A stretch of 64,000 nucleotides of DNA. Origin: a virus. The position numbers and the translations under genes were made by a program. Position 1 is the first letter of the stretch, and each line of letters opens with the position of its first letter. The stretch is taken from IMG/VR virus record IMGVR_UViG_3300035659_000003, positions 45,911 to 109,910 of that record. One strand, given 5' to 3'. Of this stretch, positions 1-64,000 are shown piece by piece. The notes beneath the pieces are model-generated. The model had not been told where the DNA came from, searched no databases, and worked only from the letters and a program-made list of their open reading frames with translations.

Positions 1-740
1 GAGCCCCAGGCCACGTCAGTCGCCTTGTAGAGAACCAGCGAGCCGCCCGCGCGGGCGAGAACGAAGGTATAGGCACCCACCTGAATCATCGACGCCTTGT
101 CGCTACCGCTTGCGGGTAGGACGTTCGGCGTCTCAACCGCGTTCTGCAGCGTCCATGGGGCCTGCGCGGTGAACTGTGCCCAGTCCCGTGTCGTGGCGGT
201 CTTGCGAAGAGCGAGAACCTGTAGCTTGCCGTCTGCCGCGCCGGACAAGACCGCGTTTCGGTAGCCCGCAGCCAGCGCACCAAAGGAGAGCGCGATCTCG
301 TTGCTCACTCGCCAGACAGGACTGGCGGTGTAGGTGAGGGTGCGATACCAGACGTCGTCACCCAGGGTCGGGTCGCCCCACCTACTGTAGACGACATGGA
401 TGTCATTGGTAACGGGATCAGCAACAGCAGAGGCGTAAACGTCCGTGCGAGAGCTGATTAGCGCAGGGGCTGTCCACGTAGCGCCGTAGTCAACGGTGAC
501 AGAATACATCAGCCCCGCCGCGCCCTCTTGGTAGATCACCATCATGGCGAAGGGCGTGGCAATACAGATGGGCGAGTAGGGATGCGCGGTCGCCTTTTGG
601 CTTGCCGAGGTGTCAACGCAGGTAACAAGCGCGTCGCCCCAGATCGCGGGGATATCAAGACCGGAACCGGCGTCCGCCGCCCCAAGTTCCGAGGTCTCCC
701 AGGCGTCTAGGAAGTATCTATCTAGGTATGAGGTGTCCAT
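1..740 (-). CDS. BNR/beta-propeller-like protein, N-terminal part (runs off the window)
   Basis: The minus frame is open from ATG at 740 to the window edge (246 codons) with no stop, so only the N-terminus is present. The protein is beta-rich with repeating blades of the type VYSRWGDPTLG...VWYRTLTY and SVTVDYGATWTAPALIS. These resemble the Asp-box-like repeats of sialidase or BNR propellers, though I see no perfect SxDxGxTW box. It follows the tail fibre and glycosidase-like genes, so a receptor-binding or virion-surface role is likely. This is inferred from position and repeat style only. Confidence 0.6.
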   Translation of the reverse strand, partial: MDTSYLDRYFLDAWETSELGAADAGSGLDIPAIWGDALVTCVDTSASQKATAHPYSPICIATPFAMMVIYQEGAAGLMYSVTVDYGATWTAPALISSRTDVYASAVADPVTNDIHVVYSRWGDPTLGDDVWYRTLTYTASPVWRVSNEIALSFGALAAGYRNAVLSGAADGKLQVLALRKTATTRDWAQFTAQAPWTLQNAVETPNVLPASGSDKASMIQVGAYTFVLARAGGSLVLYKATDVAWG

Positions 741-882
741 CGTGAGCCTGCTCTAGCCTTTTCGCTTTCTCTACAGCTATGCGCCAGAGCAGCTTCACAG
801 ATGCACCATCCGTCTTGTGCGACAGCCTTTTGCGCCGCTGCTCTTCGCGACGCTCTCCTTTAGTCTCATCCCTATTCAACAT
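718..882 (-). CDS. Small charged protein, 54 aa
   Basis: A 54-codon frame bridges the gap between the glycosidase-like gene and the propeller gene. It begins MLNRDETKGERREEQRRK and is very rich in Arg, Lys and Glu, so it is probably helical. Its ATG overlaps the upstream stop and its 3' end overlaps the next start by 23 bases, the tight coupling seen throughout this genome. No family is recognised. A chance frame cannot be excluded. Confidence 0.4.
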   Translation of the reverse strand: MLNRDETKGERREEQRRKRLSHKTDGASVKLLWRIAVEKAKRLEQAHDGHLIPR

Positions 883-1903
883 AGGGGGCCACCTTCAGGC
901 TGCCGAGAACGGCCTCCAGAACTGGCACCGCACCCTTCAGACGGGTCTCGTAGTCGCGGATGCGCTGTAGCCGCTTGTCGGCCTTGACGCTAAGGGTTTT
1001 CAGTTGTGCGGCGGTTGCGTCCTGCAGTCGCTGAAGCTGGGCGATCTGATCGCTAGCTCCGCGCAGCCTGCCGTAAGCCGCGAGCAGTTCCTCGTTCATT
1101 TTCGCCAGCTTCTGCTCGCAGGTCTCGACCAGCACGCCGGTGTCGGCTTGCGCGATAATATCCCAGTTAGCCTGTGCAGTAACCCCACGCCGCCACAAGG
1201 ATGTGCCGCCCCAGCCCATAGGGTCTTGCGAGCCCGCCAACTGCACCGCGCGCTCTAGTCCCTTGCGGAACCGCGCAGGGTCGTCGTCGTTACCAGGCAA
1301 GGCGAACACGACGGTCTTACCGTAATACTGCAGCCGCTCCCAGGTATGCTCGACCTCCCAGACGGGATCGGTGCCGAACGTGTCCCAGTAGTCCTGGGGC
1401 ACCAGGCAGTTGACGTAGGGGAGCCACTCGTCGATGTGTATCTCCGCCATGTGATCAACGGTGTAGCCTCCGTAGGTTCCGTAACGAGGATCGAAGGAGA
1501 GGCTGATCCAGGCGTCAGGACAGGCCGCACGGATCGCCTGCATGTACGGGTGCAGGTTAGACCACGGCCCCGTCCAGAAATACTGGTAGGGCTCAACGTC
1601 CAGGATGAGCCGGTTGCCGCCCGCGCGGATCACCTCGATAGCGATTGCAGCCTCGGCAGCAGGGTCTAGCCCCTTCGGAACGCACCACGGAGAGAACAGG
1701 ATGCCCTGATTCCCGTAGACGGTTTTCAGGTGCGCGACCGAGGCGGCGTTTTTCGGCGCGGCGGGGTGGTTAGAAAACGCGGACATATAGGACACCCCAT
1801 CGTGTGTCTTGACCCAGACCTCTCCGATAGGAAGTTTGGCGTCGTCCCCCTCTACCCCAGGGTAGTCACTCTCGAGCTGCCACACCCACGCGCGTGTCTT
1901 CAT
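872..1903 (-). CDS. TIM-barrel glycosidase-like protein with C-terminal coiled coil
   Basis: This 343-residue protein has an N-terminal region (about 1-250) with TIM-barrel features. The segment RLILDVEPYQYFW places Asp and Glu at a strand end, as in glycosidase-like barrels, followed by DAWISLSFDPRYG and LVPQDYWDTF. Residues about 265-330 are Gln/Leu/Lys rich and likely form a coiled coil. It sits among tail-fibre genes. That suggests a host-surface glycan-degrading or scaffold protein on the virion, or an endolysin. No signal peptide is seen. The exact glycosidase family is not resolved. Confidence 0.6.
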   Translation of the reverse strand: MKTRAWVWQLESDYPGVEGDDAKLPIGEVWVKTHDGVSYMSAFSNHPAAPKNAASVAHLKTVYGNQGILFSPWCVPKGLDPAAEAAIAIEVIRAGGNRLILDVEPYQYFWTGPWSNLHPYMQAIRAACPDAWISLSFDPRYGTYGGYTVDHMAEIHIDEWLPYVNCLVPQDYWDTFGTDPVWEVEHTWERLQYYGKTVVFALPGNDDDPARFRKGLERAVQLAGSQDPMGWGGTSLWRRGVTAQANWDIIAQADTGVLVETCEQKLAKMNEELLAAYGRLRGASDQIAQLQRLQDATAAQLKTLSVKADKRLQRIRDYETRLKGAVPVLEAVLGSLKVAPYVE

Positions 1904-1910
1904 GTGCTGC

Positions 1911-2129
1911 CTAGCCCTTCGGCCCCTCCATCTCGCGGATGCGGTTCTGCAGCGTGAGAATGATCAGTTGCTGCCGACGGTTTTCCTTCGCCTGCTGCAT
2001 GATCAGGATCGCCTGGTTGCCCAGGAACATCTGAATCTCCTCCAGGGTCAGGCCTGGCAGGGCTGGCCCCTCCTGCGGAACGGGTGCCTCTGGCACCGGA
2101 ATCTCTTGTGGCTTCTTCTTGCTGCTCAT
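1911..2129 (-). CDS. Small helical protein, 72 aa
   Basis: The N-terminus is Pro-rich (PVPEAPVPQEGPALPG) and is followed by one long amphipathic helix (LTLEEIQMFLGNQAIL...). The start is set by a strong AAGGAGG ribosome site and a TATAAT box lies just upstream. No family is recognised. Its place between fibre and glycosidase-like genes suggests a chaperone or virion accessory protein, which is inference. Confidence 0.6.
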   Translation of the reverse strand: MSSKKKPQEIPVPEAPVPQEGPALPGLTLEEIQMFLGNQAILIMQQAKENRRQQLIILTLQNRIREMEGPKG

Positions 2130-2150
2130 AGCTAGTGCCTCCTTACTACG

Positions 2151-2156
2151 ATTATA
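2151..2156 (-). promoter_or_regulatory. Possible sigma70 -10 box (TATAAT)
   Basis: A perfect TATAAT lies about 20 bases upstream of the ATG at 2129, right after the stop of the tail-fibre gene. No good -35 hexamer is found 16-18 bases further upstream, so this is a weak or activator-dependent candidate. Confidence 0.35.
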
Positions 2157-2162
2157 CCCTAT

Positions 2163-4220
2163 TTAGCGTGTCAGGCCACGGATATACAAGTCCATTACAT
2201 CCACGGTGAGAGTCGTGCCAGTACCGGCGGCGGCTCGAACATAGCATGTCGGCGTCACTGGTTGGGTTGGCATAGCTACGTTATGCGTCACCTCGCCTGC
2301 TGCATCGAGAGTAAGGCCGACGCTCCCTGCAGTGATACGACGAATCCTGATCTTATGCCACGCGGTGTCTATCGGCACGCCAGTGTTGGTTCGGGTACTA
2401 TCCACGCCGCCCGCGCGCGTGGTTAGATAGAAGTTCGCGTCGGCGGCACGTTTCTCGATAAAGTGACCGTCGGTTGGGGGCTCGCCCGCAGGGTCGCGAC
2501 AGAGCCCTAGCCGAACACACGCATCTGCCGTGTTCCACGGCGCAAACACGAAGGTGATGTCGAAGTAATCCGTAATTGCCAGAGGGTGGTTGCTAGAGTT
2601 ATACAGGGCGATCGCCCCATAGTTTCCAGTCCCCGCCGCGATGCTCATATAGAACTGCCCAGGGTGATTAGCGCCGCCGCTGAGGTTGTTAACAGTGGCA
2701 CCAACCTGTATCAATGACCAGTTAAGCTCTCCGATGCCGATGGCGGAGGTGCCGCCCATAAACTCATCAAACAAATGAGAGTCAGCGATGCTGGGGCCAG
2801 CAGTGTTGCCCGCACCCAGGGCCACCCACGCCCCATTGACGCGCGCGTGTACGCCAGGAACGTCCGAGTCGTAGAGGATCATCCCGTTAACTGCGGTCAG
2901 CGCGCCGCGCTGGGCGGTAGTCATGCGGTTCAGTAGAAGCGCACCCGTGGTGGACTGCAGCTCCAGCGTCGCGCTCGTCGCGGGATCGGCGTCCGCGCCG
3001 ATTAGCGCGCGCCCGATCAGCCTAGAAATCAGCGCCACGTGCAGTGCGTCATCGGTTTTGAGGACGTTTGCCGCCGAGCGGTAGAGAGTCGTATCCAGCG
3101 CTGCCGCGCCCCCCGCGCCGAAGCTAACGCTCAAGTGCGAGATCTGAACCTTGGGGTTCGCCTCCCCAAGCACATGACCTGCGATCACTGTGGTACCAGC
3201 CGCCAGCGAATGGGTGATGGGGGCCTGTATCGCGATGTTGTTGCTGGCGTTCAGGCCCAGAAGAAGAACGTCAGCGGCACCAGCGAAGTTGCGTGCGTAG
3301 ATGTACTGCGCGTTAGGGATACGAATAAGTCCTACCGTGGCCGGAGTCGTGCCGAGCTGAAGGTCGTCGGGGGTCGCCAGGACATTTGCGGCGGCCCGAT
3401 ACAGCCTGACGTCTACTGCGCTTGCGCCGCCTGCGCCGAACTGGATCTGCCCATGCTCGATGGTCGTCTTGGGATTAGCCTCAGCAGCGACATAGGCAGA
3501 AAAGGCAACAGTACCACCGATCGCCCCCAGCATCCGGTGGGCGATGGGGGCCTCCATGTGGATTTCGTTGGAGACGTTCAGGCCGAGAAGGATGACGTTA
3601 AAGACGTTAGCCTGCTCGCGGGCCTGGATGTACTGAACGTTAGGAAGGCGAATCTTGCCCGCCGTCGCGGGGGTCGTGCCTAGCTGAAAGTCGTCCGGCG
3701 TAGTCAGTAGGTTTGCGCCACCACGCCCGATCTCTGTGTCGGCGGCAACCGCGCCCGTACCCCAGGCAATCTTCTCCTCCGTCCAGTAGGAGCGATCCTC
3801 TGCGTCGGCCCCGATCCGGCGTGCGATATGGACTCCGGCAGCCAGCGTCCACGTCCACTTGGCAGAGATGGTTTCGGCCTCGTCGATGAACGCGCCCGTG
3901 ACCTCGACGTAGTTGACCGCCACCTGCAGCTCGCTGAATAGTTGAGAGGTGGTATGAAGCTGAACAACCGAGCCGTTCACATGCACCGCGATAACCGTGC
4001 CCTCGTCGGCGCGTGTGGCTGTGAGCACATCACCTACACGGTTTGTGACGTGTAGGATTTCATCGTTGATGGTGATGTGGAAAGGAAAGACTGCCGGAAA
4101 GAACGCGCCCTCGCCAGCGTTAAGGGTGACGATGACGGGATCGTCGACGTTGTTTATCCCGCCAAGGAGCGTGCCGGTAGAGCGGTTCTTAGTCTTATGG
4201 AAGATCGTTGCTGCGGGCAT
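2163..4220 (-). CDS. Tail fibre / receptor-binding protein
   Basis: This 685-residue beta-rich protein resembles phage fibre shafts. The N-terminal ~130 residues (VDDPVIVTLNAGEG, ITINDEILHVTNRVGDVLTATR) look like the virion-attachment domain of many tail-fibre or baseplate proteins. Two copies of a ~75-residue unit follow at about 165-390, each with TPDDxQLGTTPAT, then VQYIxAR, then LLGLNxSN. Next comes a GMILYDSDVPGVHARVNGAWVALG segment typical of fibre ends. The last ~190 residues form a jelly-roll-like domain. The repeat suggests a trimeric shaft that grew by duplication. Confidence 0.8.
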   Translation of the reverse strand: MPAATIFHKTKNRSTGTLLGGINNVDDPVIVTLNAGEGAFFPAVFPFHITINDEILHVTNRVGDVLTATRADEGTVIAVHVNGSVVQLHTTSQLFSELQVAVNYVEVTGAFIDEAETISAKWTWTLAAGVHIARRIGADAEDRSYWTEEKIAWGTGAVAADTEIGRGGANLLTTPDDFQLGTTPATAGKIRLPNVQYIQAREQANVFNVILLGLNVSNEIHMEAPIAHRMLGAIGGTVAFSAYVAAEANPKTTIEHGQIQFGAGGASAVDVRLYRAAANVLATPDDLQLGTTPATVGLIRIPNAQYIYARNFAGAADVLLLGLNASNNIAIQAPITHSLAAGTTVIAGHVLGEANPKVQISHLSVSFGAGGAAALDTTLYRSAANVLKTDDALHVALISRLIGRALIGADADPATSATLELQSTTGALLLNRMTTAQRGALTAVNGMILYDSDVPGVHARVNGAWVALGAGNTAGPSIADSHLFDEFMGGTSAIGIGELNWSLIQVGATVNNLSGGANHPGQFYMSIAAGTGNYGAIALYNSSNHPLAITDYFDITFVFAPWNTADACVRLGLCRDPAGEPPTDGHFIEKRAADANFYLTTRAGGVDSTRTNTGVPIDTAWHKIRIRRITAGSVGLTLDAAGEVTHNVAMPTQPVTPTCYVRAAAGTGTTLTVDVMDLYIRGLTR

Positions 4221-4258
4221 CCTACCACACTCCTCGTGCTAGGGTAATAGGGATGATA

Positions 4259-4296
4259 GGGGCGGGTCAGAGCAACCCTGTAGCGAAGTCCGCCCC
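4259..4296 (-). terminator. Stem-loop between virion genes
   Basis: Arms GGGGCGG and CCGCCCC (7 bp) flank a 24-base loop containing a smaller CAG/CTG stem. It lies between the stop at 4307 and the fibre start at 4220. There is no T-tract, so it may be a processing or attenuator hairpin rather than an intrinsic terminator. Confidence 0.35.
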
Positions 4297-4306
4297 TGCA
4301 CGCCTC

Positions 4307-4828
4307 TTACGAAATTGTGATGCTGAGGGTCAGCGTCCAGCTCGCGCCCGCCGCCTTGGTGCCCAGACCACCGGCGGGAACCAGGTGGTTCAACATGGCC
4401 GAGGCCGGAGGAGCATTCCCGTTGAAGCACCCGATCTCGTTCCACACGTAGTTCGCGTCTCCTGCGCCGAAGGTGCTGCGGAAGGTGATAACCGTAGTAA
4501 CCACCTGTGGATAAGCGACGTCCTGTATGATGTAGGTCTTGCTGGGGCCGTTGATGTCGGTGTCGCCAGGTGCCGCAGCGCCCGCGCCGTTGCCGACGGC
4601 CAGGTAGGTGTTCCCGTTGGCGAACGCCGTGCCTACAGCGCCCATAAGCAAGTCCAGCAACACGTTGATGCCAACGTTGCACAGCAGGTTGCCGTCCTTC
4701 TCGATGACTTCATAAGGCTTAACCGTGGAGAGGAACTTCTCCAGGTCGCCGTCGAAATCCGCCTTGTCGCCCCAGCGCTTCTCAAGCCGCCAGTGTGCGC
4801 GCCAGTTGCCCTTGTCCGTTTGCTCCAT
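4307..4828 (-). CDS. Phage structural protein (tail/baseplate-associated)
   Basis: The start at 4828 (MEQTDKGNWRAHWRLEK) is preferred over upstream in-frame codons because those lie inside the previous gene. The 173-residue protein shows a pattern I know from many phages: a helical N-terminus, NLLCNVGINVLLDLLMG, a glycine-rich turn (LAVGNGAGAAAPGDTDING), then STFGAGDANYVWNEIGCFNG and a beta C-terminus. Such proteins sit beside tail-fibre genes, as here. Their biochemical role is not established. Confidence 0.65.
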   Translation of the reverse strand: MEQTDKGNWRAHWRLEKRWGDKADFDGDLEKFLSTVKPYEVIEKDGNLLCNVGINVLLDLLMGAVGTAFANGNTYLAVGNGAGAAAPGDTDINGPSKTYIIQDVAYPQVVTTVITFRSTFGAGDANYVWNEIGCFNGNAPPASAMLNHLVPAGGLGTKAAGASWTLTLSITIS

Positions 4829-4872
4829 TGTAGACCTCACTCCTGCTCGTTCTCGGCCCCTAGCGTGCTCAC

Positions 4873-5157
4873 CTAAGCTGGCCACGGGAGACCGGCTTCC
4901 GCCGCTTCCTTCTTCAGCGCGCGGATGCGAGTCGTTATCTCGATTGCCCGCTGGCGCTGTGCCGCCACCTCCGGCGGAACGTTCCTGAATGCTGGGTCGC
5001 TTGGATTGCTCAGATAAGCGCACTCTGAGCTGCAGTAGACCTTGCCTAGCACCGTGATGGGATGATCCACCTGACGCTCGCACAAGTCGTTATCGCAGAC
5101 GTGCACCCCGTCGCACCCTGGCCGACCACATTCCTTGCAGTGTACCCGCTCAACCAT
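4873..5157 (-). CDS. Zinc-ribbon protein, 94 aa
   Basis: The start at 5157 follows a strong AGGAGGGG ribosome site, better than the longer frame from 5223. The first half has three Cys pairs, CKECGRPGCDG, CDNDLCE and VYCSSEC, spaced for one or two zinc sites. The second half is helical and basic (QRQRAIEITTRIRALKKE). It is the first gene after a strong terminator, so it probably begins a late unit. Function unknown. Confidence 0.6.
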   Translation of the reverse strand: MVERVHCKECGRPGCDGVHVCDNDLCERQVDHPITVLGKVYCSSECAYLSNPSDPAFRNVPPEVAAQRQRAIEITTRIRALKKEAAEAGLPWPA

Positions 5158-5243
5158 GTCTTGCTCCCCTCCTGTGAGGATGTCTCTTCTCGCTACCCTT
5201 GTGCAGCTATCATACGACAACACCGGCGGTAGACGAAGGGCTC

Positions 5244-5276
5244 ACAAAACGCCCGCGACCCGCCGAAGCGGGCCGC
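5244..5276 (-). terminator. Intrinsic terminator
   Basis: On the minus strand a CCCGC-TTCG-GCGGG hairpin with a GC-rich extension is followed by CGTTTTGTG. It lies 35 bases after the stop of the 237-aa gene and ahead of the fibre-region genes, so it separates the accessory operon from the late tail genes. Confidence 0.6.
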
Positions 5277-5310
5277 AAAGCGGAAAGGTGAGATGCAGAA
5301 ACTGTCTAGG

Positions 5311-6024
5311 TTAAGGGGTGTCGGACGCCTCGTCTAGTACTTGCTCCGCCCAAGCACACCAGGTAACGGCCTCCCCCAGGATATCCGAATCCATAAGAGC
5401 CGTCTCCCCCTGAGCCGCGAGATATGCCCTCTCGTAGCATTGCAGAAAGGCTTCTAACTCCCCCGCTGCGGCGTCGTCGCGGGCAACACTGCCCCTCGCG
5501 TCGAGAAACTGCCTCACCCCACGGAGAACCGTGGTAAAGGGCGAGGATTCATATTCTGAGGTGGCCGCGCGCAGGTCATCAGCAGCCCCACGCGGGAGAA
5601 GGAGATGATCAACGCGCCGCTCGTCCTCGGCCAGCGCCTTGAACGCGTTATCAAGGTCTGCCTCGGTTAGGGCAGGGTCTCTCCCCTTCGCACCTGGGGG
5701 AAGGGCGAGCACGTCGCGCCGAGTCAGCTCGTCCAAGTGGAAGTGCAGCTCGTCGTACAGGGGATTGCCTTCCTGCATAGTGATGCGCACTAGCGCGCCG
5801 TCCTTGTGCACAAACAGAACCGTACCGAAGTCCCCGAAGAACTGAGAAGACTTATTGCTGATCGTAACAGAGTCACCGATCTGGAGCGCCCGCTCCTCGC
5901 TCGTCCGGCGGTTGTGAAGGAGCGCGTCCAGGTCTGCGTGGTGCCAGCGCAACTCGTGCGCGGGGATCACGCAGTCCCTTGGATCGTCGTGCCAGGTCTT
6001 GGCGTCTAGCGGGTTGAATATCAT
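5311..6024 (-). CDS. Hypothetical protein with KOW-like segment
   Basis: This 237-residue soluble acidic protein is of unknown family. Residues about 47-85 read as a small beta barrel (QIGDSVTISNKSSQFFGDFG, then TVLFVHKDGALVRIT), similar in pattern to KOW/SH3-like folds that bind nucleic acid or proteins. The remainder is helical (LTEADLDNAFKALAEDERR; ELEAFLQCYERAYLAAQ). It is the last gene of the accessory run before a terminator. The KOW comparison is a visual judgement. Confidence 0.55.
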   Translation of the reverse strand: MIFNPLDAKTWHDDPRDCVIPAHELRWHHADLDALLHNRRTSEERALQIGDSVTISNKSSQFFGDFGTVLFVHKDGALVRITMQEGNPLYDELHFHLDELTRRDVLALPPGAKGRDPALTEADLDNAFKALAEDERRVDHLLLPRGAADDLRAATSEYESSPFTTVLRGVRQFLDARGSVARDDAAAGELEAFLQCYERAYLAAQGETALMDSDILGEAVTWCAWAEQVLDEASDTP

Positions 6025-6027
6025 CCC

Positions 6028-6366
6028 CTAGTACTCCGGCGCAGGCTCCGTCGGCGGCAGCCTGTCCATGCACGCAAGGATGGCCGCGCTGAGTTCGTCG
6101 GGGAAGTAGTCGGGGTCGTTAAGCATGTCTTCCTCCAGCGCCAGGAACTCGCCGATGCTGACGTTCGCCTCTAGCTCCCGCAGGGTGCAATGGCAGTAGG
6201 GCAGGAAGTCAGGATCAAACGACGTCGCCTCCGAGCAGCCCACAATGAAGAGGTCTTTGACTGCCTGCGGATAGCGACCGACTTCACCGCCCCCGCCGCC
6301 GCCGGAACAGGCTGCAAACAGGGCCATCGTCAGGGCGATTACGCCCAGAATAAGAACGTGCTTCAT
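6028..6366 (-). CDS. Exported lipoprotein, 112 aa
   Basis: The signal peptide MKHVLILGVIALTMALFAAC ends in an LFAAC lipobox, and a six-glycine linker follows the Cys. This predicts a membrane-anchored lipoprotein. The mature part carries GCSEA and YCHCTLRELE, where paired Cys precede a helical segment; similar CxC-x-LE helices occur in bacterial exported proteins of unknown role. The ribosome site GAAGGAGG is strong. Phage-borne lipoproteins often block superinfection, but that is only a possibility here. Confidence 0.65.
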   Translation of the reverse strand: MKHVLILGVIALTMALFAACSGGGGGGEVGRYPQAVKDLFIVGCSEATSFDPDFLPYCHCTLRELEANVSIGEFLALEEDMLNDPDYFPDELSAAILACMDRLPPTEPAPEY

Positions 6367-6539
6367 GAGGTGCCTCCTTCAATAAACAAGGGGAGGGCCG
6401 CGTCCGACGGTGTAGGCTCGGCTACCGGCGCGCGGAACCCGACATCGGCGGGCGCGGACTGCTCCCCGCCTAATCTTACGCCTGATTGCCGTATCACTCT
6501 AGACCCCGCCCTCTTCCAGCTCTTCACCACTCTGATCAC
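6363..6539 (-). CDS. Small basic protein, 58 aa
   Basis: A GTG-started frame fills the gap between two accepted genes. Its GTG overlaps the upstream TGA and its own TGA overlaps the lipoprotein ATG, so both ends fit this genome's coupling. The N-terminus is basic (VVKSWKRAGSRVIRQSG) and the rest is Pro/Ala rich. It starts a few bases after an ECF-like promoter. No family recognised. Confidence 0.45.
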   Translation of the reverse strand: MIRVVKSWKRAGSRVIRQSGVRLGGEQSAPADVGFRAPVAEPTPSDAALPLFIEGGTS

Positions 6540-6865
6540 CCACCTTTCACTGATATAGACGGTGCCAGTAGCCCTGTGTTACACCTTTTCGGTGGGTTTT
6601 TCACTTTTTCTTGCAGGCCTAGCCGTGCCCGCTGACTGCCGGTCAGTTGCCGGAGCTGCTTAGGCCGGAACGGATACCAGACACCCCCTTCAACAGGAAA
6701 CCCCCACGCCTGCAGGACGCGCACGGAGCGGGGGTCAAACGACACGAGCAGCCACCGCCCCTCCAGAACGGCCTCCACCTTGACTAGGTGATCGTTGATC
6801 AGCAGGCAGTCGGGGTCGGAGAGGTAGTAGTGGTCGCCAACCCGAATCGTCGCGATCTGGGCCAT
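6536..6865 (-). CDS. Hypothetical protein, 109 aa
   Basis: The start MAQIATIRVGDHYYLSD at 6865 overlaps the upstream stop (TAATG). Longer frames cover the previous gene. Predicted beta-rich N-terminus (LINDHLVKVEAVLEGRWLLVS) and a basic C-terminus (QLTGSQRARLGLQEKVK). The final codons are shared with promoter element A1. No family recognised; compact size and context suggest a small regulator or modifier. Confidence 0.6.
   Translation of the reverse strand: MAQIATIRVGDHYYLSDPDCLLINDHLVKVEAVLEGRWLLVSFDPRSVRVLQAWGFPVEGGVWYPFRPKQLRQLTGSQRARLGLQEKVKNPPKRCNTGLLAPSISVKGG
6541..6585 (-). promoter_or_regulatory. ECF-type promoter-like element, copy A1
   Basis: Minus strand: TGTAAC, 16 bases, CGTC, then TATATCAGTGAAAGGTGG. 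The element overlaps the last codons of the 109-aa gene and precedes the GTG at 6539. It belongs to a 12-member set. Confidence 0.6.
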
Positions 6866-6963
6866 TAGCGTATCTCCAGCCACACGGCCAGGGCGATCAC
6901 GAGCATCGTCCCCACGCCCCATAGCTCCAGGATGATCAGCCAGGCCGGTAGGTCAAACCACAT
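6865..6963 (-). CDS. One-pass membrane peptide, 32 aa
   Basis: Starts MWFDLPAWLIILEL, with a hydrophobic stretch covering almost the whole chain and ending WLEIR. The upstream TAG is two bases away and the downstream start overlaps its TAA, which supports real translation. It is one of several tiny membrane peptides in this genome. Role unknown. Confidence 0.5.
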   Translation of the reverse strand: MWFDLPAWLIILELWGVGTMLVIALAVWLEIR

Positions 6964-6964
6964 C

Positions 6965-7210
6965 CTAGAACCGCTCCTGCAGGGTCTGGCGTGATATGTA
7001 GGGCAGGCTGCCCAGCGCCGCCGACACGCGTGCGTAGAGCTGCGGCGCGTCGCGCTCCCCGAAGGGCGCGCCGAAGTCTGCGATGACCGACTCCGTGCAC
7101 ACAGAGCAGGCGTACAGATCACCGCTCCGAATCAGCTCGCCCTCGCGAACGAAAACGCCGATCTCCTGGCACCGCATCGGACTACCACATAGTGGACACA
7201 CAAGCAGCAT
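6965..7210 (-). CDS. Zinc-ribbon protein, 81 aa
   Basis: N-terminal CPLCGSPMRC and a second pair, CSVC, form a likely zinc ribbon (residues 5-39). The remainder is a short amphipathic region. The start overlaps the previous gene by 29 bases in another frame. Function not assigned. Confidence 0.6.
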   Translation of the reverse strand: MLLVCPLCGSPMRCQEIGVFVREGELIRSGDLYACSVCTESVIADFGAPFGERDAPQLYARVSAALGSLPYISRQTLQERF

Positions 7211-7487
7211 CTCGGCTCCCCTTTCTGTATAGCGCCCATTCGTCCTCGACCTTGAACGCCTGGTATGCGTTGACGTTCGGAATCTGGCCTCGGATAAGCG
7301 CCTTCAACGTCTCGTCAGTAATCGCCGCACGGATTTCCTTGAGGCACGTGCGGCACGTCGCCCTATCAATATCGCCAGTGACGTTGGCGGGATTACGGAG
7401 CGTCTGCTCGCACAGGGTGTGGAACCGCACCAACATCTCCCCGTGCCCCTGGCGCGTGAAGGCTTGTCCTAGATGGATAACGCTCAA
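7182..7487 (-). CDS. Hypothetical protein, 101 aa, TTG start
   Basis: I place the start at TTG 7487. It is preceded by GGAGGTAGT and overlaps the upstream TGA (TTGA), while the longer frame lies inside the neighbouring gene. The protein has a His/Cys-containing helical part (RFHTLCEQTLRNPA, ATCRTCLKEIRAAI) that may hold one metal site. Family unknown. Confidence 0.55.
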   Translation of the reverse strand: MSVIHLGQAFTRQGHGEMLVRFHTLCEQTLRNPANVTGDIDRATCRTCLKEIRAAITDETLKALIRGQIPNVNAYQAFKVEDEWALYRKGSRDAACVSTMW

Positions 7488-7723
7488 ACTACCTCCGCCT
7501 CGAAGCCGGACTCGTGGAGCATCGTCGCCAGCTTGTGCGCGTTCTCGACGGCGCATCCGGCGGAGACCCCCGTGACCGTCGACTCATCGCGCGCGGTATT
7601 GACCGAGACGCCGCCTTCAGGGAAGACGCGCTTGAAGTCGCGCGTCAGCTCGTCGTTGTTAGGCAGCTTCTCGTGGATCACGTAGGCGTGATACTTGCCG
7701 AACATGAACCGAACCGTAGGCAT
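7484..7723 (-). CDS. Hypothetical protein, 79 aa
   Basis: MPTVRFMFGKYHAYVIHEKL followed by LTRDFKRVFPEGGVSV suggests a small alpha/beta fold. The gene is linked to its neighbours by overlaps at both ends. No motif allows a functional call. Confidence 0.6.
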   Translation of the reverse strand: MPTVRFMFGKYHAYVIHEKLPNNDELTRDFKRVFPEGGVSVNTARDESTVTGVSAGCAVENAHKLATMLHESGFEAEVV

Positions 7724-8035
7724 CTAAACTACCCCCAACCGCGCCAGGTTGTATCCCGCGCGGACGCCGCGCCCATGCTTGCAGAGGGTGCTGCCGAACA
7801 TGTGCCGGAACTCGTAATCGCCGCAAATGCACGTGAGCGTGGGCCGTTCGGGTTCCAGGTAGATGCGGTAGTGGCGGCCCTCCGGCGAGGTCAGGCCGAT
7901 GTAGCCCCGCGCTGACCGGCGGTGGAAGCGGTAGAATACCAACACATCCAGCGCTTTCGGATCGAGGTTTCTCAGCCATCCCCCGCGCCGATGGATGTTG
8001 CGCCGCTGCAACCTGGGCCAGGTAAGGGCTGTCAC
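7724..8035 (-). CDS. SWIM-type zinc-finger-like protein
   Basis: This 103-residue basic protein shows beta-strand text (YIGLTSPEGRHYRIYLEPE) followed by CICGDYEFRH...TLCKHGRGV. That gives CxC-x(n)-CxH spacing like a SWIM zinc finger, which usually mediates DNA or protein binding. The finger occupies about residues 68-91. It forms a run with small unknown genes. The SWIM assignment rests on the spacing and lacks a second domain for support. Confidence 0.6.
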   Translation of the reverse strand: MTALTWPRLQRRNIHRRGGWLRNLDPKALDVLVFYRFHRRSARGYIGLTSPEGRHYRIYLEPERPTLTCICGDYEFRHMFGSTLCKHGRGVRAGYNLARLGVV

Positions 8036-8037
8036 CG

Positions 8038-8328
8038 CTAGACCTCCCGCGTGTAATGCAAGGCCTCGAGCCGCTCGCCGAGGCGCTTGACGTAGTCATC
8101 CACACCCGTGTAACCAGCGTGGCCCCTGGCGTAGACCTTCCAGCCGTAGTCGTGGGAGCCTGTGTCACTGCGGAACCACACCGCGTAGCGCCGCAGAACG
8201 ACCCCATTGCTCCGCACGGCGTACTCCCTGACGCGCGCGCTAACGAGATCGTCGTCCGGAGTGTCCCACTCCTTGCGCCAGCGGGCCAGGATCGTCGTTC
8301 CCTTAGTTGTCAACTTCGCCATAATCAT
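8038..8328 (-). CDS. Hypothetical protein, 96 aa
   Basis: The start ATGATTATG lies just behind GGAGGTGG and an ECF-like promoter, making this the first gene of its transcript. The chain is basic and mixed alpha/beta: a beta-rich centre (GVVLRRYAVWFRSDTG) and a C-terminal helix (YVKRLGERLEALHY). No family recognised. Confidence 0.6.
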   Translation of the reverse strand: MIMAKLTTKGTTILARWRKEWDTPDDDLVSARVREYAVRSNGVVLRRYAVWFRSDTGSHDYGWKVYARGHAGYTGVDDYVKRLGERLEALHYTREV

Positions 8329-8329
8329 C

Positions 8330-8370
8330 CACCTCCACTGATATAGACGGTGGTGGGCGAAGATCGTTAC
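8330..8370 (-). promoter_or_regulatory. ECF-type promoter-like element, copy A2
   Basis: Minus strand: CGTAAC, 16 bases, CGTC, TATATCAGTGGAGGTGG, then ATG at 8328. The spacer contains CCACCACC, complementary to the ribosome site GGTGG. Confidence 0.6.
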
Positions 8371-8384
8371 GCCTTTTTGCGCGA

Positions 8385-8864
8385 TTATCCGGCTTCTTCT
8401 ACATCCAGCCCCGCGAACTCTAGAACGGCGTGCACAGCCTCCTCGCGACTGTGCACACGGCAGCTCGCGGCCTCGCGGACGAAGGCGTGCTCGTGGGGGT
8501 TCCCCTCCTTCTCCATGATGAGGACGACGAACTTGTGCAGGTGCGACGCCCAGGCCAGCTCGAACATCGAGCCGATGCTTGCCTTTGTTGCGCCCAGGAA
8601 GTCCGCGATGATCACGTCAACGGTAGACACATCGTGGTGGTCTCGCGCGAAGATGGCCGAGTCCGTTGACATAGCTGCGCGGTAGTGGCCGGACGGCAGC
8701 GGCTTGTTGCGGTATTGATGGGACAGGCTACGCTTCCCCCGCATAGGCGAGCGAACCTCGACTCCGCGCTTCTCCAGTGGCATGGCGATCTCCTCGCGGT
8801 GGGTGATCGCCTCGTCATATGTAAGGCCGGTTATGGGGCCACACAGATAACAAGATACGTGCAT
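8385..8864 (-). CDS. Nucleoside 2-deoxyribosyltransferase-like protein
   Basis: This 159-residue protein opens with CYLCGPITGLTYDEA, the YLxGPI nucleotide-binding loop of nucleoside 2-deoxyribosyltransferase and DUF4406 relatives. It also has VDVIIADFLGATKASIGSMFE, matching the family's Asp and Glu active-site region. Known members exchange or release nucleobases from deoxynucleosides, which phages use in nucleotide salvage or DNA modification. The gene precedes an ECF-like promoter and follows a homing endonuclease. The substrate cannot be told from sequence. Confidence 0.75.
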   Translation of the reverse strand: MHVSCYLCGPITGLTYDEAITHREEIAMPLEKRGVEVRSPMRGKRSLSHQYRNKPLPSGHYRAAMSTDSAIFARDHHDVSTVDVIIADFLGATKASIGSMFELAWASHLHKFVVLIMEKEGNPHEHAFVREAASCRVHSREEAVHAVLEFAGLDVEEAG

Positions 8865-8875
8865 GGTTCCTCCTT

Positions 8876-9328
8876 CTAGAATACGTCCCCGTGAAGTTCG
8901 TAATGGCAGTTCTTACACAAGAGGACACACTTCTCAACCTCGCGGCAGAACAGATCGGTGTTGCTGCGCCACAGCCCTGCTGAAATTCGCCGCTCTTTAA
9001 CCGCGCCGTCCTCATGGTGAAAGTCTAGTGAGCCGCCATACGTATTATACCCGCATTGCTGACAGCCGAGACCTTCTTTATAGGCAGAAAACGCGTCTCG
9101 CCGCCGACCCCGAAATTTCCTAGCCCGCGTCAGGTAGGCTGCTCTGCGGCAGGGTTCGCTACAGTAACACGCCCCAGGAGATGGGAACGGAATCGGGCCT
9201 CCGCACTCGCGACAGGGGCGGCGACGCTTCATTCTATAGCAACGCTGCAGCGCGGCCCATCGTTCAGGATTGCGCGCGGCCCACGCGCGAGATCTAACCG
9301 TTTTAGGATTCTGGCTCAGGATAGACAT
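8876..9328 (-). CDS. HNH homing-type endonuclease
   Basis: The start MSILSQNPKTVRSRAW at 9328 is chosen because upstream codons run through the previous gene. The 150-residue protein has an N-terminal CRECGGPIPF/CYCSEPC zinc site and a C-terminal HNH core: CQQCGYN, LDFHHEDG with the catalytic HH, and VLLCKNCHYELH. This is the usual make-up of free-standing phage HNH nucleases. It overlaps the DUF6899-like gene by 26 bases. It is one of four homing endonucleases in the window. Confidence 0.85.
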   Translation of the reverse strand: MSILSQNPKTVRSRAWAARNPERWAALQRCYRMKRRRPCRECGGPIPFPSPGACYCSEPCRRAAYLTRARKFRGRRRDAFSAYKEGLGCQQCGYNTYGGSLDFHHEDGAVKERRISAGLWRSNTDLFCREVEKCVLLCKNCHYELHGDVF

Positions 9329-9626
9329 CGCCGTTCTCAGAACATTTGCGCCGCTCGTAAGGCACCACCACACGGCGATACAGCTCCTGATCGACATTTT
9401 TCAACACACCGGTCAGCAGGGCAATCTTCCAGTATCTAGGCGTGCCCATGAGGTTCAGGACTAGCGTGGTGATGGCATAATTGAGCAGGCCCGCCTCCAC
9501 GGTCATCCTATCCGCCTCTAGCTGTGCGGCAGGGGCCATCATGGTGCGCTCGTTGCGGATGGCATCTGCCAACTGACGCACCCAGGTGTCAATGAACTCG
9601 CGGTTCTTCTTCGGCACGTAGGGCAT
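9303..9626 (-). CDS. DUF6899-like protein
   Basis: This 107-residue protein begins MPYVPKKNREFIDTW and contains GLLNYAITTLVL, then GVLKNVDQELYRRVVVPYE and ENGDVY. I recognise this pattern from a widespread small protein family in phages and bacteria (DUF6899-type). Members are helical and of unknown function. It stands between zinc-ribbon proteins and the HNH endonuclease. Confidence 0.75.
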   Translation of the reverse strand: MPYVPKKNREFIDTWVRQLADAIRNERTMMAPAAQLEADRMTVEAGLLNYAITTLVLNLMGTPRYWKIALLTGVLKNVDQELYRRVVVPYERRKCSENGDVYPEPES

Positions 9627-9926
9627 CTACATACCTCCTACAGGATGGCCGCAGACACGGCACACCACGACTTCTTCGAAATACTGCTCGGTCGTAGGTC
9701 GACGCTCGATGATGTGCTCACCGTGTTGCACGCGCAGCAGCGAGGCATTCACCCGCACACGCTCGCGGTCAACGGGGACGATTCGGAAGCTGCCGTCGCA
9801 ATGCTGCTCCAGACGCACCCGCTTGTCCATCAGCGGCTCCAGGTAGCGCTTAAGGAATACCTCCGTGCCGCAGCACGAGCGGATCAGAACCGCGTCCCCC
9901 CGCCACTCCAATGTTCCCTCAGTCAT
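9627..9926 (-). CDS. Hypothetical protein, 99 aa
   Basis: The start MTEGTLEWRGDAVLI at 9926 overlaps the upstream stop by a few bases. The longer frame from 9977 is not needed. Two Cys pairs (IRSCCG near the N-terminus, VCRVCGHPVGG at the end) could bind zinc together. The middle is beta/alpha with many charged residues (VPVDRERVRVN). Family unknown. Confidence 0.6.
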   Translation of the reverse strand: MTEGTLEWRGDAVLIRSCCGTEVFLKRYLEPLMDKRVRLEQHCDGSFRIVPVDRERVRVNASLLRVQHGEHIIERRPTTEQYFEEVVVCRVCGHPVGGM

Positions 9927-10132
9927 ACAGCCCTCCCTACTACCGGAACCACTGGCACATCCGCCGCCAGTGCCCACTGAACGGCCACTGTCGGCCCCTC
10001 ACAGCGTGGGCAGTACCTGATTACCTGCTCTGGGCGAAACCGCCCGTGAGGGAAGTCCTCCGGTCTGGACGGGCGGTAGCCGTAGGGCCAGTCGCACGTG
10101 CCACACCGTGCCCCAATCAGGATCGCGTTCAT
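9923..10132 (-). CDS. Zinc-ribbon protein, 69 aa
   Basis: Two CxxC pairs, CGTCDWPYGY and YCPRCEG, about 30 residues apart, define a zinc ribbon. The C-terminus is hydrophobic (ALAADVPVVPVVG). It overlaps both neighbours by 4 bases. A DNA- or protein-binding accessory role is plausible but unproven. Confidence 0.6.
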   Translation of the reverse strand: MNAILIGARCGTCDWPYGYRPSRPEDFPHGRFRPEQVIRYCPRCEGPTVAVQWALAADVPVVPVVGRAV

Positions 10133-10623
10133 GCCTTTTTCACCAGGTGGATGTGGGGATGGTTCGGGAAGCAGCTCCGGTCGGTGCTGAGCACCAAGTC
10201 GGGATAGCGCTTGATCCCGCGCCGAACCAGCTCAAGGATATAGCCTCCGTCACGGGGCCACACGCCGTGTCGTGCGTTGGTGTTCTCCTTCACCGCGATC
10301 ACGATATCGCCGCAGTAGGGGCAGTCCGCCACCCAGATATCCACATCCTCGTACCACCACTGATAGCCCTTGTGCGGGCGCTCACAGAGGAAGCACGACC
10401 CCTTGGCCGGTTTCGGTAGGGGTGGGGGCGGGCACACGGGCTCCGACTGCGTCGTCGCCAGGAGCGTGCCGTCTTCCCACACCTTGAAAAAGGCGTAGCG
10501 GCCATCCAGCACCTCGAGGCACAACTGGTGCCCTTTCGGGATGATCTCGACGGGCACCGACGAAGCTGCGTGAACCTTCAGATCACGCCCTGTGTCGTTG
10601 AAGAATACGGCGTGTGCTGTCAT
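10129..10623 (-). CDS. Hypothetical zinc-binding protein, 164 aa
   Basis: The N-terminal half is beta-rich (VFFNDTGRDLKVHAAS...CLEVLDGRYAFFKV). The central part has CFLCERPHKGYQWWYEDV and ADCPYCGDIVIAV, giving two CxxC pairs for one zinc. The C-terminus is His-rich (FPNHPHIHLVKK). No family recognised. Confidence 0.6.
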   Translation of the reverse strand: MTAHAVFFNDTGRDLKVHAASSVPVEIIPKGHQLCLEVLDGRYAFFKVWEDGTLLATTQSEPVCPPPPLPKPAKGSCFLCERPHKGYQWWYEDVDIWVADCPYCGDIVIAVKENTNARHGVWPRDGGYILELVRRGIKRYPDLVLSTDRSCFPNHPHIHLVKKA

Positions 10624-10946
10624 GACTCCTCCTTCTCCCGCGCCAACAGGATGCTGTTCCAGCTAAACTCTACCACGTCTGCATAGGGCAGGTCGTCCAG
10701 CAACCGATCTGCGATTGCCGTGCCCTCGTACTCGGCGAACTGAAATCGGATACCCTCGATCGTAGCAAACAGCCGCGTGCAGGTCGCAACGATGTAGCGC
10801 CAGCCCTTGTCGTTCTCGGCGTTGTGGATGGCCCAGCATGGCACCAGCTCCGCGTCAATGCGCTCAACTGGAAGGCCCGTCAGTGTGCGGGCCGCCACAC
10901 AGGTCAGCGCCAGAGCCATCTCAAGTTCCGTCCACATGTAGCTCAT
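10620..10946 (-). CDS. Hypothetical helical protein, about 108 aa
   Basis: The start is ambiguous between ATG 10946 (MSYMWTELEM) and ATG 10937 (MWTELEM). The second has AAGGATGAG at good spacing. The chain is a helical bundle (MALALTCVAARTLTG; IADRLLDDLPYADVVEF). It resembles no family I know. Confidence 0.55.
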   Translation of the reverse strand: MSYMWTELEMALALTCVAARTLTGLPVERIDAELVPCWAIHNAENDKGWRYIVATCTRLFATIEGIRFQFAEYEGTAIADRLLDDLPYADVVEFSWNSILLAREKEES

Positions 10947-11127
10947 CCTTATGATACCAGGCCTGGGCTCCGCGTGCGGCATTGATCGAGACCAAGAACC
11001 ACCCGCGCCCGAATATCCCGTCAATGTCTTTCTGCCCACTCATAATGACGGTGCCGCCGCTCCCAGCGAAACACTGGAACCGCTGGCCTGGCGGCTTGAT
11101 GATGGTAACGCGGGTTCCGCGTCTCAC
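10921..11127 (-). CDS. Hypothetical protein, 68 aa, SH3-like
   Basis: The sequence MRRGTRVTIIKPPGQRF...GSGGTVIMSGQKD...WFLVSIN reads as a small beta barrel of SH3 or KOW style, with basic residues at the start. It overlaps the next gene by 26 bases. Binding partner unknown. Confidence 0.55.
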   Translation of the reverse strand: MRRGTRVTIIKPPGQRFQCFAGSGGTVIMSGQKDIDGIFGRGWFLVSINAARGAQAWYHKDELHVDGT

Positions 11128-11330
11128 TTAGTTCTCTCCAGGCACTGTGTGATCCGGCGCGCCAGGAGCTTCGCGTCCCCGCGCGAGATCGTAAAGGCGA
11201 AGCCAGGCTTATCCTCTTCGGGGTAGATCTCCAGCTTCAGCTCCTGGGGGCTCGCCGTCGAGACGTAGCCGTTCGGGTATTTGCCTGGTTTACGCCAGCC
11301 CCACATCAGCCCTGGGATGTGCTTGGCCAT
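11124..11330 (-). CDS. Hypothetical protein, 68 aa
   Basis: Small alpha/beta protein: MAKHIPGLMWGWRK, a beta hairpin (ELKLEIYPEEDKPGFAFTIS) and a C-terminal basic helix (RGDAKLLARRITQCLE). It overlaps the HAD gene by 41 bases at its 5' end and the next gene by 4. Unknown function. Confidence 0.6.
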   Translation of the reverse strand: MAKHIPGLMWGWRKPGKYPNGYVSTASPQELKLEIYPEEDKPGFAFTISRGDAKLLARRITQCLERTK

Positions 11331-11922
11331 TTGCTTCCTCCAGTATGTCTAACAGCGCCCCAACGCCAGGTATCCGCACGATCTTCGGGTGTTCGAGATG
11401 CCGGTTGTAGGGGTAGTCAAGAGTGAAGACCGTGATTCCCGCCTCTGCCAGGGCCTGCACAGCTCTCGGGTGGTCGTCCACCATAACAGTGATGCCTAGC
11501 TCCTCGCATTTGGCGGGCTTGTCGCTCGGCTTCTCGACGGTGAATACGGTAGGCTGTACCAGCAGGTGCCACTGCAGCCAGCGCGCCGTTTGCTCCGCCG
11601 CTGGCCTGCCCGTCACGCGCCCGCGCGCCGTAATCCAGGTCACCTCCCAGGTGTCCATCAAGCAGCGCAGCCGCCACCACTCGTCATCGGTTAGCAGACT
11701 AGGCACCCTCTCCCACGAGTTCGGAACCTTGTCGAACTCCCGCCACGCCGCGTTGATGGCCTTCTTGTCCACACCATAGAGCACGGCCAGGTCAGACACC
11801 GTGGCGTCGCCCCCTCGGATCGGCGTGACGGGGTTGCCTGCCGCATCCCGCAGGAACCGCGCCCAGTAGGTCATGAAGTCCGCGACAACTCCGTCCACAT
11901 CCCAGCCTATGCGATAACTCAC
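11290..11922 (-). CDS. HAD-superfamily phosphatase (5'(3')-nucleotidase-like)
   Basis: The start is GTG 11922, which overlaps the upstream TGA. It places HAD motif I at the N-terminus: YRIGWDVDGVVADF, with nucleophile Asp and acid Asp. Motif II is EVTWITARG (Thr) and motif IV is VMVDDHPRAV. The 210-residue size and DVDGVVADF signature fit phage and bacterial 5'(3')-deoxyribonucleotidase-like phosphatases of nucleotide metabolism. Substrate not determined. Confidence 0.75.
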   Translation of the reverse strand: MSYRIGWDVDGVVADFMTYWARFLRDAAGNPVTPIRGGDATVSDLAVLYGVDKKAINAAWREFDKVPNSWERVPSLLTDDEWWRLRCLMDTWEVTWITARGRVTGRPAAEQTARWLQWHLLVQPTVFTVEKPSDKPAKCEELGITVMVDDHPRAVQALAEAGITVFTLDYPYNRHLEHPKIVRIPGVGALLDILEEANGQAHPRADVGLA

Positions 11923-12365
11923 TGTTGGCTCCGTCTCCCGCGTAGCGCCTGATAGATAATTGCGCGAGTGATTGCCACGAACGGGCCATGCCACCACCCA
12001 CCACGATGCGCAGGTCGCCCACCCTGTCCCAGAATAGGAAATGCTACAAATAGCTCTGCGTCTGAACGCCTGCGTCCCCGAAAGTAAGGCAGCAACATAC
12101 GGATGATCCACTGCGCCCTGCGTCCAGTAACAACCCAGTCTCCACAGAGCGCCCAGTTCTGCCGCTTTCGAAGTCGGATATCGCCCGCCCCCGTCCCGTC
12201 CTGACACGCCTGCAAAAGCTGCGTATCAGTGTTAGTCACGCGCAGTCTAAGAGCGAAGCCAGTCGGACATCGGTAGCACTGAAGGTGACCCTCGCCCTCC
12301 ACGATGCCCGCAAGCCAGCCTAGAAACGAGTCTGAGGAATCCAAAACCCTAGTCCTCTTACGCAA
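11919..12365 (-). CDS. LAGLIDADG homing endonuclease
   Basis: This 148-residue protein has FLGWLAGIVEGEGHLQ near the N-terminus, the LAGLIDADG helix with its acidic residue. Beta-strand text typical of the family follows (FALRLRVTNTDTQLLQ). One motif in a chain this short suggests a homodimer. It is inserted between a zinc-ribbon membrane protein and the HAD gene with overlaps on both sides. No intron is evident. Confidence 0.8.
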   Translation of the reverse strand: MRKRTRVLDSSDSFLGWLAGIVEGEGHLQCYRCPTGFALRLRVTNTDTQLLQACQDGTGAGDIRLRKRQNWALCGDWVVTGRRAQWIIRMLLPYFRGRRRSDAELFVAFPILGQGGRPAHRGGWWHGPFVAITRAIIYQALRGRRSQQ

Positions 12366-12546
12366 ACAGAATCACGCCTGCTATAGCCAACGCAGGAAGC
12401 CCTACCATGACTAGGCACGCCGCCCAGAACGGCCAGCGAGGATAGCTGCAGACCACCAGCACGCATTCGCCGTCCAGCACACTACGCTCGCCGCAACGTG
12501 GGCAGATCTCAAGCCCCAGGCCGCCAGTGCCGGAACCGCCGCCCAT
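12358..12546 (-). CDS. Zinc-ribbon membrane peptide, 62 aa
   Basis: ICPRCGERSVLDGEC...CSYP gives a short zinc ribbon, followed by one transmembrane helix (WAACLVMVGLPALAIAGVIL). The domain order predicts a membrane-anchored zinc finger. Role unknown. Confidence 0.6.
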   Translation of the reverse strand: MGGGSGTGGLGLEICPRCGERSVLDGECVLVVCSYPRWPFWAACLVMVGLPALAIAGVILFA

Positions 12547-12547
12547 G

Positions 12548-13156
12548 CTAGTCCTCCACCGCGTCGACCATACCCCACTCCAGAGCCTCTTCGGGGAAGA
12601 GGTAGACGGGGGTGTTGGCCTCTAGAATCGTGAGCCAGAACTCCTCGGTCTTGTAGGGTGTCCCCGCCGCCGCCGTGCTGCGCTCCGCATGGAACTTGGC
12701 TGTCTCCCTGTGCAACCGCGTCAGAAGCTTCTGCTCCGCGTTGAGGTCGCGCAGGTCGCCCACCGTCCAAGACGTGATGCCGTGCACCATCAAGAAAGCG
12801 CTCTTGCCCATCTTGCGGACGTTGCACGTCTGGAGAACCTCGAACGCAGCGCTCATGCCGTGCCCGTAGACCTCGCCGGTGACGATGCAGCCCTTCCGCT
12901 GCGCCGCGCGGATCGCGTCCACGATAGCAAACTCGGACTCCACACTGCCGCCGTTCGAGGAGATGCGGACGGTGATCGGGTCAGGCTTCTCGCTGAGAAG
13001 GCTGATCTCCCGAACGATCCTGGCCGCCATCTCCGACCCCACGCGCTCGTCCAAGTAGACCTCGCGGCGCTTGAGGGCGGCAAACCGAAGCGAATCCTCG
13101 TAGCCGCGTGGCTCCTTCGTCTCGTCCACGTAGGTAGGCTCGTCCTGAGTCCTCAT
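12548..13156 (-). CDS. ClpP-like serine protease
   Basis: The start MRTQDEPTYV at 13156 gives 202 residues, the usual ClpP length. Conserved features are ITVRISSNGGSVESEFAI (oxyanion region), GHGMSAAFEVL with catalytic Ser102 and FLMVHGI with catalytic His125; an Asp around 133-136 would complete the triad. ClpP-like enzymes in phages act in head maturation or protein turnover. This one is far from the capsid genes, so turnover or antidefence seems likelier. No Clp ATPase gene is nearby. Confidence 0.8.
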   Translation of the reverse strand: MRTQDEPTYVDETKEPRGYEDSLRFAALKRREVYLDERVGSEMAARIVREISLLSEKPDPITVRISSNGGSVESEFAIVDAIRAAQRKGCIVTGEVYGHGMSAAFEVLQTCNVRKMGKSAFLMVHGITSWTVGDLRDLNAEQKLLTRLHRETAKFHAERSTAAAGTPYKTEEFWLTILEANTPVYLFPEEALEWGMVDAVED

Positions 13157-13157
13157 A

Positions 13158-13349
13158 CTAGCCCTTCCTCTCCTTCTGATCGCTATCGATCGTCCAGTTC
13201 GCGATGACATCCTCGGCGCAGCCTCCGCAGTAGCAGCCGTCGTCTATCCAGTGCACGCACCCTGAGCAGACCGCCAACCCGCAGGTCTCGCACTCGTGCT
13301 CCGGAAACTCCGCGCTGCAAAACCAGCAGGGGAACTCGCCCACGTCCAT
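13158..13349 (-). CDS. Cys-rich zinc-finger protein, 63 aa
   Basis: Nine Cys in a short span (CWFCSAEF, CETCGLAVCSGC, CYCGGC), with a His, suggest two interleaved zinc sites in a B-box/RING-like arrangement. ATG 13349 overlaps the upstream TGA. No further domain. Function unknown. Confidence 0.6.
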   Translation of the reverse strand: MDVGEFPCWFCSAEFPEHECETCGLAVCSGCVHWIDDGCYCGGCAEDVIANWTIDSDQKERKG

Positions 13350-13744
13350 CACTCCGCCTCTGACTCCTGCGGCGCGAACGCTCCGGCGCGAATGGCCTCG
13401 ACCGCCTCGATGTCGCGACCGTCAAGTGCCCTGTCGTCAAGCTCAGGATGCGTCCGCTCATACTCCATCAGCGTCAACGCACACCAAGCGACCGACGCCA
13501 ACACATGCTGGCCGTCCTTCGGGTCGAGTGAGACCCCCTTGCGGAACGTCTCCAGGTGCCGCATCATTGCGCCGATGACACGGCTCCAGGCCATGCCCTT
13601 GCGCCAGTTGTGATCGGTGTATTTGCGGGCACCCATCGTGTAGACGAACGCCACCGCCCCTAGTGGCAACGGGGGGATCAGATCATAGCGGAGTTTCTCC
13701 GCGTCGTTCTTCCAGGCCGGTAGTTTGGCCTTCGGGCCGCTCAT
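13349..13744 (-). CDS. dATP/dGTP pyrophosphohydrolase-like protein
   Basis: The start MSGPKAKLPAWKNDAEK at 13744 overlaps the upstream stop; the longer frame covers other genes. The 131-residue chain has LRYDLIPPLPLGAVAFVYTM, GARKYTDHNWRKGM and MMRHLETFRKG, then DGQHVLASVAWCALTLMEY. I recognise this as the phage DUF5664 / dATP-dGTP diphosphohydrolase N-terminal family. Known members alter the purine dNTP pool. Phages with base-modified DNA use them. Confidence 0.75.
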   Translation of the reverse strand: MSGPKAKLPAWKNDAEKLRYDLIPPLPLGAVAFVYTMGARKYTDHNWRKGMAWSRVIGAMMRHLETFRKGVSLDPKDGQHVLASVAWCALTLMEYERTHPELDDRALDGRDIEAVEAIRAGAFAPQESEAE

Positions 13745-14034
13745 CACCAAGTCCTGTCCAGCTCCACCGGATAGGGATCGCTCGGCTCGTCGTCTAGAAA
13801 CGAATCCTCCGGTGGCTCGCCCGTAGGAAACCCTCCACTCAGGACATAATCTGGGGAAGCGTAAGGGTCGTCGCGGGCCGCGTCGTCGAGGTCGAGTACA
13901 GGCCGATAGGCCCTGAACGGGGCCTTGTTGATGATCCTGACCGTAGTGGGGCTCCCTTGCCGCACTAGGTACTCTAGCGCCTTGCGGATTCCCCGCATCT
14001 CCTCCAGCATCTGCCGTTGCTGCTCGATACACAT
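13744..14034 (-). CDS. Hypothetical protein, 96 aa
   Basis: A coiled N-terminus (MCIEQQRQMLEEMRGIRKALEYL) precedes an acidic Pro-rich tail (FPTGEPPEDSFLDDEPSD). Stop and start with the next gene overlap as ATGA. It may be an adaptor; no family recognised. Confidence 0.55.
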   Translation of the reverse strand: MCIEQQRQMLEEMRGIRKALEYLVRQGSPTTVRIINKAPFRAYRPVLDLDDAARDDPYASPDYVLSGGFPTGEPPEDSFLDDEPSDPYPVELDRTW

Positions 14035-14037
14035 AGA

Positions 14038-14454
14038 CTAAGCCTCCTCTATCTCTCGTGCCCAAGGTGGCACCTCGGTCAGTGGTTCCAGTTCCGGCAC
14101 GAGGCCGCTGAATTGCTGCAAGACAAGGAACACCTGCAGCAGCACCGGCTGTGCATTGTCATAGGACGTGCGCCCCAGGCTGGAGACAATCATCCAGGCG
14201 TCGTCGAACGTCAAGGCCAGCTCCTGCTTATCGGCGCTAGGGGCAGCCGCCGCACCGTATCCGGCGATCGCCGCTGTGGTGGTGACGCCCTTTGGAAAGG
14301 TCAGGGCCAGGATGATATCTTGCACCTTGCGGAGTAGATAGTGCACCTCCGACTCGTCCTTCCCCAGCACGTGAGGGCCGCTAATGCCGCGCAAGAGTTC
14401 ATGGATGGCCCAGCCGTCAGTCAGGCTCACCCATATCGTCTTCGTATCGGACAT
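14038..14454 (-). CDS. Hypothetical protein, 138 aa
   Basis: MSDTKTIWVSLTDGWAIHELLRGI and later LTFDDAWMIVSSLGR suggest two related alpha/beta halves. The end is acidic and helical. It overlaps the upstream gene by 38 bases. No recognised family. Confidence 0.6.
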   Translation of the reverse strand: MSDTKTIWVSLTDGWAIHELLRGISGPHVLGKDESEVHYLLRKVQDIILALTFPKGVTTTAAIAGYGAAAAPSADKQELALTFDDAWMIVSSLGRTSYDNAQPVLLQVFLVLQQFSGLVPELEPLTEVPPWAREIEEA

Positions 14455-14680
14455 TGGGCACCTCCTCCGATAAGGAATCTACCGCTAGCACAATCGTCTC
14501 CTCGAACTCAGGGTGCTCAGCGCGGAGAAACTCCGTAACCGCGCCGCACTTCTTGCAGACGCCATGCTCGTAGAAATAATGACTCCCCATCACCCATGTG
14601 GGCCGATCCATAATGTAGTGATGGACGCAGTTCGAGTCCCCGCCACGGACGTTGACTCGCTGTGAGGCGTGCTTACCCAC
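14417..14680 (-). CDS. Hypothetical zinc-binding protein, 87 aa
   Basis: CVHHYIM and HGVCKKCGAVTEF supply Cys/His ligands for one zinc site; an acidic tail follows (DSLSEEVPNVRYEDD). Overlaps both neighbours. Unknown function. Confidence 0.55.
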   Translation of the reverse strand: MGKHASQRVNVRGGDSNCVHHYIMDRPTWVMGSHYFYEHGVCKKCGAVTEFLRAEHPEFEETIVLAVDSLSEEVPNVRYEDDMGEPD

Positions 14681-15038
14681 GCGTCCACCCCGTCGCCGCC
14701 GCCAGACGCTCCTGAGCAGTCGCGTCCGGCAGGGTATTGATCTCGGGATCGGTGCGAGATAGGCCCAGGATGCGGTCGGTGCTCTTCTCCTCGGGGTCGC
14801 CCCGCTGCTCGGCGTGTTCTCGCATCTCCTGCGCCAACGTGTAGGCGGGCCGGATATGGTCGGAGAATGTGTAAACGTCCAGTGCTCCGAACCGGCCTAG
14901 TGGCACACGCACCGTTACGATTTCCCACGCGTGCTCCCCGAAGGCGTAGCGCTCGACGGCGACAACGACGCCGATCGCCCGCAGCGCTCTCCGCTCAGCC
15001 GTGTGAAGGATTTCTGCTAGCTCACCGAGCCTCGTCAT
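14673..15038 (-). CDS. Hypothetical protein, 121 aa
   Basis: N-terminal helix (LGELAEILHTAERRALRAI), central beta region (VAVERYAFGEHAWEIVTVRV) and a charged C-terminal helix. Soluble, no motif. Fits the same operon by position. Confidence 0.55.
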   Translation of the reverse strand: MTRLGELAEILHTAERRALRAIGVVVAVERYAFGEHAWEIVTVRVPLGRFGALDVYTFSDHIRPAYTLAQEMREHAEQRGDPEEKSTDRILGLSRTDPEINTLPDATAQERLAAATGWTRG

Positions 15039-15056
15039 TGGTATTCTCCAGTGCTA

Positions 15057-15515
15057 CTAGGCCGCATTTGCCCGTCGCCTCCCATGAACTTCCTCGTTGT
15101 GCTGCGCCAGAGTGTCGTTCAATCTGTCAAAAGGCACAGTTGAGGTAGTACCGTCGCACCAATGAATCGGGACGGGCGGGTGAAACTGCATCCGCCACGC
15201 AATGGCCTCGTCGCTCTTGGCGTTGGCGTCAAGGCGCGTGGCCTTGGTACCTGCAGGGACGAGTTTGAGCGGCGTCGGCGTGTCGACGACCCTCGCCGCG
15301 ACTGCTGCCCGCTGCCCCCCCTCGGCCAGGCTCCAGAAGCGCCAGCCGTTGCAGGCGACTCCGCCCGTGATTGCGCTCCCCGCCGCCGACAAGCTCCCGA
15401 ACTCCCGCCCGTCCTCCAGGCGGCAGCGCCCCCCATCGAGGACGGTGGCCCCGTAAGCGTCGCCCTTATAACGAGCCACCAATGGTGTGCCCGCTGCCAA
15501 GCTATGCCGAGCCAT
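15057..15515 (-). CDS. RAMA-domain-like protein
   Basis: Residues about 10-65 read LVARYKGDAYGATVLDGG, then CRLEDGREFGSLSAAGSAI and NGWRFWSL. That is the pattern of the RAMA (restriction enzyme adenine methylase associated) domain, thought to bind DNA or modified bases. The C-terminal half (SDEAIAWRMQFHPPVPIHW) is not recognised. It starts 7 bases after an ECF-like promoter and its ribosome site GGGAGG. A DNA-binding role in regulation or antirestriction is possible. Confidence 0.65.
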   Translation of the reverse strand: MARHSLAAGTPLVARYKGDAYGATVLDGGRCRLEDGREFGSLSAAGSAITGGVACNGWRFWSLAEGGQRAAVAARVVDTPTPLKLVPAGTKATRLDANAKSDEAIAWRMQFHPPVPIHWCDGTTSTVPFDRLNDTLAQHNEEVHGRRRANAA

Positions 15516-15521
15516 ACGCGA

Positions 15522-15567
15522 CCTCCCTTTCTGCTTACTATGACGATCCGGCGGGGTCTTCGGTCAC
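15522..15567 (-). promoter_or_regulatory. ECF-type promoter-like element, copy B1
   Basis: Minus strand: TGTGAC, 17 bases, CGTC, ATAGTAAGCAGAAAGGGAGG, then ATG at 15515. The -35 side overlaps the last codons of the 56-aa gene. Confidence 0.55.
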
Positions 15568-15708
15568 ACCCCGCACCCGCTCAATAGGAAACCGGATGAT
15601 CTTATGGGCCTCCTTCTTGGCCCGCTGATAGTCAGCCATGAAGCGGTTCGCCACGCCCATGAATTTCAAGAAGCGGCGCAGCTCAAGGTCAATCGGCTCC
15701 TTGTCCAT
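15538..15708 (-). CDS. Small helical protein, 56 aa
   Basis: Starts MDKEPIDLELRRFLKFMG behind an AGGAGGG site. The chain is basic and helical and ends GVTEDPAGSS. That tail resembles the ends of three unrelated proteins whose 3' ends also overlap a promoter element, so the tail is probably dictated by DNA. Function unknown. Confidence 0.55.
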   Translation of the reverse strand: MDKEPIDLELRRFLKFMGVANRFMADYQRAKKEAHKIIRFPIERVRGVTEDPAGSS

Positions 15709-15720
15709 CGTCAGGCCCTC

Positions 15721-15954
15721 CTAGCTAAGCAGGGCCTCGACTAGCCCCTGCCGAAACGCCGCAATGATATCTGTGTTGCTCAGGCCCGCCGCGCGGAGTG
15801 CCTTGATCTTAGTCGCCGTCGCCATCTGGGTAGGCGTCCACAGACACGTAGCCTTCGAAGTCAGACTGAGAACCTCGGCGATGCGGGGCGCGGTGACGCT
15901 CAGCTCCTGCTGAAACTTCCGCACTGCTTCGTCGATCTCGTCTTGCGTAAGCAT
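15721..15954 (-). CDS. Hypothetical protein, 77 aa
   Basis: MLTQDEIDEAVRKFQQEL followed by PTQMATATKIKALRAAGLSN and DIIAAFRQGLVEALL gives a helical protein with a helix-turn-helix-like spacing in the second half. It is first in its transcript behind ECF-like promoter A3. A small DNA-binding regulator is possible but unproven. Confidence 0.55.
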   Translation of the reverse strand: MLTQDEIDEAVRKFQQELSVTAPRIAEVLSLTSKATCLWTPTQMATATKIKALRAAGLSNTDIIAAFRQGLVEALLS

Positions 15955-15962
15955 CCCCGATC

Positions 15963-16007
15963 ACCACCTTTCACTGATAGAGACGGTCGGCTGGGGGGAG
16001 TGTTACG
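15963..16007 (-). promoter_or_regulatory. ECF-type promoter-like element, copy A3
   Basis: Minus strand: CGTAAC, 16 bases, CGTC, TCTATCAGTGAAAGGTGG, then ATG at 15954. It directly follows the stop of the MuF fusion gene, so it separates capsid cassette from accessory genes. Confidence 0.6.
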
Positions 16008-16009
16008 GG

Positions 16010-19000
16010 TTATTCTGGGGATTTTTTAGGGTTCTTCCGACGAACAGGCCGGAATGTGGGCCGTGCCTTCCGATAGATCAGGAAGCAGCGGCAGTTAGAC
16101 CGGCAGATCGTGCTGCCGTCTCGGGGTAGGCGGGGCATCCGGTTGGCGGGCCAGGGGCTCTGCGTGGCCATCTCCAGGCACGTAGCACAGTGCTCAGCGC
16201 CAAGGGTCAGCTTCCAGTGGGCCTTCATCTGCGGCAGGTTCTCCGAGACGGTCTGATGATACAGTCCGGCGGAGCCGTCCGCGTAGAGCTTGGCGCGCCA
16301 GATGGCCTGCTTCTCGGTCTTGACCTTGCCCGCCGCCAGATCGTCGCGGAAGCCGTCGAGGTAGTGGTGCTGATGTCTCAACTCGGCCATGAGATTATCC
16401 CGTGCCCGCTGCCGTGCGTCCGGCGTTTCCTTGAGCCGCAGCGTCGAGGCGTAGGCCGACTTGCCATAGAGGTCATCAACCGCCGCGCGCATCTGTGCGT
16501 GCCAGGTATCCACGTCGCCTTCGCCGCGCCACAGGGCACACGTTGCGGTCTCCATTGCCTTCTTCGTGCGCCCGATCTCCATGTTGACGCGCTCAAGCGG
16601 GGAGGGCCACCGGCGCTTGCCTCGCTTGTCCAGCTTAAAGTACACGCGGGAGGGCAGATCGGAGTCCACGGCGGTGCGGGCCTTGTTGATGCCCATCGCT
16701 GCTAGGCGCATCAGCATCTCTGCATGCGCGATTTCCGCCAGGGTAATAGGCGCATTCCGGCTGTCCTGCACGTCCTGAGAACCAGCAACACCCTGGTTCG
16801 TGGTGACGATCCCCGTCGTGACTTCCGGTGCGTTGCCGGTGTGGGCACGAGAATCCATCGGCTCGGTTGGCGCGCCCTTCTCAACCTCCCCACCTACGAA
16901 TATCTGGATGTGCCGCCCGTCCGAGGTGGTCACGAACTTGCGGGGGGCGATCCCCAGCTCCTCACCGAAGTCCTTGTTCAGGGTATCCGCCTCGTCCTCG
17001 ACGGGGTTCCACTCAAGCAGCTCCGCGATAGCGTCGTAAAGCCCCGAGAAGCGCCGCTTAAACTTAGTAGGGCTTATCGTCATGTATGCCACGCACTCGG
17101 CGAACATCTCCGCCGAACTGTCGCGCCCGTAGTGACTCGGGAGACCGCGTGCCGTCTCCTGCGCCGCGTGGAAGGCATCGAGCCAGGTGTCAGAATTAGA
17201 GAAGCGACGCTCCGTGCCATCGTCCATGACATGAGCATACTCGTGGGCGATCACCGCCCGCATGGTGTCATAGGGGCCAGAGGGAAGCTCTCCCCCCATC
17301 GCGCTCCCCCACGACTGGGCGTCGAGGGTCAGGACACTGACCTCCGCCTCATCATATCCGACGTAGGTCATGCCCGCCGCCTTGCCCACGTCGTCTGGAG
17401 ACAGCTCGCCCGCTTCTGCCAGATCTTCCATAGCACGTCTCATATCGTCGCGGGAGTAGGTGTGCCAGACCGCATTAGGTACGCCGTGCGGTGCGGGCAT
17501 CAGCACCAGCACCTCAGCGACGATGGGCTGATCCTGAACGTAGACATCAGCGAAGTCATGCTGCTCGGCGATCTTGAGCGCGGTGAATAGCTCGTGGATT
17601 TTCTTCGGTATTGCCTCCCCGCCATGCCGGTTGATGTCGCGGATATGGCGAATCAGGGCGCTCCGTCGGACGTGGGCACCTCCGTGCTTGCCATGCTTCT
17701 TCTGATCATGCTTGCCTGGAAGGTGCTTCTCGACCCCACTCGCAGGCTGCAACGCGAACACATCATGCGTCTGCTTTGTCCAGTCGGCATTATGCATGTC
17801 CTCGTCCAGCCACACGGCCTCTTGTGCGGCGAGTTCGATATTGTGATGCCGCATATCCTGCTCGAAGCGCTCCTCCCACGCCGGTAGTTCCTGCCCTCCA
17901 GCACGCCGAGCAACGACATCAATTTCCCCGCCGATGACTAGCATCTCATACTCTTCGGCGCAGCCAGGCCCTGTGCGGAACGTCGAAAAGATCTTATCAC
18001 GAGGCACGCGGGCGGCAACCAGCATCTGCTCTTCCTCATGGTGTATAGCAAAGCGCGTTGCAACCGAGTACTCGCTGGCGAAGGACGACAGGGGGTTGAG
18101 CTTAGCACGGGTGCGCGTCGGCTCATCCGCTGGTAGTGCAGATACCCAGTCCGGAATTTTCGCTGCCTCGTCCCATCCCATACCCCGCACCAGCACGACC
18201 TCATCCATCTCCAGCTCTTTGAGAAGGGCCTGCGTGTCCTCATATACAGAGTCCACCCATGCCCGCAGAACCGGCCCGTGCTTGGAGACGATACGGTCAA
18301 TCTCGTCGGAACCATGTTCGACGTAGGCGACCGTAGTGTCCTCCACGCCGAACGCCTCTGATGCAACCCGCTGCAGTGCAACGCTCGGTGCCCGATGATC
18401 AGAACTAGATATGGCCCACGTCTTGGTCAAGTAGTAAGCGACCTTTTCCGACGAGGACAGCTCTACCCCCTTCGCCGGATCGTAGACATCGCGAAAGTGA
18501 GGAGCGAGAGTTCGTGCCGCTGCCCAGAAGGGAGCAGCCTTAGCCATCTTGTCTTCGGCGTCTGCCCACCCTTCGGCGAGAGCCATCGTCAATGTCTGCC
18601 GAACACCCGTCAGCTCATCCCGATTGCCTCCCCGAAACCGATAGTTATCCCCTTCCCGAGAAATCCTTACAGGCGAGCCGACTTTCTCATAGTAGTCATT
18701 CAAGAAGCGAGCCGCTTCATAGGAGAGCTTGTCAAGATTCTCCGACTCCTGCTCAGGCGTTACGCCGAGCTTCCGCTCCATCCCCTTCGCCGTCCGCTCC
18801 ATGATTTCCTGCTTCAGATCAGCGCGGGCGTCATCGTCCCTAACATCGATGCTATTGCCCGCCGTCAGGATACCTACCTGCTCTTCCAGCTTCGCACTGA
18901 AGCTCCTATCCTTTGCCCGCTGGCTGAGCACGCCGTCCACCGAGAATAATGCGTCCCTGATACGCACAGCAGCATTGAAGTTCTCGTAGCCACCCTCCTT

Positions 19001-20974
19001 CTTCGCCCTGCGTATCATCGCTGCAAGCGCCGTGTGAAGGCGATCACGAATGGTCTCGAGCAAGCCGTCGCCGAGGTTGGAAAATTCTGGAATGTCGCCA
19101 CGAGTGACTCTCTCCAGAATCTCCCGATAAAGGTCACGTGCTTCCGAGGGGTCGAGCCAGTCCACCGCCCCCACGCGCCCCGCTGCTGCGTGGCCACGCG
19201 CACGCCCGTGCTTCTTCTGATCATGCTTGCCTGGAAGGTGCTTCTCGATCTTCTTGCTCTCCGGAATGGAGCCGGAGCCAGTCGCGCGCCCAACGTGCGG
19301 GGTCTCCGCGCCGCCCTCGGAACCCTCGTAGCCAGTCTCCTGCCCTTCTTCGGAGGTGCCCTCTTCCGGCGTGATAGGCTTGATTGCCTCGCTAGGGGTT
19401 ACGTCCCCCTCAGCCAGCCGAATAACGTCCCCGCCACGGCTCATCACAACGACCTCGTGCTGGCCCATGCCCTCCAACTCAGGCAGGGCATCCGAGAGCA
19501 GGAACACCTGATCGACGGGCAGCTTCCTGGAGACGACCGATCCGTCGCCGTATCCCTCCGCTCCTGCCCAGTCCTCGGCCACCTTCATACTCAGCGTCCA
19601 CGATTCCAGCGGACGAGGGCGATACTCCTTGCCCGCCACCAAGTCCTCGTGCATCTTCCCCGAAACACCCCTGTGCAGCTTCACTGACTTCAGCCCTGTC
19701 TGTTGCAGTGCCTTCGAGGAGGCAAGGCGTAGAGCCTTCAACACCACGGGGTTCAGTGCATGGTCGACCTTGGGGTTCGCGCCCGCGATGCCGTCGATGT
19801 AGCTATCGGCGTCGTCCGACGGAGCGTCAGGCTTTCGGGATGCCAGGTGCTCCTTGGCGGCCCTGCGCCCCAGCAAGCGGTCAACCAGGAGCGTCCCGCC
19901 ATCCTTGTCCCATTCCCAGAACCACACGAGGGCAGCAGCCTCGGCCTGCTCCTGTGAGACGCCCCAGTCCTTCAGAACACGATTGAACGTCCCTCGGATG
20001 CCGTGCACCCCCCAGTCTTTCTCCCGCCCTGCTTCAGGGTCGGCCTCATAGTAATGCCCGCCACGTGGCCCCTCTTCGACGTGCTCTCCGCCTGGCGGCT
20101 CCTCGCCCTCGCCAATGTAGATGCGCCCTTTCCTGGCTTGCGCCACGTAAGAAGGGATGCCTACGCGTACGCCGACGTTCTTGGGGTGGATGTCCTGATC
20201 CAGATCGTCTAGCTCACTCCACTCCTCGCCGTGCGCTTTCTGAATCGGCCCTTCGCTGGTCTCAACGGCCTCAATCGCCAGGATCGCGTCAGTATTGTAA
20301 ACGTAATAACTGCCGAGGCTCGCCCCGTCAAATCCAGCAGCGACAGTATTGCGCGTATAGGACTGTGCATCCCGCACTCCCGCCAAATCAAAGGCACTAT
20401 CATACTGAGTCAGGAATCGCCCTCTGACCTTGGCCTGCAAGATCACCATGTCTGGCCGCATCTTCCCCGTCATGGGTGCGGTGAACCACATGCGAGCCTT
20501 TCTCGCTGACGGCGCGAACGAGATGGCGTAGTCGTTCCGGTACCGAGGGCGGATATGCTGCAGGTGGAACCCCTCCCTCAATATCGCTTCGGCGCTCGCC
20601 CGCGTCGTCCCGTGATAGAGCGTCTTCGTCTCTAGTGGCACGGGCGCGCCCCGTCGTTCAGGCACGGGCCGCTTTGGGCTAGGCTTGTCAGGCCGTGTCC
20701 ACTTGCGCGCTAGGCCTTCAGACGCCGATTCTGTGGCCCTGTGGGGCGAATCCTGGCCAGTCTGTGGCGAAGGGCGACCCTTCCCGCCTACGTCGTAATA
20801 GCGCCCGCCACGAGGCCCCTCCTCGATATTGACGCCCTTCGGGGGTTGCTCGCCAGGCTGCAGGTAAACGCGACCCTTCGCTACCTCGCGAATGACCTCC
20901 AGATTGGGATCGGGAGCGACTACGAAATCTGTGTTCCCCTGTCGGATTCTTACTCCTTCGCGCCGTCTAGCCAT
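16010..20974 (-). CDS. MuF-like head protein fused to three ADP-ribosyltransferase-like domains and a zincin
   Basis: 1654 residues. The last ~250 carry Mu gpF-like minor-head features: HCATCLEMA (Cys1596, Cys1599) and CRSNCRC (1624-1630). Ahead of them lie, in order: a PGExPP...GPRGGRYY module (34-60); ART-like domain 1 with YHGTT (120-124) and YVYNTDAILAIE; a second module (283-309); ART-like domain 2 with HRG (Arg425), SWT (458-460) and QHE (505-507); a KHLPGKHDQKKHG linker (578-590); ART-like domain 3 with VRG (Arg920), LSSFAS and EYE (1008-1010); a second KHLPGKHDQKKHG (1084-1096); and a zincin HEYAH (1244-1248). MuF proteins with toxin domains are known, but usually with one toxin. Stop/start with the protease gene is TAATG. 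Confidence 0.8.
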   Translation of the reverse strand: MARRREGVRIRQGNTDFVVAPDPNLEVIREVAKGRVYLQPGEQPPKGVNIEEGPRGGRYYDVGGKGRPSPQTGQDSPHRATESASEGLARKWTRPDKPSPKRPVPERRGAPVPLETKTLYHGTTRASAEAILREGFHLQHIRPRYRNDYAISFAPSARKARMWFTAPMTGKMRPDMVILQAKVRGRFLTQYDSAFDLAGVRDAQSYTRNTVAAGFDGASLGSYYVYNTDAILAIEAVETSEGPIQKAHGEEWSELDDLDQDIHPKNVGVRVGIPSYVAQARKGRIYIGEGEEPPGGEHVEEGPRGGHYYEADPEAGREKDWGVHGIRGTFNRVLKDWGVSQEQAEAAALVWFWEWDKDGGTLLVDRLLGRRAAKEHLASRKPDAPSDDADSYIDGIAGANPKVDHALNPVVLKALRLASSKALQQTGLKSVKLHRGVSGKMHEDLVAGKEYRPRPLESWTLSMKVAEDWAGAEGYGDGSVVSRKLPVDQVFLLSDALPELEGMGQHEVVVMSRGGDVIRLAEGDVTPSEAIKPITPEEGTSEEGQETGYEGSEGGAETPHVGRATGSGSIPESKKIEKHLPGKHDQKKHGRARGHAAAGRVGAVDWLDPSEARDLYREILERVTRGDIPEFSNLGDGLLETIRDRLHTALAAMIRRAKKEGGYENFNAAVRIRDALFSVDGVLSQRAKDRSFSAKLEEQVGILTAGNSIDVRDDDARADLKQEIMERTAKGMERKLGVTPEQESENLDKLSYEAARFLNDYYEKVGSPVRISREGDNYRFRGGNRDELTGVRQTLTMALAEGWADAEDKMAKAAPFWAAARTLAPHFRDVYDPAKGVELSSSEKVAYYLTKTWAISSSDHRAPSVALQRVASEAFGVEDTTVAYVEHGSDEIDRIVSKHGPVLRAWVDSVYEDTQALLKELEMDEVVLVRGMGWDEAAKIPDWVSALPADEPTRTRAKLNPLSSFASEYSVATRFAIHHEEEQMLVAARVPRDKIFSTFRTGPGCAEEYEMLVIGGEIDVVARRAGGQELPAWEERFEQDMRHHNIELAAQEAVWLDEDMHNADWTKQTHDVFALQPASGVEKHLPGKHDQKKHGKHGGAHVRRSALIRHIRDINRHGGEAIPKKIHELFTALKIAEQHDFADVYVQDQPIVAEVLVLMPAPHGVPNAVWHTYSRDDMRRAMEDLAEAGELSPDDVGKAAGMTYVGYDEAEVSVLTLDAQSWGSAMGGELPSGPYDTMRAVIAHEYAHVMDDGTERRFSNSDTWLDAFHAAQETARGLPSHYGRDSSAEMFAECVAYMTISPTKFKRRFSGLYDAIAELLEWNPVEDEADTLNKDFGEELGIAPRKFVTTSDGRHIQIFVGGEVEKGAPTEPMDSRAHTGNAPEVTTGIVTTNQGVAGSQDVQDSRNAPITLAEIAHAEMLMRLAAMGINKARTAVDSDLPSRVYFKLDKRGKRRWPSPLERVNMEIGRTKKAMETATCALWRGEGDVDTWHAQMRAAVDDLYGKSAYASTLRLKETPDARQRARDNLMAELRHQHHYLDGFRDDLAAGKVKTEKQAIWRAKLYADGSAGLYHQTVSENLPQMKAHWKLTLGAEHCATCLEMATQSPWPANRMPRLPRDGSTICRSNCRCFLIYRKARPTFRPVRRKNPKKSPE

Positions 20975-23900
20975 TAGTTGCGCTTCCTGGCGCGTCCCCT
21001 GCCAGTCGAGTCTCGAATCGTGAATATCCGATCAGCCCGCGCCGCCGCAGTAGACCTAGTAGCTGTTGATCTAGGCAGTTGCTCCAACCGCTGATCCTTC
21101 AGGAAGAACAAGGCACCGGCTGAAATCCTGGCCTGCCCCGCATCGTCTAGCTTCTGCCATTTCCTGGTAACTGCGCCCACCTTCCCAGGTGAGTCCGCTG
21201 CGCTGTAGTCGCGCCATACGGCAGGCATGTCGGGGTTGCGGTCTACTGTGAAGCGGTCATGCGCCGGAACGTCCCCGCCGCCCCGCGTCGGGTCGTGAGA
21301 GTGCGCGGGATTCTCTTCGGTGTCGTGCTTGGCCAGCAACCTGACCTCGCCGCGTGGGGCCTCTTCGAGTCTGCTCTTGTAGTCTGACAATGCCTCTAGC
21401 CACGCATCCAGCAAGGATTCTGCCGTCCAGTGGGGATCGGGAACCCTCTCGCCCTGCTCCTCCCCCGCGATGCGCAGGCGCACCTGGGGAATGGGTAGAC
21501 CGGACTGATGAAGCGCCACCAGGAACAGCCCGAACTCCTTGGCGCTGGTGCCGAACCAGCTAGGCGCGTCCTCTAGCATCTTGTCGTACGCCTCGTTCGG
21601 CTGGGCTCCGCGCTTGACGTAGCGCTCGTAGATGGCAACCTGCTGCTGCACCTCATCCGTCTCCCACGGCGCGGTCTTGTCAGTGGCCTTTTTCAGCCCG
21701 AATCGCCATACCTTATTCACTTCTGCCAGATACTCCATGACAGCGTATGCCACCCGCATCGCGGGATCATGATCGTCATATATCCCGAACATGATGGGAA
21801 GGAACATCTCGGCCTGGTGACCAAACGATATCATCGTATCGATAGCGATTGCCTGCGAGCGGCGATCCGCGTAGCGATATCGCCTCAAGTCCTGGCGCAC
21901 AATCTCGTCGAACTCTTCGGCCCAAAAATCGGCCTTGCTTTCGGCGGCAGGGTCGTCTGTCCCCACCGCCCATTCTCGCAAGCGGCGAGGAGCAGCTTCG
22001 GCAACGCGCTCTGCGACGCCGAACAACCGATCAACATCGACGTCGCTCGCCTGTCCTCTAGCCAAACGAGCATATTGCTCCAGAAAATCGGACATCGCTT
22101 CGAGTTGCTTGGGGTATTTCGTATTCCTGACCGCGTCCGCCAACTCTGGCACAGCGTCCACTAGCCTGTGCTGCGTCGGATCGTGCGAGTGCCCTGGGTT
22201 CTCCTCAGTCTCGTGCTTGCTGACCTTGCCGCCCTTGACGGGGTGCACCCAGATGATGTCGTCCTTGTTGTCCTTCTCCCACTTCGTGAAGCAAGCGTCA
22301 CAGAACCACGCGATAGCCATGCCCTCGGCCCACTTCACTTCCTTCGTCGGCGGCTTATCGCAGTCCATGCACTTATCGCGCCTGGGGCGCGCCTTACTGG
22401 TCACGCCGATATCCTGCGTAACGGCACCGGACGTAGGCGTCGAATCTCCGATCCCGCCCGCCTTAACCTGCAGCGAGTCGGCCTGTTGAACGTCCTCCAG
22501 CATCTGGATGGCCTGCTCCTCGCCAATGGCCTCCGCCACAGCCTCTACCTTTTCCTTAAGCTCCTCGGCGGAATCCGTGTCCCCGTCCGGCAGGGTCGGC
22601 CAGCGGTCATCCGCCAGCAGGCGCAGGTCTGCGTCTCCGAGTTCTCCTAGCCCCTCCATAATACGCGCGACCAGCTTGACCCGCTCCGGCACCTCGCCCT
22701 TGGCCAGCAGCGCCGCGTCGTCCGCCGGAACCTTACGGGTTGCCAGGCCCAGGGACTCGACCTTCTTGCGGAAGGCGTCTAGCGCGTCGGTGATGGCGTC
22801 CGAGAGGTCAATCCGCTCCTTGCGCGTTAGGTGCCCCAGCGCCCGCAGGCGATCCATTGCGTCCGTGTAGGACTGATGTATCTTGCTCTCCGCGATGTCA
22901 ATCAGCGTCGTCTCGGCCTTGTCGACCTTCCCGCCACAGGTTAGGCAAGACGTCCGGCGGGCGTCGGCGGACTTGGAGAGCACCACCAGTTTCGCATCTT
23001 GGTTTACGCCCAATTCGCAAATGGTTATTTCGTAAAATACTATGCGTGAGATCAGCCAGAAGCACTTCCCGTCCTGGCACGTGTAGTGACGGCTCTCCAG
23101 CGGGGCATCGCCGGAGATGGAGAACGAGGCCAGCTTGCCATCCTCGATGTCCTTGATTACCTGGTCGACGATCGGCGGGCGGTTCGGGTCGGTGCGTATC
23201 TTGATCACGCAGAACAGCCCGATGTCGTCCACCGTGGTCTTGAAGACCTGCCCAGTCTTGGGGTGCGTCCACTGTGGCAGCACCTCGCCCACCTGGACGT
23301 TGCTGTGGAGCAGCATCGCGTTCCGGTATTTCGGCTCGGCCAGGAAGCGCACCAGGTCTTCCCGCATCGCCTCCTTGGTGATCAGGTGGTGCTCCTTGTC
23401 GATCACCTGTGGCGAAGCGTACCCGCCGACGACGTACTCCTTCTCCTCGTCGTCCTCGGCCTTGTAGAGCGTGTGCACCGCGCCATAGGCCATCCGCGTG
23501 CCCTGTGGGACGGCCTTGGTCAGCACCTCGGGGGTGTAAGGTTCACCGTCCGGCGAAAGGGCCGCTTGTAGTGAACACGTGCCGCCCTTGCAGGCCGCGT
23601 TGTATTCCTGGTACTCCGTCCCCTCGCCCGTCTCCGGTGCTACGATTGAGGTGTCCTGCGCCGATGCGGAGTGAGTGTCACCCTGCTTAGCGGTATAATC
23701 TGTGTGCAGTTTGTCGCCGCTGTGTGGACTTTCTGCACGCGTAATGTACCGCGCAGCCTCGAAGCCCTTCTGAAACGCCTCGCCGTGCCATCTCTGCTCG
23801 TGCTTCTCGATCTTGTCGGACGGGTCGGTGATTAGGACGCCGATTACCTTCACGACATGCCCGTAGGCACGCATGTGGGCGGGCGCGGTGGAGCCAGGGC

Positions 23901-26118
23901 GCGTCCTTGCGAACTTCTCCACCTTGAATCCGGCGGGCTCGAGGGCGGCCTTGACCTTATCAGCCCGTCCAGTCTCCAACTCAAACCCCTGCGCATGAGC
24001 TACCAGGCGACCGCCAACCTTGGCGGATCGGAGCAGGTTCTCTATCTCGCTCTTACGCGTCCAGACGTTCAGGTAGGCGGGCTTACCGCCGCCCTCCTGC
24101 GTCGGGTCGTGAGAGTGCTCTGGGTTCTCCTCGGTGTCGTGCTTCTCAACCTTCCGGCGGCACCGCGCGCAACCAGGAGCGATCGGCCCTACATCCGCGC
24201 CAGTCATAGCGTCGGCAGGTGGGCCAGCGAAGTCCTTTCTCAAGCCCTCCGCGTGCTGCACTTCCCGCCTGAGAATCTCAAGGAATGCAGCCGCCCCGTC
24301 GCCTCCATAGACGGTCTCACTGATCCGCCGCCCCTTGTGGTCGGAGATGAACCAGGACAGCCCGCGTGCCGTCTTGCGCGCCAGCAGCGGATAGGCTGTG
24401 CCGTTGATGGTCACCACTTCTTGAACGTGCGGAAGGATACGACGCAGTTGAGCCATATCTTCAGGAGACCAGTCCGACATCCCGAGACCCTTCTTGTTGC
24501 GGATCGCCCATGCCCAGCCCTCTGGCCGCTTGGCAACGTGAACCTCCTCCCGCCCCTCCTCTTTCAGGCGCTCCCGCCAGCGCTTGACGCGGTCGCGGGC
24601 CGCCTGCTTGCGTGCCTCCCGCCCCTTTGGGGTGGGCTCCGTCTTATCCACATCCAGCAAGCCCTTATGCTGCAGTTGACGCTGCGCCATAGTCAGAGCA
24701 TCAGCGAGCAGGTTATGCCGCGCCTTGTGCTTTTCAGTCGTGGAGCTGGCCTGCCACATATCGCTCCAGTTAATGAACGCCTGATTGGTATGAGCCACCT
24801 CTTCGATTAGATCGTCTGGGATATCGGGGAAGGCTTGGCGGAGATATGCCGCGATGACCTCGACCCTGATGGCCCCATCGCGCTGATCAGGATTGAGAGT
24901 CTCTTTCCACTCCTTGATCTTCGCGTGAAGGGTATCTCGAGTATGCATCCCCCCCACAACGGTAAGTGCGGCCCATTCGATGTTTTCCACCTCGTCGAAG
25001 TATGTCCCGACGACAGCCCGCGCCTTCGCGTCCAATGCGCTCCACCCAAACACATCCGTGAAGAGGCGCTCCGCCAGATCGGGCTGCAGCCATTCGGTGA
25101 GTGCTTCCTCGATCAGGGCGTTCGTGCCCCCGTATCCCCACCGGCCAATCGGGTTGACCGCATGACAAGTCTCATGTGCAATGGCCGGAACCACGAACGT
25201 AGCACTCCAGTCTGTCGCGCCGCCCAGCACCGCCTCTAGGTGCCTGACTGCGCTGGGGCCGAGGATGAGCTTCCCGCTGTCATAGGCCGCATAGGGGAGC
25301 GCTGTCGTAATCAGCTTGCCGCCGACCTTCGTACCTTCTACGCCCCACAGAACGGCCCAGCGACCCTCGTCGTACCCCTCCACGCTGTGAACGTTGCAGC
25401 TCCAGCCGATGGCCTTAGCAGTCCTCAAGCACGACTTAACAGCTTCCGTTGCCTTCTCGCTGAGGTTCTCGACGTGGACGAGGTCTCCGCGTGCTTCAGC
25501 ACGACGATGCTCCTCGCCACGTTCTCGCCAGACACGGTCGAGGTCTTCGGTTAGATAGTAACGCCCCCCGCGAGGGCCATCCTTGACATCAATGCCCTCT
25601 GGAGGCTCCTCGCCAGGCTTGAGGTAGACACGAGCTTTCTCGATCTTCTCGTCCGTCGCGCGCGCCTTGTGCCCAAGCATCTTGATATAGGCACGGGCCT
25701 CTTGCAGCGCGATCTCGCTCTTGATATAGGCGGCGAGTTTCAGAGCCTTAGTGAAGAGCTTCTTGGCGTCCGCTGCGCTGGCCAGCACCGCCACCTCGCG
25801 GATTCGCTCGACGATCAGCGCATCACGCAACAGGGAATCTGCCTTCTGGACGCGCGCCGTCCCCGCCTTGCCGCGCCCCTCGATCACAGGCAGCGCCTCC
25901 TCGTGGCTGAACCAGGATTCAGGTAGATCGGCTTCGCGCTCGGAAGGCTTACTGAAGCGGGGCTTAGGTAGCTCCGCGCCTGGAGCAATAACGTTTGAGC
26001 GGTCGTGCTGCTTCTCCAATGGGGCTCCGAGGAACAGCTCCACCTCGTTGTGGTAGTCCTCTATATAGCGGTCGAGCCGCTCCTTGAACTCCTGCAGAAC
26101 TCTGTGCGGTATGTGCAT
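20974..26118 (-). CDS. XkdF-like prohead protease in a 1714-residue multidomain protein
   Basis: The start is ATG 26118, overlapping the upstream TAA. Residues ~894-1048 match XkdF-type serine proteases: EYVVGGYASPQVID, AMLLHSN (His938) and DGKLASFSISGDA (Ser998 or Ser1000). Before it are a PGExPP...GPRGGRYY module (164-188), a zincin-like domain with HETCH (315-319) and Glu337 region, a CARC Cys pair and a KHDTEENPEHSH repeat (659-670). After it come CLTCGG, a helical scaffold-like stretch, a zinc site (CMDC...CDAC), two more KH[DE]TEENP repeats (~1301, ~1597) and further unknown domains. Known XkdF-like proteases cleave scaffold and capsid precursors. This one may also cut its own linkers. 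Confidence 0.75.
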   Translation of the reverse strand: MHIPHRVLQEFKERLDRYIEDYHNEVELFLGAPLEKQHDRSNVIAPGAELPKPRFSKPSEREADLPESWFSHEEALPVIEGRGKAGTARVQKADSLLRDALIVERIREVAVLASAADAKKLFTKALKLAAYIKSEIALQEARAYIKMLGHKARATDEKIEKARVYLKPGEEPPEGIDVKDGPRGGRYYLTEDLDRVWRERGEEHRRAEARGDLVHVENLSEKATEAVKSCLRTAKAIGWSCNVHSVEGYDEGRWAVLWGVEGTKVGGKLITTALPYAAYDSGKLILGPSAVRHLEAVLGGATDWSATFVVPAIAHETCHAVNPIGRWGYGGTNALIEEALTEWLQPDLAERLFTDVFGWSALDAKARAVVGTYFDEVENIEWAALTVVGGMHTRDTLHAKIKEWKETLNPDQRDGAIRVEVIAAYLRQAFPDIPDDLIEEVAHTNQAFINWSDMWQASSTTEKHKARHNLLADALTMAQRQLQHKGLLDVDKTEPTPKGREARKQAARDRVKRWRERLKEEGREEVHVAKRPEGWAWAIRNKKGLGMSDWSPEDMAQLRRILPHVQEVVTINGTAYPLLARKTARGLSWFISDHKGRRISETVYGGDGAAAFLEILRREVQHAEGLRKDFAGPPADAMTGADVGPIAPGCARCRRKVEKHDTEENPEHSHDPTQEGGGKPAYLNVWTRKSEIENLLRSAKVGGRLVAHAQGFELETGRADKVKAALEPAGFKVEKFARTRPGSTAPAHMRAYGHVVKVIGVLITDPSDKIEKHEQRWHGEAFQKGFEAARYITRAESPHSGDKLHTDYTAKQGDTHSASAQDTSIVAPETGEGTEYQEYNAACKGGTCSLQAALSPDGEPYTPEVLTKAVPQGTRMAYGAVHTLYKAEDDEEKEYVVGGYASPQVIDKEHHLITKEAMREDLVRFLAEPKYRNAMLLHSNVQVGEVLPQWTHPKTGQVFKTTVDDIGLFCVIKIRTDPNRPPIVDQVIKDIEDGKLASFSISGDAPLESRHYTCQDGKCFWLISRIVFYEITICELGVNQDAKLVVLSKSADARRTSCLTCGGKVDKAETTLIDIAESKIHQSYTDAMDRLRALGHLTRKERIDLSDAITDALDAFRKKVESLGLATRKVPADDAALLAKGEVPERVKLVARIMEGLGELGDADLRLLADDRWPTLPDGDTDSAEELKEKVEAVAEAIGEEQAIQMLEDVQQADSLQVKAGGIGDSTPTSGAVTQDIGVTSKARPRRDKCMDCDKPPTKEVKWAEGMAIAWFCDACFTKWEKDNKDDIIWVHPVKGGKVSKHETEENPGHSHDPTQHRLVDAVPELADAVRNTKYPKQLEAMSDFLEQYARLARGQASDVDVDRLFGVAERVAEAAPRRLREWAVGTDDPAAESKADFWAEEFDEIVRQDLRRYRYADRRSQAIAIDTMISFGHQAEMFLPIMFGIYDDHDPAMRVAYAVMEYLAEVNKVWRFGLKKATDKTAPWETDEVQQQVAIYERYVKRGAQPNEAYDKMLEDAPSWFGTSAKEFGLFLVALHQSGLPIPQVRLRIAGEEQGERVPDPHWTAESLLDAWLEALSDYKSRLEEAPRGEVRLLAKHDTEENPAHSHDPTRGGGDVPAHDRFTVDRNPDMPAVWRDYSAADSPGKVGAVTRKWQKLDDAGQARISAGALFFLKDQRLEQLPRSTATRSTAAARADRIFTIRDSTGRGRARKRN

Positions 26119-27299
26119 TAGAAGCTCACCGTTCCTACATATGAGTGCTGGGCCAGTTCGCTCTTCCACCCAACACGCTCGTGAAAACCGTCGATCACGT
26201 AAACGTCGGCCTGACGCGTGTCCGTGTTCAATATAATCCCGTAGGTTTTAGCCTTCAAGCGGATACCACGTTCTCGGCCTATTGCCATGAGCACCTGTTG
26301 CTTGCGCTCAATCGTGGCCTTCCCCTTCACACGGTTCCAGGCCGCCTTCTCCTCCGGTGCTGCGGCCTTCAACCACGCAGCCTCTGTAGGGCCTGGCTGC
26401 CCAATCGTCGCGCGCCAGTGCTGCGCCGATTCGCCGTTGGATACCAGCCCCGCCTTTACCTCCACAACGTGATGATCTGCCATAACGTCTACGGGGAAGT
26501 TCTGTGCTTCCTCTACGCTCAAGCGCCGTGCGTCGCCAAAGCCCTGATCGAGCAAAAGCTGAAGTGCGATCTTCTCGCCAATCTCGCCGGTCTCAAGCTT
26601 GCTGGGCTTATGTGCCAGTGCGACGGGCTTGCCGCCGAAGACTCGCTCCTGTGGTTCTGGTTCGCCCGCGCTCGGGTCATGTACGCTCTCGTAGTAAAGT
26701 CCGCCGCGCGGCCCCTCTTGAACGTGAACACCCTGTGGCGGCTTCTCGCCTGGTTTGAGGTAAACCTTGAATTGCTTGGCTACCGTTCCGCTGCCCCGTC
26801 GAACAATGATGCCCCATCGCGCGTCCTCCGTAACGTTGAAGCCCGCATCACGCAGGGCCTGCGTTGCCCGCGACAAAAGCCGCGCGTAGCGCTCGCCGTC
26901 GTAAACGGTCTGATGGAGCTGAAGCTTGTATTCGCCCTCCGCCCACTTCGTTACATACAGACCATCGCGCCGAGTTGCCTTACCAGGTTTCTGCCTAACT
27001 CGATACTTCTCCTGTGGATCGCGCTCGTATTTTGTTGACACAGGCAGCCCTGCCGCCTCCAACGCACTGTGCAGATTTCCACCTGTAGGCTTCGGCGCGG
27101 CCCTAGTGGGGTGGGGGGCCTGCGTCGGGTCGTGGGAGTGTTCGGGGTTCTCCTCGGTGTCGTGCTTCTTGACGCGACGCTTCCCCAAAGGACGATCTAC
27201 GCCGCGCAGGGCGTAGGTGCTGCGGTCGGAATCTGTGCCGTAGTGCGCGAGCTTCTCCGCGCGCTTGGCAATCTCGCTTAGCGACAGTCGGCGGGCCAT
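26118..27299 (-). CDS. PD-(D/E)xK nuclease-like protein with capsid-cassette linkers
   Basis: 393 residues. A KHDTEENPEHSHDPTQ repeat lies at 45-60, a charged alpha/beta domain follows, then a PGEKPPQG...GPRGGLYY module at 179-203. The C-terminal domain has GEIGEKIALQLLLDQG (Glu helix), FPVDVMADHHVVEVKAG (Asp271, ExK at 280-282) and a late strand KTYGIILNTD. This is the order of a PD-(D/E)xK restriction-like fold. Sharing both linkers with the protease and MuF proteins suggests it is packaged or processed with them. Nuclease activity is inference. Confidence 0.65.
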   Translation of the reverse strand: MARRLSLSEIAKRAEKLAHYGTDSDRSTYALRGVDRPLGKRRVKKHDTEENPEHSHDPTQAPHPTRAAPKPTGGNLHSALEAAGLPVSTKYERDPQEKYRVRQKPGKATRRDGLYVTKWAEGEYKLQLHQTVYDGERYARLLSRATQALRDAGFNVTEDARWGIIVRRGSGTVAKQFKVYLKPGEKPPQGVHVQEGPRGGLYYESVHDPSAGEPEPQERVFGGKPVALAHKPSKLETGEIGEKIALQLLLDQGFGDARRLSVEEAQNFPVDVMADHHVVEVKAGLVSNGESAQHWRATIGQPGPTEAAWLKAAAPEEKAAWNRVKGKATIERKQQVLMAIGRERGIRLKAKTYGIILNTDTRQADVYVIDGFHERVGWKSELAQHSYVGTVSF

Positions 27300-27310
27300 G
27301 AGTCGGCCCC

Positions 27311-28009
27311 CTAGCAGCAGTGCTTACGTTCGAGACGCTTCTCGATGTGCTCTAGGTCTACGATGACGCCGCGCTTAAGTTGCTTCTCTAGTTTCTGAGC
27401 CACAGCGCGCAACCTTGTGCCGACCTCGTTAATGACGATCCGCTTTTCCTCGTAGGCCACAACGGGCTCCGCGTCGGGCCGTGCCGCTGCCTTCCGGATC
27501 GGGGCGAGGTCGATATCCTCACTCCCGCATCCAGGACAGGAACGTCGGCCTGCCGGAATCTTGCGCCCGCACTCCTGGCACCAGAACTGCTTGTCGATCT
27601 TTGCTTTGTCCATCTTGTTCTCCCGTGCGAGATGATTGTGGGCCGCCCGCAACCAGTCCAGCCCGCCTCGCCTGTCTTCCCTCATAAAGTTCGTCGCCGC
27701 TGCGTGCAGAAGTTGGCGGACTTCCTCCGACACCTTGCCACGCAAGTCATCCCGCCGCTGCAGAATCACGCCTGCCATTCGCTTCGGGCCTATAAGAGCC
27801 ATGTGATCTTCTATCTCAGGCAGGGACAGCCCCTTCATGGGGTTCCGCGCCGCACGCGGCTTCGAGAAGGACTCAGAGGGTGACCGCAGCCCGTGCACGG
27901 CCTCGCCCGCGTGGGTGTGGTGCTTCCGCGCCTCCTCGTGGCAGTAGTCGTGACCGCCGTGACGGTGGTGACCAGGGGGACAAGGCTTATCGACGAGGCG
28001 ATCAGGCAT
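27311..28009 (-). CDS. Capsid-cassette protein with His/Cys module and zinc ribbon
   Basis: The start is ATG 28009, overlapping the upstream stop; the longer frame is inside the neighbour. 232 residues. Near the N-terminus is CPPGHHRHGGHDYCHEEA...HTHAGE, a His/Cys module that also occurs in the 913-aa protein. The middle is helical (LPEIEDHMALIGPKRMAGVI), then a zinc ribbon (FWCQECGRKI...CPGCGSEDI) and a basic C-terminal helix ending CC. Probably a scaffold or internal head protein; function not shown. Confidence 0.55.
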   Translation of the reverse strand: MPDRLVDKPCPPGHHRHGGHDYCHEEARKHHTHAGEAVHGLRSPSESFSKPRAARNPMKGLSLPEIEDHMALIGPKRMAGVILQRRDDLRGKVSEEVRQLLHAAATNFMREDRRGGLDWLRAAHNHLARENKMDKAKIDKQFWCQECGRKIPAGRRSCPGCGSEDIDLAPIRKAAARPDAEPVVAYEEKRIVINEVGTRLRAVAQKLEKQLKRGVIVDLEHIEKRLERKHCC

Positions 28010-30743
28010 TCGCTCTCCCGCCACCTGGACGGTTCTGCCGCTCAGTACCCATTCCAGGTGTGCGCCACGCACGCTGTGCCTGTGCCCTGCGCCCAAGCTC
28101 GGCGTTGACAGCCTTCAGACGATCGATATACTCCTGATGTACGTCGGGGGCCAGTTGCCTGGCCCGATCGCCCTTCAGGTAGTTGACCAGCGCGTCGTAG
28201 TGACGCGAGAGCTTCTTATCGTCCATGCGCTGCACGTCTGCGTGGGCCTGATCGCCCGCCTCGGGCTTCGGCTTCACCTTGCTTGCCGCACGCCGCAGGA
28301 TGTCGACGACCACCTTGGTCTGCATTCTCTCCTGCGGAGAGTCATCCTTGCCCGCCATGATACGATCCTTGGCGTGCTGCTCTATCCGAGCGGCTGCTCC
28401 GGCAAGGCGCTTGTAGGCGTCCGCCGGATCGCGGGTATCCTTGAGCCCCTCCTTGAAGTGGGCCAGAACCCGCTCCAACCCGCCAACGCCCAGAGCGCGG
28501 GCCTGCACAACAGCCTCGTCTAGAACGCCGTGGGCGTCCTCCAAGGCACCGGCAGGCTTCATCATTGTCTCCCCTCGGTGCGCGCGCTTCATGGGGTGGC
28601 AGTAGTCATAGGGCTCGTGCTTGTGCCATCCGGCGGGGCAACCGCCGACGGCCTTCTTGATCTCATCAATCGCCTTGTGCGCCTGCTGATAGGTTTCGTG
28701 AGCGCGCGTCCCGTAGGGAGGAACCTCATGGGTGCGGCTGACTGCAGGAGGCACGTCGGGCCTCGGCTTACCTACGTGACGGTGACTCGCAGACGGGGGT
28801 TTTGGCTTCAGTGGCTCTAGGGACAGGCGCTTATCGATCTTCTCAACCTCTTCCGCGATCTTCTGGTAGAGGTGCTTCGGCCCCCACTCCTGGGGATACT
28901 CGTCAGGGTGCTGCTTATCCAAGTGCCGCCGCCTCTTCTCGCGCGCGTCGCGCCGCCGCTCAATGTCGCCGTGAATCTTGTCACGCTGGCTCTGCAGCCG
29001 CTGTGCCGTCCGCGCGCGATCGTGCGTCTCTGCCCTGCGTGCTGCGTAAGACTGTGCGCTGCCATACGGGGAATGAGAATGCTCTGGGTTCAAGTCACTC
29101 ACATGCTTTTCCACACGGCTCAGGATTGTCTCGCAGTCGTCGTGAAGTGCGCCAGTCTCGTGCTTTTTCAAGGGATATGACGACCTCGGCCCAGACACAG
29201 ACTGAGGGCCTGGCCCCAATATCGGGCGCTTCACGCCTTCCGCCTTCTCCTCGTGACTGTGGACGAACGTTCCGCCCTTGTGGTCATGTGCTACTCCGTG
29301 GTGGCGGTGCTCGCGGGCTGTCCGACCGAACTTGGTGATGGGCTCGTACTCGGCCCGCCCGCCGCGCTCAGGCTTCGGATCGAAGATGGCCGTGTGGAGC
29401 CTGCGATTGGCTTCTGCCTCCGACTCGGATTTGCGCGGGTCGTGAGAGTGACTAGGATTCTCCTCGGTCTCGTGCTTTGCCAGCCGCTGCCCGTGCGCCG
29501 TCCCGCGCTGCTGTCGTGGCTTGGTCTGGCCGTGGGGCTTGCGCGAAGGCTTGACGCCCTTGATCTTCGTGCTCCGCCGCGACTTCTTCTTATCCAAGTC
29601 GTGGTGCTCCTGTGCGTGCTCGGAGAGAATCTCCGCAACGGACTGAAGCGTCCTACCGATCATAGTAACGTCCGCGAGTTCGGGGGTAGCCTCATCTGTG
29701 CCGCCACCGTTCTTTTTCACCCGCTTCGGCACGAACTTAGCAGGGCCGACATCGGGGGAGTCAGGAGCAACTGTTCTCCCGAACGCCCTATCCTTGCGCC
29801 GCGTCTCCCTGGCTGCGTCCGCTGGTGTCCAAGGATGTGATCTAATATTGGCGGCTCGCCAGGCCCCAGGGTCTGGGTGCGTCGGTCTAGCCTTCTTAAC
29901 GGGCTGCGGCTTGGCCTGCGGCCCACGAGGGTGCCAGCCCCAGGCAGGCGCATCAGGGCCTAGCTCGTGCTTCTCGAGTGCCCTCAGCGTCCTTGTATCG
30001 TGCCACTCTGCCACACGCGCGACATAAGGACGGTTCTTCTTGTAGTAATCGAGAATCTGCTTCCGCGCGTCCTTCTCGTTCTTGGCCTTCACATTCTTAG
30101 TCGACGTCTGCTGCTCTGGCCCCTTGACGGTATACTCCACGTAGCCAAAGTGCACGCGGTAGGTTTTGAGGTCGTCCTTCTTCTTCCCCTCCGCGCCGCC
30201 GCCCTCCTTTGTCGGGTCGTGAGAGTGCTCGGGATTCTCTTCAGTCTCGTGCTTCTTCATCGGCTTGTTACGCGGATTGAACCGTGAACCTGCCCACCCG
30301 CTCGGAGGCTTGCTCGTGTCACCAGGAGCCCTCCCTGCGTAGCGCTCTTCTGCAGAGGGCTTCTTAGGCAGCTCCCCACGCTTAGGATCAGCAGGGCTCG
30401 GAACAAAATGCTGCTTACCGACCCGCCCAGGCCCCCTAGCGAGCCCTGGGTGTGGCGCGGCCAACTGACGACGCGGTTGCGCGGGGGCAACACCAGAAAA
30501 ACCCTTGCCTTGATAGACCTTGGCCGGAATACCCTGCGGCTGTGGGTTCTGCACCGGCCCCTTCGGGACGGTCGGCTTCTTACCGAAGAGCTTGTTGATT
30601 TCAGTTATCCCCGCCCGAACCGCATCCAGAGCCTTATCCTCCACTTTATGTTTGATCGAGCCACAGTAGGCATCGGGATCGTCCTTGTCGCGGTTGCGCG
30701 ATACGCAGTCATCGAAGTTGGTGTAACCGGCAAACGGCATCAC
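28002..30743 (-). CDS. Large repeat-rich internal head or scaffold-like protein, 913 aa
   Basis: Opens MMPFAGYTNFDDCVSRNRDK...AYCGSIKHKVE, a start I know from phage head-associated proteins. The chain is Lys/Arg/His/Pro rich and mostly disordered. It holds KHETEENPEHSHDPTK (164-178), KHETEENPSHSHDPRK (423-438), a degenerate KHVSDLNPEHSHSP (546-559) and a CPAGWHKHEPYDYCH module (702-716). Short folded parts lie between (TYRVHFGYVEYTVKG, and a helical C-terminus from ~735). The charge suggests DNA contact inside the head; the repeats suggest proteolytic segmentation. Both are inference. Confidence 0.5.
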   Translation of the reverse strand: MMPFAGYTNFDDCVSRNRDKDDPDAYCGSIKHKVEDKALDAVRAGITEINKLFGKKPTVPKGPVQNPQPQGIPAKVYQGKGFSGVAPAQPRRQLAAPHPGLARGPGRVGKQHFVPSPADPKRGELPKKPSAEERYAGRAPGDTSKPPSGWAGSRFNPRNKPMKKHETEENPEHSHDPTKEGGGAEGKKKDDLKTYRVHFGYVEYTVKGPEQQTSTKNVKAKNEKDARKQILDYYKKNRPYVARVAEWHDTRTLRALEKHELGPDAPAWGWHPRGPQAKPQPVKKARPTHPDPGAWRAANIRSHPWTPADAARETRRKDRAFGRTVAPDSPDVGPAKFVPKRVKKNGGGTDEATPELADVTMIGRTLQSVAEILSEHAQEHHDLDKKKSRRSTKIKGVKPSRKPHGQTKPRQQRGTAHGQRLAKHETEENPSHSHDPRKSESEAEANRRLHTAIFDPKPERGGRAEYEPITKFGRTAREHRHHGVAHDHKGGTFVHSHEEKAEGVKRPILGPGPQSVSGPRSSYPLKKHETGALHDDCETILSRVEKHVSDLNPEHSHSPYGSAQSYAARRAETHDRARTAQRLQSQRDKIHGDIERRRDAREKRRRHLDKQHPDEYPQEWGPKHLYQKIAEEVEKIDKRLSLEPLKPKPPSASHRHVGKPRPDVPPAVSRTHEVPPYGTRAHETYQQAHKAIDEIKKAVGGCPAGWHKHEPYDYCHPMKRAHRGETMMKPAGALEDAHGVLDEAVVQARALGVGGLERVLAHFKEGLKDTRDPADAYKRLAGAAARIEQHAKDRIMAGKDDSPQERMQTKVVVDILRRAASKVKPKPEAGDQAHADVQRMDDKKLSRHYDALVNYLKGDRARQLAPDVHQEYIDRLKAVNAELGRRAQAQRAWRTPGMGTERQNRPGGGRANA

Positions 30744-30749
30744 TAGCTC

Positions 30750-33290
30750 CTACGGCAGGGCGTGAATCCGTGATGCCCCGCGCCGCCTACCCTCAGCCAT
30801 TGCCTGCCGCTTGGCGTCGGCGTACGAGCCGTGGATGAAGTGAGGCTTAGGGTCGTCGTCATACTGGAATGCCCATCCGCCCGTGCCTCTCGGCTTCTTC
30901 CCGTGGCTCCACTCAAAGCGCTCGGTTGCGACGTGCCTCGGCCCAGCCCCCTTGCCTGCGCGCGGGTCGTGCTCGCTGTGCGGGCTGTTCGGCGTGTCGT
31001 GCTTCTTTACTGGTGCGGTGGGGTCTGTCGGCACGCGCCGAGTCGGGGTGACGCCCCAGTCGCTACCAGATGTCCATACCTTACCGGATGGGCTCGACGC
31101 AGGGGCGGCCCCTGGCTTACGCTTCTCCAGCGCATCTGTTGCCGCGCGTAGCTCAGCCTGAGCCTTAGCGACTTCAGAATTCATCTTTTCGGCTTTTCTC
31201 TCCACGGGCACCTCTCGCGGGTATCCCGCTGCAGGCCGCTTGCCCGTCCACGCCGGACTAGAAGAGGTGTGCTCAATCTGCCCCATACTTCCCATTTGCG
31301 GGTGATAGGCACGAGCATGACTGTGCGTGTCGCCTGTCTCTTGATGCGTGTGCTCGCGTCCCTGGACGCCGTGCGGGTCAGCCAGCGGAGTCTTGCGAGC
31401 CTTGGAGAACGCGGGGCTCATCTGATCGCGCTTATGCATTGACCCACCAGGAAGCGTGTCCTGGGGCGGGGGCTTTGTAACCCCTGCCTTGGGGTCTCTG
31501 AAGTGCCGCTGCAGATCACGCTGTGCGGACGACATCCCACCCACCAGCTTCTTCGGCTTAGGCGCAGGGCCATAAGGTGCCCCGCCGTGCGGGTGAGGGC
31601 CATGCTCCTGTGGAGCGTCGTGCTTGTCTACCTCGGCCTTCTTCGCATTAGCCATTCCACCACGAGCGTGACTGGCCGAGTGGCCGAACTTGCGCTCGTG
31701 CTCACTGTATCCAGAACCATAAGGCCCAGGCGTCCGGCTTTCCGGCGCGCGGGGCTGCGGCGGAGAAATCTTCACCTTCCCGTGCGCGCCGTAATCGTGC
31801 TCGTGGGTCTCCCCACCAGGCCCCATGTGACCGTGCAACCTTCCCTGTCCGCCGCGAGGCCCTCCGTGGGGGGTCTCCTTCTCCAGCGCGGACGTTGCCG
31901 CACGCAGGGTTGCCTGTGCCTTGGCAAACGTAGGGCTCATCTTCGTGACTAGTGGCTGGACTTCGGTATGTGGCGTAAACTTCCGAGATGCGGGATGCTT
32001 TTGCGTCACAGGGTGACCCTCGGACGCCCCCTCGTGGCGATGCTGCCCAGGAGGACTGCCGTGCGTTGTGCGAAGCTTGCTGGGATCATAGGTGTCCTTC
32101 TGCACCTTCGCCTTCTTCGTCGGCGTAGCGGATGGGCGGGTTATTTTATAAGGATGATAATCCGGAGCCGGTACTTCGCTAGTGCCGCGCTGCCTGCGAA
32201 ACGGGCTGCGCGTCGAAGGGGCGTACCCGCCCTGGTGCCTCACCGACATCGTTCCCTGCTCACCTTGGGCCTTCATCGCTGGTTCCGATCGCGTGGGTGT
32301 CGGGGATGGATGGCTCCCAGGGCGCGGCCCAGGGACAGGAGCGACTGTAGACTGGGGCTGTGGAGTTGCGGGCTCGGCCTTCTTCGCAGGAGAGAAGCGT
32401 CCAGGGTAGTCCTGGGGATTCTTCTTGGGGCGAGGCGGGTCTGGCTTGGCACGCGGCCCCGCGCGATTACCGCCACCGCGTCCCGTCAGCCATCGCAAAC
32501 GCTCTGGGGACGAGCGAGGTGCGGGAGCATCCTCGGCCTTGTCCATAAGGTAGCTTGAGGTGCTCTTCTGCCCCGTGCTGGTGGGCTTACGCGGACGGCC
32601 AACCGGCTTGAAGCCGGAGGTCAGCGGCTGCGGATGTGTGTGGCGCTCGCCCTCGGGTGCTCGACTTCTCGATCCGAAGTGCGGGTGCGTCTGTGGACGC
32701 GAGTAGCGCTTCTTGTCCCCATAATGCTTCTCAAGCTCCTCGTCCTCGGCCTTGTTCATGCCCCCTCGGATCGAATGTGGGGCTCTCGTCGCGTAAGAGT
32801 CAGCACTAGTTCCCTTCTTCGACTTAGGCGGCCAGTGCGGAATACCAACTTCCTTGTCCTGGGCCTTCCACATGGCCTCGCGCCGTTTCGGTTCGCGCCG
32901 GACGGTCTTGCCCTTATCCAGGTCGCCTACGGCCCGAACGGACTTCCGCAGCGCAGATAGCGCCTTAGCCAACTCCACCGTATCCGGCAGCTCCTCACCG
33001 TCCTCGGCCTTGCCCACAACTTCCTTCAGGAACAGCTCCAGGGCCTGGTTGAGCTTCGCACCCTTGGCGAGCCCAGGCATCTGAAAGATACCAGCACCCG
33101 TCACGGCGTAGTAGGAACCGCCCTCGCGCCCCCACAACTCGGCATAGTTCGCCCCGTTGTCGGCGGACACGTAATGAACAATTCCGCCCTCGGCACCCTT
33201 GGACAGGTTCGGCCAGCGCGATGCGGTGCTGAGTGTGATGCCCATAGGCTGCACAGCCTTCGCGAGCCGACTCAAAAATGTCTGGATCAT
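30750..33290 (-). CDS. Large His/Lys/Pro-rich cassette protein, 846 aa
   Basis: A short folded N-terminus (residues 1-115: GGIVHYVSADNGANYAELWG...VVGKAEDGEE) is followed by ~700 residues of disordered, basic sequence full of His pairs (GERHTHP, REHTHQETGDTHSH, GETHEHDYG). It repeats FxKAxxxLRAATxALEK twice and carries KHDTPNSPHSEHDPR and DKHDAP variants of the neighbouring linkers. Many xKAE sites punctuate it. It is the first gene of the capsid cassette after a terminator-like hairpin. Role as scaffold or internal protein is inferred. Confidence 0.5.
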   Translation of the reverse strand: MIQTFLSRLAKAVQPMGITLSTASRWPNLSKGAEGGIVHYVSADNGANYAELWGREGGSYYAVTGAGIFQMPGLAKGAKLNQALELFLKEVVGKAEDGEELPDTVELAKALSALRKSVRAVGDLDKGKTVRREPKRREAMWKAQDKEVGIPHWPPKSKKGTSADSYATRAPHSIRGGMNKAEDEELEKHYGDKKRYSRPQTHPHFGSRSRAPEGERHTHPQPLTSGFKPVGRPRKPTSTGQKSTSSYLMDKAEDAPAPRSSPERLRWLTGRGGGNRAGPRAKPDPPRPKKNPQDYPGRFSPAKKAEPATPQPQSTVAPVPGPRPGSHPSPTPTRSEPAMKAQGEQGTMSVRHQGGYAPSTRSPFRRQRGTSEVPAPDYHPYKITRPSATPTKKAKVQKDTYDPSKLRTTHGSPPGQHRHEGASEGHPVTQKHPASRKFTPHTEVQPLVTKMSPTFAKAQATLRAATSALEKETPHGGPRGGQGRLHGHMGPGGETHEHDYGAHGKVKISPPQPRAPESRTPGPYGSGYSEHERKFGHSASHARGGMANAKKAEVDKHDAPQEHGPHPHGGAPYGPAPKPKKLVGGMSSAQRDLQRHFRDPKAGVTKPPPQDTLPGGSMHKRDQMSPAFSKARKTPLADPHGVQGREHTHQETGDTHSHARAYHPQMGSMGQIEHTSSSPAWTGKRPAAGYPREVPVERKAEKMNSEVAKAQAELRAATDALEKRKPGAAPASSPSGKVWTSGSDWGVTPTRRVPTDPTAPVKKHDTPNSPHSEHDPRAGKGAGPRHVATERFEWSHGKKPRGTGGWAFQYDDDPKPHFIHGSYADAKRQAMAEGRRRGASRIHALP

Positions 33291-33342
33291 AGATAGGTTC
33301 CCCCCTAATACGCGTGTCTTACTCTCCCTTATTTTAGCAGAA

Positions 33343-33363
33343 GGGGCGGACTTGCGCCACCCC
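33343..33363 (-). terminator. Terminator-like hairpin after the metzincin gene
   Basis: GGGGTGG-CGCAAGT-CCGCCCC forms a 7-bp stem (one G-T) starting at the metzincin stop codon, followed by TTCTGCT. The T-run is short, so termination may be partial before the 846-aa gene. Confidence 0.45.
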
Positions 33364-34061
33364 TACGGGTGATCCAGCCTGTAACGATACCACCCAGGAT
33401 CAGCATAAGGGTAGCGATACTTGAGCAGTTCCTTGTTTGCAGCGGTAGGCCGATCAACTTCGTAGCTCTGGTTCATGATCCCGCCCTCGAGATCGCCCAG
33501 ACCCAGACAGTGCCCGACCTCGTGATTGACCAGGCTGCGCCGCTGATACAGAGACATCGCATCCCAGTAGACTGCCACGTTCGGGTTCGTGGTCGCCCTG
33601 GTGTTGATGGTTACGGTGCACACCCCCGCCGTCCACATACGCTCCTTGTCCCAGTGGTACGCGCTCCAGTTAGCCTGCGCCGCCCTGTCAGCACCGAGAT
33701 AGCCCTGCACAATCCATATAGAGACAAGCCAGTACGGAGAGCAGGCGTTCTCGAACTCGATACCAATCTCGGCGAGAGGTTCACGCCAGCCCCCCTGATC
33801 GTCTAGGGCAACGTTTCCACCAGGAGCGGCGTAGCCCGCGCACCACCTGATAGGGCTTTTCTCGATCAGCGCGCGCAGTGGCACCGAAGGACACAGGCCA
33901 GGTGGTGGCGCGCACTTACCATCCCACCCTGTCTCCACAGGGACAATGGCCGGATTCGGCAGCGCAGGGAGAGCTGGCCCGCCGTCAGAGATCGTGATCA
34001 AAGCAAAAGCGGCGATGCTTATCGTCGCTATGGCGATAGCTAAAAGTGCCTTAGTGCGCAT
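33363..34061 (-). CDS. Secreted metzincin-type metallopeptidase
   Basis: 232 residues with an N-terminal signal or anchor (ALLAIAIATISIAAFALI). The catalytic site is NHEVGHCLGLGD (His180, Glu181, His184, Gly187, Asp190), i.e. HExxHxxGxxD. A Met-turn GIMNQ (Met196) follows, as in matrixin-like metzincins with Asp as third ligand. Cys pairs may form disulphides after export. It sits between a neck-protein gene and the capsid cassette, unusual for phages. Host-surface protein degradation is a plausible role. Confidence 0.7.
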   Translation of the reverse strand: MRTKALLAIAIATISIAAFALITISDGGPALPALPNPAIVPVETGWDGKCAPPPGLCPSVPLRALIEKSPIRWCAGYAAPGGNVALDDQGGWREPLAEIGIEFENACSPYWLVSIWIVQGYLGADRAAQANWSAYHWDKERMWTAGVCTVTINTRATTNPNVAVYWDAMSLYQRRSLVNHEVGHCLGLGDLEGGIMNQSYEVDRPTAANKELLKYRYPYADPGWYRYRLDHP

Positions 34062-34616
34062 CTACTGCAGCCTTATCTGCGACCCGAGTCGTCGCTTCAA
34101 ACCAGGAGCCAGCGTCCGTATTACCTCGCGTCGTGCGGGCCGAACATACGGCGTCGCCTTCTGGCGTGGCACGTTGCGCGCATGCGCATGTCGGGAGTGC
34201 GGCTTTACGAAGGTCTTGTTGTCACCGATATCCAGCGGGTTCTTACTGATCCGAAAGTAGCCACGCCGAAGAATGGTGTTTCTGAAGTGCCCGCGCGTCC
34301 AGTTTTGCTTCCACTCCTTGCGGCGGTGCTTAACCGTCCGCAAGTGGCCCTTGACCCTGTGGTAGCGGACGTTCTCGACGTGCGCCCGCATACCGTATTC
34401 CTTGCGCGCGGCGTAAGGAGCTGTGTAAACCAGCGTGAACCCGTTAGGCAACAGCGTCAGCACGCCGCTACGCCGCAGGTGGCCAGTCTTGTAGGGGGCA
34501 AGCTGGGCCGAGCGGTAGTGAATTTGCTTGCCTAATTCATGAAGCAGCGCGACTAGATGCCCCGACATCGCTGCCTGGAGCTTTACACCAATCGGCGCAA
34601 GGGAGCGCCTAGTCAT
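34062..34616 (-). CDS. HK97 gp10-like neck / tail-completion protein
   Basis: The start is ATG 34616, overlapping the upstream stop. 184 basic residues. YRSAQLAPYKTGHLRRSG, then YTAPYAARKEYGMRAH is the classic core of HK97 gp10-like proteins, in which a helix and beta hairpin join head to tail. The C-terminal ~80 residues are Arg/His-rich and longer than in most members. Position among virion genes agrees. Confidence 0.75.
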   Translation of the reverse strand: MTRRSLAPIGVKLQAAMSGHLVALLHELGKQIHYRSAQLAPYKTGHLRRSGVLTLLPNGFTLVYTAPYAARKEYGMRAHVENVRYHRVKGHLRTVKHRRKEWKQNWTRGHFRNTILRRGYFRISKNPLDIGDNKTFVKPHSRHAHARNVPRQKATPYVRPARREVIRTLAPGLKRRLGSQIRLQ

Positions 34617-35004
34617 CCTCCATATCCTTCGCCCAGCTAGGCAGACGATCATCGGCTGGTTCGAGTAGGAGAAAGCGATTCACCCCCGCCATGGCCGCTA
34701 TGAACTCCGGCGACGCCCGCTTAGCGCGCCGCAGGACAAGCGTATTTCGCCGATCCTTGTCCGCCTTCATAATCAGTGCCGGAGGCTCGTGCGTAAACGG
34801 CGCGTCTGTGCTGCCTCGGCGGTTACTCTCGCAGGGATTGCCGGTGTTGCAGCTCGCCCGCCAACGTCGCAGGTATCCCCAGTAAGCCAACAGCTCCTCG
34901 TGCGTGAACTTAGTCGTTGGTGCCGACGCGTCCTGCAGGACGGACTCTGCCTCGTGAATGATCCTGCTGCCGCCCTCTTCCGGAGCGTCTAGAACGTCAG
35001 CCAT
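34609..35004 (-). CDS. Hypothetical virion-cluster protein, 131 aa
   Basis: Helical and charged: HEAESVLQDASAPTTKF, EELLAYWGYLRRWRAS, ASPEFIAAMAGVNRF. It lies directly upstream of the gp10-like gene where head-tail adaptors often map, but no adaptor signature is visible. Overlaps both neighbours by 8 bases. Confidence 0.5.
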   Translation of the reverse strand: MADVLDAPEEGGSRIIHEAESVLQDASAPTTKFTHEELLAYWGYLRRWRASCNTGNPCESNRRGSTDAPFTHEPPALIMKADKDRRNTLVLRRAKRASPEFIAAMAGVNRFLLLEPADDRLPSWAKDMEDD

Positions 35005-35392
35005 TGCCGTTGCTCCTCTGATGGTGCTGAAACGCGCGGAACCACCAATGTATTACTACTGCAGACGCCAGCAGCGCAGGCCAGATATGCCAGCCAAGCG
35101 CCGTCCAGGTGTGCGGGTGGAGCGCATGAGAAAACAGCCCATGCCAGCCCCACATCTCGCCGTGCTCAAGGACGTGGTCGTAGAGAGCGATTCCCATTCC
35201 TCCGAAACCAACGATGCCTCCGAAGACCGCGATGACCAGCTCCAGCCAGGGCCGCCACTTGGAGCAAGGGAGCCACAGCAACGCAGCCACTGCAACAATA
35301 ATACATCCCGCAAAAGTCGGAGTCATCGCCCGCTTGCTCCACTTCTCTCTGTCCACGTAGTAGACTCCTTGCCCCCTTTGCTGCGCTACCAT
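34997..35392 (-). CDS. Multi-pass membrane protein (possible holin)
   Basis: 131 residues with about three hydrophobic segments: FAGCIIVAVAALLWLP, LELVIAVFGGIVGFGGMGI and IWPALLASAVVIHWWF. The tail is short and polar (HHQRSNGNG). Size and topology suit a holin, but no endolysin is adjacent and no holin family is recognised. Confidence 0.55.
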   Translation of the reverse strand: MVAQQRGQGVYYVDREKWSKRAMTPTFAGCIIVAVAALLWLPCSKWRPWLELVIAVFGGIVGFGGMGIALYDHVLEHGEMWGWHGLFSHALHPHTWTALGWHIWPALLASAVVIHWWFRAFQHHQRSNGNG

Positions 35393-35393
35393 C

Positions 35394-35867
35394 TTACGGC
35401 TCCGGCGCTGCCGGTGGAAGGTCTCCCGCCTCTGGCAGGCCGATCGTCACAACCACACACGGCGGGCCGTCGGTGTAGACCTTGCGGATCATCCAGAAGG
35501 CAATCCGACCATCGTCCTTCCAGCCTATCTTGTTGCCTGCGTCCCCTACTGCGCGGGCTAGCTTATCTCCGTCCGGCGCATGCCCATACCAGTCGTCATG
35601 TGGCCTGCTTTTCGGGCGGGTGAAATAGAACACCGCATCAACAGCCACAGGGCGGTCTAGCGGGAACGTCAGCCGGTCTAGCTCGCGTGCCATCACCTGC
35701 CCGACAAGGCGCACCCAGTCCTCGGTAGAATCAGGTGCCTTAGAGACAGGGAGGGGCTTGCGCCCCTCTCTTTGTGCCTTTTTCCATGCCGCGTCGGTTA
35801 TGAAGACGGCCCTGGAGCCCTTGGGCCTCGGCTGCCCATAGACAACGACGCGCGCTAGGACTTCCAT
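35394..35867 (-). CDS. RusA-like Holliday-junction resolvase
   Basis: 157 residues. The start VVVYGQPRPKGSRAVF, the middle AVDAVFYFTRPKS and PDGDKLARAVGDAGN, then WKDDGRIAFW and KVYTD are the RusA pattern. It includes the two Asp of the active site (PDGDKL and DD). RusA-type enzymes cut four-way junctions and help resolve phage DNA before packaging. It lies between a phosphoesterase and a membrane protein within the virion block, so it may be expressed late. Confidence 0.8.
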   Translation of the reverse strand: MEVLARVVVYGQPRPKGSRAVFITDAAWKKAQREGRKPLPVSKAPDSTEDWVRLVGQVMARELDRLTFPLDRPVAVDAVFYFTRPKSRPHDDWYGHAPDGDKLARAVGDAGNKIGWKDDGRIAFWMIRKVYTDGPPCVVVTIGLPEAGDLPPAAPEP

Positions 35868-37400
35868 TTACTCGGTCGGATCGGGTGCTGGGTCGGGCCA
35901 CTCCCATGTCCCCGCTGCGCCCTCGACGTCGTGCAGGTAGCGCGCGTGCGTCTTAGGGTCGGCGTCGCTGAGGTTCACGGGGTAGGTAAAGGTCTTGCCC
36001 CAGCGGGGGTGGACGCCGAAGAACAGCCACATCGGGGCTGCTCCGGTTGCCAGCTTGGTGATGCTGTATTCGTCCGGCCCCTTGCTGCTGCCCGTCATGA
36101 CGATCGCGCCGTTTGGGGTCTGCATGTCGGCGGTCGTGTGGAAGTTGCCAACGCAGAAGTATTCGAAGTCCAGGTTGATCCGACGCAGCAAGTCGGACAG
36201 GTTCACGCGGGCACGGTTGATGCCGTAGTAGGGTATCTGGTTCCACATGGAGATCGTGTCCCCGTGCAGGAACAGGAATCGGTGGCCCTTGATCTCGACG
36301 ATCCTGAAAAAGGACTCCGGCACCTCGACGCGGACGTTCGGGATGTCGCGCACCATCACGCTGACCATGTGATAGACGATGGTGTCGAAGTTGTCGGCCT
36401 TCTCCTTGTGGACAGGCTTCGGCCACATGCGTGGGTGGTTCCCAGGCAGGCCGATGAACTCGACCTCGTCGAAGAACCTGGACAAGTCACGCAACCCGCA
36501 AGCCAGTAACCGTGCGGCACCGACGACGTGCTGCGTTGTGTATAGCTCATTCGTGCGTGCCAGCTCGTCGTGAATCGTTCCAGAGATGTTGTCGCCGACA
36601 TCGACCAGCCACAGCTTGTCGAAGTGCACACCCTTGTGGTGCCGAATCGCCAAGTTGATCACGGAGTCGATGTAGTCCTGAAACCGTGCCTGGGCCATTG
36701 CCACGTCGTAGCGTCCCAGACCGTGGGTTGCCGCCTCGCTGATGACTTCCCCAAGGTGGAGGCAGGAGATGAATGCCACAGCGTCCTGCGGATGGTGGTC
36801 GGGGTCGATCGGGGGAATCTCCAGAGACTTGGGCGCGGGCGGTATCGCATGAATCTCCGCCTCGAACATATCGTAGATGCGCTTAAAGTAGGTCTGATCG
36901 TCCAGTGCGACGTCGTAGCGATGTTTCAGCTCGGTGTAGCGCTGCCTCGCGTCTCGAACCTGGCGATCGCGCGTGACCGCCTCCTCGGTGGTCAATTCGG
37001 GCTCTGGCGCGGGGGGAGCTGCCTTGGGCGAAACGATGGGCGGAGCCTCCGGCGCGGGCGGGTCGTCCATGGGCTCTAGAATCACAGGCGGGGCCTCTGG
37101 CTCCAGATCGAAGTCGCCTGCCTGTTGCCCCATCAGACTAAGCTGTCCCGCTGGCGGCCTGTAGGTTTCGGCCTCTGAGTGAGAAATCCGCCCGTTGTTG
37201 TAGAGGATCAGATGGATCGCGTTGATCGTCGGGCGGGTGTCCGTCGGCAGAACGGGGATCAACTCCTCTTGGATTCGCTGGCAGTTAGCCCATCCATGCT
37301 CAGTTACGAGCTGGAGAGCGCGGCGGATGATCCACGCTTTCGTTCGCTGGTAGTCTTCGTAGGAGAGCCCTTCCGAGAGCGTCTTGAAGCGTTGTGGCAT
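35868..37400 (-). CDS. Calcineurin-like metallophosphoesterase, 510 aa
   Basis: Motifs in order: FISCLHLGE (first metal), LWLVDVGDNISGTIHDEL (GDxx), GLPGNHPR (GNH), FLFLHGD (HGD) and VGNFHTTAD (GNxH). These mark a calcineurin-like phosphoesterase in the C-terminal ~300 residues. The N-terminal ~90 residues are helical (YEDYQRTKAWIIRRALQL), then a Pro-rich linker (EAPPVILEPMDDPPAPEAPP) and a coiled region. Phage relatives are nucleases or phosphatases of DNA metabolism. The start has a strong AAGGAGG site. Confidence 0.75.
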   Translation of the reverse strand: MPQRFKTLSEGLSYEDYQRTKAWIIRRALQLVTEHGWANCQRIQEELIPVLPTDTRPTINAIHLILYNNGRISHSEAETYRPPAGQLSLMGQQAGDFDLEPEAPPVILEPMDDPPAPEAPPIVSPKAAPPAPEPELTTEEAVTRDRQVRDARQRYTELKHRYDVALDDQTYFKRIYDMFEAEIHAIPPAPKSLEIPPIDPDHHPQDAVAFISCLHLGEVISEAATHGLGRYDVAMAQARFQDYIDSVINLAIRHHKGVHFDKLWLVDVGDNISGTIHDELARTNELYTTQHVVGAARLLACGLRDLSRFFDEVEFIGLPGNHPRMWPKPVHKEKADNFDTIVYHMVSVMVRDIPNVRVEVPESFFRIVEIKGHRFLFLHGDTISMWNQIPYYGINRARVNLSDLLRRINLDFEYFCVGNFHTTADMQTPNGAIVMTGSSKGPDEYSITKLATGAAPMWLFFGVHPRWGKTFTYPVNLSDADPKTHARYLHDVEGAAGTWEWPDPAPDPTE

Positions 37401-37618
37401 GGTGCCGTATCCTCCTTCTTTAGCGCCTTCCGCAACCTCAACTCCATAACGGCCAGGCGCTCTAGCATCATTGCCCCCTGCGCGGGGGTCAGATGTTGCA
37501 GGTCAACATAATCATAAGGCATTTTTCCGGACATTTTAGCGATTGTGCGCTGCAATCCGGAAATCTCTAGGGCCTCCTGCGCCCCAATGAACTCGTAGTC
37601 GTCGTAGTTGTTAAGCAT
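37304..37618 (-). CDS. Hypothetical protein, 104 aa
   Basis: MLNNYDDYEFIGAQEALEI, LQHLTPAQGAMMLERL and a basic Ser-rich tail. The last ~97 bases overlap the phosphoesterase gene in another frame, so the C-terminus may be a by-product of overlap. The ATG overlaps the upstream stop. Family unknown. Confidence 0.5.
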   Translation of the reverse strand: MLNNYDDYEFIGAQEALEISGLQRTIAKMSGKMPYDYVDLQHLTPAQGAMMLERLAVMELRLRKALKKEDTAPCHNASRRSRKGSPTKTTSERKRGSSAALSSS

Positions 37619-38042
37619 CGCGACGGCCCCTGCGCGTGTGAGCTTTCAGCGCTTGTCGAAGAGCCTCTCGGCGCGCTTCCTCATCAGGGGGAATCCGCCG
37701 ACCGCCCTTCAACACAGGCATCTCGTCATAAAACCGCAGGATGATATCAGCCTGCTCCCCCTTCACGATCAGTAACGGGCGAATCCGCCGAAGAATCGTA
37801 TGGAGTTTGTGCGAGCCGATGGCCCAGCGCCACTGATCACGACCATTGACGTTATACCGCACAGCGTCGAAGAACGTCATTGTGCCACCAAAGGTCGCCG
37901 CCAGCCAGTCGATCAGTCTTTTGTCTACTTGCTGAAGCTCCAGCCTTGGGCAGTGCGGCGAGCTATTCCGTCCCATAATTTTCAGATAGCCCTCGCCGTC
38001 GATAAATGCGGCCAGCCGCGCCCAGTCGATCTCGCTAGGCAC
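37611..38042 (-). CDS. LAGLIDADG homing endonuclease
   Basis: 143 residues, GTG start overlapping the kinase-like gene stop. IDWARLAAFIDGEGYLKI is the LAGLIDADG helix with acidic Asp/Glu. RLELQQVDKRLIDWLAATFG and WRWAIGSHKLHTILRRI match family strands and helices. Single motif, so a homodimer is expected. Free-standing between structural genes. Confidence 0.8.
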   Translation of the reverse strand: MPSEIDWARLAAFIDGEGYLKIMGRNSSPHCPRLELQQVDKRLIDWLAATFGGTMTFFDAVRYNVNGRDQWRWAIGSHKLHTILRRIRPLLIVKGEQADIILRFYDEMPVLKGGRRIPPDEEARREALRQALKAHTRRGRRDA

Positions 38043-38760
38043 GTGTCACCGTCGCAAGATGGCGGGCGATTTCTTTACGAAGCCCTGCGAGCTTGGCCTC
38101 CCAAAGCTCTACTAGCGCAGCGGCCTCCTCGCCGTGCAGCCCCACCCGATCCGCAAGTTCTCGCACTTCGCGCCCGCGCCCCTGCGCCGCGCGCGCAACC
38201 TCAGCCATCTGGAGCAGCATCCTGGGCCATAGATCAGGGTCTCTGTATATCCCAGCAAACTTAGCGGGGCGCAGGCAGCGGAGCATCGGAATCGCGGGCA
38301 TCTTACCCGTAAAGCCGTTATCGATTGCCCTGATATGCCCGTCAGCCACGACAAACCAGTTTCCTTCGTGACGATCCGTGTTGCCTGCGAGGAAGTCCAG
38401 GATGACCATGTTCGCCATGTCGTGCAAGAAGGCATCCCCGCCGTGCGCCCAGCCGTGGATGCCGTCAACATTGGCAGCCTGAACACCGTTCTCCACACGC
38501 CGCATCATAGAACCGACGCCTTTGCCGAGATCGACTAGCCGCACTTCAGGCACAATCCCGCCAAACATCATCTGAGCAAGCTCATACGCAAACAGCTCAT
38601 CCCGCTCTTCACGCACGCCTACCTTGTGGAACCAGACCGATCCATCCAGCATATGCACCAAGAAGGTATTTTCACTGTGGATGCCGCCGCGAATTCCGGC
38701 CTCATCAAGGGGAGCAATGCTCTTTACGTCCCGTGTGGTGTAGCGAACAGGTCTGCTCAT
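38035..38760 (-). CDS. PI3/4-kinase or HipA-type kinase-like protein
   Basis: 241 residues. VWFHKVG (Lys46), ELFAYELAQMM, then LDFLAGNTDRHEGNW (Asp129, Asn134) and RAIDNGF (Asp147) reproduce the DxxxxN plus DxG core of the PI3/4K-HipA-actin-fragmin group. GNTDRHEGN is typical. It lies beside virion genes. Targets could be a virion protein or a host factor. Catalytic residues look intact; true kinase activity is not shown. Confidence 0.7.
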   Translation of the reverse strand: MSRPVRYTTRDVKSIAPLDEAGIRGGIHSENTFLVHMLDGSVWFHKVGVREERDELFAYELAQMMFGGIVPEVRLVDLGKGVGSMMRRVENGVQAANVDGIHGWAHGGDAFLHDMANMVILDFLAGNTDRHEGNWFVVADGHIRAIDNGFTGKMPAIPMLRCLRPAKFAGIYRDPDLWPRMLLQMAEVARAAQGRGREVRELADRVGLHGEEAAALVELWEAKLAGLRKEIARHLATVTRA

Positions 38761-38814
38761 TAGCAGTTATCCCATACTAGGCGGCCTGCGTAAAGGACAC
38801 CAAGACGCACGAGC

Positions 38815-39516
38815 TTAGACATGCTTTGTCAACCCACAAGACCCACGGCCCCATCGATCACGGCGCAACCAATAACCGAAGCCACCGATCAAAGGTAGAA
38901 TCCCTATTGATGATGCGATTCCGTCTGCTGAACCCGGAATTGAAACCTGCCTGACTCCTGTCGCACCAGCGGCGGCTCGCAACTCATCAGAAGCGACTGC
39001 TTGAATCGCGCCCGATCCGGCGGCCACCACGTCCTCGCGCTCAGTCATCCCTACTGGGGGATGCACTGTCCACCCGCCGTCAGTTCTAACAGCGTGCCAC
39101 GTCACAAGGTATTGACCCGCCACTGTCATAGTAAGAGAGGGCGCGTTGTGAAGCGCAAGACCGTCGATCTGATTTGATCCAAACAGGTTAATGGGGTTCG
39201 CCGGATCGATGCCCCTGTAGCATAGAATGGCACCAACCTTCTTAATATTTCCGGAACCAGTCCATGTAAAAGATGCACCCTCCGTTCCGTCCGCGATTCT
39301 GAAATGACACCAGGTGGCAGCTGAGACAGTCGCCCCGCCAATAACCTCAAACTTCTCTGTCCAACCCGCAGGGATACTCAAATCCTGAGTATTCGTGGCT
39401 CCCGAGATGAAGGCGACCAGCAGATCGCCCACAGCAACGCCTGCGGGTTTGTTAATGACAATGTTTGGAACAGAAGCAGAGATGCCAGAAGTGGAGTCGA
39501 TAAACGAAAGGGTCAT
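38815..39516 (-). CDS. Virion surface beta-sandwich protein, 233 aa
   Basis: The start MTLSFIDSTSGISASV at 39516 follows the previous stop. IVINKPAGVAVGDLLVAFIS, SIPAGWTEKFEV, TFTWTGSGNIKKVGAILCYRG and SIGILPL form the pattern of a phage decoration or tail-surface domain in which a GDLLVAF strand recurs. It is downstream of small Ig-like proteins and a collagen-like fibre. Binding target unknown. Confidence 0.6.
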   Translation of the reverse strand: MTLSFIDSTSGISASVPNIVINKPAGVAVGDLLVAFISGATNTQDLSIPAGWTEKFEVIGGATVSAATWCHFRIADGTEGASFTWTGSGNIKKVGAILCYRGIDPANPINLFGSNQIDGLALHNAPSLTMTVAGQYLVTWHAVRTDGGWTVHPPVGMTEREDVVAAGSGAIQAVASDELRAAAGATGVRQVSIPGSADGIASSIGILPLIGGFGYWLRRDRWGRGSCGLTKHV

Positions 39517-39518
39517 GT

Positions 39519-39848
39519 CTACGTAAGCTCCAGCCCGCTTATTGTAACGGTCAAACCGACGGCGTCCGCCTTGACCGAGATGAAGTCGCCCACGGTGTCT
39601 AGCGTCTGCGGCCCCTGCCAGGTACACGTCGAGTACGCTGCGACGGTCATCATATACATCAAGGCGTTATCAGTGCCTGCGGCCCCGCCGCTTGGCACAA
39701 GGTGAACATAAACGAGCTTAGCCGCAGCCGTTGTGTTGCAGATATCTATCGTCTGAACAACGGTAACCGTGGCTGCGGGCACGGTGTAGATCGTAACATA
39801 GACAGCCGTGATCGCTGCCTGAGCCAGTTGCTTTGGTGCTAGAGCCAT
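39519..39848 (-). CDS. Small beta-sandwich virion protein, 109 aa
   Basis: AAITAVYVTIYTVPAATVTVVQTIDICNTT begins a small all-beta protein ending ISVKADAVGLTVTISGLEL. Its plan resembles the 112-aa protein at 40722-41060, so the two are likely paralogous head or tail decoration proteins. Confidence 0.6.
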   Translation of the reverse strand: MALAPKQLAQAAITAVYVTIYTVPAATVTVVQTIDICNTTAAAKLVYVHLVPSGGAAGTDNALMYMMTVAAYSTCTWQGPQTLDTVGDFISVKADAVGLTVTISGLELT

Positions 39849-39849
39849 C

Positions 39850-40701
39850 CTACATCACTCCTGCGGCCATCCAAGCGAGTAGCGCTGCGTCGGGATCGCC
39901 GCCCGCACCACCGCCGCCTGTCCCTGGCGGGCCAGGCATCCCCATCTCACCGTCTTCGCCGTCCCATCCTGGTGGCCCCACCAAGCCTACTCCATCAACC
40001 CCGATCACGCCGTCCGCGCCCGCAGGCCCTGGAATCGGCGGGCCAGGCTCACCCTCTTCGCCGTCCCATCCTGGTGGCCCCATTGAGCCAGGTGCTCCGT
40101 CCGCGCCAGCGGCTCCCGCTGCACCGGCGGCTCCGGCAGGCCCTGGAATTGGGGGGCCAGGCTCGCCCTCATCGCCGTCCCATCCTGGTGGCCCCATTGA
40201 GCCAGGTGCTCCGTCCGCGCCAGCGGCTCCCGCTGCACCGGCGGCTCCGGCAGGCCCTGGAATTGGGGGGCCAGGCTCGCCCTCATCGCCCTCCACACCT
40301 GGCGGCCCCATCTGGCCAGGTGGCCCTGGGGCTCCCCCACCCGCCAATGTGTCCTCGTAGAACGCACAGCGGTTATCGGTGACGCTGATGACCTCGCTAA
40401 TACCAGTCACGACCGTCGCCATCGGGATGGAGTTGAAGGGAAAGCCCGCCAAGCCTGTCGCCACTGCGCCAGTAAAGTCGACGTAGATGTAGTTAGTATT
40501 GCTAACGGCAAGTCCGATGACACCGGCGGGGATATTGTAAACATTCTGATCGATGCGCGCCCGTCCCCCCGCGTAGTTGGCGAACAGGCCGTCTCCCGCC
40601 GTGACAAGGAGAGCCTGCGCCATCTGATCAAGCTCCAGCAACGGGACGTTATTCGCCCGCGCCAGGGCCTGGAGCACGTCAAAGGGGAGAACGTAATACA
40701 T
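39850..40701 (-). CDS. Collagen-like fibre protein
   Basis: 283 residues. A folded N-terminus (MYYVLPFDVLQALARAN...TGISEVISVTDNRCAF) is followed by Gly-X-Y repeats (residues ~128-270) with PGPP and GAAGAAGAAGADG blocks, ending GMPGPPGTGGGG and a short helix. Collagen-like triple helices in phages form trimeric fibres or head spikes. Exact 38-residue duplications within the shaft suggest recombination sets its length. Confidence 0.8.
   Translation of the reverse strand: MYYVLPFDVLQALARANNVPLLELDQMAQALLVTAGDGLFANYAGGRARIDQNVYNIPAGVIGLAVSNTNYIYVDFTGAVATGLAGFPFNSIPMATVVTGISEVISVTDNRCAFYEDTLAGGGAPGPPGQMGPPGVEGDEGEPGPPIPGPAGAAGAAGAAGADGAPGSMGPPGWDGDEGEPGPPIPGPAGAAGAAGAAGADGAPGSMGPPGWDGEEGEPGPPIPGPAGADGVIGVDGVGLVGPPGWDGEDGEMGMPGPPGTGGGGAGGDPDAALLAWMAAGVM
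40031..40300 (-). repeat. Tandem 114-bp repeat in the collagen-like gene
   Basis: Two near-identical 114-base units (40031-40144 and 40145-40258) plus a third partial unit encode 38-residue Gly-X-Y blocks. They differ at only a few bases, which implies recent duplication or homogenisation. Confidence 0.8.
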
Positions 40702-40721
40702 GCGCGCCTGAAGGCTAACGG

Positions 40722-41060
40722 CTAGACTACGATAGACTCGCCCATGATGGTGATTGTCAGCGAAGCCGCCGCGCTAGCTCCACCGACCAGGAAGGTGGTG
40801 CTTATGAGCTTCAGCATCCCATACCAGTCAAACTCGCTGTAGGCTGCGATGCTCTTGTTATACCACAGCTCCGTGCCCGCCGCGTTTGTGCCTGTCGCTC
40901 CGAGGTACATCCTAAAGGTAACGGGTGCGGCTGTCTTGTTAACGATGTGGAGCTGCCTGACCACGTCGTAGACCAGCGCCGACGCGGGAACGTAGATGTC
41001 GGTCGTGTATACGTCCGACAAGGCCGCTGGCCCGTACAGCTTCTTGATTACTCCTGCCAT
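40722..41060 (-). CDS. Small beta-sandwich virion protein, 112 aa
   Basis: ALVYDVVRQLHIVNKTAAPVTFRMYLG, then SIAAYSEFDWYGMLKL and SLTITIMGESIVV form an all-beta chain similar in plan to the 109-aa neighbour. First gene after the portal. Possibly a head decoration or connector component; inferred from place. Confidence 0.6.
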   Translation of the reverse strand: MAGVIKKLYGPAALSDVYTTDIYVPASALVYDVVRQLHIVNKTAAPVTFRMYLGATGTNAAGTELWYNKSIAAYSEFDWYGMLKLISTTFLVGGASAAASLTITIMGESIVV

Positions 41061-41081
41061 GTCACTCTCCTCCGCGAGATA

Positions 41082-42872
41082 CTAGAACAGCCCGCCGCCC
41101 TGTCCGCCGCCGCCCTGTCCGCCGCCCATCCCAGGCATGCCGCCGCCCATCTTCTCCTGCTGCTTCTGCTGCTCCGCCATCGAGAGCACCTTGCCGCTGT
41201 ACGTAAACTTCTCCGTGTCGGGATCGTACTCGACGCCGAAGCCCATCATGGCCATCGTCTGGGCGAACATGCCCTTCTGCTGCAGGAGGTTCAGGCGCAT
41301 GAGTTCGCTCTGCTCTTCCGGTATTGCTAGCTGCAGCTTCCAGTCGGTGATGCCGAAGGCATCCATGAGCGAGGGAAAGACCTCGGTGTGGTAGCTGCGC
41401 TGTGCGCCCTCGACCACGCGGCTCATGACGACGAGCTGCTGGCTTTCGCTGTTGAGCCCCCCCACGCCCGCCACGCTGCTCATCCAGATCTGGCTGACGC
41501 CATAGAGTCCGGCAACCCGCTCGCGAATCTCGTCGCGGACAGGCAGGTAGTTCAGCTCGTCCAGGCTGTAGGCGAAACGGACGAACTCGGTCTTGCCCTG
41601 GCCGGTCTTGCTGTTGACCGCGATCCAGGGGATGTAGTGCGGGTCTTGCTGCATCTTGGCGGCCATCTCCGCCTTGCGGCTCTCCAGGCCCTGCACGTCG
41701 TCCGTCACCGTGGCAATGATACCCTGCGGCACGCGCCGCTCGTAGAAGTAGTCGTAGAGGTAGCGATCCATCCCGATAAGCGTCAGCGCCTTTTCGTAGA
41801 CACTGAGGATCGGCGGGTAGCCATATAGCTCGGTGGGCGTGTACCGGCTCCAGTGAGTCACCTCGTCGGATGTCAGGTAGAGCACCTTGCTCTGCGCGCT
41901 GCCATATCCGCCCTGCAGGTACTGCTCGTTGTACTTGTACCATACGGGGAACGTCTGCAGCCCGCACTCGGGGCACTTCCCCTTCCACTCGTACTCCCAG
42001 CCCTCGCCCGCCGGAACCTCCAACAGGTTGTCGCGGTGGAGCAGGCAAATGTGGTGCCGCTGGCCAGGGATGCCTCGCTGGTCGAGGTCAAACTCCACCA
42101 GCACGGGGTCTAGACGAAAGATCTGGCGTGGCTCGCTGCGAAGCTTGTAGGAGCCGTCCTCCTGGGGGATGCCGTAATAGTCCTTGCTGATGAGGATGAA
42201 GGCGTCGTCAACAACGTTCAGGTCGTCCTCGCACTCCCTCAGCACAACTTCCAGGCTCTGCCCGAAGTGGTTACAGCGCCGAAGGAACTTGTCAAACCGA
42301 TCCCGCTGAGTCTCGTCAGGAGCATCCAGCTCGGGATGCTGGAGATGCTTCTTACCCTCCTCGTCTACCTTGACGACCGCCTCCCCGTCGTCGTCGCGGA
42401 GCGGCTCGGAGCATTTGTAGTCTATCTTCTTGGCCTCTGCCTCTGAGAATTCGCGCCTGCAAACAGGACACTTCCACTCAAAGGCGGGCTCCCATTCCAG
42501 CCCGCGCCGGAAGATCTCGTTTCGAAGGTGCGTGACCGCCGTGCGCACGTCCGCGTTGTTGTTGGCAATCACATAGAGATCAAGCAAGTAGCGCCGGTCA
42601 GCGATGTACTGGCGCTTGCCCTTAAAACCATAATCATTAATTCCTATAAGTCCCGTAGACGATTCTTGTACACTCGCAGCTTTGAGCATAAGCTGTGCTA
42701 CAAAGCGCTCCGACGCCGTCCCCCCGCCGCTAGTGTTCATCGAATTCGCGATCGTGGCGAACGTGTCGTGAGCCGGATGCCCCGCAGGGAACGGGTTTGC
42801 TCCGGCCTGCGCCGTCAGAACAAGAGGCTCCGCCTTGCGGATAATCTCACTCAGATTGCCTCTGATGCCCAT
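41082..42872 (-). CDS. Portal protein with zinc-ribbon insertions
   Basis: 596 residues. The central and C-terminal parts read as a phage portal: VTHWSRYTPTELYGYPPILSVYEKAL, YFYERRVPQGIIATV, FAYSLDELNYLPVRDEIRERVAGLYGVS and SESQQLVVMSRVVEG. Two Cys clusters, CPVCRREF...YKC (135-154) and CPECGLQTF (300-303), are insertions not usual in HK97-like portals. The end is Gly/Met-rich. The N-terminus has IIRKAEPLV, similar to xKAE sites in the capsid cassette. It forms the head vertex and DNA channel. Confidence 0.85.
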   Translation of the reverse strand: MGIRGNLSEIIRKAEPLVLTAQAGANPFPAGHPAHDTFATIANSMNTSGGGTASERFVAQLMLKAASVQESSTGLIGINDYGFKGKRQYIADRRYLLDLYVIANNNADVRTAVTHLRNEIFRRGLEWEPAFEWKCPVCRREFSEAEAKKIDYKCSEPLRDDDGEAVVKVDEEGKKHLQHPELDAPDETQRDRFDKFLRRCNHFGQSLEVVLRECEDDLNVVDDAFILISKDYYGIPQEDGSYKLRSEPRQIFRLDPVLVEFDLDQRGIPGQRHHICLLHRDNLLEVPAGEGWEYEWKGKCPECGLQTFPVWYKYNEQYLQGGYGSAQSKVLYLTSDEVTHWSRYTPTELYGYPPILSVYEKALTLIGMDRYLYDYFYERRVPQGIIATVTDDVQGLESRKAEMAAKMQQDPHYIPWIAVNSKTGQGKTEFVRFAYSLDELNYLPVRDEIRERVAGLYGVSQIWMSSVAGVGGLNSESQQLVVMSRVVEGAQRSYHTEVFPSLMDAFGITDWKLQLAIPEEQSELMRLNLLQQKGMFAQTMAMMGFGVEYDPDTEKFTYSGKVLSMAEQQKQQEKMGGGMPGMGGGQGGGGQGGGLF

Positions 42873-43266
42873 GTCGCTTCCTCAACTCTTGATAGCCCGC
42901 CGCCTGCGCGATCTTAGCGAAAGGAGGCAGGTGCCGTCCGCGCGTGCCTATAGGGAATATGGCGAAGATCTCCGCCTCGTGCTGTTTCTCGCCCCGCAGG
43001 TAGGGCAGCAACTGGCAGGCGACGTCCTGCGCTGGTTTGCCACAAATTTTCCACACCCACGCATCCCGCCAATGGGCCTTACCGTTATACCTCTTGAGCG
43101 AAGTGACGCTCCCGCCGAACGGCAGAAACGCGTCGACTAGCGTGCGGTCGGTGTTGCCTATCTGCATACTGAGCGAGAACTGCCGCCTCGTAGAGTTGAT
43201 TCCACAGTAGAAGCACCCCTCGCCCTCAAATAGGCCCGCCAACCACGCCAAGTCAGTCGCAGTCAC
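42847..43266 (-). CDS. LAGLIDADG homing endonuclease
   Basis: The GTG start at 43266 overlaps the GroES-like stop (TAGTG) behind GGAGG. 139 residues with LAWLAGLFEGEGCFYCG (LAGLIDADG helix), FSLSMQIGNTDRTLVDAFL and a C-terminal helix. It overlaps the portal start by 26 bases. The portal frame is intact, so it is intergenic, not intronic. Confidence 0.8.
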   Translation of the reverse strand: MTATDLAWLAGLFEGEGCFYCGINSTRRQFSLSMQIGNTDRTLVDAFLPFGGSVTSLKRYNGKAHWRDAWVWKICGKPAQDVACQLLPYLRGEKQHEAEIFAIFPIGTRGRHLPPFAKIAQAAGYQELRKRHGHQRQSE

Positions 43267-43583
43267 TAATCCTCCAGGCGCGCCCTGATGAACGTCTCGT
43301 CTATGAGCAAACACGGGGCCTCTTTGCCCTCCGAGTCCACGAACGTCCAGCGCCCGCCCATCCACTCCTCGAACAGCACCGTGTCACCCACGTAGATCTC
43401 CTCGTCGACGCGCTCCCCTACCGCCAGAACCTTGCCGATGGTGGTGTTCTTAGGCTGAAGCAGAAGAATCCCCTCCGGTGCAGGCCGATCCCACACCTCC
43501 GCGAGAACTACCCAGTGCCCCCGCAGGGTCATCTCCTCAAAGCTAACGCCCGAAGACGTGTATCCGCTGAGCTTGCTACTCAT
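43266..43583 (-). CDS. GroES-like co-chaperonin
   Basis: The start MSSKLSGYTSSGVSFEE at 43583 overlaps the upstream stop. 105 residues: WVVLAEVWDRPAPEGILLLQ, TTIGKVLAVGERV, IYVGDTVLFEEWMG and LLIDETFIRARLED follow the cpn10 beta-barrel order, including the mobile-loop region (residues ~25-40). Phage co-chaperonins (e.g. T4 gp31) help fold the capsid protein with host GroEL. Its place right before the portal agrees. Confidence 0.75.
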   Translation of the reverse strand: MSSKLSGYTSSGVSFEEMTLRGHWVVLAEVWDRPAPEGILLLQPKNTTIGKVLAVGERVDEEIYVGDTVLFEEWMGGRWTFVDSEGKEAPCLLIDETFIRARLED

Positions 43584-43887
43584 CCGATTGCCTCCTTCTG
43601 AGTGCATCCTGCCACTGACGCGCCACCTCGTCCAGGTCTTCTCCCGTTTCCGGTTTCGGCTGTGGCTGCTGTGCCTCGCGCAGCGTGGTGCGGTAATCCA
43701 AAAAGGCCTGAGCCTCCCGCTCAGCCCGTTGTGGCGAGTAGCCAAAAGTCCGAAGCCGGTCGATCAGTGCATCCTTATCCAGGTCAAACCAGGAGGAGTC
43801 AAGGCTCATGCGTGCGCCGCGACGTCCGCGCCCCTCCGTGATCAGCGCAGGACGCCCAGGAGTCTGGAGAAGACCGCCCTTTGCCAT
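43576..43887 (-). CDS. Hypothetical protein, 103 aa
   Basis: MAKGGLLQTPGRPALITEGR starts a Gly-rich arm, then helical text (DALIDRLRTFGYSPQRAEREAQAFL and VARQWQDALRRRQ). The DRLRxFGYxxxxAE part resembles small DNA- or ubiquitin-associated helices. Function unknown; same operon as the portal. Confidence 0.55.
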   Translation of the reverse strand: MAKGGLLQTPGRPALITEGRGRRGARMSLDSSWFDLDKDALIDRLRTFGYSPQRAEREAQAFLDYRTTLREAQQPQPKPETGEDLDEVARQWQDALRRRQSDE

Positions 43888-44139
43888 TTACTCCTCCGGC
43901 GGTGTCGGAGCCCGTTCCGGCAGCAAGCCGCGAGCCAGCAGCTCCAGTCGAACGTTAACACGCACAGGATTATCCGGTGGCTCCATGTCTGACGTAAGGC
44001 GCTCGCCGTTCAGTTCGAGATGCCCCGTGCCTAGCTTGGCGCTGATCTCAAACGGCAAGGTCTCCAGCGTCTCGTCTAGCGTGACTGGCAACTCGTAGCG
44101 GTTGCCCGCAGCGGTGACCCATTCTAGCAGTATCTCCAT
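43888..44139 (-). CDS. Hypothetical protein, 83 aa
   Basis: MEILLEWVTAAGNRYELPVT and HLELNGERLTSDMEPPDN suggest a small beta protein with ubiquitin-like strand spacing. Ends acidic and Pro-rich. No match recognised. Confidence 0.55.
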   Translation of the reverse strand: MEILLEWVTAAGNRYELPVTLDETLETLPFEISAKLGTGHLELNGERLTSDMEPPDNPVRVNVRLELLARGLLPERAPTPPEE

Positions 44140-44337
44140 CTAGCGATCCGCCTCTCGGCGCAGGCCCTCTACGGCATCATCGAGCTGCCTCAGTCCACGC
44201 TCGCGCTCCTCCTCGGACTTGCCCTGCCGCTCCATCCAGCGGTTAAACTGCCCACGACGGGAGTCCAACCGCTCGGCCCGCTCTCGCGCCTCGTGCCGCC
44301 GCTCAGCATCCTCTGGTCTCGATCTTGGCATAGTCAC
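44140..44337 (-). CDS. Small charged coiled-coil protein, 65 aa
   Basis: Nearly all Arg/Glu helix: RPEDAERRHEARERAERLDS and EEERERGLRQLDDAVEGLRRE. First gene downstream of the sigma70-like promoter at 44356-44384, thus head of the virion operon. Could be a scaffold or regulator. Confidence 0.55.
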   Translation of the reverse strand: MTMPRSRPEDAERRHEARERAERLDSRRGQFNRWMERQGKSEEERERGLRQLDDAVEGLRREADR

Positions 44338-44355
44338 AGTCTCCTACTACAGGGA

Positions 44356-44384
44356 ATTATACTGTAAGCGGGGCCGTTTGCGAA
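44356..44384 (-). promoter_or_regulatory. Sigma70-like promoter for the virion operon
   Basis: Minus strand TTCGCA, exactly 17 bases, TATAAT (perfect). It lies between the tRNA cluster and the first virion-operon gene, about 19 bases before ATG 44337. -35 matches 4 of 6. Confidence 0.65.
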
Positions 44385-44395
44385 CCCGTAGGATA

Positions 44396-44472
44396 TGGTG
44401 AGGACGAGAGGCCTCGAACCTCTAACCGCCAGATTAAGAATCTGGTGCTCTGCCCACTTGAGCTACGTCCCC
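44396..44472 (-). tRNA. tRNA-Lys (CTT)
   Basis: Minus-strand cloverleaf: acceptor GGGGACG/CGTCCTC, D stem GCTC/GAGC, anticodon stem CCAGA/TCTGG around TTCTTAA, T arm with GTTCGAG. Discriminator A and CCA are encoded. Reads AAG, fitting a GC-rich genome. Confidence 0.9.
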
Positions 44473-44475
44473 ATA

Positions 44476-44551
44476 TGGAGCTAGCGAAAGGAATCGAACC
44501 CTCAACCTTGCCGTTACGACGGGCCTGCTCTACCTGTTGAGCTACGCCAGC
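44476..44551 (-). tRNA. tRNA-Thr (CGT), imperfect anticodon stem
   Basis: Acceptor GCTGGCG/CGCTAGC, D stem GCTC/GAGC, loop GTCGTAA with U33 and anticodon CGT, T loop TTCGATT, CCA encoded. The anticodon stem GGCCC/CGGCA has mismatches at both ends, so the function may be weakened. Confidence 0.75.
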
Positions 44552-44554
44552 AAA

Positions 44555-44628
44555 TGGCTCCTCGGGAGTGACTCGAACACCCGTCTTTGCGTCCAGGGCG
44601 CAACGGCCTACCTCTAGCCGACCGAGGA
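44555..44628 (-). tRNA. tRNA-Gln (CTG) with C33
   Basis: Acceptor TCCTCGG/CCGAGGA, discriminator G as in tRNA-Gln, anticodon stem TTGCG/CGCAA and loop CCCTGGA, i.e. anticodon CTG preceded by C at position 33 instead of the near-universal U. CCA encoded. Confidence 0.8.
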
Positions 44629-44629
44629 A

Positions 44630-44707
44630 TGGTGCGGTAGAAAGGATTCGAACCTCCAGCCACCTGTTCTACAGACAGGCCCAACTCACCGCCGTTGGAG
44701 CTACCGC
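44630..44707 (-). tRNA. tRNA-Tyr (GTA) with short variable loop
   Basis: Acceptor GCGGTAG/CTACCGC, anticodon stem CCTGT/ACAGG, loop CTGTAGA (GTA), T arm GGAGG/CCTTT, CCA encoded. The variable region is only TGGCT, whereas bacterial tRNA-Tyr normally has a long variable arm. Confidence 0.8.
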
Positions 44708-44719
44708 ACAAACACAACT

Positions 44720-45043
44720 TTAGTCACTCGTCCCCTGCTTGTCAAGTGCACGGGGCGAGGATTTCCCCGTCCATCGGATTTGACGCCGCCCCTTGCCCGC
44801 CGTAGGGCCGCTCGTGACGACGTGTTCGATATGGCCCCAGGAGATATGCTTCCATATCCGCTCGTGCACAAAGTACAGCGTGACGCTCAGGGGCATATAG
44901 GCCAGCGTCATCATAAACGACGTTGAGACGTCGCCCGTGAACGCAAGCCCAATGACCATAATCATCACCAGGCCGCGAAGCTCCCACGTCAGGCCCTTAG
45001 TAAGGCTCCGCAGGCGGCTACTCTCGAGGATTACCTTCGTCAT
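44720..45043 (-). CDS. DUF2061-like membrane protein
   Basis: 107 residues. RLRSLTKGLTWELRGLVMIMV, FTGDVSTSFMMTLAYMPLSVTLYFVHERIW and WGHIEHV match the two-helix DUF2061 family, which ends its second helix in YxxHERxW. Function of the family is unknown. It follows the methyltransferase gene with a 26-base overlap. Confidence 0.75.
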   Translation of the reverse strand: MTKVILESSRLRSLTKGLTWELRGLVMIMVIGLAFTGDVSTSFMMTLAYMPLSVTLYFVHERIWKHISWGHIEHVVTSGPTAGKGRRQIRWTGKSSPRALDKQGTSD

Positions 45044-45986
45044 TGCGGCTGTCCCCTAGCGGAATTATGGTGCCGCTAAAGTCTAGGTCTTTCGCGAGCA
45101 TTGCGCCCTGATCCGCAGCGCCTGCTGCCAGCACTGCGGCAGGATTGCGCCAGACGACTTCGGTGCGCGGAGCATTCGCCTTCCCCGCGCCCTTGCCCTG
45201 GAGATTGCTCACCCGCGTGCGCCCCGCCACCATGCAGGAGGTCTCGAACTCGGTGCGCGTCCACGCCCCAGGAGATTCCTCCAGAGTCCGGTACAGGTCG
45301 TTGTCGTATCCGCTCAGCATCACCATGCCTGGGAAGTTGTTGAGTGCGACAAGCAGGTCTTCGTGATCCTCCCGCGTCAACTCGTGCTCGTACCCGCCCG
45401 CCTTGCGCGTCTCCGGAAGGTACGGTGGGTCGCAGTAGATCAGGGTTGTCGGCAGATTGTAGATCTCAAGGCAGCGCCGCCAGTCCACGTTCTCGATCTG
45501 GACGTGCTGGAGACGGCGATGGACGGCTGGCAGCAGCCCCTGTGCGCTGACCCAGTTACCTGCGATCGAAGCCCCTGCGCCGCTGACGCTAAAGCCCCAA
45601 CTATTCCCGTAGAAGTTCCCGCCGAACGACTGCCGTGCCAGGATGAACCACTTCCGCGCACGCTCCACAGGGTCTTCCTCGGCCATCCACGCCCGCGCCT
45701 CGATGTGCTCCTGGCGGCTGTAGGGCGTCAGACTTACAACATCGCGGAACCGTGCAAAGGTCTCAGGATCGCGCAGCACCCTGAAGAAGTTCACTAGCCC
45801 CTGGTCGAGGTCATTGTAGACCTCCAGGGATGAGGGCTTCTTGGCAAAGAGCAGCGACGCGCCGCCGCCGAAGACCTCCACATACTCCAGATGCTTCAGC
45901 GGCATGAGTTTGAGCAGATTCGCTACCATCATACCCTTACCCCCTAGCCAAGTGATGGGTGAACGGGAAGACGAGCGCCACGGCAT
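45018..45986 (-). CDS. D12-class DNA adenine-N6 methyltransferase (Dam-like)
   Basis: 322 residues. ITWLGGKGMMVANLL (AdoMet-associated motif at 13-18), VEVFGGGASLLFAKK (motif I) and LIYCDPPYLPET (catalytic DPPY 186-189) define the D12 class with its usual domain order. Phages use such enzymes to evade restriction or to mark DNA. A TATAAT box ends 7 bases before the ATG, so the message may be leaderless. Recognition site not predictable. Confidence 0.85.
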   Translation of the reverse strand: MPWRSSSRSPITWLGGKGMMVANLLKLMPLKHLEYVEVFGGGASLLFAKKPSSLEVYNDLDQGLVNFFRVLRDPETFARFRDVVSLTPYSRQEHIEARAWMAEEDPVERARKWFILARQSFGGNFYGNSWGFSVSGAGASIAGNWVSAQGLLPAVHRRLQHVQIENVDWRRCLEIYNLPTTLIYCDPPYLPETRKAGGYEHELTREDHEDLLVALNNFPGMVMLSGYDNDLYRTLEESPGAWTRTEFETSCMVAGRTRVSNLQGKGAGKANAPRTEVVWRNPAAVLAAGAADQGAMLAKDLDFSGTIIPLGDSRNDEGNPRE

Positions 45987-45992
45987 AGGTCA

Positions 45993-45998
45993 ATTATA
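45993..45998 (-). promoter_or_regulatory. -10 box giving a leaderless methyltransferase mRNA
   Basis: Minus strand TATAATTGACCTATG: perfect -10 with the ATG 7-12 bases downstream, where transcription should start. The -35 is poor. No ribosome site fits before the ATG. Confidence 0.45.
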
Positions 45999-46038
45999 CT
46001 CCCTGGCCAGTTGGTTTTCCGCCGGTTTCGGAAAGGAC

Positions 46039-46167
46039 TTATGAGGAGCCCCGATGCCCCCCAACGAACTGGATCGCGAACAGGATCAGCAGGCCCAGCG
46101 CCCAGTCCGGCCCGAGTGCGCCCGCCACCATCAAGGAGGCAATCACAAGTCCGGCGATCACCGTCAC
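46039..46167 (-). CDS. Two-segment membrane peptide, 42 aa
   Basis: GTG start three bases after the upstream stop. VIAGLVIASLMVAGALG and WALGLLILFAIQFVGG are hydrophobic helices with a short polar tail. One of several tiny membrane peptides. Possible holin-like or membrane-sensing role is speculative. Confidence 0.5.
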   Translation of the reverse strand: MTVIAGLVIASLMVAGALGPDWALGLLILFAIQFVGGHRGSS

Positions 46168-46170
46168 GGC

Positions 46171-46869
46171 CTATGCCTTCCTCGGCTTGCGGGTGGGCGG
46201 TGGCGGAGTGTCGAGCATATTCGGCGGCTCAGGGCTGTCAGGCTCGTCCCACTTGGGAATACTAGTGGTGTAGCCCTGTTCGGGCAGGTTCATGTCCGGC
46301 TCAGGGTCGGTGTCAGGCACGTCCACCGGCGCGTCCGGCGTCGTTTCCGGCTCCCAGCGCTCGGTGTAGCTGCCGTCGGGCTGGATGTAGAAGCTGCTGC
46401 CGTCCTCGAAGAAGTAGAGTGCGTAGCGGCCAGGGACGCTCCCCCCCTCGGCTGCGTGCCCATGTTGCCGCTCCAGCAGGGCGAGGGTGTTGATCTCCGG
46501 CGTGTTCGGGGGTGGCACCGGCGGTGCGTTCGGGTCAAACTCGCCGCCCACAGACGGTCGCAGGTCAGGCAGCTCGACGTGAGCGCTGTCCTCGCTGTCC
46601 GGCACCACGACTTCCGGTTCCGGCTTGCCGTAGAGCCGCGCAAGGGCGTCGTCCAGCATGTCGCTGGTCAGCTCTTCCCCGAGTGTGCCTGGTACGAGGT
46701 CGGAACCAGAGTCAGCGAACTTGTCCTTCTCTGACTCCGCCAGCCCGTTGGCGATCTTGACCAGGATAGGCCCGTGGTATTCCGGCGTCTCACATGCTGC
46801 CTTCAGGTCAACGGCCTCCGACAACTCCAGGTCGATGGAGACCGAATCTACGTATCGCGTTATCCTCAT
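46171..46869 (-). CDS. Hypothetical acidic protein, 232 aa
   Basis: The start MRITRYVDSVSIDLELSE follows GGAGG. Beta/alpha N-terminus, then LVKIANGLAESEKDKF; from ~100 on it is Pro/Asp/Glu rich with one folded beta patch (YALYFFEDGSSFYIQPDG). Low-complexity tail with PPPPTRKPRK. Unknown family. Confidence 0.55.
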   Translation of the reverse strand: MRITRYVDSVSIDLELSEAVDLKAACETPEYHGPILVKIANGLAESEKDKFADSGSDLVPGTLGEELTSDMLDDALARLYGKPEPEVVVPDSEDSAHVELPDLRPSVGGEFDPNAPPVPPPNTPEINTLALLERQHGHAAEGGSVPGRYALYFFEDGSSFYIQPDGSYTERWEPETTPDAPVDVPDTDPEPDMNLPEQGYTTSIPKWDEPDSPEPPNMLDTPPPPTRKPRKA

Positions 46870-46891
46870 ATGTCCTCCTTCACTCTTCAAA

Positions 46892-46968
46892 TGGAAGCGG
46901 GGGGCGGACTCGAACCGCCGATCTCTTGCTTATGAGGCAAGCGAGATGGGCCGCTTCTCTACCCCGCA
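46892..46968 (-). tRNA. tRNA-Met (CAT) or Ile2
   Basis: Cloverleaf with acceptor TGCGGGG/CCCCGCT (position 1-72 T-T mismatch), D stem GAGA/TCTC, anticodon stem CTTGC/GCAAG, loop CTCATAA, T arm GGCGG/CCGCC, encoded CCA. It lacks the three G-C pairs of initiator tRNA. The CAT could be lysidinylated to read Ile ATA. Confidence 0.85.
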
Positions 46969-47068
46969 CTAGTGGCCTGGTATGGGGTATCCTCGCTCGA
47001 CGCTTTCCACACTGCTGCGTCCGGTGCAGGCGTTTTGCACCCTAGCCGTGAAAAACCGCAGCACGGGC

Positions 47069-47284
47069 TCATACCAGACCCGTGTTATCGTTGTCCTCGA
47101 CGCGCCCGTGTCGAATGATGTGAGGCTTGGTGTCTACGATCAGCCTAGTCTTAGCGTGGGGCTGGTAGGAAAGGTCAAGATTCACGACCTCCTGCTCCCC
47201 GCGCTCGATGGCGTCCGCATAGTGCCGAAGAACCTCTACGGCTCTCCGTCGAAGACTCTCGTAGTCTTCCACAAAAACCGACAT
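47069..47284 (-). CDS. Hypothetical protein, 71 aa
   Basis: MSVFVEDYESLRRRAVEVLRH then ADAIERGEQEVVNLDLSYQ and a beta end. Good AAAAGGAG ribosome site. First open frame after a ~290-base untranslated stretch. No family. Confidence 0.55.
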   Translation of the reverse strand: MSVFVEDYESLRRRAVEVLRHYADAIERGEQEVVNLDLSYQPHAKTRLIVDTKPHIIRHGRVEDNDNTGLV

Positions 47285-47289
47285 TGGCG

Positions 47290-47575
47290 CTCCTTTTGCT
47301 AGGCGGCGGGTTATCTCTGCCTAGCCTTATGAGGTGCTGGAGATTTCGCCCGCTCCACAGGTTCCCGACTAGGGAAGAATCCTGCTCAGCGGCCTCGGAC
47401 ACCTCACCGCCGCCCGTATATTATGCCTCCGGCCCCCACACTCTACCGTTGGCGGGCGGCCCTCCTGCTCGTTGCGCGCGCCAGGGCCGCGTCCCACTCC
47501 CAGATGTCAGCCTGAGCTACCAAACATCCCCCTGGGTATTCGCCAGGGTTAAGCCGTCTGACTCACGGCCTACCT
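47290..47575 (-). other. Untranslated structured-looking segment; possible noncoding RNA or long leader
   Basis: I find no convincing gene here. Minus-strand RNA would hold strong hairpins: CCCTGG-CGAATAC-CCAGGG, and an 8-bp stem GCGGCCCT...AGGGCCGC. A promoter-like TGGTATACT sits at its 5' edge, and the tRNA genes lie downstream. A leader-encoded 25-aa TTG frame (VAQADIWEWDAALARA) exists but is weak. GOLLD and ROOL RNAs are known near phage tRNAs but are longer. Confidence 0.4.
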
Positions 47576-47584
47576 AGTATACCA
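47576..47584 (-). promoter_or_regulatory. Extended -10 promoter candidate (TGGTATACT)
   Basis: Minus strand TGGTATACT has the TGn extension and a 5/6 -10 hexamer; -35 (TGAATA at 17 bases) is weak. It would drive the untranslated segment, the tRNA-Met gene and following genes. Confidence 0.4.
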
Positions 47585-47601
47585 CGCTAGGGCTCAAGTA
47601 T

Positions 47602-47700
47602 TCAGGCGTACTTGCAGGCAAACAGGAAGAAGATGCCAAAGTGGAATTTCCAGATTTCGATCTGGAACCCTATCCTAATGCCGCCCTCGTCATCCCTCAT
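47602..47700 (-). CDS. Small aromatic peptide, 32 aa
   Basis: The ATG overlaps the RNA-ligase stop. MRDDEGGIRIGFQIEIWKFH then FGIFFLFACKYA: alternating aromatic and hydrophobic residues, a style seen in tiny phage proteins of unknown role. Accepted because of coupling. Confidence 0.45.
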   Translation of the reverse strand: MRDDEGGIRIGFQIEIWKFHFGIFFLFACKYA

Positions 47701-48616
47701 GCGTAAAGCCCTCCTCCGCTAGCAACAGCTTATACCACTCAGGGAATCCGGCGGTCGCGATGCGGGTTATCCGCTGCCAAGCCCACCGGAACAGCGCGTC
47801 CTTGATGGCGTCCTCCTCTTCCTTCAGGACGTCCTCCTTGATCTCCTTCAGCAGCGGGCCGATGTCCTGGGGGGCATGCGTCCGCTCCCCGCGCTCCTCC
47901 ATGTGCTGGATCGCCTTGCGCCAGCGTGCCTCGGCGTGAAGGCCTATGCCTATTTGCTCGATGATGTCTTTCGACTGAGGGTTCGCCGCGCCCCAGGACT
48001 CGCGATGGACTTCCTTATAGGCTTCGCTGACGTACTTCCCCATAATGGTCTTCTTGTCCCGCCCGTACAGGCCGTAGGCCTTGATGACCACGCCCTCTAT
48101 CTTGGGGCCACCGAGGAAGGACTCACACGCCAACAGATTATTCAGCGCTTCCATTGAGTCGAATGGCTGGCCCAGCAGTCGTGGTGGCCAGGTGCCGATA
48201 TACATCAGAGGCACGCACTCCAGACCGATCCTCGCGCACTCCGCGCGCTTCTCGTCCGGCGTCAGGTAGTCCTCAACCCCTCGGTCGATGTCAAAGATCA
48301 CCACGTTCTTCTCAGGCACGCGATCGTAGAAGAGGGCGTTGTGCTTGCGCTTGTTGAGTACCTCGCCTCGGTACACCCAGCCTGGGTGCAAAGGCAGCTC
48401 GCGGACGTTCTCCACCGCCGCCTCGAACATCTTGTCGGGCGCGTCGGTCTGATCTTTGCCCTTGCTGCGGCAGACGAACTCGCCGCCTACCGTCTGCATG
48501 AAGGAGAACTGACTCCCATCGACCTTCTCCTCCACCACCACGGGGCCGGAGAACAGGTCTCCTAGCTCCCTGTGGCCGAGGGCATAAATCGAGCTGTAGG
48601 ACGGAATTGCACCCAT
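47690..48616 (-). CDS. RNA ligase (T4 Rnl2-like family)
   Basis: 308 residues. VVVEEKVDGSQFSFM holds motif I with Lys31 as the AMP attachment site. WVYRGEVL, VIFDIDRG and KIEGVVIKAYG represent later nucleotidyltransferase motifs, and KKTIMGKY supplies motif V lysine. The C-terminal ~90 residues are helical. Rnl2-type ligases seal nicks in double-stranded RNA or repair cut tRNA. Five tRNA genes follow within 4 kb, which favours a tRNA-repair role against host anticodon nucleases. Confidence 0.8.
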   Translation of the reverse strand: MGAIPSYSSIYALGHRELGDLFSGPVVVEEKVDGSQFSFMQTVGGEFVCRSKGKDQTDAPDKMFEAAVENVRELPLHPGWVYRGEVLNKRKHNALFYDRVPEKNVVIFDIDRGVEDYLTPDEKRAECARIGLECVPLMYIGTWPPRLLGQPFDSMEALNNLLACESFLGGPKIEGVVIKAYGLYGRDKKTIMGKYVSEAYKEVHRESWGAANPQSKDIIEQIGIGLHAEARWRKAIQHMEERGERTHAPQDIGPLLKEIKEDVLKEEEDAIKDALFRWAWQRITRIATAGFPEWYKLLLAEEGFTHEG

Positions 48617-48629
48617 GCTGGTGGTCTCC

Positions 48630-48869
48630 TTACTTCGGGCTCTCGATGTTATCGTCTAGCTGCATAGCGTACGCCACCATCCCGCCGTCGCCGAGGAAGG
48701 ACACGATCTTGCCTAGCTTCCTCAACCCCACGTAGCAAAGGTGGCACAAGAATATCTTCCGTCCGCACTGCCAATGCCGATAGGCCGCCAGGCGCTTGCA
48801 GAAGAGACAGGGCTGCAAAAGCTCCCCTATCTCAACTGCGCTGTCGATATCAACGGTGTGGAAGATCAT
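48630..48869 (-). CDS. Zinc-binding protein, 79 aa
   Basis: The start MIFHTVDIDSAVEIGEL at 48869. CLFCKRLAAYRHWQCG and FLCHLCYVGLRKL give two Cys pairs and a His for a zinc finger. C-terminus mixed. Upstream in-frame codons lie in the neighbouring gene. Confidence 0.55.
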   Translation of the reverse strand: MIFHTVDIDSAVEIGELLQPCLFCKRLAAYRHWQCGRKIFLCHLCYVGLRKLGKIVSFLGDGGMVAYAMQLDDNIESPK

Positions 48870-48996
48870 TCCTGTCCTTCCGTCGCGGGGGGAACAGGGT
48901 CTTGAACCAGGCGACGACGAGGAGGGCCAGCATCGCGCCGGAGAACAGTGCCAGTGCTGTCCATGCCACGTCGTCAAGATAGTCAAACAGAGGCAT
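48850..48996 (-). CDS. One-pass membrane peptide, 48 aa
   Basis: MPLFDYLDDVAWTALALFSG, then MLALLVVAWFKTLFPPRRKD: a single membrane helix with a basic cytoplasmic end. Overlaps both neighbours. Unknown role. Confidence 0.5.
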   Translation of the reverse strand: MPLFDYLDDVAWTALALFSGAMLALLVVAWFKTLFPPRRKDRNDLPHR

Positions 48997-49240
48997 CTCG
49001 TATCAGCTCCTCTAACCGCGCCACCATCTGTGGGCGGTCTATCTTCGGAACCTCGTCAATCAGCCGTGCGAGTCCTTCCTTGAGCGTGATAAGCTGCTTG
49101 CCAACCTCGCCGATGATTTCCTGCAGCGCCGCGATGTCGTCGGGGCCGCAGTCGCAGTCTAGCGGGGCGTTCTGTATCCGCTCCTCGGCACCTTCCGGCA
49201 CCGCGTAGCTACGAAGCCGGTCGATCAGCGACAGGCTCAC
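48983..49240 (-). CDS. Hypothetical helical protein, 85 aa
   Basis: SLIDRLRSYAVPEGAEERI, a CDCG turn, then two helices (IAALQEIIGEVGKQLITLKE; MVARLEELIRDA). Overlaps both neighbouring genes. Coiled-coil adaptor-like. Confidence 0.55.
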   Translation of the reverse strand: MSLSLIDRLRSYAVPEGAEERIQNAPLDCDCGPDDIAALQEIIGEVGKQLITLKEGLARLIDEVPKIDRPQMVARLEELIRDASV

Positions 49241-49610
49241 GTCCGCGCTCCCGAATGTGGATCACAGGAATACCCGCCTTCTGTGCGCGCTGCACCATAT
49301 CGCCCGTGCCAGGCGTGTACTCGGCGGTCGGGGTGAAGGCGATCACCAGGTCAGGGTCACCTTCGTCTAGCATCTGTTGATTGCGGATGATGCCCGCCCT
49401 CTTGCCATGCTGCGCCCAGTTTGCAGGGAAGGACACCACATCGTAACCTAGCGCGCGTCCGGCCTTGTCCGCCAGCATATCGGCCCCGCGCGCCGCGCCG
49501 TGGATGATGACAATCTCCTGCAAAGGATAGAAAGTACGCACAGCCTCCATGACGCTGTAGAGAAGCTCGTAGTTGGTGAACTCTCGGCTGCCGCAGACTA
49601 GGATTCTCAT
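49209..49610 (-). CDS. SLOG-domain (YspA/DprA-like) protein
   Basis: 133 residues. MRILVCGSREFTNYELL, IVIIHGAARGADMLADKAG and RNQQMLDEGDPDLVIAF form the Rossmann-like SLOG fold of the YspA/cpYpsA group, with CGSR and GAARGAD loops that bind nucleotide ligands. Bacterial relatives sense or process NAD-like nucleotides or act with DNA. Phage copies are common but uncharacterised. Confidence 0.75.
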   Translation of the reverse strand: MRILVCGSREFTNYELLYSVMEAVRTFYPLQEIVIIHGAARGADMLADKAGRALGYDVVSFPANWAQHGKRAGIIRNQQMLDEGDPDLVIAFTPTAEYTPGTGDMVQRAQKAGIPVIHIRERGREPVADRPAS

Positions 49611-49798
49611 TCAGATTGCTCCTTCTCCGGCGCGGGCCGCGCGCAATCCTCAATACAGCGCTGGCAACGCCAGTCCCCAGGGTCGTCGTAGCATTCGCCG
49701 AGGTGGTCGTCGCAACAAGCCGTCCAGCAGCGGTCGCAGAAGCCGATTGCCTCATTGTCGCAGAACTCGCAGCGCCCGCAGGGGCCTAGTTTCGGCAT
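49607..49798 (-). CDS. Cys-rich zinc-finger protein, 63 aa
   Basis: GPCGRCEFCDNEAIGFCDRC, TACCDDH and RCQRC: B-box/RING-like cross-brace spacing, acidic overall. Similar style to the 63-aa protein at 13158-13349. Possibly binds proteins. Confidence 0.55.
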   Translation of the reverse strand: MPKLGPCGRCEFCDNEAIGFCDRCWTACCDDHLGECYDDPGDWRCQRCIEDCARPAPEKEQSE

Positions 49799-50028
49799 AG
49801 CCTACTCAGTATAACCGCTGCCAGGGATAGAATTGCCAAAAGTGCGAGCACAATTGGCCAGATCGCGGCCAGAAACGCCAACACAAGCCAGTCAAGGGGC
49901 TGGATGGTCGGGGGCTCCTCGCCGGTATTCTGGGCCAGGATCAGCCGCGCTAGCCCGCCGATTACGCCTACTCCGATAAGAAAATAGCCCGCAACAGCGG
50001 CCCCAAACAGCAAGGTAGGTAAAACCAT
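49786..50028 (-). CDS. Two-pass membrane protein, 80 aa
   Basis: LLFGAAVAGYFLIGVGVIGG and LVLAFLAAIWPIVLALLAIL are two membrane segments joined by a polar loop (LAQNTGEEPPTIQ). Small size allows a holin or exclusion role, neither proven. Confidence 0.55.
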   Translation of the reverse strand: MVLPTLLFGAAVAGYFLIGVGVIGGLARLILAQNTGEEPPTIQPLDWLVLAFLAAIWPIVLALLAILSLAAVILSRLCRN

Positions 50029-50078
50029 CCGCTATCTCCTCTGCAGCGCCTGTGTTGGCCGCCGTGTGGCCGCACGTC

Positions 50079-50282
50079 TTACTTTTTGCGGTAGTCTGCA
50101 GGCTCGACTGCCGCTTCCGGCCCGTCGACCTGCTCGATCCGTAGCCGAACGTAGACCGTTGAGCCGTCCTCGGGCAGATCATCGATGCTTAGGCCAGGTT
50201 CCCCGACGAAAAGCACCCCGCCCATCAGGGGGCGGATGAACAGCGGGCCTGTATAATCGAGGATCGTTTTAGGCTTCGCCAT
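50079..50282 (-). CDS. Hypothetical protein, 67 aa
   Basis: The start MAKPKTILDYTGPLFIRP at 50282. All-beta text (GGVLFVGEPGLSIDDLPEDG; TVYVRLRIEQVDG) suggests a small barrel. No family. Confidence 0.5.
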   Translation of the reverse strand: MAKPKTILDYTGPLFIRPLMGGVLFVGEPGLSIDDLPEDGSTVYVRLRIEQVDGPEAAVEPADYRKK

Positions 50283-50472
50283 CGTGCGCCTTGTTTCCGT
50301 CGTGTCCGCACCAGCAGCATATCCCGCTACTGACCGTGAACACGTAGTTCTCACGCCCACATTCAGGGCAGCGGACGAGGTAGAACCTGCCGTCCGTCCC
50401 CGTGAAGTTGGCGCGAGTGGCGTGCTCCCGCACCTCCAGTGCCCTAATCGCCTTCGCATCCAGCCTAGCCAT
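50269..50472 (-). CDS. Zinc-ribbon protein, 67 aa
   Basis: RFYLVRCPECGRENYVF and ICCWCGHDG define a zinc ribbon. The first 30 residues are helical and basic. Overlaps both neighbours. Confidence 0.6.
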   Translation of the reverse strand: MARLDAKAIRALEVREHATRANFTGTDGRFYLVRCPECGRENYVFTVSSGICCWCGHDGNKAHDGEA

Positions 50473-50704
50473 CGCGGGGCTCCTGCCTCACTGTGCCCCC
50501 CTGCCTGTCGTAAGGCCCCCAGAACTCAGGGTAGTCCCTGCAGAGGATGTCCAGGAGGGCCTCAATCGTGTCATTCAGAACGATCAGTTGATGCTGGTTA
50601 GCTTTGCCCGTATGCCGCGCCGCCTCCCGTGCTGAGCGCAGGTTACCCACCGCCAGGTTCAGATAGAAAGCGGGGTGTCCTGGCTTGCCGTTTAGAATGT
50701 CCAT
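50465..50704 (-). CDS. Hypothetical protein, 79 aa
   Basis: Helical: AFYLNLAVGNLRSAREAARH, QLIVLNDTIEALLDILCRD. Stop and start overlap neighbours. No family. Confidence 0.5.
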   Translation of the reverse strand: MDILNGKPGHPAFYLNLAVGNLRSAREAARHTGKANQHQLIVLNDTIEALLDILCRDYPEFWGPYDRQGGTVRQEPRDG

Positions 50705-50889
50705 TATACCGCTTCCTCCTTCTGCTCCTCTTTCGGGCGGGGCCGCCGGTAGCGCTTGTTGTCCGCCCAGGCGCGGGGCCGCCCACAGTTCAGGCAGTTC
50801 GCCGAGCGGGTGGTGATGTGGTGTCCACAGTTGCTGCAGACCCAGCTAATCCGGTTTGCTCCTGGGCGTCGTCCTCCTCGCTTACTCAT
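50704..50889 (-). CDS. RanBP2-like zinc-finger protein, 61 aa
   Basis: The start MSKRGGRRPGANRIS at 50889. WVCSNCGHHITTRSANCLNC with GRPRAW has W-x-CxxC...N-CxxC spacing like RanBP2 zinc fingers, which bind RNA or ubiquitin. Flanks are strongly basic. Confidence 0.6.
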   Translation of the reverse strand: MSKRGGRRPGANRISWVCSNCGHHITTRSANCLNCGRPRAWADNKRYRRPRPKEEQKEEAV

Positions 50890-51053
50890 GATTCCGGCCT
50901 CACGCAAATGACCAGGATGCTGATCAGGACAATGAATATCCCGACCAGGATGAGGCCTGCCGGAAAGTTGAGCAATGCCACGCCGCCGACGATGCAGGCC
51001 AGCCCCGCCAGTAGCCCGAGGCTGCCTATCACCTCGTCCTCTCTCTTGCTCAT
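50886..51053 (-). CDS. Two-segment membrane peptide, 55 aa
   Basis: MSKREDEVIGSLGLLAGLAC, then a long hydrophobic hairpin (ALLNFPAGLILVGIFIVLIS). Start overlaps the upstream stop. Unknown role. Confidence 0.5.
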   Translation of the reverse strand: MSKREDEVIGSLGLLAGLACIVGGVALLNFPAGLILVGIFIVLISILVICVRPES

Positions 51054-51463
51054 CGATAGGTGCCCCCGTGCTCCTCGGCCAGGATCGGCCAGAGTTCTTC
51101 CAGGGCCTTCAGGTAGTAGGCCACCCTGTAGTCGTTCGATACGTGTGGCCCGATGGCCCGCAACAGCGCGTAGACATTCCGGACGCGGGTTGTCTCCCAG
51201 GCGATCTTGCTCAGGTAGTCCTTGCTTCTGCTGCCTGGCGCGCGGCCTCGGCGGGCGGCGCTGAGCGCGTATCTCAAAACCAGCCCGACAGTATCCCACG
51301 CGTCGGGCCTGCATTGCAGGTGGGGCTCCCGTGCGCCGTTCCGGTGCTCCTCCAGGTAGTAGGTCAGCCCGTCCGTATCGAACGCCCGCGCCAGCAAGCG
51401 CAAGCCGTCCTCGTCGGGCACCTGGAGGTTCAGCGGCGCGAGTCTCGTGGCTTCGGTGGTCAT
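51050..51463 (-). CDS. Hypothetical protein, 137 aa
   Basis: The start MTTEATRLAPLNLQVPDED at 51463 sits just behind ECF-like promoter A4. Helical with basic patches (LRYALSAARRGRAPG; DYLSKIAWETTRVRNVYALL). Might be a small DNA- or RNA-binding protein; no family recognised. Confidence 0.55.
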   Translation of the reverse strand: MTTEATRLAPLNLQVPDEDGLRLLARAFDTDGLTYYLEEHRNGAREPHLQCRPDAWDTVGLVLRYALSAARRGRAPGSRSKDYLSKIAWETTRVRNVYALLRAIGPHVSNDYRVAYYLKALEELWPILAEEHGGTYR

Positions 51464-51472
51464 ATTACATTT

Positions 51473-51517
51473 CCCCCTTTCAGTGATATAGACGCCGGAG
51501 GGGGGCCTTCTGTTACA
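51473..51517 (-). promoter_or_regulatory. ECF-type promoter-like element, copy A4
   Basis: Minus strand: TGTAAC, 17 bases with a C6 tract, CGTC, TATATCACTGAAAGGGGG, then ATG at 51463. The stop of the upstream gene directly precedes TGTAAC. Confidence 0.6.
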
Positions 51518-51518
51518 C

Positions 51519-51824
51519 CTAGTCGGCGTCTTCTTCGTACCAAGCAGGCGTCCCCGTCTGGATGCGCGCCCAGTCATGCATCGCCTTCTCCTCGGTGTCG
51601 TAGGCTCCGTATTCTACGAAGCCCTGGCTGTCCTCGGAGAGGATCGCGTAGGACGCGCAAGCCAGGCCAGTATCAAGTATCAAGCCGTACCAGCCGCCCT
51701 CGTCCACGCTGCCGAACTCGTCGTCGCAGCCGTCCAGGGACAGCTCGTAGAGCGCCTCCCCGACAGGGCCGCAAGCCTCGAACTTGCCAGGGTGCCGTGT
51801 GTCGTCGTCGATTACGCAGGTCAT
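51519..51824 (-). CDS. Hypothetical acidic protein, 101 aa
   Basis: EALYELSLDGCDDEFG, GGWYGLILDTGLACASYAIL and an acidic end (PAWYEEDAD). Compact alpha/beta protein, no motif. Confidence 0.55.
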   Translation of the reverse strand: MTCVIDDDTRHPGKFEACGPVGEALYELSLDGCDDEFGSVDEGGWYGLILDTGLACASYAILSEDSQGFVEYGAYDTEEKAMHDWARIQTGTPAWYEEDAD

Positions 51825-51991
51825 GCGGGTTGCCTCATCTCCCGAACGTCCTGCCGGACAAGCGGGGCCGCCTCACGGTGCACGAAGCTCGGGCAGTTGC
51901 AGAGGTGCCCTGCCTTCTTGCACGGCGCGCCGCAGTAGCCAGTAGGCTTCTCGTGCTCGTGGTTGCAGCGCTTACAGATGGTGTCGTTCAT
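51821..51991 (-). CDS. Cys-rich protein, 56 aa
   Basis: MNDTICKRCNHEHEKP, CGAPCKKAGHLCNCPSF: five to six Cys plus His for a zinc knuckle. Its TGA overlaps the next ATG. Too short for a family call. Confidence 0.55.
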   Translation of the reverse strand: MNDTICKRCNHEHEKPTGYCGAPCKKAGHLCNCPSFVHREAAPLVRQDVREMRQPA

Positions 51992-52002
51992 GACTTCTCC
52001 TT

Positions 52003-52173
52003 CTACAGGCTTACGCCTGGGATGAATAAGCGCAGGTTATCGGTAGGGATTACGGGTATCGCCGTAATTACCCTGATGCGCGCGCCACAGAGAGGTGCGT
52101 TAGGCCAACGCCCTAGCTGCCTCACAAGGTTGCGTGCCTCAGCAACGGTCAAGACGACTACGGGCGCGGTCAT
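52003..52173 (-). CDS. Small protein, 56 aa
   Basis: The start MTAPVVVLTVAEARNLV at 52173 overlaps the lipoprotein stop. Beta-alpha-beta text (RIRVITAIPVIPTDNLRLF). Unknown. Confidence 0.45.
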   Translation of the reverse strand: MTAPVVVLTVAEARNLVRQLGRWPNAPLCGARIRVITAIPVIPTDNLRLFIPGVSL

Positions 52174-52421
52174 GGCTGCAGGTTCTCCTCTCCCGCCGAT
52201 AGCGGCTGGCCACATGCGGCAATGAGTGCCGCCCCTGCTGACTCCGTGCTCGACCACTCGGGAACGGGGGCCATGGTGTAGTTGCTCTCCACGTAGGCGT
52301 TCACGCAAGTCAGCCAATCGAGGCTAGCGTATGGGTTGATCTGCGTCTCGCCGTACCCGCTGCAGGCGGTCAGCAGCCCCGTGACTGCCAGGGCCGATAT
52401 TATCACCAGGCGCTTCATCAA
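52170..52421 (-). CDS. Exported lipoprotein, 83 aa
   Basis: Signal MMKRLVIISALAVTGLLTAC with LLTAC lipobox; mature part has a Cys pair (DWLTCVNAYVE...AACGQPL) likely disulphide-linked. Second lipoprotein of the window; surface exclusion is a possible role. Confidence 0.65.
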   Translation of the reverse strand: MMKRLVIISALAVTGLLTACSGYGETQINPYASLDWLTCVNAYVESNYTMAPVPEWSSTESAGAALIAACGQPLSAGEENLQP

Positions 52422-52723
52422 TACCGCCCCGCCAGATTCTCGCGGCAGATGTCGGGGTCTTTGTGCCAGTCCCCGTCACCCAGGGCCGCCTCGTTGACCG
52501 CCTCCATAATGCCCTCCGCCGCCGCGTAAACCAGGCTCAAGGCGTTCAGCCGCGTGGCCAGCCCCGAGATGAGCCGCAGCAGGGACGTGACTGGGTTCGC
52601 CTTGCGTGACCAGGCTCGGCACACCGCGTATCCGGTCGTTGCCCAGGTGTCGCCCTTGAACGCAGCCCAGACTATGCCGTTCGGCTGGGCCTGAATGATC
52701 TCGATGCATGCTGTTCGCGTCAT
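52418..52723 (-). CDS. Hypothetical protein, 101 aa
   Basis: The start MTRTACIEIIQAQPNG at 52723. Two helices (VTSLLRLISGLATRLNAL; AAAEGIMEAVNEAALG) and an HKD turn. No family. Confidence 0.5.
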   Translation of the reverse strand: MTRTACIEIIQAQPNGIVWAAFKGDTWATTGYAVCRAWSRKANPVTSLLRLISGLATRLNALSLVYAAAEGIMEAVNEAALGDGDWHKDPDICRENLAGRY

Positions 52724-52992
52724 GCCAGCACCTCCGCGTTGTAGACGAACCTCGCGCCGCCGTCGTAGGAGCGCGCCACTATGTGAACCTCGCTCCAGGC
52801 GTCCACGAACATGCGGAACGCTCCGGCGCTTGAGCCCAGGAACAGGGTGCGAGCCCGCTCGGTGGGGGCGAAGGAGATGTCCCCGACGGACGGGATGGTG
52901 ATCTCCGTCAGCGTCCCGCGCTGGCAAATCGTGACCCCAGGGTAGGCGTCCGCTACGATCGAGGTCTCGGCTAGGTATCGGTTGGTCTTCAT
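52720..52992 (-). CDS. Hypothetical protein, 90 aa
   Basis: Beta-rich: IVADAYPGVTICQRGTLTEI, ISFAPTERARTLFLG, EVHIVARSYDGGARFVYN. First gene after ECF-like promoter A5. Unknown. Confidence 0.5.
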   Translation of the reverse strand: MKTNRYLAETSIVADAYPGVTICQRGTLTEITIPSVGDISFAPTERARTLFLGSSAGAFRMFVDAWSEVHIVARSYDGGARFVYNAEVLA

Positions 52993-53567
52993 GTTGCATC
53001 ACCCCTTTCATTAGATATAGACGGCGGAGGGGGTGACTTCGTTACACTCTTTGCCAACATAATCGTCACATCTTTCGGTGCGACTTTGATCTTTGCGGCC
53101 CGCGCCGACTTGCACAGCGCGGTGCGATCAAGCTTCACATAGCGCGCCAGCAGCTCGATGTAGAGCCGAACGAACTCGGGGCCGTGTCCTGGGATGACAA
53201 TCTGCCGACCCTTTGCCAGTTGCCGCTTCCTCGCGACGCCGCGCGCCAGTAAGGAGTGGGCCGTCTCGTGGTAGACAACTACCGGATTCCGCGCCCACCT
53301 CGGCAGGCTGATGGTGTAGAGGCCGCCGCGTGCGATCCGTGACCCGCGCCCGTCCTTGATGTAGGGATAGGTGGCGTCATAACCAAATGCCTTGAACGCG
53401 CGGCGGATCAGCACCGTGCACTCAGAGAGAGGCATTGGGCGCTCCAGCGCAGAAGAGAGCCACCAAGGGGTCGCCTTCTCCCAGCGGTACACCTTCGCCC
53501 GCTGGGAATCGCGCCCGCTCCTGGTAGCTAGGGTATTGTCGACGTAGTCCTGTAGGTCGGTGCCCAT
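52989..53567 (-). CDS. HExxH zinc metallopeptidase-like protein, 192 aa
   Basis: VVVYHETAHSLLARG (His100, Glu101, His104), then GHGPEFVRLYIELLARY places a further His/Glu as in gluzincin-like phage peptidases. The N-terminus (YDATYPYIKDGRG) is mixed. The last ~20 residues (VTKSPPPPSISNERG) are dictated by an overlapping promoter element. Target unknown. Confidence 0.6.
   Translation of the reverse strand: MGTDLQDYVDNTLATRSGRDSQRAKVYRWEKATPWWLSSALERPMPLSECTVLIRRAFKAFGYDATYPYIKDGRGSRIARGGLYTISLPRWARNPVVVYHETAHSLLARGVARKRQLAKGRQIVIPGHGPEFVRLYIELLARYVKLDRTALCKSARAAKIKVAPKDVTIMLAKSVTKSPPPPSISNERGDAT
53001..53047 (-). promoter_or_regulatory. ECF-type promoter-like element, copy A5
   Basis: Minus strand: TGTAAC, 17 bases, CGTC, TATATCTAATGAAAGGGGTGATG, then ATG at 52992. 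TCACCCC in the spacer is a perfect complement to GGGGTGA. It lies wholly within the last codons of the upstream peptidase gene. Confidence 0.6.
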
Positions 53568-53568
53568 C

Positions 53569-53784
53569 CTAGTAGCTCTCCACCACGTTGCCGCATTTCG
53601 GGCATTCCCACTCCGTCAGCCGGACGCCCCTGCGCCCGTCCGCGTCGGCCCCGTAGTGGGGGTCGCAGCCGACGTAGCGCCAGTCGGAGCAGCCACAGTC
53701 GCAGGGGTCGGGGCGGTCGGCGAGGTATTCCTCGTAGGCCGCGTCCCGCTTGCCGTCCTCGTGCATCTCCTCGTAGGTCGACAT
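53569..53784 (-). CDS. Zinc-ribbon protein, 71 aa
   Basis: PCDCGCSDWRYVGCDPHYG and WECPKCGNVVESY form a zinc site; the N-terminus is acidic and helical (EEMHEDGKRDAAYEEYL). Unknown. Confidence 0.55.
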   Translation of the reverse strand: MSTYEEMHEDGKRDAAYEEYLADRPDPCDCGCSDWRYVGCDPHYGADADGRRGVRLTEWECPKCGNVVESY

Positions 53785-53785
53785 C

Positions 53786-53890
53786 CTAGATCACCCCCGC
53801 AATCGCCAAGGCCAAAAGCAGTAGATAGACCAGGGAGAAGGCCCCACCGATTGCCCACGGAATCCAACTCGTTCTGGAGTCGATGTCCAC
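53786..53890 (-). CDS. One-pass membrane peptide, 34 aa
   Basis: GTG start overlaps the upstream TAG (TAGTG). WIPWAIGGAFSLVYLLLLAL is one membrane helix. Tiny peptide of unknown role. Confidence 0.45.
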   Translation of the reverse strand: MDIDSRTSWIPWAIGGAFSLVYLLLLALAIAGVI

Positions 53891-54159
53891 TAGTAGCCTA
53901 CCTTCAGGATGGGCGGATCGTCGGCGCAGGCAGGATACTGGGCGGCTTCGAGCAGGGCCTCCAGGCCATCCCCGATGGTCTCAAGGAACTTCGTGCCTGG
54001 CCGCCCGCAGCGGTCTTCCGCCTCGTCGTGGGCGATCCTGGCCAGCACGATCAGTACGTCCTCCCAGCAGTTGGTATCGATCAGGTCGCCCAGTCGGGTG
54101 GCGAGGGTCTGGCCCATGTCGTCGGGGTCTGTAACGATGATCGGGTTGGTGTCGTTCAT
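53890..54159 (-). CDS. Hypothetical acidic protein, 89 aa
   Basis: The start MNDTNPIIVTDPDDMGQTL at 54159 has a good site; helical (VLIVLARIAHDEAEDRC; GDGLEALLEAAQ). Unknown. Confidence 0.5.
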   Translation of the reverse strand: MNDTNPIIVTDPDDMGQTLATRLGDLIDTNCWEDVLIVLARIAHDEAEDRCGRPGTKFLETIGDGLEALLEAAQYPACADDPPILKVGY

Positions 54160-54161
54160 CC

Positions 54162-54494
54162 TTAGTAGCCCCTCCGACATATCTTGTCAAACAGGGCGTC
54201 GGCCAGGTTCTCGCTGGTGCAGTTGATGATCTCCTGAACCAGCTCGGCCTTGCGCGTTGCCCGTTCCGCGTCTTTCCGATCCCAGCTCTCTTTCCATTGC
54301 CGATGCCGCTCCGCGATCTTTTCCGCCTTGCGCACGGGGTCGTGCATCAGGCAGTAGTAAGACCCGTCGCCAGAGGATGCGGGCCGGAACACCTTCGCGT
54401 TGTGTGAGCAGGCGTGATTGTAGTAAACGCCGTCGTAGATCTGCTCGGAGCACTTGATGGGCTTGCCGTTGGCGTCGAGTAGTGCCTTAGCCAT
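54162..54494 (-). CDS. Hypothetical protein, 110 aa
   Basis: A Cys/His-rich start (KCSEQIYDGVYYNHACSHNA; YYCLMHDP) suits one zinc site. A basic helix follows (KAEKIAERHRQWKESWDRKD). DNA- or RNA-binding is possible. Confidence 0.5.
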   Translation of the reverse strand: MAKALLDANGKPIKCSEQIYDGVYYNHACSHNAKVFRPASSGDGSYYCLMHDPVRKAEKIAERHRQWKESWDRKDAERATRKAELVQEIINCTSENLADALFDKICRRGY

Positions 54495-54495
54495 T

Positions 54496-55053
54496 CTAGT
54501 TGTCCTCGCCCTCGTCGTCCGCGTCCTCGTTGCCCCAGCCCTCGTCCTCGTCCTCCTGGAACCGGACTTCGATGGCTATGGGGTAGCCCATGACGTCGCG
54601 CTGAACGTAGACGGGGTAGCTGCCGTCGCCGTAGCCGGTGCTGCTGACCGCGCCCTCGCCGTGCCCGAAGAAGTCCTTGTCTTCCCATTCCCCGTTGGGG
54701 CCGGTCTTGTAGTGGGCCAGAACCGCGTCGTAGTTGAGGGGGAAGCCGGACAAGCAGCCGATGAACATCTGGCCGCTGTCTACCCCGTTGCCCTCGTTGA
54801 CGCGCTCCCAGTCCGAGCCTGCCGCGCGAGCCGCGAAGGTGTTGTAGCCGTCCTTGGTCGCCCGCAGGATGCTGACGCGACCCTCGCCCATCTCGATCTC
54901 GGCCACCCAGGTGCCCCCGCAGCCGGTAAAGACCAGGCCCAGGTCGTGCTTGATCAGCTCATCAAGACTGTCGTTCTCGTCTATGTAGCAAGGGTCGGCA
55001 ACGACGATCCGATCCTTAACCTCGAACGCTACTTTGCCGGTGGTTTCCTTCAT
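54496..55053 (-). CDS. DUF4241-like protein, 185 aa
   Basis: The start MKETTGKVAFEVKDRIVVADP at 55053. VDSGQMFIGCLSGFPLNYD and STGYGDGSYPVYVQRD, then an acidic tail (EDEDEGWGNEDADDEG), match the VDSGQ and GDGSYPVY signature of DUF4241 proteins in phages and bacteria. Function of the family is unknown. Confidence 0.7.
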   Translation of the reverse strand: MKETTGKVAFEVKDRIVVADPCYIDENDSLDELIKHDLGLVFTGCGGTWVAEIEMGEGRVSILRATKDGYNTFAARAAGSDWERVNEGNGVDSGQMFIGCLSGFPLNYDAVLAHYKTGPNGEWEDKDFFGHGEGAVSSTGYGDGSYPVYVQRDVMGYPIAIEVRFQEDEDEGWGNEDADDEGEDN

Positions 55054-55301
55054 GCTGATGCCTCCTTTGCCGCCGTTCCAGCGGCCAGCTCCTTGCAGAT
55101 GGGGCAATTCTCGTCGGGGGTGCCATAACGTGGGTCTTCGTGACCTCGGTCGTTGTGCTCGTTCTCCCAGCCCGCGCGGTCGAAGCAGGTGGTGCAAAGG
55201 CCGCATTGATTATTCGCGTACTCGCGCCACGTCAGTTTGCCGCATTCTACGCAGGCTGCGGTGCCTCTGTTCTGACCCTTGTTGAAGCCCCTTCTTGTCA
55301 T
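55050..55301 (-). CDS. Zinc-ribbon protein, 83 aa
   Basis: AACVECGKLTWREYANNQCG, CTTCFDRAG and NCPICKEL: three Cys pairs. First gene after ECF-like promoter A6. Function unknown. Confidence 0.6.
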   Translation of the reverse strand: MTRRGFNKGQNRGTAACVECGKLTWREYANNQCGLCTTCFDRAGWENEHNDRGHEDPRYGTPDENCPICKELAAGTAAKEASA

Positions 55302-55332
55302 GTTCCCCGCCTCCCTTTCTGAATCCCTATCT

Positions 55333-55376
55333 CAACCTTCTACTGATAGAGACGGTCGGAAGGGGGGTGTGTTACA
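55333..55376 (-). promoter_or_regulatory. ECF-type promoter-like element, copy A6
   Basis: Minus strand: TGTAAC, 16 bases with a C6 tract, CGTC, TCTATCAGTAGAAGG. The start codon (55301) is about 40 bases downstream with its own AAAGGGAGG site. Confidence 0.55.
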
Positions 55377-55401
55377 ACTTGTGTGCGGCAAGTTGAAGTT
55401 T

Positions 55402-55626
55402 TTATCGGGCAACTGCCCCAATTTCGCCTCGCGCCCACTCGCCGTGCGTGCTCAGGAGCTTTAGCTTCCGTAGCGCGCGGCGGCAAGCCGAGCAGATAAG
55501 GAGATACTGGCGCGCGTCCAGCGGCCTCGGCGGGTGTAGGCACACGTCCTTCGTGGGAGTGGCGCAGAACCGACAGGGCTCCTTGTAGCCGTCGGTGAAG
55601 TGCCAGCCGTTCCAGACGGGGATCAT
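55402..55626 (-). CDS. Zinc-binding protein, 74 aa
   Basis: The start MIPVWNGWHFTDGY overlaps the upstream TGA. PCRFCATPTKDVCLHPP and LLICSACRRALRKL supply ligands. Unknown. Confidence 0.55.
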   Translation of the reverse strand: MIPVWNGWHFTDGYKEPCRFCATPTKDVCLHPPRPLDARQYLLICSACRRALRKLKLLSTHGEWARGEIGAVAR

Positions 55627-56069
55627 ACCTGCCCCCCTAGTTCTCCCCACATGGATTCCAGATCCACGCCCTGATACTCTGCCTCCACCCAGTCCTCCCG
55701 ATAGCCCCAATCGTCGAAGCTCACCCCGTACCGCAGGAACAAGGGCAGCGCCGTCCGATAGAACAGCGGGCCGTGCCCCTCGTCTATCGGGCATAGCCAG
55801 TGGGCCATCTCGTGGAGAATTGTGTGCAGAGTGAAGTCGTGCGAGTTCAGCCACACCATCCCGTTCGGGAACACGACGTCCTCCCCTGGCGATGCCGCCA
55901 TCCCGTTCAGCCCGTCCGTGTCCTCTGATTCGCCCGCCCACAAGACCAGTGGTCTGATGGAGTGGCCCGCATCCCGCGCGAGCCAGTCGATAGCCGACGT
56001 CACCCACGCGGGCGGGTCGGAGTAGGCGCAGTCTGGGCCGTTGGGCCACGTCGTGGGATCGAAACTCAT
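55623..56069 (-). CDS. HExxH metallopeptidase-like protein, 148 aa
   Basis: TLHTILHEMAHWLCP (His86, Glu87, His90), then EGHGPLFYRTALPLFLRYG, a third-ligand region like SprT or phage putative peptidases. Directly after ECF-like promoter A7. Roughly half the fold matches the 192-aa peptidase upstream in the map. Confidence 0.65.
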   Translation of the reverse strand: MSFDPTTWPNGPDCAYSDPPAWVTSAIDWLARDAGHSIRPLVLWAGESEDTDGLNGMAASPGEDVVFPNGMVWLNSHDFTLHTILHEMAHWLCPIDEGHGPLFYRTALPLFLRYGVSFDDWGYREDWVEAEYQGVDLESMWGELGGQV

Positions 56070-56074
56070 ATTTT

Positions 56075-56118
56075 CCACCTCCACTGATATAGACGGCGAA
56101 GGGGGGTGATCTGTTACA
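56075..56118 (-). promoter_or_regulatory. ECF-type promoter-like element, copy A7
   Basis: Minus strand: TGTAAC, 17 bases with a C6 tract, CGTC, TATATCAGTGGAGGTGG, then ATG at 56069. Confidence 0.6.
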
Positions 56119-56141
56119 AACCCCCCTCCGCCAGGGCCATC

Positions 56142-56243
56142 CTACCGCGAGGCCTCCAGCCCCATTTTGAGGAGTTCCCAGCGCAACGGGACTTCGTCTA
56201 GCCAACGCTCGAACTCCGCCCGCGTCATCGGCTTTTGTGCCAT
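56142..56243 (-). CDS. Small peptide, 33 aa
   Basis: MAQKPMTRAEFERWLDEVPL then RWELLKMGLEASR: one amphipathic helix, behind GAAAGGTGGTGAT. Lies downstream of a sigma70-like promoter. Unknown. Confidence 0.45.
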   Translation of the reverse strand: MAQKPMTRAEFERWLDEVPLRWELLKMGLEASR

Positions 56244-56468
56244 CCGATATCACCACCTTTCACTGAACCCACCATAAGCCTTGGTGGGGGGAAAGTCAAG
56301 TGATTTTCGGGGGAGTTTACGGCCCAACGAGCCCCTATATAGACCGAACGTGTGGCCACACGAGGGCTCACACGGGGGGTGTATCCGCGAAGTGGCAGTA
56401 CCATACCAGGGGCATATTCAGCGCACATTAGAATCCTAAAAGCTGCTTTGCTCGTATACAAACGGGGA
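56244..56468 (-). other. Intergenic region with promoter and hairpin
   Basis: No gene seen. It contains the sigma70-like promoter below, a 6-bp hairpin CCCACC...GGTGGG, an inverted GTGTGGCCACAC palindrome near 56350-56361 and a GTCTATATAGG similar to the core of the ECF-like elements but without GTAAC at the right spacing. Confidence 0.4.
56271..56299 (-). promoter_or_regulatory. Sigma70-like promoter
   Basis: Minus strand TTGACT, 17 bases, TATGGT, 28 bases ahead of ATG 56243. -35 matches 5 of 6 and -10 matches 4 of 6. The spacer carries the C6ACC tract. Confidence 0.5.
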
Positions 56469-56609
56469 TCATAGCAACCAGGTGGCCAGCCGGTAAAGCC
56501 CCACCGCGCCCGCGAATACAGGGATACCGATGACCGCCGCCGCGAATAGCATGAAGACCGTGAACTCCAGCCAGTCCTCGTTGACCCCGAATGGCCGGTC
56601 AGTCTTCAC
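56469..56609 (-). CDS. One-pass membrane peptide, 46 aa
   Basis: GTG start at 56609 behind GGGGAGGTG. VKTDRPFGVNEDWLEF then a membrane helix (MLFAAAVIGIPVFAGAVGLY). Unknown. Confidence 0.5.
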   Translation of the reverse strand: MKTDRPFGVNEDWLEFTVFMLFAAAVIGIPVFAGAVGLYRLATWLL

Positions 56610-56892
56610 CAGGCACCTCCCCCGCCAGATCATCCGCGAATGCGGCCAAAACGTCACCGTGACAAGGAAGGGGGGCGCACCAGCAACCGAGGCGCTTGCC
56701 CCGCATTGCCTTCAGCTCGGCGACCGCGCCAGGTTGCCAGAGCAGGGACGACCACAGCCAATCTTCGTATTTTGCTATGACCTCTTCACGTGTTCCGTCC
56801 TGCCCGATCTGGTAGGGGTTTCCCCACTTACTCGGGCGACCAATGTAGACGTCGTAAGGCTCGCGCTTGCAGTGGACGACGGTGGTTTTCAT
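56599..56892 (-). CDS. DUF4326-like protein, 97 aa
   Basis: VYIGRPSKWGNPYQIG, MRGKRLGCWCAPLPCHGDVL are the hallmark motifs of the DUF4326 family found in many phages and bacteria. The conserved Cys/His residues hint at an enzyme. Role unknown. Confidence 0.8.
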   Translation of the reverse strand: MKTTVVHCKREPYDVYIGRPSKWGNPYQIGQDGTREEVIAKYEDWLWSSLLWQPGAVAELKAMRGKRLGCWCAPLPCHGDVLAAFADDLAGEVPGED

Positions 56893-57155
56893 GCTGGCAC
56901 GTCCACGCTTGGGTATGCCTCGTGGCCCTCTATAGTGATCTGGTAGTAGGTACAGTGCCGCATGAAGTTGGCGCTGTGCTCGCCGCCCAGTTGGGGCTGA
57001 TAGGCAGCAAAGCCCATCCGAACCAGAGAATCCAGGGTGTTCCGGCTTTCCTTCAGGTCAGCAGGGGTTGCCGCCGTTTTGAGATGGTACAGCTTCCCCA
57101 GCGCCCGACCCTGGGCCTTAGAAAGGAGGATTATGAAGAGGTTAGCTAGTGTCAC
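56889..57155 (-). CDS. Hypothetical protein, 88 aa
   Basis: LANLFIILLSKAQGRALGKL, then DLKESRNTLDSLVRMGFAAY resembles a winged-helix-like arrangement (TLDSLVRMGFAAY turn and wing). Possible DNA binder; low certainty. Confidence 0.5.
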   Translation of the reverse strand: MTLANLFIILLSKAQGRALGKLYHLKTAATPADLKESRNTLDSLVRMGFAAYQPQLGGEHSANFMRHCTYYQITIEGHEAYPSVDVPA

Positions 57156-57469
57156 TACTTCCTCCCGCGACGGCCTGCGCGCACGATGCTGGCATACTCC
57201 TTTGCCAGCTCAACCGCGCCGTGCTTCTGCCCCCAGCCGCCCCCATCAGGCCAGGATACCCAGAATATGTGGCCGATCAGCTCTTCGGGGCTGATTGCTC
57301 CGGCCTCCTTCAACAGGGTTATGGTCTCCCTGGCGTCGTCGAGCGTTGCCCCCGTCCCCGTAGCCTGGGTGCCCAGTTGCAACAGGTCAAGGTGCAGCCC
57401 GAAAGCAGGCTCGTCCGTAGAGTAGAGCCCTATGCGCGCCGCGCGGCAAATCCACAAGTCCTTAACCAT
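57155..57469 (-). CDS. Hypothetical protein, 104 aa
   Basis: LHLDLLQLGTQATGTGATLD, DARETITLLKEAGAISPEEL and a basic end (RAGRRGRK). Soluble alpha/beta. Unknown. Confidence 0.5.
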   Translation of the reverse strand: MVKDLWICRAARIGLYSTDEPAFGLHLDLLQLGTQATGTGATLDDARETITLLKEAGAISPEELIGHIFWVSWPDGGGWGQKHGAVELAKEYASIVRAGRRGRK

Positions 57470-57483
57470 GCGGGCGCTCCTCT

Positions 57484-58674
57484 CTATCTTCCGGCCATCG
57501 ATCCGTCGCCGGTGTTAGGGAACGCCACCGGAAAGTAGGGCGGCGTGGTCGTGGGCGTGATCGTTGCACTCGGCACCTGGGTGGTAGTAGGCGAGTTTGT
57601 GGGTGTGGGGCTTTGCTCCGGCGTCCCCGTAGTCGTGGGTGTTGGCGTATTCGTGGGTGTGGCCGTGGGCGTGCTTGTCCAAGGCGGGATCAGAGTGGCC
57701 GTGGGGGTGGGTGTGCCAGTAGGAATAGGTGTGGGTGTGTAGCATGTTCCTGTCTCCTCGCAGCTTGGCGTTGGCGTGGGGGTGGGGGTAGGAGTCGGAG
57801 TTAGCGTTGGAGTGGCCGTAGGCGTCGCCGTAGGGCTTGTGGTGGGGGTTATCGTTGGGGTCGGCGACGGAGTCTCTGTAGGCTCCGGCGTAGGCGATGG
57901 CGTCGCCGTTGGGGTAGGCGTAGGGCACGTGCCCTCAACCAGGCCGAGTTGATTGGCAAAATACTCCGTCATCGTCACGTTCTCGCCGTCATAGCAAACC
58001 GTGATCTCGCCGCAGTCGTCGGTGTCCTCCGGCGCAAAGTACTCGATATAGGTGCTGGTCACGCCGTCGTGACAAACCTCGATCTCGTCGCAGTCCTCTG
58101 TGTCCTGCCGCCCGTCGTCATCGCGGACACGGGTGGGATACACGCCGTTGTAACAGATGTCATAGAACTCGTGGCACTGGTCATCGCTGGGTGGAATCCC
58201 GCCGTTCTCACAGGTCGGCGGCAGGGGCGTCGGCGTGGGGGTTGGCGTCGGGCTAGGCGTTGGCGTTACAGTAACAGGACATTCCACACAAACAGGAGGA
58301 TTCCCCCAACAACCGCAAGGGGGTGGCGTCGGGGTAGGGGGAACCGTGCAGCCGTTATCCCAGATCGCTTGGCCCGCCGCGTCCCAGTTCTTACCCGCAA
58401 AGCTGAATGTCACGCCACCCACATCGGTGTAGGAATATGGCGGAATGATATCAGCGTCGTGCTCGCTCTCGTGACCGCTATGCTGATACCCTACCGATGC
58501 AACGTCGACGGTAATCTGGTTATAGCCATTCGCGGCGGTATCCGGCGGAGTGGCGTGGCAGATTGTGACTTTGTGCTCGGGGTTCGGCCTCGTGGCCAAT
58601 GCGCCGCCCGTTAGGGCCATCCCTGCCACCATCAGTAAGGCCAGGGCGAACGCTCCTAGCAGAAACTTCTTCAT
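57484..58674 (-). CDS. Exported Pro/Thr-rich surface protein, 396 aa
   Basis: The signal peptide [20 protein letters not shown] ends before [12 protein letters not shown] small domain follows ([12 protein letters not shown]...[16 protein letters not shown]), a type common in exported bacterial proteins. Then come a PTPTPT linker, a Cys-rich acidic repeat region ([37 protein letters not shown]: three similar units) and ~150 residues of TPTP repeats. The end [12 protein letters not shown] resembles an LPxTG sorting motif without the usual membrane tail. Likely secreted or virion-exposed. Confidence 0.65.
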
Positions 58675-58688
58675 GCTGTCTCCTCCTT

Positions 58689-58805
58689 TCATTCTGCGCG
58701 CCGGTCATCCAGCCAGCGTATCCTCGGAGGCGGCTTGCGCCATAGCTTCTTCACGCGGTCAATGACCTTGCGTAGAATCCCTGGTGCCTTCGGTGACTTC
58801 TTCAT
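58689..58805 (-). CDS. Basic peptide, 38 aa
   Basis: [20 protein letters not shown] then [19 protein letters not shown] overlaps the CAP-protein stop. Highly basic; may bind nucleic acid or membranes. Confidence 0.45.
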
Positions 58806-59902
58806 TCCGTGTCCCCGCTGAGGTCGAGCACCCAATACCACGTGGACGCGTTGTCGTTCTCCCCACGACTACCGCGCGCACAACCTACGCCGAGTGCATC
58901 GAAGTCGCCGTTAAGCATATTAAGCTTCTCCTGTCCCCCATACTGGCCAGACCATCCCTGGAAAACGTAATCGGGTCGAGGCGCTGAGGGATCACTTGTT
59001 CCCATACCCTCACGATTCTCTGCGCACCGCATCGTTGGGTAATCCCCGCAACCATACCCAAAGTCAGCCAACCGCTGTGCAAGGCTTCGCCCCAAGGAAT
59101 CCTCCCCGTTTCGACTCTGGTTATACCGTCCGGCCTCGTCTTCGCTCATCCACTGAGCGGATTGCATCAAGACCGGCGATATACTCAGCGGCGCAACTCC
59201 GTTCCTAACCCTGTAATCGTTAACGAGAATGATAAGCTCATCAGCCCAAGGGCTGTCAACGCAGGATGTAGCCGTGGGAGGTGGTGTTGGCGTTGGTTCT
59301 GGCGTCGCTGTTTGCGTCGGCAAAGGTGTGGCTGTGCTTGTGGGCGTCGCCTCGGGTGTTGGCACAGGCAGCGACTCACAAGCTAGACCATCATTATCGT
59401 TTCCGTCCAGCCCGAATGGATCACTTAGGTCAGCGTTGAAGCACGCTTGCGCCGCAGCCTGGGTGGTAAAATCAGAGCAGTTGCAATCGGTGAGCGCACA
59501 TGCGCCGCATACCGCCACAGGGGGTGTTGGTGTCACCGTGGCTGTGGGCGGCGTCGTGCTAGGCGTAGCCGTCGGCGTAACTACGGGCTCCACAACCGCG
59601 CCAAGAGCCAGCAGGCCCCGCATGTCGGTCAGCGGCTGCAGATTGCTCACCTCTGGTTTGCCCGTGAACCAGCGTGACCATGCCCCCGTTTGTGGGTCTA
59701 AGGAGTAGGCCGCATCTACCGCGCCTGTTCCGCAGGTAGCTAGGGCCGCGTCCGCCGGTGTAGTTGGCCCGCTCCATGTGGAGATTGACCACTTGCCCTG
59801 CTGCGGGCAGTTATGGAGTTGGCCCGAAGACGTTGCGCCAACCGTCATCACGCCCAGCAAAGCCGCAGCCCCTAGTGCCAGGGCTATGAGTAGCTTCTTC
59901 AT
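58802..59902 (-). CDS. Exported CAP-domain protein with excalibur-like motif
   Basis: 366 residues: signal [20 protein letters not shown]; an N-terminal domain ([20 protein letters not shown]) of a style seen in Chloroflexota exported proteins; a TPTATP linker; an excalibur-like Ca-binding segment ([17 protein letters not shown]...[11 protein letters not shown], ~140-180); another PT linker; and a C-terminal CAP/SCP-like domain ([45 protein letters not shown]). CAP proteins act extracellularly on cell envelopes. Phage-carried copies are uncommon. Confidence 0.75.
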
Positions 59903-60066
59903 TCGTTCCTGCGCCTTTCGTTCGTCGCGCTGTCAAACCGCGCGGCTAGCGTCCGCCGAAAACTCAGAAGAGCCTGCTCCATCGGGGTAGGCTCGTCCAT
60001 CGCCTCGGCAAAGGTCTCCATGAGTTCTCGCGCGGGTGCTATGATCCGTCGTCTGAGTAGTAGCAT
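59899..60066 (-). CDS. Small protein, 55 aa
   Basis: [20 protein letters not shown] then [20 protein letters not shown]. Basic, helical. First gene after ECF-like promoter A8, whose hairpin hides its ribosome site. Confidence 0.5.
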
Positions 60067-60071
60067 AAACT

Positions 60072-60116
60072 TCACCTCCTGAATATGTAGACGCATCAGG
60101 AGGGTCTTGTGTTACG
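60072..60116 (-). promoter_or_regulatory. ECF-type promoter-like element, copy A8
   Basis: Minus strand: CGTAAC, 17 bases, CGTC, TACATATTCAGGAGG. CCTCCTGA and TCAGGAGG are perfect 8-base complements that enclose CGTC and include the ribosome site of ATG 60066. Confidence 0.6.
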
Positions 60117-60128
60117 CCCCTAGCCTCT

Positions 60129-60446
60129 CTACCAGGGTGCTCCGAAAAAGGTGGTCTTCTTGGGCGTGGGCTCCTGCGCCGGTGCCGCCGGTTGCTGTGT
60201 TATGCCCTCGGCCAAGGCCGCCATCTCCTCTTCAGTGGTGACGCCCTCCCGCAGCAGAACCTGGCGGGTGAAGCTGTTGGCGGCCTGTGCCAGATACTCT
60301 GCTGCGATCTGTAGCGCCCTGACTTCCTTCGGCTCGCCGAACTTGACAGCTAGGCCGACCGCGCGCAGCTCCAGGCGCATAGCGGCGAAGTTGGCGTCGA
60401 GCGCCATCGCGTGCAGGGTCTCGTTTGAGGCCTTGTTGAAGTCCAT
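60129..60446 (-). CDS. Hypothetical helical protein, 105 aa
   Basis: FNKASNETLHAMALDANFAA, AAEYLAQAANSFTRQVLLRE, then a Pro-rich end (AAPAQEPTPKKTTFFGAPW). Helical bundle; unknown. Confidence 0.55.
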   Translation of the reverse strand: MDFNKASNETLHAMALDANFAAMRLELRAVGLAVKFGEPKEVRALQIAAEYLAQAANSFTRQVLLREGVTTEEEMAALAEGITQQPAAPAQEPTPKKTTFFGAPW

Positions 60447-60448
60447 GT

Positions 60449-60664
60449 CTACGTCACCGCCGCAACAAGGCCGAGCGCGCGGCCCAGGCTGACGTAGTAG
60501 CGCCGCGCTTCTGACAAGAACCCCGTTGCTCTCCCCTTCAGCTCGCCGCGCTTGAAGTCGTCCGTCTCGCCTCCGACCAGGCTTGCATTGACGACCGCCT
60601 CGGCCAGGATGAGCTGGATGCCGATGGAGGCCATCATGATTTGCTCTTCCTTAGTGATGGCCAT
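60449..60664 (-). CDS. Hypothetical helical protein, 71 aa
   Basis: The start MAITKEEQIMMASIGIQL at 60664 just after the upstream stop. Second helix LSEARRYYVSLGRALGLVAA. Unknown. Confidence 0.5.
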   Translation of the reverse strand: MAITKEEQIMMASIGIQLILAEAVVNASLVGGETDDFKRGELKGRATGFLSEARRYYVSLGRALGLVAAVT

Positions 60665-60666
60665 CT

Positions 60667-60996
60667 CTACATCCTCCAGGTGATCGTCGGGGGCGGGGGC
60701 GCGGGGCTTGGGGTCGGTGTGACCGTCACCGTCCATGACCAGCTAATGGGGCCGCCCTCACGCCGTGTAAGCTCCCCGCTGGTCTGAACGGCCACAACGA
60801 GGTAGGTGCCAGGTTTCTGGATGAGAAGCTCGATCACCTGCCGCGTCGCCCGCTCCATATGCGATGGGTAAGACTCCTCGGGGTAGGGGCGGAAGTCAGA
60901 CCAGAGCGAATCGACGAACCGCTTGTGCGGTGCGCCCTTGTGAAGATCGATCTCGTGGATGATGATCGCGTATTTATCGTTCCTGCTGATTGTCAT
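60667..60996 (-). CDS. Hypothetical protein, 109 aa
   Basis: MTISRNDKYAIIIHEIDLHKG starts a beta-alpha-beta protein with KPGTYLVVAVQTSGELTRRE and a Pro/Thr end. Likely beta-sandwich; no family. Confidence 0.5.
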   Translation of the reverse strand: MTISRNDKYAIIIHEIDLHKGAPHKRFVDSLWSDFRPYPEESYPSHMERATRQVIELLIQKPGTYLVVAVQTSGELTRREGGPISWSWTVTVTPTPSPAPPPPTITWRM

Positions 60997-61014
60997 GCCG
61001 CCTCCTTCATTTTT

Positions 61015-61050
61015 TTAGGCCGACTCCCCCGCCCTCCGGCTTCGGCCTAA
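61015..61050 (-). other. Perfect 9-bp stem-loop ahead of the 109-aa gene
   Basis: TTAGGCCGA and TCGGCCTAA enclose an 18-base G-rich loop, just upstream of AAAAAATGAAGGAGG. A-run, not T-run, follows on the minus strand, so it is not an intrinsic terminator. It may regulate translation. A 26-aa ATG frame (61015-61095) overlaps it but lacks a ribosome site. Confidence 0.4.
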
Positions 61051-61122
61051 CCAGCCCTTCTCACTTGCAGGCAATCTGGCCGGTTCCCTTCTCATGCCGT
61101 AGGGGTCATTAACCCCTTGCAC

Positions 61123-61155
61123 TTACTATGACGATGCGACAGAGGCTTCGGTGAC
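61123..61155 (-). promoter_or_regulatory. ECF-type promoter-like element, copy B2
   Basis: Minus strand: GGTCAC, 17 bases, CGTC, ATAGTAAGTGCAAGGGG. It overlaps the end of the 82-aa gene. No start codon with a good site lies close downstream (next gene at 60996), unlike other copies. Confidence 0.45.
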
Positions 61156-61374
61156 CGGCTTCACAAGCCCGTCGGCGACCGCGCAGACAGGCACGTTCCA
61201 GTCTTCGGCTCGCTCGATCAGGCATTCCTTGCAGAATTCGCCGTACAGCGCGTCGTCGTTAGGGTCTAGAAACCAGACGCCTAGCACAGTCTCGTCGCCG
61301 TCACCGCATGCCTGGCACCCGACGTCGCGCAGATCGAACAGGTCTACTACGAACAATTCCGACTGGACAAACAT
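61126..61374 (-). CDS. Zinc-binding protein, 82 aa
   Basis: The start MFVQSELFVVDLFDLRD at 61374 follows GGAGGACGATA and element B3. VGCQACGDGDETVLG and GEFCKECLIERAEDW give two CxxC pairs. C-terminal KPVTEASVASS is shaped by element B2. Unknown. Confidence 0.55.
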   Translation of the reverse strand: MFVQSELFVVDLFDLRDVGCQACGDGDETVLGVWFLDPNDDALYGEFCKECLIERAEDWNVPVCAVADGLVKPVTEASVASS

Positions 61375-61381
61375 TATCGTC

Positions 61382-61423
61382 CTCCTTCGCTGATTATGAC
61401 GATTCGGCGGGGGGGTCGGTAAC
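61382..61423 (-). promoter_or_regulatory. ECF-type promoter-like element, copy B3
   Basis: Minus strand: CGTTAC, 17 bases with a C7 tract, CGTC, ATAATCAGCGAAGGAGG, then ATG at 61374. The CATAAT could also act as a sigma70 -10. Confidence 0.55.
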
Positions 61424-61957
61424 GTCCTCGTAGGCACTATCCAGGAGCTGGAAGAGCGGCGGTGTTCCCAGGATGCGCGCCGCTGCGTTCTTGATAGCGT
61501 CCTCGCTAAATGGGGCTAGCGCCGGATCAGATGTGGTGCGTGAGCCGACAGGCCGCTCCCAAACGCACGAGGGAAGGATTATCCGTAGCCACTTGTTGAT
61601 GACGAGCTGGTCGCCCTCGGGCAGCTCCTCGTAGGCCCCCCGCAGGCGGTTCAGCTCTTGGCATCCGCAAACGCCGAGGTTCCAGTCCAGCAGACCGCAC
61701 TCTTTTGCGGCCAGTAACCACGCACGAGCGGCGGGGCCAGTGTGAAACCACCATAGCCATCGGCGCGCTATGCGTGCCTTGATTCTGCCCAGGAATCCTA
61801 GCGGGGGCGGGGCCGGAAGCTCTACCCAGCCAGGCGTCACTCCGGCGAGGTGCCTGATGACGTCAACGTCCCGCGCCATCGCCGCGCGGCGCTCCTCGCA
61901 CTTTTCGCAGGGGCAGCGGTTCAGGGGATCGATGTTGCTATTGATGCTTACTGGCAT
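61394..61957 (-). CDS. Hypothetical protein, 187 aa
   Basis: RCPCEKCEERRAAMARDVDV gives a Cys cluster near the start; basic helix (GRIKARIARRWLWWF); LGVCGCQELNRLRGAYEEL; ends DVTDPPAESS under element B3. No family known. Confidence 0.5.
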   Translation of the reverse strand: MPVSINSNIDPLNRCPCEKCEERRAAMARDVDVIRHLAGVTPGWVELPAPPPLGFLGRIKARIARRWLWWFHTGPAARAWLLAAKECGLLDWNLGVCGCQELNRLRGAYEELPEGDQLVINKWLRIILPSCVWERPVGSRTTSDPALAPFSEDAIKNAAARILGTPPLFQLLDSAYEDVTDPPAESS

Positions 61958-62226
61958 TATTCCTTTGCTCCGCGTTGTAGCTCCTGCACAAGCTCTGCGA
62001 TGCGCCGGTCAGCAGCGCCTAGCGCCCGTTGGTGCGTGAGCAGCTCTGCCGTCAGGTGCTCGATAAAGGACTCCGCCTTCTCGAAGAATCGGTAGGCGCA
62101 CAGGAAGCAGGCCCCACAGTTGCAGGTTCGCCCCTGCTCTACCGCCGCCAGCAGCCAGCCGCTCGTGTTCTGGAATAGGGCCAGTGCCCGCTTAGCGGTC
62201 ATCGGAGTGCCAGTCTCGTGCGTCAT
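61957..62226 (-). CDS. Hypothetical zinc-binding protein, 89 aa
   Basis: The start MTHETGTPMTAKRALALF at 62226 overlaps the macro-domain stop. TCNCGACFLCAYRFF has four Cys in ten residues; helices follow (IEHLTAELLTHQRALG). Unknown. Confidence 0.5.
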   Translation of the reverse strand: MTHETGTPMTAKRALALFQNTSGWLLAAVEQGRTCNCGACFLCAYRFFEKAESFIEHLTAELLTHQRALGAADRRIAELVQELQRGAKE

Positions 62227-62699
62227 TGGGGCTTCTCCTTGTAGACGACTACGAAGCGGTCGTCCAGCCACTTCTCCAGGATGGGCTTGACCCGCTCCCA
62301 CTCCAGCCCGCCGTTACCGCAGCCAGGACGGGGCAGGACAACGCACTTGACGGAGGGGTGCAGGTGCTCCGCCCAGACCTGCAGGTTCAGGGCCGAATGG
62401 TAGATCAGCTCCGGATCGGCCTTCTCCCACCAGTTTTGCTTGACGGGGAACGCGATTAGCGTCATGGGCCTGTCGCCCAGCACTATCGGGAACGCGTGGA
62501 GCTTGTTGCCGAACTTCCTAATCGACGCGCCGAGCAACCGAGGGAGATCGGCCCATCGCTGTTTTGCTTCGAGCGCGACGCCTCGCCCCATAACCGCCTC
62601 GCCGTTCTTCTTTACGAATCCGTTGGTGGTTATCGCCACGGCGTCGGCTTGCAGTGCTGTTGCGGCGTCCCATAGGTCTCCCTGAAGCTCTCTCATCAC
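62223..62699 (-). CDS. Macro-domain protein (ADP-ribose binding / hydrolase-like)
   Basis: 158 residues: LQGDLWDA (Asp8), ADAVAITTNGFVKKNGEAVMGRG (ADP-ribose loop 1, residues 18-40), LPRPGCGNGGLEWERV (loop 2, 122-137). The order and GxGxGGL loop match macro domains of the ALC1/DarG type that remove ADP-ribose from proteins or DNA. Phages could use it against DarT-like host defence, or to protect themselves from the ART-like domains of their own MuF protein. Catalytic activity not shown. Confidence 0.8.
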   Translation of the reverse strand: MMRELQGDLWDAATALQADAVAITTNGFVKKNGEAVMGRGVALEAKQRWADLPRLLGASIRKFGNKLHAFPIVLGDRPMTLIAFPVKQNWWEKADPELIYHSALNLQVWAEHLHPSVKCVVLPRPGCGNGGLEWERVKPILEKWLDDRFVVVYKEKPQ

Positions 62700-62887
62700 T
62701 CGCTCGCGGGCGGGGGCTCGTCCTCTCTGTTAATTCTCAGAGCGGCATCGCACGCAACGTCGGCGAACATCTCCGCCAGCTCCGCTTTCTCCTGAAGGGC
62801 CGTGCGCTCCGCCTCGCCTAGCGCGATGCGCTGTGATTGCATCTCGCAGAAGATCGCCTGCAGCATGAAGTAGATTGCCTTATCCAT
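62696..62887 (-). CDS. Hypothetical helical protein, 63 aa
   Basis: MDKAIYFMLQAIFCEMQSQR then LGEAERTALQEKAELAEMFA; one long helical hairpin. ATG overlaps the upstream TAA. Unknown. Confidence 0.5.
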   Translation of the reverse strand: MDKAIYFMLQAIFCEMQSQRIALGEAERTALQEKAELAEMFADVACDAALRINREDEPPPASE

Positions 62888-63035
62888 CAGTGACCTCCGC
62901 AGCGCACATCCGACTAAAAAACGCCGTCTCTGCCTTGCTCCTGTGCCGCAACCGCCAGCAAAGGTGCTTGCTCCGCAGTATACGGTTCCGTATCCGCCGG
63001 ATGCGGATGTTCAGGGTCGCCTTGTTTGATCTCAA
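62880..63035 (-). CDS. Basic protein, 51 aa, TTG start
   Basis: TTG at 63035 is placed behind GGGAGGG and element B4. RSNKATLNIRIRRIRNRILR then HLCWRLRHRSKAETAFF: very basic, may bind nucleic acid. The start choice is uncertain. Confidence 0.4.
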   Translation of the reverse strand: MRSNKATLNIRIRRIRNRILRSKHLCWRLRHRSKAETAFFSRMCAAEVTDG

Positions 63036-63040
63036 TGCTT

Positions 63041-63082
63041 CCCTCCCGCTTACTATGACGATCCTGACGGGGCCTCGGTCAC
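63041..63082 (-). promoter_or_regulatory. ECF-type promoter-like element, copy B4
   Basis: Minus strand: GGTGAC, 17 bases, CGTC, ATAGTAAGCGGGAGGG. Overlaps the last codons of the 79-aa gene. Confidence 0.5.
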
Positions 63083-63292
63083 CAGCCGGTCTATCAGGAC
63101 AGGCGTCTGCACCAACAGGCCCAGGCACTTCGCGCACATCGGGATCGGATTATCGAGCGTGAATTCCTGTGCGTAGACGAGCGCCTCCTGGCTGCACATA
63201 GCAAAGTCGAACCCGTCGTTGTACGGCTCGATGAAGAGTGCCTCGCACGCAGTAGGCTCGCAGGGTGTGAGGTAGATCGTGCGGGCGATCAC
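63053..63292 (-). CDS. Hypothetical protein, 79 aa
   Basis: IYLTPCEPTACEALFIEPY, then PMCAKCLGLLVQTPVLI: two Cys pairs for a zinc site. Ends RLVTEAPSGSS under element B4. Unknown. Confidence 0.55.
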   Translation of the reverse strand: MIARTIYLTPCEPTACEALFIEPYNDGFDFAMCSQEALVYAQEFTLDNPIPMCAKCLGLLVQTPVLIDRLVTEAPSGSS

Positions 63293-63534
63293 TGCCTCTC
63301 CTCGTTGATGACCACGATGACGGTCACGCCCATGAGATCAGCGTCGGTGCCCGCAATTCCTAGCCGCGCCGCCGTCTCCTTGGCATTGTCCTCGTTGAAC
63401 ATGAGGTCACGCCCTAGCGTCTCGAGATCGTACTCGTCAAAGCCCACGAAGTTTGTCCCCGTGACATCATCAGCGCTGCCGTAGCGCGCCAGGTCGCCAC
63501 GAAAGATGTAGCCCTCGATAGTAGCCTCGATCAT
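63289..63534 (-). CDS. Hypothetical protein, 81 aa
   Basis: MIEATIEGYIFRGDLARYGS, LETLGRDLMFNEDNAKETAA then GVTVIVVINEERQ. Alpha/beta. Unknown. Confidence 0.5.
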   Translation of the reverse strand: MIEATIEGYIFRGDLARYGSADDVTGTNFVGFDEYDLETLGRDLMFNEDNAKETAARLGIAGTDADLMGVTVIVVINEERQ

Positions 63535-63536
63535 GC

Positions 63537-63959
63537 CTAGTTCTCCTTGTCCAGGTCTATCACCCGTGTCGTCCAGATGCTGAGCACGGCCAGCAGGCCG
63601 GAGGGCTCAGGTATCGCCTCTCGGTCGTCGATGGGCACGCGGAATTGAAGCCCCTCCCCGTCGTCTGAGACGGTTATCCCATCCAGACTGTCCGGCGGCC
63701 AGGCAACGGAGTAGTAAGAGCGCTCGGGGCCGTCCAAGACGCATACCACGAAGCGGTCTATCGACAAGTGGTCTGCTACCCGAACGTCAAAGCCCGCCGC
63801 CCCGTCCGCGTTCCGCATCAGGTCATACTTGGGGGTGGTCTTGTAGAGGACGACCTCGCCCCCGAAATCTATTGCCTTGCCGACAACCCGCGTTTTGTTA
63901 CCGTACAGGCTCGTGGTGTAGACTAAGGGTAGCATGATTCCGCGCTTGTCCCAGCTCAT
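63537..63959 (-). CDS. Hypothetical beta-rich protein, 140 aa
   Basis: LPLVYTTSLYGNKTRVVGKAI, FDVRVADHLSIDRFVVCVLDG, RSYYSVAWPPDSLDG: beta-sandwich-like. Start MSWDKRGIM at 63959, with an alternative ATG 63935. Unknown. Confidence 0.5.
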   Translation of the reverse strand: MSWDKRGIMLPLVYTTSLYGNKTRVVGKAIDFGGEVVLYKTTPKYDLMRNADGAAGFDVRVADHLSIDRFVVCVLDGPERSYYSVAWPPDSLDGITVSDDGEGLQFRVPIDDREAIPEPSGLLAVLSIWTTRVIDLDKEN

Positions 63960-63961
63960 CC

Positions 63962-64000
63962 TTACATCTCCTCGATGTCGGTGAGGCCCAGGCCTGCTAG
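63962..64000 (-). CDS. 3' end of an upstream gene (partial)
   Basis: Minus frame LAGLGLTDIEEM then TAA, open to the window edge. Only 12 codons are present, so nothing can be said about the product. It ends 3 bases before the next ATG. Confidence 0.4.
   Translation of the reverse strand, partial: LAGLGLTDIEEM

What the first reader, a model, noticed from the sequence alone, without database searches (positions are those of the whole stretch)
62223..62699. Macro domain encoded by a phage that also encodes ART-like domains
A DarG/ALC1-like macro domain (PRPGCGNGGL loop intact) lies in an ECF-like-promoter region, while three ART-like domains lie in the head cassette. It may be the phage's own antidote to its cargo during virion production, or a countermeasure to host DarTG defence. 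The pairing has a clear test.
Basis: partly seen in the sequence, partly recalled or inferred. Interest (0 to 1): 0.68.

Follow-up and report, generated by a model that had tools for sequence, protein, structure and literature searches.

The report
Phage-type DarG-like macro domain hydrolase
A tailed phage carries a small enzyme-like protein of the family that removes ADP-ribose; it most likely undoes a bacterial ADP-ribose-based defence and probably is not an antidote to the phage's own ADP-ribosylating cargo, which relatives carry without it.

Summary
The ORF at 62223-62699 (-) is a real macro domain. Its model (pLDDT 94) is closest to DarG macro domains, then TARG1, and DarG's catalytic Lys80 and base-stacking Trp83 match Lys87 and Trp90. 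It lacks DarG's C-terminal half and splits from bacterial DarG with 100/100 support. The family is almost entirely viral. An ECF-like promoter motif upstream is over-represented. Of the three 'ART-like' domains, one is well supported, one weakly, one by motif only.

The ART-macro pairing fails the proposed test. Two phages carrying the best ART lack the macro, and in the closer one the terminase-portal interval where it sits is complete. The two ART families searched were absent from the macro-positive phages other than this one. The macro associates instead with SLOG genes (adjacent or fused in its nearest kin) and DUF4326; this phage has both, plus an RNA ligase, in the same 22-kb module.

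Best reading: a stand-alone phage hydrolase countering host ADP-ribose-based defence, most likely nucleobase-linked (DarT-type) ADP-ribose. DarT counter-defence stays plausible; the antidote idea is unsupported. Phage macro domains are already catalogued, so this is a new member of a known kind. No activity was measured.

The parts
62223..62699 (-). macro-domain protein, 157-158 aa (GTG 62699 or ATG 62696)
62439..62441 (-). codon of Lys87, equivalent of DarG catalytic Lys80 (FPVK / FPTK)
   Evidence: alignment; invariant in 82 of 82 relatives
62430..62432 (-). codon of Trp90, equivalent of DarG Trp83 (thymidine-stacking)
   Evidence: W in 77 of 82 aligned relatives and 16 of 16 bacterial DarG; role of W83 from PMC9967889
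62304..62333 (-). PRPGCGNGGL substrate-binding loop
62696..62887 (-). 63-aa ORF overlapping the macro start (TGATG), kept in L004
63054..63082 (-). ECF-like promoter motif GTGACC-N16-CGTCATA upstream of the two-gene unit
56599..56892 (-). DUF4326 protein (proposed by Iyer et al. to process phosphates on ADP-ribose), same module
   Evidence: PF14216 E=2.8e-30, translation
49209..49610 (-). SLOG protein (YAcAr, PF10686), same module
   Evidence: E=3.4e-18
47690..48616 (-). RNA ligase (PF09414), same module
   Evidence: E=1.5e-11
16010..20974 (-). 1654-aa head-cassette polyprotein with ART-like domains, a zincin-like HEYAH segment and a Cys-rich MuF-like C-terminus
17885..18394 (-). ART-like domain 3 (DRAT family, R-S-ExE)
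19370..19984 (-). ART-like domain 2 (R-S-QxE motif, weak)
20225..20704 (-). ART-like domain 1 (LYHGTT motif only, unproven)

Best explanation
The gene encodes a stand-alone, phage-type ADP-ribosyl hydrolase of the ALC1/TARG1/DarG class. It is made in the infected cell and strips ADP-ribose placed by a host defence, so that phage replication can go on. The most likely substrate is ADP-ribose joined to a nucleobase in DNA (the DarT2 product on thymidine): Lys87 would attack or polarise the ribose-base bond and Trp90 would hold the base. The phage's SLOG and DUF4326 proteins, in the same module, probably deal with released or related ADP-ribose derivatives. Shown here: fold, class, conserved catalytic and base-stacking positions, viral distribution, module, lack of linkage to the ARTs. 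Inferred: activity, substrate, timing, and which host system is countered.
For: AF2 model pLDDT 94 with DarG macro domains (5m3e, 5m31, 5m3i, 7omu) then TARG1 as top PDB hits. DarG Lys80 equivalent invariant in 82/82 relatives and the Trp83 equivalent W in 77/82; these are the DarG residues given for catalysis and thymidine stacking (PMC9967889). Purifying selection against L004 (dN/dS 0.33). Family nearly restricted to viruses: 234 viral matches, 4 loci in 84,980 cellular species, so selection is for a phage function. Neighbours in 74 non-redundant loci: UDG/polA in 13, DUF4326 in 6, ThyX in 6, RNA ligase in 5; isolated phages LIS04 and SP-15 carry it near DNA polymerase A. Same-module SLOG, DUF4326 and RNA ligase. 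Precedent: the ALC1-like class shares thymidine de-ADP-ribosylation (PMC9411070) and a T4 NADAR removes guanosine-linked ADP-ribose from RNA (PMC11833690).
Against: No activity data. The host is unknown, so presence of DarTG in it cannot be checked. The SLOG/DUF4326 association fits soluble ADP-ribose derivatives at least as well. The phage clade is far from bacterial DarG (100/100 split, long branches) and has a different first loop (TTNGxxKKNGEAVMG versus NTVNCVGVMG), so its substrate may have changed. In this phage the gene is in an auxiliary module, not next to the polymerase.
Confidence: 0.5

Rival explanations
1. It acts on small soluble ADP-ribose derivatives used as host defence signals or toxins (cADPR-like signals, ADPr-1''-phosphate), as part of the phage Macro-SLOG-DUF4326 set proposed by Iyer et al. 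2022.
For: The phage has all three genes. Across 47 macro-positive contigs, SLOG lies within 1 kb of the macro in 4 of 13 cases where both occur (0.42 expected, p=0.0006) and DUF4326 within 5 kb in 5 of 11 (1.1 expected, p=0.003). The macro's nearest kin after L004 are L047 and L050, whose macro is 163 bp from a SLOG gene or fused to one. Same grouping in isolated phages PM2, MTATph1 and Pylas. Published prediction: PMC9503650.
Against: In this phage the genes are 5.4 and 12.6 kb away from the macro, not adjacent. The retained base-stacking Trp points to a base-linked substrate. I know of no such activity shown for DarG itself.
Confidence: 0.27
2. The phage's own antidote: it removes ADP-ribose that the ART-like cargo domains put on host or phage molecules while virions are made.
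For: Both are encoded by one phage. The ART-3 active-site motif R-S-ExE is intact.
Against: G003 and G334 carry the ART-3 family without a macro; G003's terminase-portal interval is complete and macro-free. ADPrib_exo_Tox was found in none and DRAT in none but this one of 47 macro-positive contigs (other ART families not searched, fragments possible). Genes are about 41 kb apart, and the macro's promoter-like motif is absent from 15.6-61 kb, which includes the head cassette. DRAT-type arginine ADP-ribose is removed by ARH/DraG, not ALC1-like macro domains (PMC10789625).
Confidence: 0.06
3. RNA-repair accessory: it clears ADP-ribose-phosphate by-products or ADP-ribosylated RNA ends next to the phage RNA ligase and tRNAs.
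For: RNA ligase and five tRNAs in the same module; macro, RNA ligase and a DprA-like gene lie within 4 kb in Proteus phage PM2; human TARG1 and MacroD1 remove ADP-ribose from RNA phosphate ends (PMC11833690).
Against: No KptA/Tpt1 in this phage or in any of 49 others by PF01885, though ART-like domain 1 has a sub-threshold Tpt1 resemblance (E=0.31). RNA ligase near the macro in only 5 of 74 loci.
Confidence: 0.1

Closest known systems
DarG2 (macro-domain antitoxin of DarTG; PDB 5m31, 5m3e, 5m3i)
   Same: Macro fold, substrate loops, FPxKxxW motif with catalytic Lys and base-stacking Trp, no TARG1-type Asp.
   Different: No C-terminal DarT-binding half (158 aa versus 329-338-position models), separate clade 100/100, longer first loop; no DarT seen by eye beside it.
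Phage macro domains of PHROG phrog_335 (Bacillus phage SP-15, Listeria phage LIS04, Moorella phage MTATph1, N4-like and T4-like phages), catalogued by Iyer et al. 2022
   Same: Same family, about 36-45% identity, best viral structural match TM 0.88; SLOG, DUF4326 and RNA ligase nearby in several.
   Different: Only sequence divergence and the phage lineage; the family label 'phosphatase' is not supported by a test here.
TARG1 / SCO6735 (ALC1-like hydrolases)
   Same: Same class by fold; class shares thymidine de-ADP-ribosylation (PMC9411070).
   Different: TARG1 uses a Lys-Asp dyad and SCO6735 a Gln; this protein has the DarG-type Lys alone.
Known anti-DarT factors AdfA and AdfB
   Same: Phage-encoded counter to DarT would be the same role.
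   Different: AdfB is a 77-aa protein that binds DarT, not a macro domain (PMC11481870).

Membership tests
Macro domain superfamily | macro fold with conserved ADP-ribose-binding loops | tested here: met
   AF2 pLDDT 94, 160 PDB matches at E<=0.001, top ones macro domains; loops conserved
ALC1/TARG1/DarG class | closest structures and catalytic Lys of DarG/TARG1 type | tested here: met
   DarG and TARG1 fill the top ten PDB ranks; Lys invariant 82/82
DarG antitoxin | C-terminal DarT-binding domain | tested here: not met
   158 aa, match ends at position 136 of 329 and 146 of 338 of the DarG models; 57.9 bits vs cut-off 250
DarG antitoxin | encoded beside a DarT toxin | tested here: inconclusive
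   The ORFs flanking the macro, read by eye, are small or unrelated; no DarT model was run on the record
DarG antitoxin | groups with bacterial DarG in a tree | tested here: not met
   31 phage-type and 13 DarG rows split 100/100
DarG antitoxin | removes ADP-ribose from thymidine in DNA | not testable with these tools
   needs a biochemical assay
Phage Macro-SLOG-DUF4326 set (Iyer et al. 2022) | Macro, SLOG and DUF4326 in one phage | tested here: met
Phage Macro-SLOG-DUF4326 set (Iyer et al. 2022) | adjacent or fused genes | tested here: inconclusive
   not adjacent here (5.4 and 12.6 kb), but adjacent or fused in the nearest kin L047 and L050
ART toxin - macro antidote pair | linked genes that co-occur in related phages | tested here: not met
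Poa1p-type ADP-ribose-1''-phosphatase (the PHROG label) | Poa1p catalytic residues and phosphatase activity | not tested
   Poa1p is a distant structural hit (rank 19); residues not compared

The most novel reading that the evidence does not exclude
The phage-type macro family is a widespread, so far untested class of enzymatic anti-DarT factors, which repair thymidine ADP-ribosylation on phage DNA, and its SLOG partner acts on the same pathway, for example by sensing or removing the released ADP-ribose.
Probability: 0.25. Interest if true: 0.6.

Novelty: new member of a known kind. Interest (0 to 1): 0.3.

Why it matters
Macro domains are common in medium and large phages (40% and 56% by Iyer et al. 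2022), yet in the literature searched here no substrate was found for one. The conserved DarG-type Lys and Trp across 82 phage proteins give a sharp, cheap prediction (thymidine de-ADP-ribosylation), and the recurring SLOG link gives a second. Either result would help explain a gene family present in very many phages.

Tried and rejected
Antidote pairing with the ART cargo: tested by co-occurrence from both sides and rejected as the leading reading. KptA-type RNA repair: no KptA by Pfam in any of the 50 records. NADAR partner: absent here, 5 of 47 macro contigs, no significant linkage. Structure of ART-like domain 1 from a single sequence: failed, pLDDT 32, not used. Searches for relatives of each ART-like domain alone found none in viral contigs; the two-row ART-3 profile found G003 and G334. 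ART-like domains 2 and 3 against PDB sequences: no ART match. A possible ECF sigma factor at record 16441-17007 has no Pfam match. Literature search for an anti-Thoeris macro domain: nothing held. Capture of a host DarG: rejected by the tree and by near absence from cellular genomes.

Full report
WHAT THE WINDOW IS. The window is bases 45911-109910 of a 109,910-bp virus record. It encodes a tailed phage: portal (window 41082-42872, PHROG portal E=4e-48), head cassette, tRNAs, and, on the rest of the record, terminase, capsid, tail-like, polymerase and helicase-like genes. Nearly all genes read on the minus strand. The large terminase ends at record base 782 and the macro gene lies near the other end (record 108133-108609). 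In the relatives L004/G005 and G012 (terminase about 97% identical) the macro follows the terminase by about 2.1 kb on the same strand, which is the distance expected if the ends of this record join. The record is thus close to a complete, circularly permuted genome.

THE MACRO DOMAIN IS REAL. ORF 62223-62699 (-) matches PHROG phrog_335 (E=3.9e-24), the PADLOC DarG model (E=4e-17, residues 32-148), the NCBIfam DarG model (57.9 bits, cut-off 250) and the DarG macro domains 5m3i and 5m31. Pfam Macro is sub-threshold. The AF2 model (pLDDT 94.1) has as best PDB matches the DarG macro domains of Thermus aquaticus, M. tuberculosis and Thermosipho, then TARG1; the best viral match is Bacillus phage SP-15 (TM 0.88). 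The gene starts at GTG 62699 or, more likely, ATG 62696, overlapping the stop of a 63-aa ORF, an arrangement kept in L004. dN/dS against L004 is 0.33 on 20 differences.

ACTIVE SITE. FPVK-QNW aligns with DarG FPTK-KHW: Lys87 corresponds to catalytic Lys80 and Trp90 to Trp83, the residue described as stacking on thymidine (PMC9967889). In 82 aligned relatives Lys is invariant and Trp is kept in 77; all 16 bacterial DarG checked have FPTKxxW. TARG1's Asp125 is not retained, as in DarG (PMC9411070). The first loop differs (TTNGxxKKNGEAVMG versus NTVNCVGVMG), so substrate preference may have shifted.

NOT A CAPTURED DarG. The protein lacks the C-terminal DarT-binding half. A tree of 31 phage-type and 13 bacterial DarG macro domains splits them 100/100 with long stems. 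A profile-derived scan found 234 relatives in viral contigs but 4 in 84,980 cellular species. This is a viral family. Among cultured phages it occurs in SP-15-like, N4-like, T4-like and other phages, and Iyer et al. 2022 (PMC9503650) already report macro domains in 40% of medium-sized phages.

THE ART-LIKE DOMAINS. All lie in the 1654-aa protein 16010-20974. Domain 3 (17885-18394) passes Pfam DRAT (27 bits, cut-off 25) and shares R, SS and ExE with phage G003 (43% identity). Domain 2 aligns with domain 3 in register (hhalign p=0.007) and weakly with DRAT (E=0.31). Domain 1 rests on the LYHGTT motif (PARP E=0.28; Tpt1 E=0.31), and its structure prediction failed. MuF-fused ART cargo is a known theme (PMC5512222, PMC9503650).

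CO-OCCURRENCE TEST. The portal query found four relatives. G003 (99,994 bp) has a homologous cassette with the DRAT-type ART and further ART-like motifs in an 1854-aa protein and no macro by sequence or profile. G334 (84,946 bp), also with the DRAT-type ART, has none either. The same profile found the macro in all 47 macro contigs, so it is sensitive. In G002-G004 the terminase-portal interval is complete and 1.0-1.7 kb long with no macro, whereas here it is about 21.9 kb; absence at that position is therefore not a gap in the assembly. From the other side, ADPrib_exo_Tox is in 0 of 50 records and DRAT only in G000 and G003. Other ART families were not searched and some contigs are fragments, so this shows no linkage rather than proving none exists.

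WHAT THE MACRO DOES TRAVEL WITH. The same 22-kb module of this phage holds DUF4326 (56599-56892), a SLOG protein (49209-49610) and an RNA ligase (47690-48616). In 47 macro-positive contigs, SLOG lies within 1 kb in 4 of 13 (0.42 expected, p=0.0006) and DUF4326 within 5 kb in 5 of 11 (1.1 expected, p=0.003); DUF4326 is on the same strand in 11 of 11. The expectation assumes uniform placement, which ignores the general clustering of phage auxiliary genes, so these p-values are optimistic. The two closest kin after L004 in the tree, L047 and L050 (98/79), have the macro beside and fused to SLOG. Isolated phages show the same company. Iyer et al. describe exactly this Macro-SLOG-DUF4326 association. 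In 74 non-redundant loci the commonest neighbour is a UDG/DNA polymerase I gene (13 loci; families named by eye).

PROMOTER. GTNACC-N16-CGTCATA occurs five times in the record, all on the coding strand, about 0.6 expected; one copy precedes the macro unit and is kept in G005 and G012. None lies between 15.6 and 61 kb, so not in front of the head cassette.

MECHANISM. Most likely the protein removes ADP-ribose placed by a host defence; the DarG-type Lys/Trp pair favours a base-linked adduct such as DarT-modified thymidine, and the gene company favours an additional or alternative link to soluble ADP-ribose derivatives. The antidote reading needs linkage or co-occurrence, which is absent, and a chemistry (arginine adducts from a DRAT-type ART) that this class is not known to reverse (PMC10789625). 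All statements on activity are inference.

VERDICT. Real, well-classified, ordinary for a large phage, with a clean prediction to test. New member of a known kind.

Noticed in passing
window 16010-33290; L028 and L037 in relatives: Head-cassette polyproteins share recurring linker peptides between unrelated cargo domains (YLKPGEEPPEGV..GPRGGRYYE, KHDTEENPEHSHDPTQ, KHLPGKHDQKKHGK); relatives keep linkers while cargo differs, which suggests modular cargo swapping or cleavage sites.
   Followed up: partly
window about 43000-63960 plus record 1-782: A 22-kb module (macro, DUF4326, SLOG, RNA ligase, tRNAs, Dam) sits between terminase and portal here, where relatives G002-G004 have only 1.0-1.7 kb.
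   Followed up: yes
window 51515, 53044, 56116 (-): A second promoter-like motif, TAAC followed by CGTCTAT at a fixed distance, occurs three times in register in the module (64-nt repeat family D4).
   Followed up: no
L001:16441-17007 (record coordinates, -): 188-aa ORF that by eye resembles region 2 of ECF sigma factors; no Pfam match.
   Followed up: partly
window 38035-38760: PI3/4-kinase-like protein as a separate ORF; a similar domain is fused into the head-cassette proteins of G003 and G004.
   Followed up: partly
L050 (G016:16588-17208): A 270-aa protein that fuses the phage-type macro domain to a SLOG domain.
   Followed up: yes
window 58802-59902: Secreted-looking protein with a CAP/SCP-like domain and proline-threonine-rich linkers, seen by eye only.
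   Followed up: no
window 37611-38042, 42847-43365: ORFs with LAGLIDADG-like motifs (homing endonuclease-like) around the portal and head genes, by eye only.
   Followed up: no
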